Of a DNA stretch of 64,000 bases, positions 1-64,000 are shown piece by piece. Source of the stretch: Antedon mediterranea (lineage: Eukaryota; Echinodermata; Crinoidea; Comatulida; Antedonidae); NCBI RefSeq assembly GCF_964355755.1, contig NC_092680.1, positions 2,953,001 through 3,017,000 of the forward strand. Direction: 5' to 3'. Positions within the stretch are counted from its first letter, which is position 1. Each line of letters opens with the position of its first letter. Both the position numbers and the translations under genes were made by a program. The notes under the pieces were generated by a model, which saw only the letters and a program-made list of their open reading frames with translations, searched no databases and had not been told where the DNA came from.

Positions 1-1680
1 TACTTAATTTGGATTTCCTCAGTTCGCGTCACGTTCAAAACCCTGGTCATTTTAGAAGAGTCAAGTGAAACGCGTTTTAAGCATTTAAGCAAAGTTTTGA
101 ACGCGTTGGACTAAAAAAGGTAAAAACGAACGTGTACTTTTTGACGATTCAACAACGCTCTGTTGCCGATTACAGGATAGGTTGTGAGGCTGAAAAATGC
201 TCGCTAAAAAATAGGATATGGCATGATTCATTTATCTGAGCTGAGAATTACAATTTAATATCAGAGCCTCCATTCACTTTTCACTGATCGGGTTGGGTTA
301 TATTTAACCCACGTACGAATGTAGTTATTACATTACAATTTGTAAAATGTTTTACAATAAATCTAGGCCTACATTTTAAAACTGGATTGAGAAACGCCTC
401 GACATTGATGTTTACGTAATGTAGGCCTAGGATTCCTTCTTTTTATAAATTTAAAAAAAAATCGATATATGGCCCGTAGTGTAGACTTAATTCAAGTAAA
501 AATTGTTCAGTCTCAACGGTTAGAGACAACGTATTATATAAGTCAAAGATGCTCTCCGGGTAAATGCTATCCTGAGATGAGTATTAGTAAATAGTACAGT
601 TTTTGTTTTGTTTTTTAATTAATTTATACATAATTTTACTTTCTATGGGCCAGAGATTCCGAAATAAAAATGTGAATGAATGAATGAAACTCACAACGGT
701 TTGTTTCTTGTTGATTAAAGGTCAATTGAACATTTATTTCAAGATATAACTGCGGCGACTGGCAACTTTTGAGTTGAGACAACAAATACGAAAGAACATA
801 ACATGTACAACCTCTAGCCTATACTGACCCACGCACTAGCTAGTAAGAGTCCAGATGTACGTCAGCATCACTAGATATTGTATGCAAATCATTCCAGGTA
901 AGCATACCATCATGGCATCAATGACGATTACATAACCACTAAACTCACTTACACTTACTGCCGTATTTTGAATTATAGAGATCAGTTTATAAAAAAAATA
1001 TTTCATTATGCAGGTAGTGTAATATTTTGAATTAAGTAAGTAGAAGTGACTACATAAAGTTTAATTGGTTAAATAAAATGTCCCATAGGTACACGCCTAC
1101 CAATGCAACTCACATGCCGTTTCAGAGTTACAGTTCAGCTGAAGTGTATAGAAAAGGGAATTGAACATTGAATAAACCATGACTCATTCACATTTATATC
1201 AGAAAGCCTGTGCGCACTTTATGTCTTATTCCTTGGTGTGGGATGAACCCCCATGGCGCTCCAATTCGCCAGACACCAATTTTCTCCACAGATATTGCAA
1301 TTTATCTGATCAAATTTAAGCGTTTCTATATATAATATAATATTGTTAAAAGTCTTCTAGCGTATTATGTTACACCCTGTTTATTTTATATATGAAAACA
1401 TGGCGTTTACTTCTTAATGATTTGGGTTAATATTCAATTCAAGCTGGACGTAATAGTTGATGGTATAAATTTGGTCTACGTGCAACTTATTTAATTGTAA
1501 AATCAACACATTGGAATCGGTTCGTGTTATTTGTCTGCTTTTCTCTATGGAACGCCTAGTAAGCAAACACGGATGTTTTACTACATTCTCGATAACATAA
1601 TTGCAATTAAGCATATAATCAAATAAGCATACATTCATGCTCACTTAACACGTGGAGTAGTACGTATAAATTATAACAAT
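1..1680. repeat. Upstream block of astacin copy 1, duplicated before copy 3
   Basis: No gene is supported here. Many stretches align in order with 19011-21310, the region upstream of astacin copy 3 (for example 198-340 with 19020-19160, 690-750 with 19190-19250, 830-960 with 19389-19500, and 1200-1290 with 20320-20410). This shows that the duplicated unit carried about 2 kb of upstream sequence. The two blocks differ by insertions: a LINE-like tail at about 440-690 here, and three inverted-repeat elements only in the copy 3 block. Copy 2 does not show this block. Confidence 0.7.
440..690 (+). mobile_element. Non-LTR retrotransposon 3' tail (probable)
   Basis: The segment ends in an A-rich sequence followed by a short (TGAA)n run near 672-688, the usual look of a CR1/L2-type 3' end. 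It is missing from the homologous block upstream of astacin copy 3, so it behaves as an insertion. No coding remnant is visible. Confidence 0.4.
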
Positions 1681-1720
1681 ACATTCATATATAGATACCC
1701 TACTATACTATTAGTAAGAT

Positions 1721-1861
1721 GAACTCGTCGTTCAAAGTTGCAGCGCTAAAATATGGAATAACCTACCAATTGAAATTAAATATTACCCAACAATTGCTTC
1801 ATTCAAAGCTGGATATCGATCTCGTTTTTTTCTTAACAAAACTAAATATTCGTTTTCCTGA
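1721..1861 (+). mobile_element. Reverse-transcriptase C-terminal remnant of a non-LTR retrotransposon
   Basis: One frame reads 46 residues to a stop and contains AKIWNNLPIEIKYYP followed by SFKAGYR. This is the pattern (A/K)xWNxLP...SFK found just before the end of ORF2 in CR1/L2/Jockey-type LINEs. It lies about 70 bp upstream of the TATA box of astacin copy 1. It is short and 5'-truncated, so it is a dead fragment. Confidence 0.6.
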
Positions 1862-1930
1862 TTTATAATGCTTTAGAGATAATCTTCAAAGCATATGTTA
1901 CATGTATCGTATTAGATAGATAACAATAAG

Positions 1931-1936
1931 TATAAA
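1931..1936 (+). promoter_or_regulatory. TATA box of astacin copy 1
   Basis: TATAAA in the context AATAAGTATAAATT, 78 bp before the copy 1 ATG. The same box and flanks occur at matching positions in copies 2 and 3. Because copy 1 is broken downstream, it may still be transcribed without giving a product. Confidence 0.55.
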
Positions 1937-3146
1937 TTTATTGTGAGCAATTGCAAATCTATCAGATGTGTTGCTTTAGCTTAACAAACACCACTTGTGA
2001 CCAAAACAATGCAGTACGTACTTTTTGTACTGATGGCCGTGGCGTCAAGTCCGTTAAGTACATACTAACAAAACTTCGCAGTTAGTTTTTAGAACATGGG
2101 ATGCAAAGTCTGGTATCATGAGATGCAAGATCTCTATGGTGATATAGGCACCTAAATTCTTCTGAGGTATTTGAAATATAGGCCTAATTCAAAATGTTAT
2201 GAAGGGCATCAAACGCGATCTTAACCTATTTATCTGGACTATTTACCTGTAGATTACCGCCTAACAATATTGCATACGTTTTTTCGTGACACAGGTACCA
2301 CCAAATACCCAAAGTGTTAAACAAGGTGAGTCATTTCATCTATTTTATCATTTCAATTAAGGCCTAGAACATTCAATATTTGCTCGCAAAACTTTTTTCT
2401 TTTAGTGGGTTCGTCGTTTTTATTCCACTAGTTATATTATTTCTATAACATTCTATTGGTTTTAAACATATCTTTCTAATACTATTAAATCATGACATAC
2501 ATGTACGCCTACCTAATACACATACTCATTGCTTGCACAATTTTATATAACTAAAACAAATAATTCTTACTTAATGACCTTTTTAAACGAAGGACTGTTT
2601 TCAACAATTATCGAAAACAACAAACAATGAAGATGAGGTCACTTTCTTTGAAGGCGATATTGTGCAGACTATGGTAAGTCAGATTAGTATTTTTTTGTAA
2701 AGTTATATAATGTATCTGCATCATATCGGGCTCTTGAGGCTCCCAACATGTGCGTTTTATATATTATATAATGCCTTTAAGTACAGTATTATGCAAAACA
2801 TTTAAACAAATAATAGATTAACTATTTAAGAGCTTAATTTTATTCAAATTGTCTAGTAGTACTATACTGTTATAAGTCATTCATTCCGATATTCAATATG
2901 GATCTATTGAAAACTAAACTATTACAAACATGTCGGATTTGTGGAAGATTTCGGGTGCTCAACAATGAAGAGCATCTCTTGTACAGTAATACAGATAATT
3001 CGAAAAAATGGGGGTGTGAGATAAATTTCAGTCAAACAATATTGTGTGAGGACACAAAGCCTAGACAGTTTAGGAGGATAAAAGGGACTGGTAAAATGTA
3101 AAAGTTAAAATTACTTTACTTAGCCATAAACTGGCGTGGTAATCTG

Positions 3147-3189
3147 TTGACAGCGTGAGGTGAAGAGGATGAGATGCTCACGCTGTCAA
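3147..3189. repeat. Perfect 13-bp-stem hairpin in copy 1 intron
   Basis: TTGACAGCGTGAG at 3147-3159 is followed after 17 bases by its exact reverse complement at 3177-3189. It lies just before the exon that encodes the pro/mature junction and is not seen at the same place in copies 2 or 3. Confidence 0.5.
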
Positions 3190-3539
3190 AAGATGATTGC
3201 CAGGGCGCCCCGCAATCACGTGATTAAACATTTCACAGAGTGTAGAAAATGCTCTCAAAGACAGAAGTAAACGATGGCTCAACGGTGTGGTTCCATACGT
3301 CATAGATGAACAACTAAGTAACGGTAAGTAGTACCTGGTATTCATAATATTAATCCAAGAAATTAATTTGCATTGGTTCATACAGTCGTAACTATGAGCG
3401 CCACAATTTGGACAATGCCTTTTATTTTTATGGAAAAGTGAAATTACAATTGTACTCTTTCTTCATTTGATTTAATTAACTGTACTTTCGTTTAAAGATA
3501 TTGTCCCTGCTCTAAAACACGAACGTATTTTCTAATTAT

Positions 3540-3705
3540 TTTTTTGGGTGATTTTTTTAAATTCCTTTTGTTTTTTTTTATAGTTGTTTCATTGCAGGAC
3601 CATATTGAAAAACAGAAATTGTGTGATCTTTTCTTTTCTGAATTATGTTATCCTGCCTAAATATGTTTTAATGAATAAAATAAATAAATAAATAAACAAT
3701 AAAAT
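3540..3705 (+). mobile_element. LINE-type 3' tail in an intron
   Basis: A T-rich stretch is followed by CTGCCTAAATATG and an (AATA/AATAA)n tail ending near 3700, resembling the 3' end of a CR1/RTE-like LINE. It sits between exons 4 and 5 of astacin copy 1. The family is not certain. Confidence 0.4.
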
Positions 3706-4702
3706 CTTTGAATAGGCCATTTTACAGTTTCCATTCCATCGATGTTTTTAAGACGAAGATCTGTTGCACTGCACTTGTACTTCTTCTTTTGTAAACACCT
3801 ACTTGTTCACACCTGAGCTGCTTATCAACTCTTCCAGCTATTTTTTTAATTATTTCTCTACTCATCACATTAGTATAAAGTACATTACATCAAAGTAAGG
3901 CAAACATCTCAATTACTCAACTTCATGACGTTTCATTCTTGCAAACTATTTCCATTTTCGTTTATTTATTTTGATAATTATCTTCAAGATTCGTACGCTA
4001 AATCCCAAATTCAAAAGGCGATAGACAGATACAGCAGTAAGACCTGCATTAAATGGGTTGCAAGGACCTCTGAAAACAATTATGTCAACATTGTTAAGAA
4101 AAACGGGTAAGTCAATTATAGTCCATTTAAGATTGCTACTGCTCCACTGGCTCTAGATTTTTGCACTTTTCATGCATACGGTGTTTGAAAGTTCAATAAA
4201 ATACCAGTTTAGTTTTACCAGGGAAAAGTGAGTCCCTGGATTTACAGTGTGTCAATGGTCATTTTTGTTACATCATAGGCCTATACATAATACAAATATG
4301 GGTATTTGGTAGGCCTACAGGTTTCCATTCCATCATCACCATCACTATCATCAGCATCAAGAATTAAACAAAAGATAGATATTATAATCAAATTAATATA
4401 AAAATATAAATACTAAGTATAAGTATTAAAATATTAATTATATTATTAAATAGAATTGTGGGCATTTAATTACATATATTTACTTACATATATTTAATTA
4501 CATATATATTATTTTCATATTTTATCATTATTTATATAATTGAAACAGTAATAGAACAATCACACGGTAAATAAAATGCTAGCTTGTACAAATATGTTAT
4601 GTAGGTACAGTACAGTACCGTATCATATTAAATCCAAACTGAAGACTTGCTGTTATAACCAATCAAAAGAGATAATATTGTAAGTATAAAAATAATTTTT
4701 AA

Positions 4703-5014
<312 letters not shown>

Positions 5015-6472
5015 TAAAAATACCATGCAATAGGAATAATGAGCTTATTGGTCGTATAAATTTCATTTCATTTATCTTTTGATAATTGTCTTTTAGAATA
5101 ATGTAATGTATTTAATTATTATTATATAAATATGGAATAAGGACCTTCAAGCGAGTCTCAATATAAACTTCATGTATAATACATCTCTTAGTAATGATTA
5201 TAAGAAGAGTAATGATGATTATTGTATGTAGATAATAAGCCTACAAAAGAAATAATAATAATTATACGTGATAACAATTATGATAAAAACATACCAACAT
5301 AAGATTATTATTTTCAAAATACCAATGTTAGATGAGTTACGTTTGATATGGTAGAGGGCAATTGATTAAAAAACAAGTGGTATTGATAATGTTAGACTGG
5401 ATTGACCAAGGCGTAATCAATAGAAATATCATCAGATCCCAATGAAGGTATAAAGATGAATATCACTCACTTTTCAGTAACTTTCGTTCAAGTCTCTGTG
5501 TCTAAAATATGTGTTATCTGTATGGCAAGTAAGGAACACAACTTCAAAAGCTACCCATCATCTGAGATTGACGACCTTGGGGTATCATATGATTATCATT
5601 CTATTATGCATTATGATGCGTACACCTTCTCGAAGAATGGTTATGCAACAATTATACCAAAAGAAAGTGGAGTAACCATCGGAAACCGAGCCGATTTCAG
5701 CAGTAAAGACATTGAGAAGATTAACAAATACTATAAGTGTGGTAGGTTTCTTATGCAATAGTATCTTTATCTATGAGCAAACAAAGGACATTTATTTAAC
5801 TAATTCAATGTTATTTTATTAATTCTATATATTCCTATGAATCAAATATCCTATGAAATTTTGATCGCGTTTGGAAAAATGTTTTTACTATTACTTTTGA
5901 AATATTGTATCAATAAAAATCAAAATATTTTGTACTTCCAGCACGAAATTGAGTGTATGACTGGAATCAGGTAAATGTTTGTCTCCAAAACTATAGACGG
6001 CACTATCCAACGTTTATTTCCGCAGCAGCAGCTTTATTTCACCCTGCGATCCGATAACCAAATTTTCATCAGTTTATGGACTGGTTATTTAAAAAAAAAT
6101 AATGATTAATGTTAACAATTTTCAATCATAATTAATACTTGTTATAGACCTATAAGAATGATTTAATGTTCTATTGTCTAGCGCCCTCGGACAACAGGCT
6201 GGGATACGAGAGCCACAGACTGGCCGTGTGTTTCTTGTCTGAACCACGGGCTGGTCTAAATGTATGGCGCCCTCGGACCACAGGCTGGCCGAAAAATAAC
6301 CACAAACTGGCCGTGTTTCACTACACCTTTAGAATAGTCTAAGCATCTTTTATCCCCTCAAATGATCTATTTCATATTTAAATGTTCAGCATGCGTTATT
6401 GAAGTATAATTATGTAGGTATATTACGGTGGCCCACAACTGTCACGCACACTATATAAATCATATTCACACA

Positions 6473-6665
6473 ATTAAAGAAGGAATCACACAATTAAAGA
6501 AGAAATCACACAATTAAAGAAGGATTCGCATATAAACAAAAGAAAGCTGAAAATATAAAACGAAATGCACAAATAAAGAAGAAACGCCAAATTAAAGAAG
6601 AGCTAAGCACAATTAAAGAAGTCCGCAACAAATTCGAAAGCTCCTCGCACAATTAAAGAAGTTCG
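6473..6665. repeat. Imperfect minisatellite, about 20-bp unit
   Basis: The motif CACAATTAAAGAAG recurs with variable spacers, first regularly (6473-6525) and then with decay to about 6665. No coding frame fits it. Confidence 0.7.
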
Positions 6666-7030
6666 CAAAAAAAAAGTAGCAAATAGGTAACAAATCTCCC
6701 AAACCCACAAAATTGCAAAATATTAAAACCATTGAAATAAAAAAATGTAAATGAAAAAAACACAACACAAACAAAACGATTCCAAATGGTTCGATACATT
6801 GTTGAACATGAAAACAACTTAACAATTCGTGTTTCCACAGCAATGTGTTTTTCATTCGACTTATGTCCACTTGTTTATTTTATCTATATGTATCAAATAA
6901 TGCAGAATACACCAAGAAAAACACCCAAAATAATATAGTTTGGTATTTTATACTTTCGTTTGCACGGATCATCTAACTAATTCACCCAGCACAATTTTTG
7001 TTTAGCGTCTTTTATTTTCGTAAAGTCCAA

Positions 7031-7054
7031 ACTGTAGAGTCGCGTAGCACGCGA
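7031..7054. mobile_element. Solo 3' end of the ACCG element
   Basis: CTGTAGAGTCGCGT followed by AGCACGCGAC and AAAA matches the right end of the elements at 4905, 11299 and 15887. The rest of the element is missing. Confidence 0.5.
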
Positions 7055-8343
7055 CTAAAACGTGTAATTACTCACTTTTAATAGGCCTAAGAAAATTTAG
7101 AAATGATTCTACCTCAATGGTTTAGAAAATCAGTGTTTCTATAAAATTATTTCATTTGATGTATTGATGATAATTGTTATTAAAATAATAATAATAATAG
7201 ATAGATAGATATGATAGATAGATATATATACATACATACATATGTGTATGTATATAATACATATATAGGTATATGGCGCAGATAAACGATGTCTCTATGC
7301 GCTCGACAATAAAGACAAAATATACCTACAAATGATTGATGTTTCTTTTTTTGAAATACAAAAGAATAATAAAATCACTGATTTAAATTTTCCTTACAAA
7401 CACATATAGAAATTATTAACTTTACTTAAATCAAAAGAAACGATTCTTTATTAATATTGCATCAGTTTAAAGTAGTTATTACAAACAAGTTTTTATATTT
7501 CACAACTAATGTGCACTTTAAGTGTCCATTTATAAACAATAAAGAGGATACAATTTGGAAACAAATATCAGACCACACCAATAATTGTTTTAATGTTTTT
7601 TTGTTGTTCAGGCCTATGTTTTTAAATTTATTTTCCTTTTTTTATATGATAAAACATATTTTTAATTTTAAAATCAAAGTATCATAACATTTTCTTCCTC
7701 GTAAAGGATATTGAACCAACGCTATCACGTGTTTTAGTGGTTAAATTCTTTCAATTTTTTCATTCCCTTTTAAATTGGTTTAAGGTAAATATTTATTTAG
7801 CAATTAAGAGACAAAACAAGGTGTGTTTATGTTATAGTTCCTTATAATAATGATGAACTTAACATACTAAACTCTATATAGATATTGTTTCATTTTTATT
7901 AATTTTTTTGGCAGTCAAACATAGTCGATGGGTAATAAATACATAGTATATTAACACGTTTTAGAAAGATAACGATAAATAAACAAATTAAAAAACAACA
8001 AAACGAACAAGACTGAAACACATTCAAATATAAGCGGCGATGTTATAATATGGTTATTAGGCCTACAGTAATTAAATAACGTATCTATTTTGGTTATTAC
8101 TAAGCATTGATTTGTTTATGTTTTTTTTTCTTTATTTTAAATTATAAATAATTTTACAAAAAAAGAATATATGTTATGTTTCCTACAATCTCAACAATGC
8201 AAAATAATAGGCCTAATCACAGAGTAAAGTATTGACAGAAAAAAGTCACTAACGTTTATATTTAAACATAGAAAATAAAAGTTCATGTTATTCACACTTT
8301 ACTGACTGGAGAAAATCAAAATAACTAAAAATATTAATATGAC

Positions 8344-8511
8344 TTGCACTGATGAAAGGCTAGTGTTGCCCGAAAGCTCTGCTAATTTTTCTGGCTGTTT
8401 TACTTTATCGTTTTGATTTAGCTTTTCGCTTTTCTTTTTGTATCTCCATTGAGATCCAGCCACTGATACCCACAGCATTGTCATTTTTTCAGTAATTTGC
8501 CTTTTGATTCG
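8344..8511 (+). repeat. Dispersed repeat with hammerhead-like core (copy a)
   Basis: It starts near GCACTGATGAAAGGC and runs to TTGCCTTTTGATT. Close relatives are at 56400-56572 and 57958-58119 on the same strand, and an inverted partial copy is at 8891-9028. The first 36 bases have the order CTGATGA, short GC stem, GAAA, three-base-pair stem (AGC/GCT), A. Confidence 0.65.
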
Positions 8512-8890
8512 TTTCGTTTCGTTTATTAAACAATTCTCTACACATACAAAAAAAGTACAAGATGTTACATATAGTAAAAAGCATGTGTAGAAGGAAGTTT
8601 TTTGTTACAAACAAATGAAGTTTAAGCCTAGATTCCCTGCAGTAACAAACAAAATAACAATGGTTGGGACAAATGAAAAACCATATATACCAATATAAAA
8701 AAAAAAAAAAAAAATTTTAAATATTAATAAAGTGAAAAGAGAAACACCCGAAAGAAAAAAAGCGAAACACCGGACAGACAAGGACTTAAATCAGTCGAGC
8801 TCATTAAAAGACATTAAAAAAACCATTAGTAAAGAAAGATTTACCAGCATTTTAATTATTTAATTAATAACTAAATATATATATATATAA

Positions 8891-9028
8891 ATCCAAAGGC
8901 AAATTACTGAAAAATGACAATGATGTGGGTATCAGTGGCTGGATCTCAATGGAGATATAAAAAAAAGCGAAAAGCTAAATCAAAACGATAAAGTAAAACA
9001 GCCAGAAAAGTTAACAGAGCTTTTGAAT
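8891..9028 (-). repeat. Inverted partial copy of the dispersed repeat
   Basis: This is the reverse complement of the body of 8344-8511, without the CTGATGA part. The two copies face each other across about 380 bp. Confidence 0.65.
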
Positions 9029-9460
9029 TCAGGTTTAAAGAGTAATAATTTTAAAATACCCAGAAAAGAGTTTGTAAATGCATCTTAGGCAATCCTTACA
9101 TTTCTTATTCAGATGATTTAACCTCTGTTGTTTTAGAAACACTAAGGTTCGAAGAAATAAATTATGCAAAGATTTGTCTGTTTAAAGCTATTCATAAAGG
9201 TATATATTCATATGAATTTAATATTTAATGTCTGTCTAAAATTATTATTTCATCTTCCTTGTACAAGTACAGTAAACAGACACTATTTACGTGTTTTAGT
9301 GGTTACAGCAATTCTTTGACTTTTTCAAACTTTACTTATTTCCTTATGAAGTGGTTGAAGGTGGAGATCTAAATAACTTCCTAATGAAACAAGTAAACAA
9401 GTAAATATAGCGAGTAAATAGACAATTAAAGTTGTTTTATTACACTGTAGTTCTTAAATA

Positions 9461-9608
9461 CCTGGTTTCCACAGAGACGCAACGCAAGAACGTAAGCGCA
9501 ACATAGTTTACCAATCACAATCGATGAATCATCCGCATTATCGCTTGTGATTGGTCAAATCGCTCGTGATGGTCAAATCGCTTGAGTGTCCGAGAACCAA
9601 GCTTCATA
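9461..9608. mobile_element. Inverted-repeat element, family A (GCTTGGTTCCCACTAG)
   Basis: It begins CCTGGTTTCCACAGAGACGC, has inner halves TCACAATCGATG / CGCTTGTGATTGGTC, and ends GAGAACCAAGCTTCA. The termini match those of 19498-19680 and 26009-26316. No coding capacity. Confidence 0.65.
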
Positions 9609-10039
9609 AACATAGCGGCGATGTTTGTTAATATGGTTATTAGGCTTACACTAATTAAAATAGTCTCTCTTTTTCATGTGCACCTTTTATTCAAATTATT
9701 GCCAATTATTATATTACTTTATTTGTTTGTTTCAAATTTTCGTTTTACTTACCTGTAATAAAACTATGCATGTATTTCATACTGTTGCATATACATTTTG
9801 TTTTCAATTAAAAGGGATGGCGAATTTAGGTGTTCATATGAACATGTCACTGAAGTAAGTCAATGTTTAGAAAAATGAACACGGGCAGAAAACATGAATT
9901 ATGTAACAGCACAACTTGGAAAAACTGACTGCTATTATATACACGTGGACATGTACATTTAATAAGCGTTTCTCATAATGATAACATACACACACTTGTA
10001 ATTATTTATTTGTACATAGTTTGAGGATTTGGAGCATCA

Positions 10040-10800
10040 ACATAATTAAATCAAATCAAATCAACATTTATTTCTTCCACATAAAATAAGATATCCTTAC
10101 GATTAACTATAATGAGTAATACAAGCGATTTCAGTGATGATAAGGCATATAATAGAAAAAAATACATTGAAAAATTGTAATTTGGAGGAACAGGGCAAAA
10201 TTAAAAAAAAAAAGATGAAAAACAGAAATTCTATTAATCAAATGACTTTGTGGCGAGCTAACCCTAAATGAATGATATAAATAAAGATTACATAATCATG
10301 AACGTACACAAACAGGACAGAGCAAGTAAAAAGCGAAAAAAAGAACAAACGATCAAGTGATATAAAAGCTGAGGATGGTATGAAACGTTAGTAAATCAAC
10401 CAGAACAGAATAAAAATAACGTATGTTATGAAAATTATATATTAAAATATTAAAAGTAATGAGCACCAACCGAACGACATATTGACTCTAGAGGTGTAAC
10501 TTAGAATATTTTGACAAAAGAAATTGTTGGCTTTATGAGAGAAAATGTTCCTGGAGGGGGTTGCAATGATTTCAGGAGGAAGGTCATTATTTTAATACCA
10601 CTATAACAGACGTTACGTTGAAGCAACGTAAGTCTGGGCTGAGGAAGATGAAGTTTGTTGCAAGTTCTAATAGAATAGGAGTGGAAACCTGAGTTTTTAA
10701 GGAAGAAGCATAAATTGGATGGAAGAAGAGAATGCAAAGCTTAGTAAACAAAGATATATTGTAATTTATTAATGTCATAAACAGTCCTGTTTCGTTTGAA
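10040..10800 (-). mobile_element. CR1/L2-like LINE remnant
   Basis: Reading the minus strand from about 10798, two frames joined by a frameshift give INKLQYISLFTK and then HSYSIRTCNKLH, LPQPRLTLLQRNVCYSG and SFVKIF. This is the C-terminal 'thumb' of non-LTR reverse transcriptase. An AT-rich 3' tail runs to a (TTGAT)n-like end at about 10040. At least one frameshift is present, so it is dead. Confidence 0.6.
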
Positions 10801-11147
10801 ATGTTGAAAAGAAATGTTTGTCAACAAGGATACTATTGTTTTTTTTATAGAATGATTATACTACTGTATTGTAAATATTGCAAACATATTTTTTTATGTT
10901 GGCAAAATAAGATTGAAATGATTGCTGAATAAATGATCTTTGGTTAACAAGAAAAACAATTATTAAATATAGCTAGTTCTGAAAATGGTTTTGGTTTTTA
11001 AAACTAGATACTGTACGTACAAACTGATTAAATTTATTTCCGAAACAAACAATTATAATAAGCCTCACCCTGAAACCGCGTATCTACGTATTTGACAAAA
11101 AAAAAACATTAGCCAAGAATTTCCGATCACTGATAGATAACAGTAAG

Positions 11148-11153
11148 TATAAA
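11148..11153 (+). promoter_or_regulatory. TATA box of astacin copy 2
   Basis: TATAAA in CAGTAAGTATAAATTG, 78 bp before the ATG at 11226. The flanking CAATTGCAAATCTATCAGATG is shared with copy 1, which makes this the conserved core promoter of the family. Confidence 0.6.
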
Positions 11154-11225
11154 TTGATGGTGAGCAATTGCAAATCTATCAGATGTGTTGTTTTAGCTTA
11201 ACAAACACCACTTGTGACCAAAACA

Positions 11226-14200
11226 ATGCAGTACGTTATACTTTTTGCATGCTTGCTGATGGCCGTGGCGTCAAGTCCGGTAAGTACATACTAAAAAACA
11301 AGGCCATATAGATGGCTGCAGTCGCGTGCTTAGTGTTTACCGACCGACCGACCAACCTACCAACTGACCGAAATTACTGAACATGTTTAAAAATGTTGTA
11401 ATGTTTAAAAACAGTTATATTTTTTTAATTTACACGTGCGTAGCCTGTCACTTTTGACGTGCTCGTATAACGTAATTTCGAGTTGAAAAGTAAGTCAAGA
11501 AAACAGAAATCGGGCAAAAAGAGTGCGCAATAACATTTAACGTGCAGTGCTCGCGCAAAAATCTGCGCACTCATGGCAATTTAGTAAACGCTTAAAATTG
11601 CCTGAAACGTACTCTTATTTCATGGAAAATAAATTTTGAAAATTTTAAGCGCGCGTACGCATGCGTTACATGCGCTACGCACGTAATTGTATTGCCATAT
11701 GATGATTTATGCCCTGAAATTTATGAGTACCACATTTTATTTAATTGTAATTCATGGTTGTGAAGATATGATTACAAACGTGATTTCGTTAAATCGTGCG
11801 TAGACCGCGTAATTTTTTATTGCGCACCGTGAAAACATAACCACATCGATTCCTGGCCATAAGGAATATACTGTGAAAAATTGACTTAGCTAGATTAAAC
11901 TGATATCAAGATAAGGTCAGAAAGCGATAAAACGTATAGTGATACCGAACCGACAGACCGACAGACCGACAGACCGACCGACATAGTGAACTATAGAGTC
12001 GCTTCCACGCGACTAAAAACCGTTTTTAGAACATGAGATGCAAAGTCTGGTATGTGAGATGTAAGATCTCTATGGTGGTAGGCACCTAAGTTCTTCTTAC
12101 TGTGTTTAAACAAAAATATAATTCAAAGGTTCCTAACGATCTTCACCTATTGCCCTGAACTATTTATGAGAAGTTTACTGATTTTTTAAATATTATTGTT
12201 TACTCTAAAAATGTGTAAAGATAGATGCTTTTTACCATGTTTTTTCTCGTGATATAGGTACCTGGACCAAAGCCCAAAATTGTTAAACATGGTAAGTAAA
12301 TTTATCATCTATTTTAGTTTTACTGTTTCTCATCTCAACAAGGCCTGGAACATCAAATGTTTGCTCGCAAAACATTTTTTAGGGGGTTCGTCGATTTTTT
12401 GTTTTACCAGTTATGTTTCTATACAAATCTATAGATTTTAAATATATCCTCTATTTTATAATAATATTAAATCATTACATGATTTATATCTTAACCACAC
12501 GTATATAATATTGTGGCATACATGTATATACGTATACACATTTTCTCATACACACATACACTCTTTGTGTTCGCAATTTTATATATAAAACGAATAATTC
12601 TGATGATTGATCGACTAACAAACGTTTTAATTAAAGATGGACTGTTTTCAACAATTATCAAAAACAACAAACGAGTCAATCAGGATAATCTGTTTGAGGG
12701 CGATATTGTGCTGACTGGGGTAAGTCAGATTATTATTCTTTAAAAGAAAAATAATACAAAATAACAAAAAAAAAACGTTGAAAAAATCATAATGCCTTTA
12801 ATTATTATGCCTTAAAAAATAATGAATAATATTCAGAGATCTTAATTTTATTAACATTAGTTTTACTATAATGTTAATAATGTTAATAAGGTCATCCACC
12901 CCGATAAAGCTGGCCGAAATGATAACAGTTTTTAATTTGAATCTCCGATAAACTATTCCAAACACTTTGACATGTTGTCAGCATTAAAGTATGGCTTTGT
13001 TTAGGATTTCAGTGACTTACCGCTATTTTAACATTTCACAGAGTTCCAAAAATGCTCTCAAGGATAAAAGCAAAAGATGGCACAATGGTGTAGTTCCGTA
13101 CGTTATACATTACAAATTAAGTAAGTAGTACCTGGTATATAATTATATCAATCGATATCAATATCAATCAATAATTATATTAATCCCAGGAACCAATTTG
13201 CATAATTATTATTTTATTGGTTCATTCAACCGTAACTTGTTATTATGTGCGCCACAGTTTGGACAATGCATTTTATATTTGTAAAGTTTGATTAGGAAAA
13301 AGTGACAATTTTACTTTCTTCATCTGATTAATTTGACTGTACGTTTGCTTATTAAAGATATACTGTTCATCTAAAACATGAACAATGAAGATATATACAA
13401 TCATAATCTTTGAATAGACCATTATTTTCAGTTTTCATTTCATTGTTTGTTCTATGATGTTTTTTAAGACAAATATATGTTGTATTCTTCTTTTGCGAAA
13501 ATCTGCTTCCTCCAGCTATTATTTAAATTATTGCTCTACTCATCACATTACTTGGTATACAGTACAAAATTACATCAAAGTAAGGCAAACATCTAAATTA
13601 CTCAACTCCCTAACGCAAAAGCTACCCCATAGTATAGCTACCACATTCGTCTAGTAAAACGTATCCAAGGCACACTTTTTTGTCCGTTTCATTCTTACAA
13701 ACTGAAAACCTTCATACGTTATTATTTGTTTTGATAATATTTTCAAGATGCGTTTGCAAGATCTCAAATTCAAAAGGCGATAGACAGATACAACGCTGAG
13801 ACCTGCATTAAATGGGTTGCTAGGACCTCTGAAAGCAAGTATGTCAAGATTGTTGATAAAGACCGGTAAGTAAATGAAACAGCAGAAATCGATGCATTCA
13901 GTGCTTAATGGTCGTCATAAATGGACCATCCTATTATTACTCTTAACTGAAATATAATAGAATATATTGAATAAATAGAATTGTGGGCATTTAATTAATT
14001 ACATATTATATATTATATTTTATCATTATCTATATATAAATTTACGTAAGGGCAAAATTCGGAAAATCGCGCCTTACTTTTAGAATTTGTACTCGATGGT
14101 ATATAAAGTTGGTTCGTACTTTCGGTACTGATTTTAACCACCTGATGTAACCCTGTTTACTAATTAAATTAAGTTAGATAATTAGTTATTGACGATTAAA

Positions 14201-17200
14201 ACGAATTTAGGTTCAACGATTTGCCCCAAATAGGGGTGTTTTCCGATCGTGGTATACACTGTCTAATGGATGTCCGTCTTGAAAAATACCCGCCACAAAA
14301 ATGCGAGGAGACTTTGCATTTTCCTATCTCCTCCTACGATAATTGTTTTTAATAGCTGAAAACCGGTTGAACAGCTAGAGTACAGCATCATAATGTTGAA
14401 GACAGGCCGATTTTCTTAAAAAAATACTATTTTGATAGATTTAATATACGATTATACAAATGTATTGATTTGCGATGAATGGAACATCCCAATCTCTCAG
14501 TCTGCCAGAGTTTGGTTTAACACAAGTACTGTAGGTAAATTTATGAGCCCTTGGTTTAACACATATGGTAGGTAAATATATGGGCCCTTTGAGAATAAAC
14601 TTGCAATACTTTGACAATACTGTAAAAACCTATTAACTATTGTTGGTCGTCATTTGAATCGAACATTTCTTACTGTGAATGTTCGTACTGTTAGATGTAA
14701 TATAAAAATATATACAAATAAACTTTATTACTGAGATTGTGGATAGGCTCTACTGTTAGATATATAAACACATTATTATATACAAATAAACTTTATACTG
14801 ACAGCTCTTTCTCAACGTTTGTATTAATTAATAATATAAACGTCGTAGTGGTGTATCGTGACATGTACTTTAATATTTCAATCGATTATGACAGTGACAG
14901 TTTTAACTAAACTAAATAAAGAATGTTCTATAATATAATTAGGAATCTCTTGCCATACACGGGGAAAATTAGTGTACAATGAATATTTAAAAGAAATAAA
15001 TAAATTAATTAAATAAACAAAGTATTAAATCGCAAATGTTTTACTGTATTTAGAGGTATATTATTTATAGGCCTATAAAACATGAAAAAAATATTTCGTT
15101 ACTGAGTGGATAAAGAATATATTTAAAAATTGTTCCTCTTTGTACCTATCCGCTTTCCCATCCCTCAACCCTAATGTTACATACAAAACACAAATTGGGT
15201 TTCTTTAAATGAGTCCAAATTAAAAATTACTCATTTTGTGATAAGTTTCTCCTTCGGAAGTAATTCCCAGGGTGCTAATTTTAGTTGACTACATAAATCA
15301 TCGTGTCTATTTATTCGTTTCTGTAAACGACAATGTATTATAGTCCTGCGGTACGTACATTTGAAATCGCCAGTTTTGTTACGCTGAAATTACTGTGTAT
15401 TCGAGAACCATCTGTGGGCACGACCTAGATGGTACGCGAGCGAAGCGAGCGTACCATCTAGTCTATATAATTTAAACAATATAATAAAACAATCACAAGA
15501 TAAATAAAATGATAATTAGCTTGTACACAGTTCCACAAAAAAATGTTATATATGCCTACACAAAAAAATCCCTCAAAAAAATAAAGCAAAAAAAAAAAAC
15601 ATGTAGAGTATCATATTAAATCCAAACTAACTGAAGACTGTTTTGTATTTATTTATATTGTAAGTATAAAAATAATTTTCAACTCGTTTTCCTTCAGTTG
15701 TTCTTCATATGTTGGTGTAATAGGTGGCGTACAAGAATTATCGTTGGGTTACGGTTGCTACCAAACAGTTGGTATCATAATGCATGAGATGATGCACGCT
15801 ATTGGCTTCTACCACGAACAAAGCAGAACTGATCGTGACAGTTACGTCTCAATCCAGTGGCAAAATATTGAAGATGGTGAGTTAAGAATGCCATATACAT
15901 GGCTGTCGCGTGCTCAAATTTGAGATAGTGTTTACTGACCGACCAACCGACCGACATAGCGAGCTGTAGAGTCGCGTTGCACGCAACTAAAAATACCACG
16001 CAATGGGGAGAATGAGTTCATTGGTCGTATAAATTTCATTCAATTTATCTTTCGATATTTGTATATCTTCGTTTTTTAGAATAATTTATTTAATTATATA
16101 GAAATATGGAATAAGGACCTTCAAGCGAGTCTCAATATAAAATTCATGTATAATACATCTCTTAGTAATGATAATAAGAAGAGTAATAATAATTACTGTA
16201 TGTAGATAATAAGCCTACAAAAGAAATAATAATAATTATACATGATGAAAATCATAATAAAAACATTTACATACCAACATACACCAACATTATTATTTTT
16301 TTAATAACAATGGTAGAGGGCAGTTTATTACAAAACAAGTGGTATGATAATATTAGACTAGATTGACCAAGGCGTATAAAATAAATAGAAACGTCATCAC
16401 GTCCCAATGTTAGTCTGAAGGTGGATATTTATTTGTATTTGTATTTGTATTTTGTATTAATATTTGTCCTCAGTGATCACTCACTTTTCAGTAATTTTCG
16501 TGTAAGTCAGTGTCTAAAACATTTTTTATCTGTATCGCAGGTCAGGAACACAACTTCAAAAGCTACCCATCATCTTATATTGACGACCTTGGGGTATCAT
16601 ATGATTATCATTCTATTATGCATTATGATGCGGACGCCTTCTCGAAGAATGGTGATGCAACAATTATACCAAAAGAAAGTGGAGTAACCATCGGAAACCG
16701 AGCCGATTTCAGCAGTAAAGACATTGAGAAGATTAACAAATACTATGAATGTGGTAGGTTTCTAATGTAATATCAAATAAACTATTGATCGTTATAATGT
16801 TGCTATTAATGGTATTAATGTTTTTTTTTCAAATGATATTATAGCATTTATTATGAATAATGATAAAATAATTGATAATATCATTAAAATCGGCTATTCA
16901 AAAATTATAGAATGAAATGAGTTACTCGCTACATTAAAAAAAAGATTTTCGATAATAAAATCTGCTATTAGATAAACCTCTAACATTGATTAAACTGAAT
17001 ACGGCAGGTTGTAAAGACTACCGGGACGATACTTACTGTGGCTACTGGGCTGGACAAGGATACTGCTCACCCAGCAGTATTTACTACACTTTCATGACAG
17101 AAAAATGTCGGAAGAGCTGTTCATTTTGCTGTAAGTCATTTTAAAATTGTATTTATAAAAAATAAAAAGGTACTGTACTGCTGTAAGTTAACATTAACTA

Positions 17201-18253
17201 GATATAGAGAACGCTACAGTTATATGACAAGTTACTGCCAGAGTAGCTGGAACTTCTGCTGTACGTTTAAGCAGTTTACCTATATTAACTAACGCAGCCT
17301 AAAATGTAATACATTACAGTTTTTTTTTCTCTTGTGGGGATTTTACCCACTTTTATTTCTTATAAAAATTCATATTTTTGTAAATAATATTTTATCTTTA
17401 TATATGCACAATTTTCATTAATATTTATATATAGCCATAACTAGATTTGCCCCAAGTCTGTATTGTTTTTTTAAATAATTTATTTGTTTTTATTTCGACC
17501 GCGATTTTTGTCTGAATCCAAACTCAAGTAATACACGTATGAAACGCCATATGTGCAAAAATGTTTATATTTTTACTAATATTAAGAAAAAACTCCGTCT
17601 GGAGCCCAGACTAAGCCATAACCAACATTTTTACCCGCAACACTTTTGTACCTGCCAAGTCGACAAACATGTAACTGTAATATACTACGTTTTAGGTAGA
17701 CTTGCCCTAGTCTGTATTCATTGTTTTTTTTTTATTTATTTGTTTTTATTTTGATTTTTGTCTGAAAATACATATCCAAACTCAAGTAGTATACGTATGA
17801 AACGCCATATGTGCCAAAATATTTATCTTTTTACTAATATTCAAACAAAACTCCGTCTGGAACCCAGACTACGTTTTAGGCTACACAAGCAATTAAACTA
17901 ACTTGTATTTTTTTACACACGCTTTCGTACATATTTTTAAAGTTGTTTTTAAATATTTTGTTTGGTTGAGCAATATAACTGTATTATGTGTATATATACG
18001 ACAACGTTTCAAACCTTCAAGACATTTTTGACAATTATAACACAAGAAACAAGAACAAGTTATCTTAAAACTGAATAATCTAAGCATTTTTGCCATAATA
18101 TGAAAGATACACATCTTTTTATCTCCTCGAATAATCTGACAAAGAAATGTAAATTTATTTCAAAGTCCAATTATGTAGGTATATAATATTTGTTTGTAAT
18201 TGTAAATTATAAAAAAAATAAAGCTTATGTTTTCCATTTTCTTTATTTCAGAA
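11226..18253 (+). CDS. Secreted astacin-family zinc metalloprotease with one ShKT domain (copy 2)
   Basis: Exons: 11226-11279, 12258-12291, 12637-12719, 13042-13120, 13748-13865, 15698-15876, 16541-16753, 17008-17130, plus AA of a split TAA at 18252-18253. They join in frame to 294 residues. The order is signal peptide (1-16), propeptide with the FEGD 'aspartate switch' (FxGD family motif), a basic pro/mature junction SKRW near residue 70, catalytic domain with [12 protein letters not shown] (about 152-163; three Zn-binding His and catalytic Glu), Met-turn SIMHY (about 207-211), and a C-terminal six-Cys ShKT domain (254-294). The four Cys expected for astacin disulfides are present. The protein should be secreted as a zymogen; its substrate is unknown. 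The usual acceptor of exon 3 is mutated (TTTTAA) and a new in-frame one is used 6 bp later. Next to the Cys before the Ser-rich loop, Gly is replaced by Arg. Confidence 0.85.
11299..12013. mobile_element. Full-length ACCG element (715 bp) in copy 2 intron 1
   Basis: It lies between CATACTAAAAAA and CTAAAAACCG. Copy 3 has the uninterrupted sequence CATACTAAAAAAACCG at the same place, so the ends and a short A-rich target duplication can be read directly. The left end is CAAGGCCATATAGATGGC and the right end AGTCGCTTCCACGCGAC. Both ends have (ACCG)n tracts. No open frame of note, so it is non-autonomous. Confidence 0.75.
14029..15461 (+). mobile_element. Helitron-like insertion in copy 2 intron 5
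   Basis: Compared with copy 1, copy 2 carries 1.43 kb inserted between A and T of CATTA|TTTATATAATT. The insert starts with TC and ends with CTAG, and its last 37 bases form a perfect 13-bp hairpin (CTAGATGGTACGC at 15425-15437 with 15449-15461). TC start, CTRR end, 3' hairpin and insertion between A and T are the hallmarks of Helitrons. No helicase frame is visible, so it would be non-autonomous. Unusually, the terminal CTAG is inside the stem. An 8-bp target duplication (TCTATATA) read the other way would suggest a different class. Confidence 0.55.
15887..15987. mobile_element. Short ACCG element in copy 2 intron 6
   Basis: An internally deleted relative of 11299-12013, at the same intron position as 4905-5014 in copy 1. 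It therefore inserted before copies 1 and 2 separated, or was spread by conversion. Copy 3 is empty here. Confidence 0.65.
17190..17268 (+). pseudogene. Relic ShKT exon downstream of copy 2
   Basis: A short frame reads [16 protein letters not shown], the C-terminal half of a ShKT domain, with the usual Cys before W replaced by Ser and the first half lost. The same relic lies at 25693-25765 after the first ShKT exon of copy 3. It was probably part of an ancestral array of ShKT exons. Confidence 0.5.
17440..17880. repeat. Tandem pair of a dispersed repeat (ACGTATGAAACGCCATATG)
   Basis: Two units, about 17445-17695 and 17700-17880, share AACTCAAGTA, CGTATGAAACGCCATATGTG and CTCCGTCTGGA. A third copy lies at 56036-56155 in a PDE10A intron. 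No coding potential. Confidence 0.6.
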
Positions 18254-18303
18254 CAAGCCTCCAAAAATGAGTTCCAACCAAGAGGTAAAAAAAAACTGCT
18301 TAG

Positions 18304-18309
18304 AATAAA
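18304..18309 (+). terminator. Polyadenylation signal of copy 2
   Basis: AATAAA about 50 nt into the terminal exon (18252 onward), at the same relative place as 27167-27172 in copy 3. The terminal exon therefore contributes only two stop-codon bases and a short 3' UTR. Confidence 0.5.
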
Positions 18310-18711
18310 AACGAAAGAAAGTAATTGTACAATGATCTAAGAACTTCTTATAAGTGCATACAGTGTATTTTTTCTTGCTTATTTCAGTCATTGCTATTTT
18401 GACATGTATATATATTTGTTTCATTTGGAGGTTCAGACCTATAGCCAAATTGGCTTAATGCAATCTCCACACACATTTTTTGTCATTTATATTATTATTA
18501 TGTATTGTATTAAATCTGAAACAGAAACAGTATCAGTTTAAGATATAAAAACCAATGTTACTTTAGAATAACAATAATATGAATAAATTACGAAAGCAAC
18601 AATTAATACTAAATGAAAAATGTTTCATTAATTTGTGTATGAATACCCGAAAATCAGATTTAGAGGGGAACGGATGACTGATTCCGCACATCCTAGGGAC
18701 AAAGACATTAT

Positions 18712-19010
18712 AATGATGATGATGATGATGATGATGACGATGATGATAATAATGATGATGATGTACGATTATGATGTATGATGAAAATGTATGATAATTG
18801 ATGTATGATAAAAAATGTATGATGACGTATGATGAAAACGTATAATGACGTATGATGAAAATGTATGATGACGTTTGATGAAAACCTATAATGACGTATG
18901 ATGAAAATGTATGATGACGTATGATGATGACATATGATGAAAATGTATGATGAAAACGTATGATGAAAATTTATGATGATGATTATGGTGATAATGTATT
19001 ATGATGATGT
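18712..19010. repeat. Small GATGATGTAT-type satellite after copy 2
   Basis: A (GATGAT)n run passes into ATGTATGATGAAAACGTATAATGACG-like units. It follows the same AATACC...CAGATTTAGAGG sequence that precedes the large array after copy 3, so the two arrays are homologous, but this one is only about 300 bp. Confidence 0.8.
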
Positions 19011-19497
19011 ATGCGGACAAACGCCCGCTAAAACTTAGGATATGGCATGAATCATCATTTGAACTGAGAATTATAATTTAACATCTCCATCCACTTGTCA
19101 CTGATCGGTATGGGTTATATCTAGCCCAAATACGAATGTAGTTATTACATTACAATAAGTAAAAGGCCTACATTTGAAAACTGAAATGGGAAACTCACGT
19201 TTTGTTTGTCTTGTTGATCAAAGGTCAATTATTGAACATTCATTTCAAGACTCACTGGAAAATCCTTGAGTTAAAATATATGAAAGAACATAGAATGCTT
19301 GTAGTCATGCCACTGATACTATTACTTATAAATCTAGCCACCAAGATACTATCACCTCTTGCCTATATACGCTGACATCGTCTTACCTGACCCACCGCAC
19401 TATAGCTTGTAAGATTCCAGATGTGCGCCAGCATCACATGACATTTTATGCAAATCATTCCAGGTAAGCATACCAACAATGACGATTACATAACCAC

Positions 19498-19680
19498 TAA
19501 AGCTTGGTTTCCACTAGAACGTAACGCAAGGACGTGAACGCAATGCAAGCGTTTTAACCAATGACAAGCAAAGCTATAGACAGTTAGCAATCAAAAGCGA
19601 ATAAGCCATCGCTTGTGATTGGTCAATTCACTTGCGTTGCGTTACGTCCTTGCGTTGCGTCGCTAGTGGGAACCAAGCAT
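19498..19680. mobile_element. Inverted-repeat element, family A
   Basis: Ends AGCTTGGTTTCCACTAG and CTAGTGGGAACCAAGCA, flanked by TAA on both sides. The copy 1 block has the empty site CCACTAAACTCAC near 940-955. The 3-bp TAA duplication fits PIF/Harbinger-type MITEs. Confidence 0.75.
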
Positions 19681-20057
19681 AACTCACTTACACTTACTGC
19701 CGTACGTTAATACTTTAACACGGCTTTTAGTTATTACTTCGCATTAGTAACAAAAACAACAAGTATCACCATACTTTATGTTATTTGTATTTATTACACA
19801 TAATTAATAAAGCTAGTTTATATTTTATCTGTCTCACAGAAGACGGCGCCGTTTTGTTTGAAAATCATATAAACAGAATTGAACGGCGCCTCTTGTAGAT
19901 GTCTCAACCAACTGAAAATTCTTTACATTTTGAATTATATAGATCAGTTTATAAAAGAAAACTAATTATACAGGTAATGTAATATTTTGAACTAAGTACG
20001 TAGGAGTGATTACATAAAGTTTAATTGGTTAAATGTCCCATAAGTACACGCCTGACA

Positions 20058-20222
20058 TAAAGCCGATTTTCCACTAGGCGAATTTGTTCGCGCGAATTGA
20101 AAGCATCAGCTTATACGCATGTGTAGAGAGGGATTTGTGAGATGAAAACATGAATACGCATGCGTAAAGCTGACGCTTTCGATTCCCGCGAACAAATTCG
20201 CCTAGTGGAAAATCGGCTTAAG
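20058..20222. mobile_element. Inverted-repeat element, family C (AGCCGATTTTCCACTAGG)
   Basis: Near-perfect terminal inverted repeats of about 35 bp, AGCCGATTTTCC and GGAAAATCGGCT at the tips, flanked by TAA. It is absent from the corresponding place near 1100 upstream of copy 1. PIF/Harbinger-like MITE. Confidence 0.75.
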
Positions 20223-20563
20223 CTTAGTTAAAACCCATGCGAATCCCCCTCTGTTATAAGTTATAGTTTAGCTTCTGTGTATAGAAAAATAATGTTAACA
20301 TTATGAAGGCCTATACCGTGACTCATTCATTATCAACCTTATTCCTCGGCGTGGGATGACCCATGGATCTCCAGTTTGCTAGGCACCAGTTTTCCCTACA
20401 AATATTTCGTTGTCTGTAAAATTAGTCGAAGCAATAATATAAATATATCAAATTTAAAGCATTTCTATATTGTAATTTTAATTCTATAATTGTAAGTCTT
20501 GCGCATTATATTATTCCATGGGTTATATTTACACCTTGTTTATTTGTATCGTGGGGTTTACTT

Positions 20564-21072
20564 CTAAAGCGTAGTTCCCACTAGCGGCCTACCGTAAAGC
20601 CTGGTTTCCATAAAATCGCTACACCGTTTCCATTGAAATCGCTACACGCGCAAATGTCGCCGACGCGCATTGGGGAGGTCTCCCCGATTCATCGCAGACA
20701 AATCGGCAAAGTTCAACCATGTTCAACTTTGCCGATTTTGTCGGCGATGAGTCGTATACGCGTGTACCAAAGAATATTTAGCGCTCGCGTACTAGATCCT
20801 CGATAAATTCTAGCGTTTCCATAGAATCGCTACGCTCTGTCGGCGAGCGACAGCAGTCGGCGACACGGTGTAGCGATTTTATGGAAACCAGGCTAACCTA
20901 AGCAACGTAAGAAAATACCATTCCAATAATTGTGTTTGCCCCCGCCTGCGTGAAATCAAGCGATGTTTGCATCACTGTTGCGTCGTCGGTTCCCACTTGT
21001 GATTACGCAATACAGAACTTTGCGTCAATACGTCGTGCGTTACATTGCGTCGCTAGTGGGAACCAAGCTTAA
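20564..21072. mobile_element. Family A element carrying a nested family B element
   Basis: Outer ends AAAGCGTAGTTCCCACTAG and CTAGTGGGAACCAAGCTT. Inside, 20597-20893 is a second palindromic element with ends AGCCTGGTTTCCATAAAATC and GATTTTATGGAAACCAGGCT next to TAA. The inner insertion is younger than the outer one. Confidence 0.7.
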
Positions 21073-21493
21073 ATAATGTGCCGTAGGCCTACTACAGTGT
21101 TAGATTTGGGTTAATATTCAATTCAAGCTGGACGTATTAGTTGATGGTATAAATAAAGGTCTACTTGCAACTTGTTTGAATGAACAATCAACATATTGTG
21201 CTGATTGTAATCAATTCGACTTGTTTGTCTGCTTTCTCTATGTAACGCTTAGTAAAGCTTAGTAACGCTTAAAAAAACAGATGTTCTGTTACGTTCTTGA
21301 TAACATTGCAATTAAGGAGATAATCATAATTATAATTAAATAATATAAAAATAACTATAGATAATATGACAATAATCTCCTTGCTTTGCAATTTACATAT
21401 GATAATAATACTTGATAGAAAGATATAGTAACACTAATTAATTAATTTTCAAAGCATATGTTACATGTCTCATATTAGATAGATAACAATAAG

Positions 21494-21499
21494 TATAAA
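21494..21499 (+). promoter_or_regulatory. TATA box of astacin copy 3
   Basis: TATAAA in ACAATAAGTATAAATTG, 81 bp before the ATG at 21575, aligned with the boxes of copies 1 and 2. Confidence 0.6.
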
Positions 21500-21574
21500 T
21501 TGATGGTGGGCAATTGCAAATTTATAATATTTGTTGTTGCGTTAGGTTAACAAACACCACTTGTGACCAAAACA

Positions 21575-24500
21575 ATGCAGTACGTACTTTTTGCATGCTT
21601 GCTGATGGCCGTGGCGTCAAGTCCGGTAAGTACATACTAAAAAAACCGTTTTTAGAACATTTGATGCAAAGTCTGGTATCATCAAATGTAAGATCTCTAT
21701 GGTGGTAGGCACCTACATTCTTACTTACTAAAAATATAATTCAAAATGTTCCTAATGGTCTTAGCTTATTTCTCTGAACTATCAGTTTACTGATTAACAC
21801 TTATATTTAATATTATTCTTTACCCTGAAAATGTCTAAAGATAAATGCTTTTACCCTGTTTTTTCTCGTGATACAGGTACCACCAAAACCCCAAAGTGTT
21901 AAACAAGGTAAGTAAATTTATCATCTATTTTAGTTTTACTGTTTTTCATCTCAACAAGGCTTGTAACACCAAATGTTTGCTCGCAAAACCTTTTTAGTGG
22001 GTTCGTCGATTTTTTATTTCACCAGTTTTAAATCATTTCTGATTTATATCTTAACCACACGTATATAATATTGTGGCATACATGTACATACGTATACACA
22101 TTTTCTATACACGTACACTTTTTTGTGTTTACAATATTATGATATAAAACGAATAATTCTGATTATTGATCAACTAACAAACGTTTTAGTTAAAGGACTG
22201 TTTTCAACGATTATCGAAAACAACAAACAAGTCAATCAGGATGAGGTTACTCTCTTTGAGGGCGATATTGTGCAGACTATGGTAAGTCAGAATATTATTC
22301 TTTTAAAGGAAAATAATATAAAATAAAATAAAAAACGTTGAAACAAATCATAATGCGTTTAAGTATTATGCCTCAACAAATAAACAAACAATGAATAATA
22401 TTCAGAGAGCTTAATTTTATTAAAATTAGTTTTACTATAAAGTTAATGTCATCCACCGCCGAAATGATAAAAGTTTTCAATTTGGATCTCCGATAAACTA
22501 TTCCAAACACTTTAACATTAATTTGTATTTTATAATATGTATATTTGTTGCTATCTCTGCAGTGTATATAAGAGGAATTTCTGATGTATGTTTTATATAT
22601 TGGACCAAATAAAGAATATATATTATGTCGTCAGCATTAAAGTATGGCTTTTTGGTGATCACAGTGGAAAGCATCTCTCTTGTAATACACTACCGCTATT
22701 TTAACATTTCACAGAGTGTAGACAATGCTCTCAAAGATACTAGTAAAAGATGGCCCAGTGGTGTAGTTCCGTACGTTATAAATTACCAATTAAGTAAGTA
22801 GTACCTGCCATATTATATCAATCAAAATCAATCAATATCAATCAATAATTATATTAATCCCAAGAAGCAATTTGCATAATTATTATTTTATTGTTTCATT
22901 CAACTTGTTATTATGTGCGCCACAGTTTGAACAATGCCTTTTATATTGTTAAAGTTTGATCAGGGAAAAGTGACAATTTTACTCTTCTTTCGTCTGATTT
23001 AATTAACTGTATTTTCGTTTAAAGATATTGTCCCTGCTCTAAAACATGAACAATGAAGATGAATGAAATGTTTGAATATACAATTTTTTTCAGTTTTCAT
23101 TTCATTGTTTGTTCTATGATGTTTTTAAAGACAAATATCTTTTGTATATTTCTTTTGCGAAAATCTGCTTTCTCCAGCTATTATTCCATTATTTATTGAT
23201 CTACTTATCACATTACTTAGTATAAAGTAATATACATATACAATATACATAAAAGTAGGGCCGGAAAACATCTCAATTACTCAACTCCCTAACGCAAAAG
23301 CTACCCCACAGTACTAGTTAACTGCAATTATCACATTCATTTGTCATAGTAAAACGTATTCGTGGCTCACTTATTTGCCGTTTCATTCTTGCAAACTGTT
23401 TTCATTTCCGTTATTATTTGTTTATCTTCAAGATGCGTACGCTAAATCCCAAATTCAAAAGGCGATAGACAGATACAGCGCTGAGACCTGCATTAAATGG
23501 GTTGCCAGGACCTCTGAAAGCAATTATGTCAAGATTGTTTCAAAAGACGGGTAAGTGAATTAAAGAAGCAACATATTTGTTTGAAACTTAATAACTTAAA
23601 TAGTTTTATCAGGGAATTAGAGTGAGTCTCTGGTTTTACAGTGTCAATGGTCATTTTCATTACATAACATACGTATTATGATACACACATAGATTTTGGT
23701 AGGCTTACGATAGGTTTCCATATTGTAAGTATAGCAATAATTTCAAATCGTTTTTCTTCAGTTGTTATTCATCTGTTGGTGTAGTAGGTGGTGTACAAGA
23801 ATTATCGTTGGGTAACGGTTGCTACCAATCAGTTGGTATCATAATGCATGAGATGATGCACGCTATTGGCTTCTACCACGAACAAAGCAGAACTGATCGT
23901 GACAGTTACGTCTCAATCCAGTGGCAAAATATTCAAGATGGTGAGTTAAAAAATACCACGCAATGGGAAGAATGAGTCCATGTTAATGTCCATTGTAATA
24001 ATATACAATGGCATTCGGTGAATAATGAAACGAGGCGAAGCCGAGTTGAAATATAACCTTTCATCATTCACCGAATGCCTAAATTGTACAATTACACGAA
24101 ATATAAAGCATTCATTATTATATAACATCTACAGATTGAATAAAAGGTAGGCTTATATTTGATTCACATAGAAATTGTAAAGTTGTTTCCATTAATTATT
24201 CAAAATCATACAAACGATCTAAAGCTAATTTAAATGCTTTTTTGGCTTAAATTAATATGTATATCTCTCCAAAAATTTCGTCGCGAAAAGAGAGTTCAAT
24301 GTTTCAACGTTTGTTATTGGTTTTAAAAAATAGGCGGCGCTGTTGTATGTTACGTTCAGAATTACAGTTAATGGTCGTAAATATTTTTTTCGTACCTGAA
24401 AAAAAGTATTTATTGAACGACCGTTCAATAGTGCGTACTATTGCACGCCATGTGACCCACAATCGTTCAATCAAATGACAGGAATGTATTTAGGTGTTGT

Positions 24501-25835
24501 ATAAAAGGGAATATCACTACTTTCCGATAAATTTCATGTGAGACTGAGTCTAAAATATTTGTTATTAATGTATCGCAGGTATGGAATACAATTTCGACAG
24601 CTACCCATCATCTTATATTGACGACGTTGGCGTATCATATGATTACAATTCTATTATGCATTATGATGCGTACGCCTTCTCGAAGAATGGTTATGAAACA
24701 ATTATACCATATCAAAGTGGAGCTAACATCGGAAACCGAGCCGATTTCAGCAGTAAAGACATTGATAAGATTAACAAGTACTATGAGTGTGGTAGGTTTC
24801 TAATACAATATTACATACATTAAAATGGATCTTTATCTATTAGTAGATTTTAAACAGTAGATGTCTTTTACGGACATTGATTTCACTTATTGAATGTTAT
24901 TTTATTAATGTTATATATTCCTATGAATATCTTTCAACCACTACTTTCAGATTTAATTTTATCGAACTGTTTATGTGTGTACTCATTTTTTTTTATTATT
25001 AACTTTGTAGACGGTAACGGGGCAGGAGGAGGAGGGGGAGGTGGCAGTAAGTATTTTGCAAAGTGTTTTAAACATTTACTCTTAAATTCTAATGCATATC
25101 TTATTTTATTGTTCTGTCTCACATTTATCCATACCTTGCAATCAAATTTAAAAAGAAATTTTATAAAAATTAGCCAATTACCTAATAATGTTGCTATTAA
25201 TGGTATTAATAATGGTTTTTTTTTTATGATATGATATTTATTATTATTAATAATAATCATTAATATTGGGTAATCAAAAATTAAAGAAGGAAATGATCCC
25301 TACATTTTAAAAATAATAAGAAATTGAATGAATTTCGATAATAAAATCTATCAGACATAATTATGTATGTGTAGATAAACTTCCTAACGTTGATTAAACT
25401 GAATACGGCAGGTTGTTATGACTACGATACTAACTGTGGCTACTGGGCTGGACAAGGATACTGCTCATCCAGCAGCGAATACTACAGTTACATGTCATCT
25501 AACTGTCCGATGAGCTGTTCATTTTGCTGTAAGTTTTTAAAAGGTGTTATTCATAAAAACAAGGCCATATACATGGCTGCAGTCGCGTGCTCAAGTTAGT
25601 GTTTACCGACCAACCAACCAACCAACCGACTGACTAAAACAACCGACTGACTAAAAATATAAAATGTACTGTACTCTACTGGTTAACATTAACTAGATAT
25701 AGAGAATACTACATGACAAGTTACCGCCAGAGTAGCTGGAACTTCTGCTGTACTTACGCAGCCTAAAATGGGATACATTACAGTTACAAGTTTGTCAATT
25801 TCAGCCTGGCCATTCCTATGTTTCTTTACAGTTGT

Positions 25836-25866
<31 letters not shown>

Positions 25867-27117
25867 CAATGTTGGTCGTGACTACTGTACACTTACTTAT
25901 TTTTAAGGCGACTATGTTGTAGGCCATAAAGACAAGAGTAGAGAGAAAAGCCGAAAAAAAAATGTTGACGACGGACGAAATAGTTTGAATGAAACTTCAT
26001 GGTTTATCTTAAGCTTGGTTCCCACTACCAGCTAACGCAATGACGCAAGCACAACTCAAGCGAGTTGAACAATGACAAGCGGATCTATCGGTTATGGTTG
26101 GTTCCCACTAGAGACGCAACAGAAGGTCATACCGCAACGCAATTGACCAATCACAAGCGATGGATTATTCGAACTATCGCTTGTCATTGGTTAACACGCT
26201 TGCGTTGCGTGTACGTGCTTGCGTTACGTTCTAGTGGGAACCGAGCTTCAATGATTATTCAAATTACTTGCGTGGCGGTTCCTTCATTATGTTGCGTCCG
26301 AGTGGGAACCAGGTTTAGTTCCTCTGCTATTTAGAAATGTAACGTTCTTAGCTTCAGCATCTGCTTGTGCTGACATTGACAGTCGTAGTTGTCAGACCTG
26401 GGCTTACGACGGACACTGTTCATCAGACAGTATTTACTACCCTTACATGAAAACTAACTGTCAGAAGAGCTGTCATTTCTGCTGTAAGTTTACACTCTTT
26501 ACCGGTACTTTCGTAGGCCAAAAATTAATTTCTCAATTTAGGCTAGAAATATATTTTTGTTCCTATGAAATGACAAATCTTTTTTTTAAACCCACCCATT
26601 TTGTTACAATAATGTGAAATGACATTTTTCCTACAAGTAGAGTGTCCAACACTTTTGTAGGCCTACCTGCCAAGTTGACAAACATGTAAATGTAATATAC
26701 TACGTTTTAGGCTACGCAAGCAATTAAAGTAGCTTGTTACACGTACACGCTTGCGTACAGACATTTGTTTGGATGAGCAATATAGCTGTATTATGTGTAT
26801 ATAGATATATATATATATATATATATAAATCATACTGTAAATTATAGAAACAGATATATATATATATATACGACAACGTTCCAACCTTTCGTTTGTTCAA
26901 GATATTTTTGACAATTATAACACAAGAAACAATAAACAAATTATTTTAACACTGAATAATCTAAGCATTTTTGCCATATGAAAGATACACATCTTTGTAT
27001 CCCCTCAAATGATCTGACAAGGAAATGGAAATTTATTTCAAAGTCTAATTATAATATTTGTTTGTAATTTGAATTATAAAAACAAAGCTTACGTTTTCCA
27101 TTTTCTTGATTTCAGAA
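21575..27117 (+). CDS. Secreted astacin-family zinc metalloprotease with Gly linker and two ShKT domains (copy 3)
   Basis: Exons: 21575-21625, 21877-21907, 22190-22281, 22715-22793, 23433-23550, 23762-23940, 24579-24791, 25011-25046, 25412-25528, 26358-26483, plus AA of a split TAA at 27116-27117. They join in frame to 347 residues. Domains: signal peptide (1-15), propeptide with LFEGD (zinc-blocking FxGD motif), SKRW junction (about 68-71), catalytic domain with [12 protein letters not shown] (153-164) and Met-turn SIMHY (208-212), a seven-Gly linker exon (about 255-266), ShKT 1 (267-305) and ShKT 2 (306-347), each with six Cys. The ShKT tails are a common add-on in invertebrate astacins and may guide substrate binding or block channels; neither is shown here. 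Intron phases equal those of copy 2. All splice sites are intact, making this the most complete copy. Confidence 0.87.
24005..24085. repeat. Hairpin element end in copy 3 intron 6
   Basis: GGCATTCGGTGAATAATGAA is matched by TTCATCATTCACCGAATGCC around an apical GAGGCGAAGCCGAG. It sits in an approximately 500-bp stretch (23975-24480) not present in copies 1 and 2, so it is probably one end of a mobile element. Confidence 0.5.
25560..25653. mobile_element. Short ACCG element after the ShKT 1 exon of copy 3
   Basis: Starts AAGGCCATATACATGGCTGC and continues with GTCGCGTGC, an (ACCA)n run and a double ACCGACTGACTAAAA end. It lacks the typical GCACGCGAC right end. Confidence 0.55.
25693..25765 (+). 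pseudogene. Relic ShKT exon between the two live ShKT exons of copy 3
   Basis: A short frame reads [16 protein letters not shown], matching the relic at 17190-17268 but with one further Cys changed to Arg. It has no good acceptor and lacks the N-terminal half of the domain. Confidence 0.5.
25836..25867. repeat. (TG)n followed by poly-G
   Basis: A TGTGTG run passes directly into an uninterrupted G run of about 18. It lies inside the intron between the ShKT exons of copy 3. Confidence 0.85.
26009..26316. mobile_element. Family A element with a second family A element nested inside
   Basis: Outer ends AAGCTTGGTTCCCACTA and GAGTGGGAACCAGGTTTA. The inner copy, about 26095-26249, has GGTTCCCACTAGAGACGC and CTAGTGGGAACCGAGCTT. 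Self-insertion of one family. Confidence 0.6.
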
Positions 27118-27166
27118 CACGCCTCCAAAAATGAGTTCCAAAAGGCAAGAGAAGAAAACTGTTTAA

Positions 27167-27172
27167 AATAAA
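27167..27172 (+). terminator. Polyadenylation signal of copy 3
   Basis: AATAAA about 50 nt into the terminal exon. A second one is at 27256-27261. Confidence 0.5.
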
Positions 27173-27319
27173 AACAAAAGAAAGTAATTGTACAATGATC
27201 TACAGTATCAGTTTAAGATACAAAAACCAATGTTATTTAGAATAATAATAATATGAATAAATAAATACGGAATCATGAAAAATGCTTCATTAATTTGTAT
27301 GAATACCGAACATCAGATT

Positions 27320-30300
27320 TAGAGGATGATGATGATGTATGATGATGTATGATGATGTATGATGATGATGATGTATGATGATGATGATGATGTATGATGT
27401 ATGATGATGATGTATGATGATGATGATGTATGATGATGTATGATGATGTATGATGATGATGTATGATGATGATGTATGATGATGATGATGTATGATGATG
27501 ATGTATGATGATGATGTATTATGATGATGATGTTTTATGACGATGATGTATTATGATGATGATGTTTTATGACGATGATGTATGATGATGTATGATGATG
27601 ATGATGATGTATGATAATGATGATGATGATGATGTATGATGATGATGTATGATGATGATGTATGATGATGTATGATGATGATGATGTATGATAATGATGT
27701 ATGATGATGATGTATGATAATGATGTATGATGATGATGTATGATGATGATGTATGATGATGATGATGTATGATGATGATGTATGATAATGTATGATGTAT
27801 GATGATGATGATGATGCTGATGTATGATGATGATGTATGATAATGTATGATGATGTATTATGATGATGTATGATGATGATGATGTATGATGATGATGTAT
27901 GATGATGATGATGATGATGTATGATGATGATGTATGATGATGATGTATGATGATGTATGATGATGATGATGATGTATGATGGATGATGATGATGTATGAT
28001 GATGATGTATGATAATGATGTATGATGTATGATGATGTATGATGATGTATGATGATGTATGATGATGATGTATGATGATGTATGATGATGATGATGATGT
28101 ATGATAATGATGTATGATGATGATGTATGATGTATGATGATGTATGATGATGTATGATGATGTATGATGATGATGATGTATGATAATGATGATGATGACG
28201 ATGATGTATGATGATGTATTATGATGATGTATGATGATGATGTATGATGATGATGTATGATGATGATGTATGATGATGATGTATGATGATGATGATGATG
28301 TATGATAATGATGATGATGACGATGATGTATGATGATGTATTATGATGATGTATGATGATGATGTATGATGATGATGTATGATGATGATGATGCTGATGT
28401 ATGATGATGATGTATGATAATGTATGATGATGTATTATGATGATGTATGATGATGATGATGTATGATGATGATGTATGATGATGATGATGATGATGTATG
28501 ATGATGATGTATGATGATGATGTATGATGATGTATGATGATGATGATGATGTATGATGGATGATGATGATGTATGATGATGATGTATGATAATGATGTAT
28601 GATGTATGATGATGTATGATGATGTATGATGATGTATGATGATGATGTATGATGATGTATGATGATGATGATGATGTATGATAATGATGTATGATGATGA
28701 TGTATGATGTATGATGATGTATGATGATGTATGATGATGTATGATGATGATGATGTATGATAATGATGATGATGACGATGATGTATGATGATGTATTATG
28801 ATGATGTATGATGATGATGTATGATGATGATGTATGATGATGATGTATGATGATGATGTATGATGATGATGATGATGTATGATAATGATGATGATGACGA
28901 TGATGTATGATGATGTATTATGATGATGTATGATGATGATGTATGATGATGATGTATGATGATGATGATGCTGATGTATGATGATGATGTATGATAATGT
29001 ATGATGATGTATTATGATGATGTATGATGATGATGATGTATGATGATGATGTATGATGATGATGATGATGAGGATGATGTATGATGATGATGTATGATGA
29101 TGTATGATGATGATGATGATGTATGATGGATGATGATGATGTATGATGATGATGTATGATAATGATGTATGATGTATGATGATGTATGATGATGTATGAT
29201 GATGTATGATGATGATGTATGATGATGTATGATGATGATGATGATGTATGATAAATGATAATGATGTATGATGATGATGTATGATGTATGATGATGTATG
29301 ATGATGTATGATGATGTATGATGATGATGATGATGATGATGTATGATAATGATGATGATGACGATGATGTATGATGATGTATTATGATGATGTATGATGA
29401 AGATGATGTATGATGATGATGATGATGATGATGTATGATAATGATGATGATGACGATGATGTATGATGATGTATTATGATGATGTATGATGATGATGTAT
29501 GATGATGATGTATGATGATGATGTATGATGATGATGATGATGTATGATAATGATGATGATGACGATGATGTATGATGATGTATTATGATGATGTATGATG
29601 ATGATGTATGATGATGATGATGATGTATGATGATGATGATGATGATGTATGATGATGATGTATGATGATGATGTATGATGTATGATGTATGATGATGATG
29701 TATGATGTATGATGATGTATGATGATGTATGATGATGATGTATGATGTATGATGATGTATGATGATGATGATGTATGATGTATGATGATGATGATGATGT
29801 ATGATGATGATGTATGATGATGATGATGATGTATGATGATGATGATGATGATGATGATGTATGATGATGTATGATGATGATGATGTATGATAATGTATGA
29901 TGATGATGTATGATGATGATGATGTATGATGAAGATGATGTATGATGATGATGATGTATGATGATGATGTATGATGAAGATGATGTATGATGATGTATGA
30001 TGATGATGATGTATGATAATGTATGATGTATGATGATGATGGATGATGATGATGATGATGATGTATGATGATGATGATGATGTATGATGATGATGATGAT
30101 GATGTATGATGATGATGTATGATGATGATGTATGATGATGATGTATGATAATGTATGATGATGTATGATGATGATGATGATGATGTATGATAATGATGTA
30201 TGATGATGTATGATGATGATGATGTATGATGATGTATGGTGATGTATGATGATGATGTATGATGATGATGTATGATGATGATGATGTATGATGATGATGA

Positions 30301-32039
30301 TGATGTATGATAATGATGTATGATGATGATGAATGATGTATGATGATGTATGATGTATGGTGATGATGTATGATGATGTATGATGATGATGATGATGTAT
30401 TATGATGATGTATGATGATGATGATGATGATGATGTATGATAATGATGATGATGATGATGATGTATGATGATGATGTATGATGATGATGATGTATGATGT
30501 ATGATGATGTATGATGATGATGTATGATGATGATGTATGATGATGATGTATGATAATGTATGATGATGTATGATGATGTATGATGATGATGATGATGTAT
30601 GATAATGATGATGATGATGAGGATGTATGATGATGTTGTATGATGATGTATGATAATGTATGATGATGATGTATGATGATGATGTATGATGATGATGATG
30701 TATGATGATGATGTATGATGATGATGTATGATGATGATAATGTTTGATGATGATGTATGATGATGATGTATGATGATGATGTATGATGATGATGATGATG
30801 TATGATGATGTATGATGATGATGATGTATGATAATGTATGATGATGATGTATGATGATGATGATGTATGATGATGATGTATGATGATGATGTATGATGAT
30901 GATGTATGATGATGATGATGTATGGTGATGATGTATGATGATGATGTATGATGTATGATGATGATGTATGATGTATGATGTATGATGTATGATGATGATG
31001 ATGATGTATGATGATGATGATGATGTATGATGATGATGTATGATGATGATGTATGATGATGATGTATGATAATGTATGATGATGTATGATGATGTATGAT
31101 GATGATGATGATGTATGATAATGATGTATGATGATGTATGATGATGATGTATGATGATGATGTATGATGATGTATGATGATGATGATGTATGATGATGAT
31201 GATGTATGATAATGATGTATGATAATGATGTATGATGATGATGTATGATGTATGATGATGATGTATGATGATGATGTATGATGATGTATGATGATGATGA
31301 GGATGATGTATGATAATGATGATGATGATGAGGATGTATGATGATGATGTATGATGATGATGTATGATGATGATGATGTATGATGTATGATGATGTATGA
31401 TGATGATGTATGATGATGATGTATGATAATGTATGATGATGTATGATGATGTATGATGATGATGATGTATGATAATGATGATGATGATGAGGATGTATGA
31501 TGATGATGTATGATGATGATGTATGATGATGTATGATAATGTATGATGATGATGTATGATGATGATGTATGATGATGTATGATAATGTATGATGATGATG
31601 TATGATGATGATGTATGATGATGATGTATGATGATGATGTATGATGATGATGATGTATGATGATGTATGATGATGATGTATGATGATGATGATGTATGAT
31701 ATGATGTATGATGATGAGGTATGATGATGTATGATGATGATGCATGATGATGATGTATGATGATGTATGATAATGTATGATGATGATGTATGATGATGAT
31801 GATGATGATGATGTATGATGATGATGATGATGATGATGTATGATGGTGATGATGATGATGATGTATGATGATGATGATGATGTATGATGATGATGTATGA
31901 TGATGATGTATGATGATGTATGATGATGATGATGATGTATGATAATGATGTATGATAATGATGTATGATGATGATGTATGATGATGTATGATGATGATGA
32001 TGATGTATGATGATGTATGATGATGTATGATGATGATGT

Positions 32040-32075
<36 letters not shown>

Positions 32076-32885
32076 TATGATAATGATGATGATGACGATG
32101 ATGTATGATGTATGATGATGTATGATGATGATGTATGATGGTGATGTATGATGATGTATGATGATGATGATGTATGATAATGATGTATGATGTATGATGA
32201 TGTATGATGATGTATAATGATGTATGATGATGTATGATGATGTATGATGATGATGTATGATAATGATGATGTATGATGATGTATTATGATGATGTATGAT
32301 AATGATGTATGATGATGTATGATTCATGATGATGATGTATGATGATGTATGATGATGTATGATGATGATGATGATGATGTATGATAATGATGTATGATGA
32401 TGATGTATGATGTATGATGATGTATGATGATGTATGATGATGATGATGATGATGTATGATAATGATGATGACGATGATGTATGATGATGTATTATGATGA
32501 TGTATGATGATGATGTATGATGATGATGATGATGTATGATGATGATGATGATGATGATGTATAATGTATGATGTATGATGATGATGTATGATGATGATGT
32601 ATGATGATGATGTATGATGATGATGATGATGATGATGTATGATGATGATGTATGATGATGATGTATGATAATGATGTATGATGATGATGTATGATGATGA
32701 TGATGTATGATGATGATGATGTATGATCATGATGTATTATGATGATGATGTATGATGATGTATGATGATGTATGATGTTTTATGATGATGATGTATGATG
32801 ATGTATGATGATGATGATGTATGATGATGATGATGTATGATCATGATGTATTATGATGATGATGTATGATGATGATTGATTTAAA
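27320..32885. repeat. 5.5-kb satellite of ATG / GATGTAT units
   Basis: The tract is made almost wholly of (GATGAT)n blocks separated by GTAT or GATAAT variants. In its first part variants recur at a fixed distance: GCTG at 27816, 28393 and 28970 (577 and 577 bp), GGAT at 27981, 28558 and 29128 (577 and 570 bp), GACG at 28197 and 28774 (577 bp). This shows a higher-order unit of about 577 bp repeated roughly three times. After about 29,600 the pattern is irregular. The minus strand gives long open frames of His/Ile/Ser/Tyr/Thr only because the unit has few stops in that frame. Confidence 0.9.
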
Positions 32886-35800
32886 ATCAATGATGTATGA
32901 TTAATGATGTATGATTATGATGTAATTTATGATGAATGAATAATGACTTTTGATGATGACGATGTATCTTTAACAGTCAGTTGGAAGATTAGTCTATAAA
33001 TTTCAAAAAATGAAACAGCATGCACTAGTTTAAGTCATGTGTATGCGGTAGCAATTTTAGAACGATTGAAGCGTCAAAATCATAGATAAGAATGTATTGC
33101 TAACATTCGCAATAATATCAACGTCCCTGGAGCATGTCAAGTTTTATAGCTCGATCAACAGACAGGCTTTTTTACGCTGACCTGGAGCAGAACTATGGAT
33201 TAAAGTTATAGTACGTCCATATACGGCACATAATGGAAGCATCATTTCCGATATGTAATAATTGAATATTCACATATCCAATCAGAGACAAGTAACGGTT
33301 ACAAACAGATGACTTTTTGTAAAACGTATCGTAGGCCCGCGAGTATACGCTCCGAATGATAGTGAAACAAGCACCCAGCTGATTCATTCATGTACTATAG
33401 GCTAGTATACTACTAACAATTAATAGGCCTACTATCAGAATAAACATCGATTTATATGTTAGGTAAGTTTTAAACATGCACTATTATTAACTTTTATAGT
33501 ATTTTGAGTCACGGCAATACATGTACATACTTATTGTTATATAAGGTGAATTTATATGCATCATTTACTTTCAACGGATTAATACGCTGTTTGGCTTCAT
33601 GCCTAAACTTTTTGCACACATATTTCCAGTGACGTTTTTAAAGTGTTTTCTGTCGTGTAAAATCTAATTTGCCATTGTGACACAGTTTGTCATTTGCTGG
33701 AATGTAATTGATACACATTTCAATTGCTTGCAAATTAAATAATATTGGTCTATAGTTAGTTGAAATTTAATTTTAAAAGGTTTTAATATGATATTATTAT
33801 TATTATATTTTTTGCAAACGAATTACTATAATTACGCATGTACCAGTAATTACCATTTTCTAATTACCGCTGGATAAGTAGGCTAATTTTATAGTTGATT
33901 TGGTTTCTATGGAAAAAATAGGTTTGACCTAAATTATAATGTACCAATCAACCACAGGGCGTGGTCGTCACTCTAAGTAATTCAGAAATGAAGCGTGGCG
34001 ATGACCAAGAACACATGAGGGAAGTTGTATCTTACTTTACATGTTATCATACCATGATAATTGAGGTGGTGACGATGATGATAATGACGTTGATGATAAT
34101 GATGATGGGTTAAAGATAATGATGATTTCACCTATTATTTTATTATTACAATTGCAATAACTTGTTATTATCTTTTGATATATTAAAATATAACAAATTA
34201 GGAATCAAGAAACAGTGCGTCCTACTTTTAATTTCCTTACTACAAAATCCAACAGAAAGGAAGTTAGAATGTTAGTTTAACATTCGATGCGGTAAAAATT
34301 GAAGGCGTCGAAAAGACTATCGGCAAAGCTAAATGTTGGCAGTATTTCAGAGTTCCAAATAGCCAAAATAGATAAATAAACAATTAAAACACAAACATCA
34401 TAATATTAAATGCAAGAATATTTGGATGAATTTCAGACTACATTTGTTAATTGTAATTTGGCGTTTGCCAAATAAACGTCATTTAAATCCCGAGATCTCA
34501 CTACATGCTATCTTGTACTACTCATATCATTTAAAGGATTTCATTCTGTTTTGTTGGTATAAGATAACAAATCTTTTGCCAAATTTTGTTGGAGAAATAG
34601 ATTAATCAATGAATCAATATGGATCAATTTAAAAAAATTTAATTTTTTTTTTTTAAAGATCCTCTTTTTTTCTAGCATTTCATGTCCTGTGTCCACCATG
34701 GAAGTAGTTCAATCGACTGCTACAAAGTGTAAGAAGCAAATTATAAGCTTTGCATCTTATACTGCTTAGGTCATCATTTTATATTATTGTACACGGATAT
34801 CACAAGACTTATTCTGTAATAAGAATACGCGCCAAACTAATTACTATTCATTATAGTCTGCTATTGACGAAAACTTTAAAAGGAAGAGAGTTTTGAAACA
34901 GGATATCTGTGGTAACACTACGGTTTCTACTATGGTTTCTTTTCGCACTCTTCCTTTAAAAACAAGTTTACACGAAATTGAGTTTAATGTTATCAATAAA
35001 CTATCTGGATCTGTGTCTCACATAATACAGTATGCAAATTTAACACATTCAATCAGAAATATTCACTCATTTTTGTTTTGTTTTCAACATTTGAATTAAT
35101 CATTTGTCTAAAAGACATTAATTATTGCAACGAGGAAAAAAACACATTCTGCTGCAGACTACCCTGGAACAATTATTATTACATTGGCGACCTTCCAATT
35201 GTTATTTCTTTAATAAAAGGTCGGCTTAATGCTAGGCTGGACATTTGCCAGATTCTTAATTCATAATTTACAAAAACACACAAACTAAATATAATTTTAG
35301 TAGCTAAACATGTTCTAATTTTATAGGTCAAACCCATCAATATTAAGTATATAAACTATCACCTTTGAAATATACCATCGATAACACACGAGTTTACTTA
35401 TGTTTGTCTCAGGTACCGTTAATACCTTTAAATTTCCTTTTATAATTTACAAAATATATAGCAATTAATGGTGCAAGGCTGATGATAATGATTGGTTTTT
35501 ATAAAGATGTTTACGGTAATGATTATTAATGATAAAATTTATTAGATATTAAACCGAAATTAAACAATAAATATTTCTTACAAAAAACGCCGCTCGACTT
35601 TTTTGACGTAACAGTTTTAATTATTGTTCTTTCCTCATTAAATGACGATTTTTCTTTCGATTCTTTTAATCAGTAGTACCATAAACATTTTGTGTAACGT
35701 AAAATAGTCAGTATAGAACAAAGTCCGTGGCCTACTGATGTACAGAACAAAAATATAATCTTAAACTAAACTATAGTACTGTTTATATTCCCTAAGGTTC

Positions 35801-36161
35801 CCTATACCCCAATATTTCAGTAAAAACAGTGATATATTATAAGAGGACAAAGGCATTAATGCTTTTGTCCCTCTTGAATAAATATAACTGCCTAAGGCGC
35901 GTCGAGATAAAAGATTTTTGGATAGTTTTGGATTTAACTGTTGGAATTTGATGACGTCATATTGTATTCTTCTATATTAATTCTAATTCGGACAGTGGTA
36001 GTTTTGGCCACGTCAGCAGTTATGATGAATATATTATTTTGTACAACTTTTCAATGCAAGTCAAAAGTGTGAATCTTACTAAGGTGTTTTAATTGACGAA
36101 TATATTAGGCCTACCTCCTCGTTGATTTAACTATAATCATTACATCATATTTTCTTTCCAG
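32886..36161. other. Spacer between satellite and death-domain gene
   Basis: AT-rich, with one short GATGATGAT tract (34060-34130). Short open frames near 33200, 34900 and 35080 show no recognisable domain. A possible non-coding first exon of the next gene is at 34676-34728 (strong TTTTTTTCTAG acceptor and GTAAGA donor). Confidence 0.45.
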
Positions 36162-36163
36162 AA

Positions 36164-38705
36164 ATGAAAGCGTACAGTAATACCAATGACGATGGTGATG
36201 GAAACGAACTAGATATGGTGAGGGACAGAGGTAGTGTCGTTGGCGTATCCTGCATTGTACGACAATACGAAGAATCAAGGTTCATTGTGACTATACCAGG
36301 TCTGCCTTTGCAGCCAAAAACGGTACGGAATTCACAAACTGACAGCAGACTTCAGGCAGCAACTAACGGAGCCAATAATCACAAGTATAACTTAAGAAGT
36401 TCTCGCAAATTACCAAAAATCCCTCCTAAGCCAGTGGAAATCTGCCAAAGAACACATAAAGATTTACAAGATGCCAAAAATGGAAACACCTCTCACAGCA
36501 AGAATGTTGGTGTCCAATCGATGCAAATAAAACAACATAGAAACTGTAAGTAGGCCTAACATTATTCTATTACAGCGTCTTCCGACAGACTTCAGTGCTG
36601 GACAACCATTCCTACCAGACCATGTCTGTATTTCTTCACAGTGAAGTTTGTATAAAGTAAAATTAAATACCAGGCCTGTATTATCAATTGCTTATCATTC
36701 ATCTTTAAATTAATAATGTTTATTTATTTATTTATTTGAGAAATGACATAGATAAGAAGAACATTATGATATACTGTACCGCATAATAACGCCTTTCACT
36801 GAACAAAACCATCTGATGTAATTAGAAAAAAAGTTAATAATGATTTTATTTAGATAGGCCTAAGTGAAAATTAACACAGACAAAAATGTTTTAAAATAAT
36901 GGCAAAACTGTCCATGATAAAGTTTATCTTTTAAACGGCAGATTTATGGTCAATCTCTCAGTTGAAAAAAACTAATGTAGGGTAAACGATAACAAATTAA
37001 ATTTAAGTTTGACAGCAATATTTCAGGTCTAGGCAAGAAATTAATTGAACAGAAAAACCGCTTCCTAAACCATTCCTCGCCATTGTGTCATATCTACAAA
37101 TAGATTCTGAATACAACCTATAAATAAATATAATTAGGACTTAAAGTTGAAGAGTTCGATAGAGGGGACTTGTTTCCTGTAGAATAATTCTTTTAAATCG
37201 ATTAAATAGTACTTGGTGTTTTTTCGTTTGATTTTATAAAAACACACAAAAGAAAGTACTATTAATCTAACGTTTAAACACGCGGTACACACTTTAATTT
37301 ACAAGGATAAATTAAATCATTAAAAATATATAGAAATAAATAAATTTATTGAAAGTGATACCGGAATAAATTCTAAAATTAATAATTATATGAACAATTA
37401 ACCAACATGAAATTAATAAATAAAATTAAGACATTTTTAGAAATAAGATTTTTTTTAATTCTTTAATTGTCCTAACATTACCCACATTGTACGAATAAAA
37501 ATGAGAACAGAAACTTTGCACATTTGTTGCGTACAATATTTTGATTCAAAATTATGTTTGAAATATGATTCATTAGTCATTAAACATATTTGTTAATGTT
37601 TTAGGCGTGTTAACAGAACCAGTACTCCTTCGCATTGCCGAACAACTCGGCAGCGAGTGGCAGTCTCTACTAATCCACTTAGGCTTGAAGAAGGCCCAGA
37701 TCGACCTTATTAAATCAGAAACGCAATGGAGTGGAGGCTTACACCAAACTATCTTCCGTGGGCTACTGAAGTGGAAACAACGATGTAGAAAAGAAGACAA
37801 GGCCGTTCATCAGTTGCAGCTAGGTCTTCAACAAGTTGGACGGAATGATATATCAGAAGATCTCGATGGTATGTCTTTGTTCTTTGTAGCTGCTGCCAAT
37901 CACTGAGCAGTACCTTTGTGGAGATCAACGTTGTGTTACTTATTGAATAATAATCAAGCAGTATGGATTATGATTTTGGTAAAACTATGTTATGTTTAAA
38001 TTTATTGTTTCAATTCAGTTCTATTTATTCAAACGATACTTAAAACAACATTCGGTTGTGTACAATAAAATGTTAAATGCAAAATATGAAATAATGAATG
38101 TACAATATAGTAATAAACGAATAAAACAAAGTTTGGGTTGACTAACATCATTGCGGCCATTTGACATCTGTAAACTTATTGAATTTAAAAAGCGGCGTGT
38201 TTTATTTGACGGTTTTACTGAAATCGTAGTTCACGATTTATCAACAAAGTATCTCTACGACCTACTTATCCTCATAATTACGCAGAGATTCACAAATAAG
38301 TACCGTTACGTATTAGATATAAATGCAAGATTATTTTAAAATCTTTTTATAGAAAAAATCGAAGTAAACGGCAACGACTGTTCATTCCAGAAGGTACCAT
38401 CTCTCCAGGAGAGAGTTGACGCTTTAGAGAAGCGAGTGTCCACTTTAGAACGCCGACGACAATGCCGCTGTGATATGACATCGGCTACTGATGCCACAGA
38501 CGGCGGGGGAGAAGAGGAGTTCGAAATAGTGTCCTTTGAGGAGGTCGGCCTAGCCCAGGATCATTATTACACCGGGCATCAGAATCCAAAGAGCTCAATA
38601 CAAGACTGGATGGAATGCGGTCTGCAACGGGTTACCAGTTGGAGTTACTCCGTAGAACACGTGCAGCATGAAGAAGAAGCTATGGAATTAGATTTTGGTT
38701 TTTAA
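36164..38705 (+). CDS. Death-domain protein with C-terminal coiled coil
   Basis: Three exons, 36162-36545 (ATG at 36164), 37605-37868 and 38353-38705, all joined in phase 1, give 332 residues ending in TAA. Exon 1 encodes a basic, low-complexity N-terminal part (YNLRSSRKLPKIPPKP). Exon 2 (residues about 128-215) is a death domain, with LTEPVLLRIAEQLGSEWQ, LGLKKAQIDLI, a run like LLKWKQR and the final helix of the QQVGRNDISEDL type. Exon 3 has a short heptad stretch (LQERVDALEKRVSTLERRR) and then an acidic tail. Death domains form homotypic complexes in apoptosis and innate-immune signalling; the partner here is unknown, and I do not recognise the full architecture. The gene converges with PDE10A. 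Upstream non-coding exons are likely, since an acceptor precedes the ATG by two bases. Confidence 0.78.
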
Positions 38706-39048
38706 CAAATCAAAAATTAATAATGATAAAAAATGAACTTTAGGCTGGCCTTTTAAAAATTCCAATGTTCCTGTATTATGTATTGGACAGTTGTTTCTTC
38801 CTAATCATGTTGGGCATTTAAATTATTTTATTTTTTTATTTCATTCCACAGTGACAGTAAATCTTCGTTATACAGTCCTTAACAACATCGAAAAATCCTT
38901 TGATCTTTTTTCAAGACTCATTTTACCTGAAGACATGCTATCATAATATTGCCCTCATTTTGAGATCCAGTAAAATTATACTGCATGTACTTAAAAACAA
39001 CAAAGTTGTCTGGAACAATTATTTTTTAAATGTATATATACTGTAAAT

Positions 39049-39054
39049 AATAAA
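39049..39054 (+). terminator. Possible polyadenylation signal of the death-domain gene
   Basis: AATAAA about 345 bp after the stop; the first clear one downstream. Confidence 0.35.
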
Positions 39055-41137
39055 CGAATAACATAAACGGTTTCATAAATAGTAATTTATTTATTACGCT
39101 CGCTGATGTTACGTTCGGCAACGATGTAATTGCAGAAAACGCCAGCAGCAGCCAGGGAAGCTGTTCCCGCAAAAATTTATTTAGGCATGCGCAATGTTGA
39201 TTTCTGCTAACCAAGAGTGCAGTCGAGAAAATACACGAACTTATTGAAAATAAATCGGAGCTGATCATCAACAGGCAGCAATGATGCAAAATCATTCACT
39301 GTCTTGCAATCGAAGAAATATAATTACCTTTCAAATATAAAGCGAGGATTGAAATAACATTCAATTCAATTAACTTGTTTTGTGTTTATTTAAATATACA
39401 TCATTCATACTACACTTACATTACACAATTAGAAAATATATTTACAATATTTTGTTACGAGAATCCTAATTTAACTATACTCATTTTGAAATATATGTAC
39501 TTTACAAGAACAAAGTAAAGGGTTGAAATTGAAATGATAATATACAAAATAAAAGAATACCTTTATCATACTAAAATGCACTGTTATCGATGATTTGTGC
39601 GCTTACAGCGTTTTCCCGCAAAAGTCCCGCCACATTTGTATCCTGACTTAATAATAATTATGTTTTTTTTTACACGCAAACAAATAAACGCTTCTCGATC
39701 AAACGCCTTATTTTTCCACATGTTTAACCGTTTAAAGACGAAACATTTTTATCACTATAGTTAAATGCAATTTGTGACGTTACATTAGATCGAAACGATG
39801 TAGGAATGGTCTCTTTAATCGCCCAGTATAAATAAAATATTTCAATATTTCATAGGCCTATTACCATTATTTTTACACGCAAACAAAAAGATATACGGCT
39901 TTCAATCAAACGCCTCCGCCTTTTTTCCCTTCATATTTTAACCATTTAAAGAACATTTTTTTATCGCAATAGGCCCATATAGTACTTATTTTTACATAAA
40001 ATGTAGTTTGTGACTTTAAATTAGATCGAACGATGTAGGAATAGTGTCTTTAATGTGTATTCCGTCCACGTTTCCGCCTTGATCCCAATCGTCAAACGAA
40101 TTTCGCAGTTTTTGAGAGATTGTGGTATTCCGTACAAACATGGAGTATAACCATGTATTAAGGAATAATCCACGGTATAACCAACTCCACGATACAAATA
40201 ATAATTAACTTAAAAATCATTCACTTTGTTTTATCACAAATTATTGTATTCCTATAAAACTATAATATAAACACTAAAAAAGCATAAAAATCCTAGGAAC
40301 ATTATAATTATTCTTAAATTCATACCGTTTCATCCAATAAATGCATATTGGACGTAAAACCTTGTCTGCTCATTCCTCCCAGGACCAAACTTTGTATAAT
40401 ATAGTTTTAATTTGTTTTACGATCAGGAATCTGAATCAGAAAAGTAAAACACAAATATAACATAAGTTTGTGCAATATTTTTAGAGGTAGATAACATTTA
40501 CAACTTGAGTTGTAAAATTCATAACAGTGACTTATCTGTGATATATTAAATAAATAATTGCAGTTAAATAAACTGGACTTTCTCAAAATGAGTAAAGCGA
40601 TGAAATTAACTTAATCCTGTACATACCTTACAGTTTCCTCCAAAATGTTAGGGCGGGGCAGGGGAGGGGTTGGGTGAGTGATGTGGAGACAGGGGATGCA
40701 GGGGAAGGGGGATGCGGAGGCAAGGTCATGTGTCTTCTACTGTTGCTTTGTGGAAACAAATTTTAAATATATAACAATAATGTTATCTTGAATTTTATCT
40801 TTTGTATAACCACACAATTCAGTTAAACATAATAATAATATAATTTTGCAAATCTACTATACAACAACTACAGTATATTGCCATTTTTGTTTGGCGAAAA
40901 ATATTATATGGCTACTATACATACACCAGTAGATACATTTGTACACATTTTAAAAGTTGTTCATAATAATTTAGTCTATGCAGCCAGATTAAATTGATCT
41001 TTCTACATAGTATATACACTACTGCTATCTACATAAAACACTTAGGAAAATAAAGCTTTGTATTAACAATTATAAACAATATACCCTGCTATAAAAAACA
41101 TAATTATACTAATTGAATTCAGAATTGATATGGGTAT

Positions 41138-41431
41138 CGTAAATCTTCTAATAGTAACCCACACTCTAATAGTAACCCCTCTTTCAATAGTAACCCACCT
41201 TATAAGTCAATCTATAATAATAACCCACTGCTCTAATAGTAACCCATAGGGGTCACTATTAGAGCCACAAAAACTTATGATGCAGCCGTATTTTGAAAAT
41301 AAGGAGATACTGTACTGCATGTTGATCTCGGCAGTTCTAATAGTAACCCACCCCCCCCCCTTCTAATAGTAACCCACCCTAAAAAAAATCAAATCAAAGA
41401 ATAACCCAGGGTTACAATTAGAAGATTTACG
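41138..41431. mobile_element. Terminal-inverted-repeat element with TAATAGTAACCC repeats
   Basis: Left end CGTAAATCTTCTAATAGTAA and right end TTACAATTAGAAGATTTACG are inverted copies. Inside, TCTAATAGTAACCCA occurs several times and once inverted. About 294 bp, no coding capacity. Confidence 0.6.
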
Positions 41432-41577
41432 TTAGATGTGAAGTTTGTAACCTGATGGTGGTAAAAATTAACATAATTAATCAGTAGTTATATCAATCTA
41501 ATAAACATTAACTCTAATCTGGGAAGAGTGAAATTTTATTAAGAGAATTTCACTCTTCTCTGCTCTAATCAATTTAA

Positions 41578-41775
41578 TCATGATAGGCTAAGTTCTAGCA
41601 TGGTGATTCGGCTCAATATTGTAAAAATCAAAGCGGCTGCTAGTGCCGCTCGTAAAGAAATATCATAGTCAAAAAAAGCAGAACCAGAGACATCGGGCAC
41701 GTCTAAATCCATGAGTATAAATATCAAAATTAAAACTATTTTCAATTTTAATTTCAAAACTTTTAAAAAAGTCAA
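41578..41775 (-). CDS. Small hydrophobic frame, uncertain
   Basis: A 65-residue frame with a basic-hydrophobic start (a possible signal peptide) and then DVPDVSGSAFFDYDISLR followed by an Ala/Leu/Ile-rich segment. The second half is less AT-rich than its surroundings, which hints at coding. It contains FDYD followed by SLR, reminiscent of the FXYD motif, but the membrane segment before LSR is too short for that family. It lies about 100 bp after the PDE10A stop on the same strand. It may be chance. Confidence 0.2.
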   Translation of the reverse strand: MTFLKVLKLKLKIVLILIFILMDLDVPDVSGSAFFDYDISLRAALAAALIFTILSRITMLELSLS

Positions 41776-41844
41776 AAGTTTTACAAATTAAATTATGAGA
41801 GAATAGTGATGCTTTGTTTTTAAAAACCTCATTTTTTGTTCAAT

Positions 41845-41850
41845 TTTATT
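41845..41850 (-). terminator. Possible polyadenylation signal of PDE10A
   Basis: AATAAA on the minus strand, 31 bp after the stop codon. Another is at 41535-41540. Either may be used. Confidence 0.4.
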
Positions 41851-41880
41851 TCCCTCTCTATCCTTGCTGACAAACTAGCT

Positions 41881-44800
41881 TTATTCATCTACACTTTCCT
41901 TTGAAACCGCTAATGTTGATTTTTTAAGCAATGGTATTTTCTTTCCATTGTCACTTTCTGACTTTTTGTCTTCACTCTCTTTTAAGGCTTTTGAAATTTC
42001 AGCAATGCTCTGTTTTCGTTCTACTTTCTTCTCCTTGTCCTCTTGATCTGTCCGCTGCTTGGCGACCAGTGCTGACCAATTCTGCAAATTTTTCCTATTA
42101 AGTGGTAACAAACAAAATAACACATTTTAATACACATTAAAGAATAAATAATTGCAATTTTTTAGTTTAATTTAGTTTTTCCAACTTTTCTAAATCCTTG
42201 ATTTACACCGAAGTGTTTAAGGCGATGTCATGTATAATGTTACCAAAGTTGCTGGGCCAATTTGGATTTTGAAAGTACTTACGATGCACCATCATATAGT
42301 GGCTTACTCCCTGGTACTAATTTGTATAGTAACTCATAGCATGGCAAACATATACCAACAATAAACGAAACCTGAAAAGTAAAAACATAAATAAAAAATA
42401 AATGATGTTATACTTGTAAGCCACAGATTAAAACTGTATTTACATCATTTAATATAAAAATAGTACATTCTTATGTGGTTTCATAATCTGAACTGGTTAT
42501 TCCTTTACCATATACTAATAAATATATAAACATTAAAAAAAATTATATTTATGGATATCTTTATTAACCTATAATTCAAATTCTTACTTGGTTGGCAGGT
42601 AGTTCATGTGCTTTGTCCCTATCCATCATTGGAATTGGCTTTTGGCCTTGTGCTTTCTCTTCATCTCCCTAAACATAAATTAAACAAAATCGTAGAAATA
42701 TTGCAGGCTAATTATGTTTTAAAATTGGAACCCTTTACTTAGACCTTGTTTCTATATGATACAAACTAAACATATATATTATCTACCTGGGCCCTCTTAT
42801 CTTATCTGGGAAAACAGTTTTTAAATGAATAGGTCACCCAGTATAACAAATAAATTATTAAATCTAGGCCCTTAAAACAAGAGAGTGTCTTTGACTAAAG
42901 AGTATAAAGAATAAATTAATAAATAAATCTAGGCCTAATATGATACTTATGGCAAATGAATTATAAATATAAATTCTATTCAATATCAACAATGTTTTAT
43001 AACATTCAAACAAAAGCACATACATGCACTAAAGATGTGGAACACAACTTAATGTGACAATTATCATCTCAACACTGGTGGAAAATTACAATAATTACGA
43101 TTATATATCCAGTAAACAGCACACATTTTTCTACAAATTTTATATAAGAATTTTGTAATAAGGATGTCATTGGAAAGATTAAAATTCGACAAAAACAAAG
43201 TTAAAAACCTGTTGGTAGAATTCCTCGAATATATCATAAACAACTTTACTGTGAACATCAAATGGTTTGCTAATAGCTGTTAGATCACATGCAGACATAA
43301 TAACATCATGCGCTAAAGATCTACATTAAAACAGAAATTAACATAATAATGCATATGCAAATAAAGCTTGATGAATATTTAAACATATGCTAATTTTTTA
43401 TACATGCTATACAAAAACATAAATCATGCAAATAAATATTTGATTCTCAGTGCTGTATCTCCACCTACAGCAATATTTGCCAGTATCATAGGAATATTTG
43501 GTAATACAGCATCTCTGTATCATGTTAGGTTACGGTCTATCATGCAAGGTGAAACACATGTGATGGTGTATTATAGAATTCTCCTGTGATGCTGTATTAT
43601 GGAATTCTTTTGTGGTGCTGTATTATGGCATTCTCCTAAGATAGCTAGATACAGTACTGAGAATCGGATTAAAAAAAAAAGTTCATTTTTACTTGGAATG
43701 CAAATATTTATGATTAGCATTAGCAATTATGTTCAATCAATAGGGAAGTTTTGATTTGTAACGACCAAACTACATCGTGTTTAGTTCATTGTGCGCATGT
43801 GGAGATATTGGGACGTGTGTCCTTGCTCTTCATCTCGACACAGGTTTGGTGGTCTCTAGGTCAAGAGGACGATGACCGACGCCAACTTCATTGGGTTGAT
43901 CGTCAGTCGTCACAAATCAAAAGCTCCCTATTTACAGTATAAAATTCAGTATACAAGATTTATAACAACAAAAAATGACAATAAACGATACAAAAAAGCA
44001 TATACAATATGCAATAAGCAATTAGTGAAAACAAGATGCTGAAATGAGTGAAATGACGTTACACAAAACCACTGAACTGAGCCATTCCAAGCTGTGCTCA
44101 TCACCCACCTGCTGATAAAATTCATCAAATATAACTTTAACGGTCTGTTGTTGAATTGACCACGGTTTACTGCTAGCCGAAAGGTCACAGGCTGTCATCG
44201 TGATCGACTTTATGAAGTTTCTAGATTGAGGAGGTTCAATGGCATTATGGATAGATAACTATGTGTTGGAATAGGAAAGTTCTTTTATAAGAATATACTA
44301 TGTTTAAATTGTATTCATACTGCCCTCTTTTAGGCTAAAGCTCTGTCTACACTATCATTTGACAACAAAAGTGTGATGTGCCCAAATATGGTAGTGATAT
44401 ACCCAAATATGGTATTGGTCTGACATCATGTCCATATATGGCCAGGGCACATCACATTTTGTTGTCACATAAAATTTGATAGTGTAGAGAGAGCTTAACA
44501 CTCAACCTTTTAAATACTGTACTGTATATATATATATTCATTCCAAAATTTCTAAAAGTATTGGAATTATTTATAAAGTAAAACATTTACTAAATACATC
44601 AGCTTTATTTAAATTATATAATTCATTAGTTTTGCCTTATTTTACATATTGTTGTGAAGTCTGGGGTAATACCTTTAAAACTAATTTAAATTGTTTATAC
44701 ATATTACAAAAAAAGGCACTCAGACTTGTTATGAAAGTCCCATACACCAGTCCAAGTAAACCAATTTTTAATTTTTTTAAAACTCTTGATCTTTATAATT

Positions 44801-46337
44801 TAATAAAACTATATACCGTCTCTCTAATGCATAAAGCTTTTCATAACTTACTCCCAGTGATTGTTCAAAATAATTTCATTTTATGCTCAGCTGTCCACGA
44901 TAAATACACGCGACAAAAACACCATTTCTACCCACAATTTAAAAGAACCACTCAAAAATCATTAAGTTTAGTTAGTAAAGGGGTTGAACTTTGGAGTGAT
45001 ATACCTGAGACTCTTAAGTTACTTAAGAATCCTATAACTTTTAAAATAAAATACAAAAATAAATTACTTTTGCAATACTCTGATTAGAACAGGTTTTTTT
45101 TTTTATCTTTTTTCTTTTTACAATTACATCTTACTCTCTGAGAAATCTTTTTTTTTTTAAGATAAAGAAAAAAAAAGAAACTTTCTTAAAAGTTACATTT
45201 TGTTTGCCTATGCCGTTGTGCCTTTGTTTCATATTACTATTTATAAACTGTTTTGTAACAGGGGGTTTCTACTTATAAGCTGTGCTTCAGAGATTCCCCC
45301 TTTCCATTCTTTCATTTTTGTAATGAATATTTATGTATGTTAATGGTTTTATTTTGTTGTGAATGGAAATAAAGAAACAAACAAACAAATATCACGCATA
45401 TATTATAAAATAGACATTTAGGGTTTGTAGGAAAAGAATAGATCATCACATTTCCAATTTTGGAATTGGTTGTTTTTGGGCAAAAAAATAATTAAATAAT
45501 AATAAAGTAGTATCCAACTTATTACATCTCTGATAAAGTACAATTTTTTTCAAATCGATGCAATATAAAAGATATATACAATATTATATAACAAAACCCA
45601 AATATGATTTAACTTCACGAATAAGTAATAATAATGAAACAGACAATAAGTACCTATGTGATTGATCCTCCCAGCTAAACTGCTTCTTTTCAATGAGACC
45701 CTTTAACTTGCCCTTGTTTCCAAAGAACAATGCCAGATCTGTTGCCAATATCGAATGTCGTATCTCATTCAGCACAATCTTGTACTCTTCTGAAGTCAGG
45801 TGTCGAAAAATGTTATGGCCGTCATTCTAATAGTACGTAGAAAATGTTTTATTCAAATCTTAATTTAGCATTGACAGCAGATTCACTGTGACAATTTTGT
45901 GAACATGAAGTGAACATAAGCCCTATAAAGATGTGCACTAGTTTGAGCTGTAAACAACCACCAATTGTTTTTTTCTTAAACCTCTGTCTACACTACACTA
46001 GTTTGACAAAAAAAGTGTAATGTGCCCAAAGATGGTAGTGATATGCCCAAATATGGTAGTGATATAACATCATCATGTCCATATATGGGCACATCACATT
46101 AAGTTTGATAGTGTAGACAGAGCTTTATACTGTGTATTCTATTATATCCTATATAAGATTTTTCTAACAAAGTGGCTACATCTATTGTATGCCTATATCT
46201 ACACCTATTGAGAAGATTGGGGCTCTGGGCCTCTAACCTTTAAGAAAAACCATCCCACTAGGCAATGGGTGAGAAAATATGATTTTTTAAAATGGTACAA
46301 ATGGGTTCGAACCATAGCTAGGAGAGTAACCAATAAA

Positions 46338-46371
<34 letters not shown>

Positions 46372-49300
46372 ACCATTAGCACGAAGTTGCAAGACCTATG
46401 CACAGCCCATTCGACCATGATGTTGCGAGACCTACACACTGCCCATTCGACCTGCTTGCGATACCATTAACTCACCTGTAGTATGGTAACAGTCTGGTTG
46501 AAGTGATGATGTTCCATCGTCGACGTTGAATAGATTGCAGCTAGAGGTGTTGCGTTGTTTACCATGTACGAGTTGTTCTTTCCTCTGTGATCAAGGTCAT
46601 GGCACAGACAGGCTATAAACAAAGCCAGTGACTGAAGCAAAAAAGAAATATGTTCATTTTACCGTTTTTGGTAAAAACTGTATGAAGCTGAATGTTCAAG
46701 TATTTATTGTTTGTTGTTTATTGTTGTTTATTGATTTCAACAAATAATATAATTATTTCTTTATAAATGTGGATGGTGGTCAAAATAAATCTAGAAGCAG
46801 ACTTTAAGCAGAGACCACCATTTACAAAATAAAAATAAAAACTGATGACTATCGATTTTGTTCTGATTATTGTCAATGGGTCTATAGAAAAAATATTTCT
46901 CTCTGCTTAGATTAGATGCACCTTGTATTCAGTATCAGTGGCACTGGCTAATTGTAACAATTGTTTCAAATTTAATTTATTTTTGTAATAAAAAAAGAAA
47001 AAATTATAATGCATTTTGAATATTATTTTCTTTACTGATCAATAATAGTTTCTTTAATTATTGCCTCATTTAAATACAATTGTGTAGTTGGTATATAAGT
47101 ACCCTAGGCGCTGATTTCTGTTCTGATGACGAGAATAGTATTCTCAAAACATGTCAAGTAATTTAAGGCAGGTTTGCCTGTTCATTAAATGCTTTACGAA
47201 TTTGATTTTATCTGATCAATAATAGTATTATAATAATTGTATCCAAATGCAGACTGTTTTGATTTTTATTAGTTATCAAAATAAACATGAACCACAGTAA
47301 CACAAAGGAAAAATAAATTTTGTTTTCAATAAGTCTAGTTTTTGTGATGCAATACATTCTTTAAAATTAGCTAGTTATTAAAAAAATATTGACACACAAA
47401 GATAAAAGGATTAAGATAAAAAACATACTTCAAGAAATGTAAAATTGTTGATGTCTGATTTCTTTATGATGGTGTAGACAGTGTGAGCGACCGAGAACGC
47501 ATGAGTCCAGTTGTGGTAAGGTACGTGGCGATAGTTCTTGCGTACAGTTAATACAAACCGACACAGATCATGGTAATCAAACCTAAAATAAAAAAATAAT
47601 GTTTATATTTTATAAATAAACAATAACAACATAATCATTGGTATATGAACAAATATATAATATAAATAAATAAATGTTTTGCCTTAATTTTATGATGCAA
47701 TGCGTCTGATGAGTATTTGAAATGGTTCAACCATTAAAGACTATGTTGTCTAATGATATGATGCTTGCCTTGGTATCAAGAGAGGTTGCAGGTTCGAATC
47801 CTGCAGGTAGCATTTTATCACATGATCATTTTATGGAACTTTAATCTGTTGAGAGCTAATGCTACGCAGAACAATGGTTAATTAAGCACTTTGTTTAAAT
47901 CTTTTTTAATAAGGATAAGAATACGGGCATAAACACCATCTGAAGAATTTGAAAGTAGCATATACAGTACAAAGAGAAAAAGGTGGTATTTGATTTATTT
48001 CTTCTTTTTACTGGGTAACCTCTTCAGTATAAGCTCTGTCCCAAATATGGTGGTGATATTCCCAAATATAGTAGTGATATGACATCATCATGTCCATATA
48101 TGGGCACATCAAATTTTGTTGTCACATACACTTTGATAGTGTAGACAGAGCTTAAGACAGTTCAAAATGGAATTGACTATTTATCTATGTGTTAATCATG
48201 GTAGATACTGTTCTGTGGCATGCCTTAGGCCAGTATATGGTCACCAATGCATATTTTTTCATAAATTGGGACTATTAGTGTCGGTTAAACATTTTATTTG
48301 ATGTAAATGATCAATTATTCTTTCGATAATTGGGTAAGATTAGTGTAAAAAACTATTTATTGATCAAATTATTCATGAACAAGGTTAACATTTTGCAAAC
48401 ATTAAAATGTATGCAATCTATGTGTGAGCACTTTCTATGTTTCCTCATAAAGATGTCTGCCAAGTTTATGCTGATAATAGTCATGTACAGTGTACATTTT
48501 TATTTTGCTTTTTATTCACATAATATAGTTATTTTATTCATGGCCAAGGAATTTACTAGAAATTGTGAATCGGATAACTTGGAATATTAATTATTATATA
48601 AATATTTTTGCATAAAAATACATTAAATGTTATTATCATAATTGAACAAAAACGATTGAGTTATATATAATATTAAATCAACAACAAAATATTAATCATA
48701 ATAGGAGGGATAGAAAAAGGAAATTTAGAAAAGTTTTTTTTTTAAAGGGTTGGATTTTGGAGAGATAGGGACCAAATTGTTAACACAGAAATTAAAAGTT
48801 GCAATATTACCATCATGTCATTTGCATTCATTAAGGCGTTGGCTTTAAAAGTGGAGAGCAAAAGGTTTTATAGAAAATAATATATATAATTATTAATTTT
48901 AATTAGTTAAAACAGTAAGCAAAATAAAACTAAGGTTTTATAAAGACCTTTTTAAATTGAATTAACAGACTATTATAACAAAGAAATATATTTTCAATTG
49001 TATTAGATTTTTCTTACCATAAGCCATATTATGTTAACAAAAATGTAAATCAAAGTGAAGATAAAATTTCAAAAACAATTTAATACATAAACAAAAAATA
49101 TAATAAGGAAAATGATTAAAGAAGAATTGAACCATTGAAGAATTTAATATTTAGAAAAAAGGATATTCTTGCTGAACCAAAAAGATTATTAGTAATATAG
49201 CATTTGGTTTTAAAACAATTAATAAAAAGAATCATATTAAAATTATTAACCACAAAAGGGAAGAAGCATGCGGACAAGTTGTTAAAGTCAAAAAGCAACT

Positions 49301-52300
49301 TGAAGTAGATTCTTCTACCTTTCTTCAAACGACAAAGGACCTTTTCCTGGCCTGAAATAATTATCCAATATACTACTAGTCAAAACATACACACTTGTAT
49401 ACAAATTATGCTAAATAAAATGTGTTATCATTAATGAACATTTAGACACTTTGAAGTATTTAATATTAACAACAGCACAATATACATATCACATTCACAC
49501 CCCAACCTGCCGCAACCACACTTCCTCCAAACCCGCAACCTCATCCTCACCCCTCTTTAAAAAAATGCCAAAAAGAGAGATCTAAGTACAGATAACAATA
49601 TAGCTGATGAACAACTGTTGATATGATTATGTGAGGGCGTGTGCCGCAATGTGTTTACTGATTACTGATTGTGAGATCGTGGTTCGAATTCAACTTTTGC
49701 TCCATTGCTTGTATCCTTTAGGCAAACACTTTACTTACGTTTGCCTCTCTCCACCCAGGTGTATACATCGGTACCCGATTAGGTCAAGAAAAAATTTTGC
49801 ACCGATTACTAGCTGCATTATGGGAGTATGTTTCCATACAAGATCCAAAATAATGTGCAGCGCATTCAGAGATTGCTTATATACGATAAGAATGAACTAT
49901 TATATTATAATGATTGATAATGATGACAATGACAGGGGTTAATAAGAACAGTATTAATGACGCTATGGTAAAAACCCATTAGCAAATACATTACACTATC
50001 TGTAAACAATTAAATACTTTGTTACCTTTGCAAGTCAAACAGCTCCTTAAACATACAGATTACATACAAAGGTTTAGTATCCTCATCTAAACTCCAGGGT
50101 GAAAAATCATATCTGTAAATAAATTATTACATAACAACAGTAAATATTATTGTGTGTAATAGTAAAAAAAATAAGAATATTGAGCAAAAAATATAGCTGT
50201 CTCTGGGATAAAAGAAAACATGACATCCGATATAAAAGAAATTAATTATGGAGCATATAACAAGGATTATTACATAACAACAGTAAATATCATTGTGTGT
50301 AACAGTGAACAAAAATAAGAATATTGAGCCAAAAATATAGCTGTCTCTGGGATAAAAGAAAACATGACATCCGATATAAAAAAAATTAATTATGGAGCAT
50401 ATAGGATTGTATACAGTAGAAACACTATTTATTAAGCTCTGTTTACACTATCAAACTTTATGTGACAAAAAAATGTGATGTGCCCATATAATATGGACAT
50501 GATGATGTCATATCACTACCATATTTGGTTATATCACTACCATGTTTGGGCACATCACAGTAGTTTGATAGTGTAGACAGAGCTTAAATCAGGTTACCTT
50601 GCAAGGTCTGGCACAGGATCAGGCACTTGCATATTTATTAGCTTGGTGAACTCCTCTTCTGAACATTGGCGATGGTAGCTTAAGATCTCTAAGGCTACCC
50701 GGTGTTTTTGCTCTGACCGGCGTATCTTGTCGTACAGTTTGGCGTGATGTAATGCCAGGCCACAGTAAACCGCAAACGTTTCAAAAGCTTGTTCGTCTGC
50801 CCGAGTAAATGCGCCACTCTTTTTATTCACCATCTGCACTACACCGATAATGCTTCAGAAACAAAATGTACAGTATATAGGAGATTGATACCTATGTGCA
50901 TGAAAATGAGCAATAGGAAGATGCTATGACAAATTAGATCTCTAAAGTAGATCATTTTCATCAGGTTTTAATAATGATAATTAATTTCGAGGTTGAATCG
51001 TTGTTTCAAAATGTTTGTCTACCAATCAGAGAGAGTAACAAAATCCTGAAGGAAACAGAGAACAAACCTCTGACATCACAACCTTGAATTGACCAATGAC
51101 AAGCGACAGTACGAATAATCCATCGATTGTTATTGGTCAATCTACTTGCGTTGCAAACAAACAAACTTTATGTGACAACAAAAAGTGATGTGCCTATATA
51201 TGGTGATGATGTCATATTACTACCATATTTGGGAATATCACTACCATATTTGGGCACATCACACTGGTTTGATAGTGTAGACAGAGCTTTAAGCCATGTT
51301 GTACTTACTGTCCTCTTATCTTAATTGGCATACAGAGTAGAGACTTTGTAACATAACCTGTCTGTATATCAACTTGTCTATTAAACCTATCGTCAAGATA
51401 GGCATCAGGGATGTTGAGGATCTCTCCAGATGTTGCTACGTGTCCAGCTACTCCTTTACCAATCGGAAACCTACAGAATGAAAGCAATTATATCTTAAGC
51501 TCTATATACACTATCAAACTAGTTTGACAAAAAAAGTGTGATGTGCCCAAATATGGCAGTGATATTATCAAATACAGTATGTCCATATCATGGGCACATC
51601 ACACATTTTTGTCAAACTAGTTTGATAGTGTGGACAGAGTTTAAATATTTCTTAGGGGAATAATATATCTTTTTATAGTGAGGAAACTGCAATTCTTTAC
51701 AGCTATAGCCCTCTCTTTTCCTTCATCATGTGATCTCACTGTGTGTACTTATATTTCAGAAATTCAGAAATTATTCTGACAGCGCAATCCATCATCGATA
51801 TATCAAATTTCAGATAATTATATGGATTATAGATCAGGTATTAAAATTGATGACATAAAGCTAACTGACTGAAGATAATAAGGTTTGGATATTACAGGTA
51901 AACTATCAAGAAAGTGACACATTCTTTATATTAACATATTGACATATATCAGTAGTCAGAATCATCATCTACACTGATCCAAACTGACTTGCTGTAATGT
52001 ATATGAACGTAAAAAAAACAACAGTATTTTGGTTATCACACACAGTTGCATGGTGTTCAGGAGACAAGTTGAACATCTGGGACGCCTCCCTGGTGACTTG
52101 GGAGGTTTGAACATTGTATTGCCCTGTATAGGTACTAGAGAATGTTTGAGATTGTTCTACAGTAACTACAGTTCAGTAGCTGGAAATACTCCATTAACTA
52201 AATATGGAAATGTAGTCCACTTTATTTACCGTATCTCTTTGTGATCTTTCGTAACAACTTGGCTCCCTTGGCCATCACCTACATCAAATATTCTGGCATA

Positions 52301-55300
52301 TAGCTCTTTGCTTTTGTTGTCCACCAGAAAAAGAGATGCCCTGTCTGCACTTACAAGACGCTGAGCAAAATTCTAAATATAATATATATATATATATATT
52401 AACATATTATTTATTAAATATATGGCCGCTAAAGTGGCACATCATGCATGTACCATACAATTCTAAGTGATTTTATTTTTATAAGGTATATTAGTAGGGG
52501 ATCACGGATGGGAAAATAGCTAGGGCAAGGAAAAACAAAATGTAAGGTGTTTTTAACCATTCAAAAGTGTGAATCATCATCACAACAAGAAGTATAGTAA
52601 TAATTTAGCAAACAGCCTTTTTTGAACTCTTCCAAGAAATATATTTTTCAAAAAACATCAATTTTGGGGTCATTTTAGGATGTTGTCTGACCTTTTAAAA
52701 TTGGCAGTAGAACCCCTATTAAGGGGAGACTTTCCCATGAAACACACACAAAATAATATGTTGCCAATTTTAGTCAATGCCTATTCAGGGGACACCTGTA
52801 AAATAAGGGAAGACATTTTTGTATCTAAAAGGTGTCTATTTCAGCATAGAGATATTATAGTGAATATCTCTATGATTTCAGGTACTGTATCTATACTTGT
52901 ATCTTTTTGAGGAAAGAGTAATATTTGAGGAATTTTAAATGTGTAGTAGTACTTCTGTGTATAATTGTAAGTAAATGAAAATGATACCTGTCATAGGTCC
53001 CACTTAAGAACTATTATTAATGTGAAATATCCGAAAAAGATTAGCAATAATAAGTTATATTTGGTAACAAATACTAAACCTTTATCTGAGAATGTAAATA
53101 AACTTAGGTGGTCTATGCTTGGCCATATACTTAGAATGAGTGAAGATACTCCTGCTTTTTCAGCATTGGTGTTTGGTATAGTACACTCTAATTCAATAAA
53201 AGGGCGAATTGGAAAACATCAAACCAATCTGTTAAGTACACTTAGAAATGATTTATTTATCAGATTTTTAAGATAAATAATTTTAACGACCTAATTAATT
53301 TGCGTGAGATTGCCAGTAACAGAAATAAGTGGCTTTTGTTATTTTGAATCTTTATTTTTACATTATTTTATATTTTTTGTTGTTGTAGGATGCATGCATA
53401 TAAGAACGTATCAGATTTTGTAAATCCACAGTGCGTGGTTTTGTTACATTTTTTGGAATAAAGTTACCTATATATATATATATATAAATGAAAATTATAT
53501 TGATTGACACATGAATGTAATAGCTACCAGGGAACTAAAAATCAATAAAGCTGCATTATGAAATATATATCTCACCATTATTTTCATAATGACACTGTCC
53601 ATACTTATTATATCTTGAAATATCGATCTATATGAAATAATAATGAGGGTGGGAAAAGCATTCAATATAAAAATAACACAATTAACATCAAGCATTTGGT
53701 TAGGTACATCAAAATATAAACTCTACTAAGCATAACCTTGGTAACAAACAATTAAATTATTTTTGAATATTAAACAAAACTAATCAAACGACAGGCTTTG
53801 ATGTGATTAAGTTTCACAAATTTCATTTCTTAATCAGCCCTTGATTATATTTTTCAATCAATAATGTGATTAATTTTCCTCATGGTTAATTGACGCCAGT
53901 GCATATTTTTTCATCAGTTTAAATGCCCACACGTCTTTGATTCTTGCATATTTTTTTATTTATTATATAACTTTACATTTCAAAGATGTATACACTTTAA
54001 ATTACTCTTTGAGATTGAGATGTTTAAAGCTCTGTCTACACTATCAAACTTTATTTGACAAAAAATGTGATGTGCCCATATATGGACATGATGATGTCAT
54101 ATCACTACCATATTTGGGCATATTACTACCATATTTTGGCACAACACACCTTTTTTGTAAAACTAGTTTGATAGTGTAGACAGAGCTTTCGACAACCAGG
54201 TTGACGATCTAAGTTTGGCCGCCCTGTGGTTCATAAAACTTCTTTGTTATTTTACAAATATTCAGATACATATTGGATGAAAATACAGTGATTACATTTG
54301 CTATTGGCAAAACTTGGCAATATGCCAATGTAATCAATAAAAATATAAATCATAATTAATTATTACTCCACTTACTTCGTAACGTTCATTATAAAATCGT
54401 TGAGTTTTCTTTGCCGCGTCATGTTTTGATAAATCTAATAAAAAAAAAATAATGTAATATAAAAATTATAATAATTTTTTTTAAAAATACAAAAAATGAT
54501 GAAATAGATTGTGCTATTTTAGATTATAGATCAAATTATTATATATACAATAATATAAACAATATTTTATTTTAGATTGCAAGATAAAATTTAAAACACA
54601 AGGGTCTTATGTAATAAAATAAAATTACTAGTAATGTAAAAAAAAATAATTGAAGATGTTTTTAAAGATATTTAAAGAGTTTAACCATTTTAAAAACATA
54701 TCAATTCCCTCACATCTATTAAGCCGTGAATTTAATGTTCTCTAAAAACATAAGCAGGAAATCCTCTTTATATAAATCTGTTGACCTTTTAAACTAAAAA
54801 CAAGATAATCAAGAATCTGTTTACATTACTACATTGTACAATTCTATTTTTCTTATTCGTCTGTATATTATTATTATAAAAATGTAATATAATTTTATGT
54901 ATGAAAAACTCAAATTACATTTATCAGTTGTATTTGTAAAATGTTATCTTAAAATGCTGAAGTGATAATTTGGATGTTGTTTATGTTTATTACTCTTTTT
55001 CAATACATCAAAACAAATTTAAAACAAAAAAAATATGTCTCAGGGTGGGCTTAAATCCAGATTGGGACCTCAGGGTGAGCTTGTACAAAGATACACTTAT
55101 GTGTGAAAAACTTAAATTACATTTATCAGTTGTATTTGTAAAATGTTCTCTTAAAATGTTGACGTAATAATACATATCCATTTGGATGTTTTTTTGCATT
55201 TATTACTCTCATTCAATTCATCAAAACAAATTTAAAACAAAAAACCTTACAACTTGCACGTCATTGTAAGATAAGTACGTGTTTGCTGTACTATTGAAAC

Positions 55301-58300
55301 ATGTAATAAACAACTAATTAAAATTATGAGTTAAATTCTCAAAATGCTGAGCATGCAATATAGAATTATCAAATAGAACGTTTTACAGTGCAAGGAACAA
55401 ATACTGTTTGATATTAACCGATCAACTTCCAAGAACGGACATCAAATTAATCAGTTTTATCAACATACTGTATGTAGTATATGCGTTCATTCATTATACC
55501 TATACAAACAATGTTTAAGAACATTAATGTTTTTAAACTAGCAAAAGATAATGTCCATCTAATACTACTTCCAATCTCATAATGTTGCCATTAAAATATC
55601 TAAAACAAATTAATTTCCCAAAATAGGAGTAATTAATTTCAAGAAAGCTACCTTCAATCAGAGAATTTGAATTTAATTATAGTAATAAAGTATAGCATGA
55701 TCTTGTTCATATAGATCAATACAATCATTAGCAATAACTACTTACAGGTATAAATATATTTTTTAGTCGAGCAGGTTGTGTTTTATCTTATGATGGGCTT
55801 ACAGATACAGATTCCTTTTATTATCCAATATAATGGAAATTAAAGTGCTCATAGTGCTTGGCTTGCCTAAATATAAAAATATGTCTGAGTCTCAGGGTGG
55901 GCTTAAATCCAGGTTGGGACCTCAGGGTGTGAGCTTTACAAACTGAATATGCACTCAGAATATAACTATCAATACTGTTCTTTTTCTAAATTATTTGTCA
56001 ATTTTGTTTTTCTAATTTTTTCCTTGTTTTCTTTATACTTGCCCCAAGTCTATATTTATTGTCTTTTTATGTATATTTAACCAGTCGACGTTTTAATACG
56101 TATGAAACGCCATATGTGCCAAAATATTTATCTTTTTACTAATATTAAGCCATATAAACGTCTGTATGAATTGATTGAATATTTCAGATTTTTTTTTTAA
56201 TATCACGAAAGATAATCTCAATTTGCCAAAGTAGTAATTATTACATTCATGTTTCATAATATTCTCATTAAAACCTCTAACAAGGAATTAATTCCCCAAA
56301 AGTAATGCATTTCATGAATGATTATGTACTTTCATTGTAACCTGAGGCTAGAATAAGCATCTACTGTACATTAATATTTAAAATCAAGATTTATAACTAT
56401 ATAGTTGCACTGATGAAGGGCTAGTGTTGCCCGAAAGCTCTACTAATTTTTCTGGCTGTTTTACTTTATCGTTTTGATTTAGCTTTCTGCTTACTTTATT
56501 TTGTATCTCCATTGATATCCAGCCACTGATACCCACAGCATTGCCATCTTGTCAGTAATTTGCCTTTGAATTACTGTATAATATTTAAAAGGAACAATAA
56601 CAATGTTGGCTATAAACTATGAAAGTATTTTATTATTTTACAAAGATGTATTGTTATTAATATTTATTTCTTAAAACTGGACCTAGTATTGATATTTCAC
56701 CTAAAACATGGTTATCTATTTGTATAGTGTAATCTTTTAAGTTTCCTTTAAGCATGGAGGGTGGAATATGATGTTGTTTAGGCTTTTCTGTCTGTGTAGT
56801 ATATGTATTTATTATTGAATTCATTCTTGTTGTATATTAATTTATGAAAATATTGTACTGTAATTTTCGGTGAAATTCAATAAGTGAATAGAAATGTATT
56901 CATGTGCAGAATTAGGAGAAACAGAGGATATTATATACTGAAGTGGAGTGTAGCCTGGGGAGAATGACATTTATCTGCAATCAACCCCCACGCTCTGCTG
57001 TTAAACTTGTTTGTGAGGAAATAAATCACCATTAGGAACTACATGTAGATAAATGGTTTATGACAACACATCAAATTTAAGACAACAATGTTGTCACAAT
57101 CTGTGCATAAATCCTCAGGAATTATATAATAATGAATCTTTATGAATTGAAATATTCCTTAATTTAACGAATACAAAACATTTATTATTTGTTTTATAAC
57201 ACACCTACTATGAATAATTTCAACAACAGTACTACATAGGTCTAGGCACAGGACTAGACTTTTAGGAGACAGAAATCCTAGCAAAACGGAAAATTTCACT
57301 GATAAACTCCTGTTCTAATAGAGCTAATATTGAACGACATGTGAAACATAATTAACAAATCAAATGGCAAGAAAACACAAAATTTCACTGATAAACTCCT
57401 GTTCTAATAGAGCTAATATTGAACGACATGTGACACATAATTAACAAATAAAATGGCCAGGAAACACTCTGGTATGTTATAACTCATAGTACACTCATTA
57501 TTTGTTCAATAGTGCCTTTGAAAAGCTATACCTTTTTGGGACACCTTTATTAAGGAGACACTAGTTCTACAAACAAAATGCAGTATATGCCAGGATTGGC
57601 TGTACTGTTTGCCTTTTTAAAACACTACAGCCAATCCCTATTTAGAGGATACCCGTACTGAGGGTCGACCCGAGGGTGTCCACTAATAGAGGTTCTACTG
57701 TAATTCTTTAATAGTGTAGTGCGAGAACTTACCTCATTCTCATAGTTTGAAGAACTAACGTGCTATAGACAAATATTCACCAAACAACATTGATTAGGTA
57801 CATAAAAAAAGAAAAAAAAAGGTAGTGAAAGGATTTAAATTATAATGTGAGAATACAATGATAGATAGAACAAGAAAATAACATATAAGATTTTTTTTGA
57901 CAAAAAAAAAATATACATATATATAAATTTACATCAAGTTTGTTTAAGTACTAATACTTGAAATGATGAAGGGCTAGTGTTGTCCGAAAACTCTGCTAAT
58001 TTTTATGGCTGTTTTACTTTATCGTTTTAATTTAGCTTTTTGCTTATTTTATTTTGTATCTCCATTGAGATCCAGCCACTGATACCCACAGCATTATTTT
58101 CAGTAATTTGCCTTTGGATTTATATATACATTTACATTTACAATTATTTTAAAATTAAAAATAATTATTATTATTTTTTTTTTAAATCAAACTTTTAATA
58201 CACGATTTTATTTTCCTATTTAACTTCTGACAATTGGAAACTGTATGCATTCTGTGATAATAAACACACCGATCCTAGAAGTGGGTATGTAACACAAGTT

Positions 58301-61300
58301 CATACCTTTCATGTTTAAATCCAACTTTTAATAAAAGATTTTATTTTGCTAATAATAAATCACATAGCGTCGATCCTAAGGGGTGGGTATGTATATTTCT
58401 AAACACAATTTTATATCTTTCATGTTTAAAATAACTAAATACACGATAAATTTTATTAAGCTATGCCACAGCAGATGCTGTCAAACTGCATGCAAAGACA
58501 TATGTATCATAAATGCCAGTTGCTTTATATATTGATGTCAATTTGTTTTTATGTGAATTTTTTTTGCGTTACATAATTTTCTCATTTTTTTGACACAACA
58601 TCGTGTTTATTGAATAAAATTTATATGGCACATTGAAAGGAAACGTGTGACTTCATTATCAATAGCCTCTGAACTGGACTGCATTGCTGTTATCAATAAT
58701 AATGTAAAGAATCGTAATTATGTAAAGACAGTTAATAGTTAAAGATGATGTATTTTCTCCATTAAAAACATAAAACATCATATTTTGAATAGGCCATTTT
58801 GCAGTTTCAATAAAATCATTCATTGCATAGTAAAAAAAGGAACAAAAATAAAAACAAAATAAATGGTTGCATTTAACCAAAAACCATTGTGACAAAATAT
58901 TGACTATTTTTTACTTAAATTACAGTTTTTTCAGGTAAATATTAATATTTTTCCAACTTTTGGTCAAAGTGAATAACTATTATGTTATAAAAAATTATTT
59001 TATAAGGGGGACGATACATCATCCGCAACCACGCCCACATGTGGGAACGTACCAACGTACCACCGTCATCATTTCATTTTCACGATATAGACTATAATAA
59101 TGTTAAGCTCTGTTTACACTATCAAACTTGATGTGACAACAAATGTGATTTTCCCATATATGGACATGATGATGTCATATCACAACCACATTTGGACATA
59201 CCACTAACATATTTAGGTACATCACTACCATATTTAGGCACATCACTACCATATTTAGGCACATCACTACCATATTTAGGCACATCACTACCATATTTAA
59301 GCCTTAAATGATGAGGTATCAACTACTATAAAGTAACAAATGTCAACGTCAGCAATCATCTCAAACGTCATTTAACTGCTATTTTTAAATAAATTGATAT
59401 TAACCTTTGTAGAATGCACTAAAAGCTTGACATTTAAAAGTCAGTATAATGATTATTGAATGTGTTTTGTATGTCTTGTCATACTATATTAATTAGAAAA
59501 AAACTTTTATTGCAGCATGTCGTTTAAGCAAATCATTAAAGTATTACATTTGTTTGAAATAAAAACAATAATTTACAAGACTGTGTCACACTAGTATTTG
59601 TTGACGAGAGAGACTGCAATCCAATTTCTCACTATGAATGCTTGATGTGTGTCCCCTATCCCTACCACCTTCTTTTCCAACTACCAGTATTAGGAAGCTT
59701 TTGATTTGCAACAAATGTTGTATACAAATAAAGTGTTCAACACTCTGTACACTATCAAACTAGTTTGACAAAAAAAATGTGATGTGCCCAAATATGGTAG
59801 TGATATGACATCATCCATATATGGGCACATCACATTTTTTGTCACATAAATTTTGATAATGTAGACAGAGCTTAATGTAATGATGGGTAAACAAAATACA
59901 AAACATGAATAAATATTAAAAGAAAAGTGTAACAATTTTTTTTTTAAATACACAAAATAAATACAATGGCGAGTGATGATGAGTAAGATGAGAAAACTTT
60001 TATATATATATATATTAATGTTATGTAATAATGTTCCTACCTCTGCATAGTAGTAGGCAAGGCTTCCCCATACTAAAAAGTTGCTTGCAATCTAAAAAGG
60101 AAGAAATATCCACAAATCATAATTATCAAAGCCATCTCCTAGTCCTATCTCAATTAAATTCTACATTTAATAAAAAAATATACATTAATCTGTACCCTTC
60201 ATCATTAAAATATGGGACATACCAAAGCATATCAATATTTATGTAATAATAATATATGTTCTAAACTAATTTTTTATGAACGTCAATTTTAGTTCGCAAA
60301 CTTCTGATGGGTGACAAGATCCCTGTTTAAGTCTACAATTATTTGATTATTTATTTTTATATATTTATTATTTTTGTTGGTACTGTATGTAAATCATAGT
60401 GTGTTGGCGACTGTCCAGCAGAACTTTATAAAATATTTATAAAATTAATTTGTTATCATAAATTCAATATAAAAAATATTCTATGCTGTGAATAACAGAT
60501 AATTATATAAAAAAATTGTTATTTAATATAATCATAATTTTCTTGCCAATGACAATATTTTAGGTGACAATACACCTTTAATTTACCTCTTCCTCCGATT
60601 CTGTAAAACCGGGATGGTTGGTCTTTTTATGGAATTCTAGGACACCTGCAACGAACATTACACAAAAAGACTAATAAAAAATGTATCATTGAATCAATAA
60701 AGAGAAAAACAACTTAAGCTCTGTCTACACTATCAAATTAGTTTAACAAAACAAATGTGATGTACCCAAATATGGTATTGGATTTGACATCATCCCTGTC
60801 CATATATGGGCACATTTTTTGTTGTCACATAAAGTGTGATAGTGTAGACAGAGCTACAGATTACAAAGAGATGACGGCAATTAAGGCAAGGAGATATTAT
60901 AAATTAATCCAAACTTGCATTCAGTATATTTTCAGTATAAATGAGGTACAACACACAATAATTTAAAATCAATTGAAACAAACAAAACTGTATGCAAACA
61001 ATTACATCATGCCAACACTTCCGTTTTACCAAGGAGAATCCAGTATTTTTAAGTTATCACCCAGCTTAACATTGATTTTCCCAGTTTTTCACACTTCTCC
61101 GGAAAACAAAATGTAGTTTATTTGAAAGTGTTTTATTAGGCCAGAGTCAACAATCCACACAATACTGTACACAGGCATCAGTTAAAGGTCTACTACAGAT
61201 TAAGTGCCAAAAACCTAGACTGTATTAAAATACTCACTAAACATACTACAGTGTGATGTGCAAAACTAAGAATGTGGAAAGCACAACAGTGTTAAATTGA

Positions 61301-63623
61301 AAGTGATGTAGGCTAAACCAATTTTACAGCATGGCCAAATCTACTATAAGTGTGTGAACTGAAACCACTATACAACAGTGTGAAAAACCTATTATAAATG
61401 TGCACAAAACTGCTATTACAAAACAGAGTGAAAAGTTGATCTAAATATGTATACTTTACAAGCTACTTGCAAAAGAAGATACTAAGAGTACAACAATTAC
61501 TAGAGATGGAACAACTAAACTTATTCACCAGTGTGCCACAAATACTACAGAAGTGCATCAATACTACAAATATACTACATGAGCGTGCCGCAAGAAGTGC
61601 AAAACCACAAAATTACTACAGTAATACATATAAAAAACTGCAGTAACTAGCAATATAGAGATGTTGGTGAAAGTAAAGTGTCCAAAAGTACTACATGGAA
61701 ATTTAGGGAATACTATTTAATATCTTTAAATCATTAGGCTAATATATTCGAATACCATGTATTCTGAAACTACTATAGTCATAAAAAAGTAAAAATCAAA
61801 ATATATTTTGAGCAGCATCTTATTCAATTTCATTTCATCTATTTCGTCTTACATATAACAACAAATAACAAACAATAGAGAGAGACAGGATTCCCAAAAG
61901 CGAACTAAATCAAACTGTCAAGTGGGTCTCCAAAACAACAATAGTGTTAAATAATATTAAAATAATATTAACATAAATCATCAATGAAAAACAAAGGTTA
62001 AATACTAACAGAAATGACTAAAAATAATATTACTGTACCAGCAACTTATATAAACTAATGAAATCATAATTAAAAATAATAATGATATGAAAGCTATGTG
62101 TTTTTTTTTTAAATACAGGTGGAGTTTGCCATAATATTTATGCAAATGAATCCAGGTGGCCGTGAAACACTAAGATGAGAATAGAGAAGAAACACAGTAC
62201 ATGTGAGGAGCTGTGTGTAGGATATGATTGTGTTAATATGTGTTGATACAATGTTGTATAAATACCCATAGCAGCTCCAAACATGTATATGCCTGGAAAT
62301 CCTGATGTTAAGACAAGGAGGGTTAGTCGGGATATTGTTAAGAATGTTTAAAAAAAAGCTTTGGAAAGTAGCAAGCAAGCAATTATGTAAGTTTAAACAG
62401 CAACTCTGGGTTTAATATTGCTTAAACCCTGTCTACACTATCAAACTTTATGAGACAAAAAAATGTGATATGCCCATATATGGACGTGATATGTTATATC
62501 ACTACCATATTTAAGCATATCACTACCATATTTGAGCACATTACTACCATATTTGGGCACATCACACATTTTTTGTCAAATTAGTTTGATAGTGTAGACA
62601 GAGCTTTACTGTGAATGTAGTCATAAATTAAAAAAAAAATACAACTTTCCTACACTGTCATTGTGAAAATATATGATTATTTATACTAAAAACATATTAA
62701 AAATTTGTAGTAATGCTTCCAAGAAAAAGCTATATAAATAGAAGTGTTGATTTACTGGAATGATGGGAATAAAAAATACATTAAATAACACATAGTTATG
62801 ATTGATGTCATAGTATAGCAATTTTAAACCCAGAATTGCTATGTAAATACTCAAAAAGATACACAATACAATAGAAGATAGGAAAATAGTTATATTAACT
62901 CTACTCTACAGTTATGTGTACAAGACAAATGACACAGTCCTTCATCTAAAACAAAACCTAAAGAATCCAAGAATGATAATTATGAGTATATTATAATTAA
63001 TTTAAAGATGGAGGCAGGTTAGTTTTGGTAAACATCAGTCAAAATTAAAGGGAATTGGTAATGTCATCTAGATAAAACTAATCCAAATATTTCTAATGTC
63101 AACTTGATGGCACCTAATACAATTCAATTTGGCATTTAAGTCACCTCATTCTGAGGGTAGAATATTGGGTTTTTTTTAATGTTGAAAATGACTTGCCAAC
63201 CAGTTCGGTTATGTAAATTACTGACAAAATAGTGCCTTGATTATGGAAAGAGTCATGTATTTACAATTTCTTTGCGCTTGTTATTTCAGACCTCACCTTT
63301 ATACCTTTTTTTGTCTTGATTATAAATTCTTTTCTTCTTATTTTAGCTTGGTCTGATAATGATAATTTTACTGGACTTACAGTTAGAATTTAATCAACAA
63401 AAACTTAATTTCGAAGCCTCTGAATTAGCAATTGGATATCAGATAATTTGAATAATCACTTTATGAATGACCTAGCAAGAAAATTATAGTTAAGATTCAT
63501 AAAATTGATTAACGACTGAACGTACTTACCAGATACATTGTTATTAGCATGAAAAATGGGTAGGCCTAGAGCGGCTTTGATTGTTGTGTCCTTAAGTGCA
63601 AGGCCTTCCGGATACTGCGTATG
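41881..63623 (-). CDS. PDE10A: PDE10A-like cyclic-nucleotide phosphodiesterase, 5' end outside the window
   Basis: Exons in transcript order: 63530-63623, 60587-60645, 60041-60091, 57733-57762, 54376-54434, 52230-52372, 51309-51470, 50598-50852, 50026-50112, 47429-47582, 46476-46631, 45654-45826, then either 44109-44220 or 43209-43320, 42588-42668, 42283-42371, 41881-42094. Phases fit except that a short exon of length 3n+1 is missing between 57733 and 54434. Domains: end of GAF-A, full GAF-B ([30 protein letters not shown]), then the catalytic domain with [18 protein letters not shown] (metal-binding HD), [29 protein letters not shown] and the purine-clamping Gln in ANQVSF. Closest by eye is PDE10A ([30 protein letters not shown]). 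It would hydrolyse cAMP and cGMP in the cytosol or at membranes. The C-terminus is a Lys/Glu-rich tail ending VDE without a CaaX box. Confidence 0.88.
43209..43320 (-). CDS. PDE10A: PDE10A alternative catalytic exon, downstream version (SACDL..KPF)
   Basis: A 112-nt exon with acceptor GTAG and donor GTTTTT. It reads (R)[20 protein letters not shown]...IFEEFYQQ and joins upstream HAG|A and downstream CAG|GGA without a shift. It has the same length and phase as 44109-44220. It retains the metal-binding Asp of ACDL but has Phe where most relatives have Trp after KP. Its donor is weaker than that of its partner. Confidence 0.75.
43441..43662. mobile_element. Inverted-repeat element between the alternative exons
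   Basis: GATTCTCAGTGCTGTATCT on the left and AGATACAGTACTGAGAATC on the right are inverted copies. Inside is a roughly 25-bp unit (TGCTGTATTATGGAATTC) repeated three times. Confidence 0.65.
43738..43931. mobile_element. Second inverted-repeat element between the alternative exons
   Basis: ATAGGGAAGTTTTGATTTGT and ACAAATCAAAAGCTCCCTAT are inverted ends; about 194 bp. A short relative of one end is near 59694. Confidence 0.65.
44109..44220 (-). CDS. PDE10A: PDE10A alternative catalytic exon, upstream version (TACDL..KPW)
   Basis: A 112-nt exon with acceptor CTAG and donor GTGGGT. It reads (R)[20 protein letters not shown]...IFDEFYQQ. This version is closer to the common PDE consensus TACDLSA..KPW. 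Because 112 is not a multiple of three, including both exons or neither would shift the frame. Confidence 0.8.
44335..44498. mobile_element. Family D inverted-repeat element, copy 1
   Basis: Ends TAAAGCTCTGTCTACACTAT and ATAGTGTAGAGAGAGCTTA; the interior has CCAAATATGGTAGTGATAT repeats and CATATATGG. PDE10A intron. Confidence 0.8.
44536..45391 (+). mobile_element. 5'-truncated CR1/Jockey-like LINE with RT C-terminus and 3' tail
   Basis: An open frame from about 44542 to 45087 reads [17 protein letters not shown], then [23 protein letters not shown] and [16 protein letters not shown], the C-terminal part of a non-LTR reverse transcriptase. A 300-bp 3' UTR ends in AATAAAGAAAC(AAAC)n at about 45390. 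The frame of about 180 codons is uninterrupted, so the insertion is fairly young. It lies in a PDE10A intron on the opposite strand, just upstream of the alternative exon pair. Confidence 0.8.
45975..46126. mobile_element. Family D inverted-repeat element, copy 2
   Basis: Ends TTAAACCTCTGTCTACACTA and TTTGATAGTGTAGACAGAGC; interior as in copy 1. PDE10A intron next to exon 45654-45826. Confidence 0.8.
46340..46370. repeat. (ATT)n microsatellite
   Basis: About ten ATT units after a SINE-like stretch with GGGTTCGAACC (46307-46320). Confidence 0.85.
47739..47813 (+). tRNA. tRNA-Pro(TGG)-like sequence, probably a pseudogene
   Basis: It has a perfect B box (GGTTCGAATCC) in a GCAGG/CCTGC T-stem, an anticodon loop CTTGGTA with TGG, and a D region TCTAATGATATGATGC close to eukaryotic tRNA-Pro. 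The acceptor stem pairs poorly in the standard register. It is on the + strand inside a PDE10A intron, opposite to the gene. It could also be the head of a SINE. Confidence 0.4.
48029..48155. mobile_element. Family D inverted-repeat element, copy 3 (left end deleted)
   Basis: AAGCTCTGTC joins directly to CCAAATATGG, so the inner part of the left repeat is lost; the right end TTTGATAGTGTAGACAGAGC is intact. Confidence 0.75.
49625..49915 (+). mobile_element. tRNA-derived SINE (probable)
   Basis: A degenerate B box GTGGTTCGAATTC is followed by GGCAAACACTTTACTTACG, CTCTCCACCCAGGTGTATA and a 3' part ending in an ATGATTGATAATGA tail. This order is typical of tRNA-derived SINEs in marine invertebrates. 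PDE10A intron. Confidence 0.55.
50120..50404. repeat. Direct tandem duplication, about 143 bp unit
   Basis: Two near-identical units (50120-50262 and 50263-50404) with TATTACATAACAACAGTAAA and TAGCTGTCTCTGGGATAAAA. It starts 8 bp upstream, in transcript direction, of PDE10A exon 50026-50112 and so includes the acceptor region of that intron. Confidence 0.8.
50432..50587. mobile_element. Family D inverted-repeat element, copy 4
   Basis: Ends TTAAGCTCTGTTTACACTAT and TTTGATAGTGTAGACAGAGC followed by TTAA, only about 10 bp from the donor of PDE10A exon 50598-50852. Confidence 0.8.
51060..51157. mobile_element. Partial family A element joined to a family D element
   Basis: TTGACCAATGACAAGCGACAG and ATTGTTATTGGTCAATC...CTTGCGTTGC match the interior of family A. 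Its right side runs straight into a left-truncated family D copy. Confidence 0.5.
51161..51293. mobile_element. Family D inverted-repeat element, copy 5 (left-truncated)
   Basis: Begins at CAAACTTTATGTGACAAC without the GCTCTGTCTACAC tip; the right end is intact. It ends 16 bp from the donor of PDE10A exon 51309-51470. Confidence 0.75.
51495..51644. mobile_element. Family D inverted-repeat element, copy 6
   Basis: Ends TTAAGCTCTATATACACTAT and ATAGTGTGGACAGAGTTTAA with long inner repeats AAACTAGTTTGACAAAAA. It lies 24 bp upstream (in transcript direction) of exon 51309-51470. Confidence 0.8.
53022..53276 (+). mobile_element. Non-LTR retrotransposon RT C-terminal fragment
   Basis: The frame has [20 protein letters not shown] and later [12 protein letters not shown], matching the LRWxGHxLRM...GRxxK pattern after the RT domain of many LINEs. 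It is 5'-truncated, followed by an AT-rich tail. PDE10A intron. Confidence 0.6.
54024..54189. mobile_element. Family D inverted-repeat element, copy 7
   Basis: Ends TTAAAGCTCTGTCTACACTA and TAGTGTAGACAGAGCTTT; complete. Confidence 0.8.
54895..55250. repeat. Direct duplication, about 195 bp period
   Basis: AAATTACATTTATCAGTTGT and ATCAAAACAAATTTAAAACA occur in the same order at 54912-55030 and 55113-55250. A related short piece (CAGGGTGGGCTTAAATCCAG) is at 55041 and again near 55893. Confidence 0.7.
56036..56155. repeat. Third copy of the ACGTATGAAACGCCATATG repeat
   Basis: CTTGCCCCAAGTCTATATT to ACTAATATTAAG matches 17440-17880. Confidence 0.6.
56400..56572 (+). repeat. Dispersed repeat with hammerhead-like core (copy b)
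   Basis: Nearly identical to 8344-8511. Its core stem is GGGC/GCCC (perfect), and the last short stem has one mismatch (AGC/ACT). Confidence 0.65.
57288..57470. repeat. Direct tandem duplication, 89-bp period
   Basis: AATTTCACTGATAAACTCC recurs at 57292 and 57381 with almost identical sequence between. Confidence 0.8.
57958..58119 (+). repeat. Dispersed repeat with hammerhead-like core (copy c, degenerate)
   Basis: Matches 56400-56572 but the core start is AAATGATGA instead of CTGATGA. Confidence 0.6.
59103..59306. mobile_element. Family D element, copy 8, with internal 21-bp array and lost right end
   Basis: The left end is normal. The interior has CACATCACTACCATATTTAGG repeated about four times in tandem. 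The right inverted repeat is absent. The minus-strand frame through it (YGSDVPK repeats) is not a gene. Confidence 0.75.
59741..59875. mobile_element. Family D inverted-repeat element, copy 9
   Basis: CTCTGTACACTATCAAACTAG on the left, TTTGATAATGTAGACAGAGC on the right; the short internal form with one CCAAATATGG. Confidence 0.75.
60714..60855. mobile_element. Family D inverted-repeat element, copy 10
   Basis: TTAAGCTCTGTCTACACTAT and GATAGTGTAGACAGAGCT; complete short form, about 70 bp upstream in transcript direction of exon 60587-60645. Confidence 0.8.
60890..63525. other. PDE10A intron, mostly unique AT-rich sequence
   Basis: Apart from the family D copy at 62422-62608 and a possible minus-strand LINE tail (about 61825-61930, TTCAATTTCATTTCATC...), I see no exon, RNA gene or clear repeat. 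Confidence 0.4.
62422..62608. mobile_element. Family D inverted-repeat element, copy 11
   Basis: TTAAACCCTGTCTACACTAT and GATAGTGTAGACAGAGCTTT, with three internal CACTACCATATTT units. Confidence 0.8.
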
Positions 63624-63927
63624 CTAAAGTTAACATATAAAGCTTGATTAATAATGAATCGTTAAGGGTAAAAAACATGATTACATTGAACATTCATTAC
63701 ACAGTATCCATCCAAATAATGGACTCGTTACTGAAGATTAATTTCTCTTCGTATCTTTAGGAGGCTACATTTTCTTATTTTTAATAGCATTAATGGAAGG
63801 TTATAATGGACATGATTAGTAATTACACACTGTGAGTGAGTGTGACTGTGACAGCAATTGTATGCAGAAAACCACATACTACATTTGATGGAAATTTGAA
63901 GTATAATCTCTCACAGTAGCTATACTG

Positions 63928-64000
63928 TAAAGCCTTGTCTACACTATCAAACTTAATGTGACAAAAAAATGTGATGTGCCCATATATGGACATGATGATG
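63928..64000. mobile_element. Family D inverted-repeat element, copy 12, cut by the window edge
   Basis: TAAAGCCTTGTCTACACTAT followed by CAAACTTAATGTGAC and CCCATATATGGACATG; the right half lies beyond the window. Confidence 0.7.

Follow-up and report, generated by a model that had tools for sequence, protein, structure and literature searches.

A probable pair of mutually exclusive exons for the active site of a second PDE10-type gene in Antedon mediterranea

The locus and its PDE gene

The window, by which we mean the whole 64-kb stretch of DNA that was analysed (C11:2953001-3017000 of a 354-Mb genome in 18 contigs), contains a PDE gene that is encoded on the minus strand and extends from beyond the right window edge to about 42.0 kb (Table 1). 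Its model was obtained by spliced alignment against human PDE10A (with whose sequence the PDB matches agree) and against a paralog located on contig C7. The predicted protein bears the marks of class I PDEs, namely the HD metal-binding His and Asp residues, the invariant Gln (within PANQ) and the Pfam domain PDEase_I, and, as judged from its sequence, it is PDE10-type in architecture, with GAF-A, GAF-B and an HD-type PDE catalytic domain. In comparisons with known structures, the catalytic part matches human PDE10A with 295 bits, versus 263 for a PDE5/6 chimera and 229 for PDE2, while GAF-B matches PDE10A with 220 bits versus 214 for the PDE5 tandem GAFs, summed over two stretches.

Table 1. 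Features of the window (positions are counted from its first letter; slashes within sequences mark exon borders)
Feature	Position	Strand	Remarks
GAF-A exon	63530..63623	-	Further 5' exons lie beyond the right window edge
GAF-A exon	60587..60645	-	
GAF-A C-terminal exon	60041..60091	-	
Exon between GAF-A and GAF-B	54376..54434	-	
Exon at GAF-B start	53576..53627	-	
GAF-B exon	52230..52372	-	
GAF-B exon	51309..51470	-	
GAF-B C-terminal part and linker exon	50598..50852	-	
First catalytic-domain exon	50026..50117	-	Found by scan with other PDE sequences; upstream border approximate
Catalytic exon, YHNWTHAF motif	47429..47582	-	
Catalytic exon, CHDLDHRG metal-binding motif	46476..46631	-	
Constitutive exon upstream of A and B	45654..45826	-	Ends ...EDQSH-AG/GT
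Exon A	44109..44220	-	112 nt, phase 2 to 0; weak acceptor, strong donor
Intron between exons A and B	43321..44108	-	788 nt
Exon B	43209..43320	-	112 nt, phase 2 to 0; strong acceptor, weak donor
Constitutive exon downstream of A and B	42588..42668	-	Final Gln corresponds to invariant Gln726 of PDE10A
Catalytic exon after the downstream constitutive exon	42283..42371	-	Spliced alignment, structure match
Last predicted coding exon	41998..42094	-	Spliced alignment; exact 3' end approximate
Frame resembling the C terminus of a non-LTR reverse-transcriptase element	44488..45084	+	199 residues; in the intron upstream of A
Death-domain exon	37577..37903	+	Pfam E 2.6e-9
GAT-rich tandem array	27325..32967		5.6 kb; frames are long Ser/Tyr/Ile/His repeats; no gene
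ShK-like domain exon	26255..26614	+	Pfam E 2e-8; near the astacin exons
Astacin metalloprotease exon	15585..15920	+	Pfam E 5e-24
Frame resembling an astacin exon	5417..5758	+	Judged by eye

Another PDE10-type gene is found at C7:16230693-16247195. In a phylogenetic tree it groups with human PDE10A (97/97), and the same tree leaves the window gene without a resolved position. The C7 gene is likely the PDE10A ortholog of this genome. The original prediction had called the window gene PDE10A-like, which stands as far as the PDE10 type is concerned, but C7 provides the better PDE10A ortholog, so that the window gene is more properly described as a second PDE10-type gene.

Other features lie around this gene. 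MITE-like repeats with inverted ends (AGCTCTGTCTACACTATCAAA...GTGATGTGCCCAAATATGG) occur in several of its introns, at 44329-44505 and near 51250-51290, 51500-51560, 50560-50590 and 48060-48150. The reverse-transcriptase-like frame listed in Table 1 has no Pfam match at E 0.001. Additionally, two tektin exons match the sea urchin axoneme chains of 8SNB far better than the mammalian ones (175 versus 136 and 211 versus 135 bits), which, on the basis of these two genes, suggests an echinoderm. COX1 had no match among the contigs, viral contigs yielded no eukaryotic relatives, and the GFP family gave no match in a search that had no working control.

Two homologous exons at one position

Between the constitutive exons that flank them, the gene contains exons A and B, whose coordinates, strand, 112-nt lengths and AG/GT borders had been correctly given in the original prediction, as had the junctions with the upstream exon end (45654) and the downstream exon start (42668). 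Both exons are preceded by AG and followed by GT, begin with the A that completes a split Arg codon (AG/A) and end in CAG. They encode homologous blocks of 37 residues, of which 17 are identical, and the block includes the metal-binding Asp together with part of the PDE catalytic pocket. It had been claimed that both exons supply this Asp segment, and indeed the metal ligand is kept in A and in B. The description of the preceding eight residues as variable is true of seven of them, but the eighth, a Met, is common to both exons.

When searched against each other within the window, A and B are matched by tblastn with an E of about 1e-9; in the whole genome the value is about 5e-5, and each is among the best matches of the other. 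No third or decayed copy of the exon was found in the window by sequence search.

The C7 gene has a single 112-nt exon at the corresponding place, with the same borders, and no second or decayed copy was found in its introns. In this exon, the metal-Asp motif is TASDL, not TACDL. The exon borders SH/R, QQ/GD and GA/S are common to both genes, and NQ/V very likely is too. By contrast, the three PDE5/6/11-like genes of this genome (on C4, C6 and C2) have other intron positions around the block than the window gene.

Reading frame and the consequences of wrong splicing

It had also been argued that only the use of a single exon of the pair would leave the frame open, and this was borne out when the flanking exons were joined in silico with A only, with B only, with both or with neither. 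With either exon alone, the frame is open through the catalytic domain, and the match of the full domain to Pfam PDEase_I scores 269 bits for isoform A and 263 bits for isoform B. By contrast, translation of the joined A-B product ends at codon five of B, and when both exons are left out it ends about 13 codons into the next exon.

In both wrong combinations, at least two more exon junctions follow the stop, as would be expected if the pair were mainly an expression switch, in which double inclusion or skipping leads to unproductive, degraded mRNA and the differences between the proteins are minor. Such a switch, however, needs no two strongly diverged and conserved coding versions, and it leaves unexplained why it is the pocket that has changed and not the catalytic residues (see below), which makes it a quite improbable account of the pair as a whole.

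Splice sites and the means of exclusion

As a reference for the splice sites of A and B we used some 31 further sites of the two PDE10-type genes, including those of a few uncertain exons from automatic models. For exon A, the acceptor is poor, outscoring 1 of 32 sites, and the donor is good, outscoring 28 of 31. For exon B it is the acceptor that is good (it outscores 20 of 32) and the donor, CAG/GTTTTT, that is poor (it outscores 1 of 31). The strengths of the sites are, in other words, complementary between the exons. Opposed weak splice sites are a common feature of regulated exons.

Regarding the mechanism of exclusion, steric hindrance is ruled out because the A-B intron, with 788 nt, is too long for it. 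A search for long-range RNA pairing among the introns and splice sites gave nothing above dinucleotide shuffles. As no enforcing base pairing was found, exclusivity may rest only on the decay of the wrong products; it could also rest on trans-acting regulators in combination with such decay. The donor of exon B (AACAGGUUUUU) has an 11-nt perfect complement upstream of A (43191-43213 and 45088-45110), which is not significant versus shuffles; this match with the first intron (inverted repeat I7) was consequently rejected as a pairing element.

Age of, and selection on, the pair

The DNA of A and B is 55% identical overall, with 65%, 73% and 27% identity at the first, second and third codon positions, respectively. 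As the value at third positions is at the random level (29% is expected for the base composition here), synonymous sites are saturated. In 20,000 runs of a neutral simulation, 2 of 37 residues were identical on average and 10 at most, versus the 17 observed, and these data are strong evidence that purifying selection has long acted on the two exons taken together. This test covers both exons jointly, in one genome, and is of such a kind that a recent release of one copy would not show.

Given that DNA identity is only 55%, A and B are not haplotypes that were wrongly joined. More generally, an assembly artefact, or the duplicate of a gene fragment that has nothing to do with the splicing of the gene itself, might be suspected where transposon-like inserts in the introns make rearrangement possible, but besides being so diverged, the two copies lie in order and in the same orientation within one gene and have compatible phases. 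We therefore give this explanation almost no weight.

The exon of the C7 gene shares 19 of 37 residues with A and 15 of 37 with B, B being the more diverged copy. Identity between the cores of the window gene and the C7 gene is 46.5%, close to the 45.9% between A and B, so that the duplications of the exon and of the gene seem to be of similar age; exon trees reject neither order of the two events (p-AU 0.31).

The greater divergence of B and its donor, nearly the weakest of those compared, are also what would be expected if one exon, more likely B, were a relic, seldom or never included in the mRNA and open by chance or recently abandoned, so that the gene would effectively produce a single PDE isoform. 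However, B contains neither stops nor indels, the residues conserved among PDEs are present in it and its acceptor is strong, and its residues have been retained in spite of saturated synonymous sites. Additionally, a random 37-codon stretch of the same composition would be stop-free in only about 5% of cases. A relic is, consequently, unlikely, although past selection on the pair is no proof of the present-day use of both exons.

The use of one exon or the other, which we regard as very likely, is favoured by the frame logic, the homology, the intactness of the splice sites and the long-term purifying selection, and these support the mutually exclusive reading with which the original prediction had begun.

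What the swap would change in the pocket

We take the metal-binding Asp of TACDL to be residue 674 of PDE10A, in agreement with the Thr685/Thr688 numbering in the literature. In this numbering, D674, L675, A677, S679, K680, P681, I692, F693, E695, F696 and Y697 are kept in both exons, while four pocket positions differ between A and B: 678 (Ser in A, Ile in B), 682 (Trp, Phe), 685 (Gln, His) and 688 (Thr, Val). The surface of the helix that follows differs as well, and the contrast between KPW and KPF and along the next helix, as originally described, is thus found at 682 and on this surface. The His that exon B has at 685 is presumably the residue of the dual-specific PDE1B at that place, and position 678 aligns by motif with what we take to be PDE9 Glu406, which partners the invariant glutamine.

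It has been proposed that Thr685 and Thr688, versus Gln775 and Ile778 of PDE5, are the cause of the larger PDE10 pocket (PMC4694998). These are positions at which A and B differ, and the claim that the swapped block belongs to the active site is accordingly upheld, with the metal Asp kept and the role of these positions in the pocket as described in the same work. In PDE9, the E406A mutation hardly affected Km but reduced kcat for cAMP about 8-fold, and the authors of that study dispute the “glutamine switch”, in which the invariant glutamine sets nucleotide choice (PMC3069055).

As positions of the pocket wall differ between A and B, a change in the catalytic or inhibitor profile is plausible, and it is somewhat more likely than not that the swap alters the function of the pocket. 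A clean cAMP/cGMP switch is only a hypothesis. In its specific form, splicing would switch nucleotide selectivity, with A (Gln at the position of PDE5 Gln775) inclined towards cGMP and B (His, as in PDE1) inclined towards dual or cAMP use; we find this possible but rather doubtful. If true, it would constitute a natural test of what determines nucleotide choice in PDEs.

Proposed explanation and comparison with known systems

Taking these observations together, A and B are probably, in our judgement, a genuine mutually exclusive pair that tunes the active site of a second PDE10-type gene. An ancestral 112-nt exon, still single in the C7 PDE10A ortholog, would have been duplicated in tandem long ago, and each pre-mRNA would now take A or B, while mRNAs with both or neither, given their early stops, should be degraded. 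The two resulting isoforms would be alike in fold, in the Asp that binds the metal and in the remaining residues for metal binding and the base clamp, and would differ in the wall of the substrate pocket and the next helix, so that cAMP/cGMP preference, Km or inhibitor profile would most likely be altered. The anatomy of the exons, the frame logic, the past purifying selection and the PDE10-type architecture are seen in the sequence itself, and from these we infer splicing of both exons in vivo, regulation of the choice between them and a difference in kinetics between the isoforms.

The best match in sequence is PDE10A itself (human and C7), which has the same GAF-A, GAF-B and catalytic arrangement and, in the case of C7, the same 112-nt borders. 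However, the C7 gene has one exon in place of the pair, and the variants of human PDE10A are reported to diverge chiefly at their N and C termini (reviewed in PMC12571622). PDE5, PDE6 and PDE11 belong to the same superfamily; exon A has a Gln where PDE5 has Gln775, and both exons have KP where PDE5-like enzymes have KP. The original prediction knew of no established case in PDE10, and in the literature searched, with incomplete coverage, we found mutually exclusive exons in no PDE, a negative result that carries little weight.

Tandem duplicated exons are rare, with 236 events in human (PMC9741552), and mostly avoid ligand residues; a large structural survey found only 9 mutually exclusive exon events touching catalytic residues (PMC7954323). 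A and B are best read as a further case of a known type of exon, within an enzyme family for which we know of no reported case. Mechanistically, the nearest proven parallel is COQ-2 of C. elegans and other rhodoquinone makers, in which exclusive exons, 6a and 6e, also swap part of an enzyme active site, and two residues in the swapped exon set substrate choice (PMC8659336). COQ-2 is, however, a polyprenyltransferase, and splicing and substrate change were proven by experiment there, whereas the use of A and B is predicted from sequence.

PDEs have been studied intensively as drug targets, and how they choose cAMP over cGMP remains a matter of debate. A single scaffold that naturally comes with two pocket walls would allow nucleotide and inhibitor selectivity to be probed in an experiment that nature has already set up, and splicing would enable one gene to act in two signalling contexts. 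Ancient tandem exon pairs that both keep the core function, as A and B would, are also present in KHK, PKM, FYN and PGM1, where they fine-tune ligand binding (PMC9741552), although these are vertebrate and unrelated enzymes, unlike the window PDE. Among them, the PGM1/PGM5 case resembles that of the window gene and C7 in that one paralog has the exon pair and the other does not.
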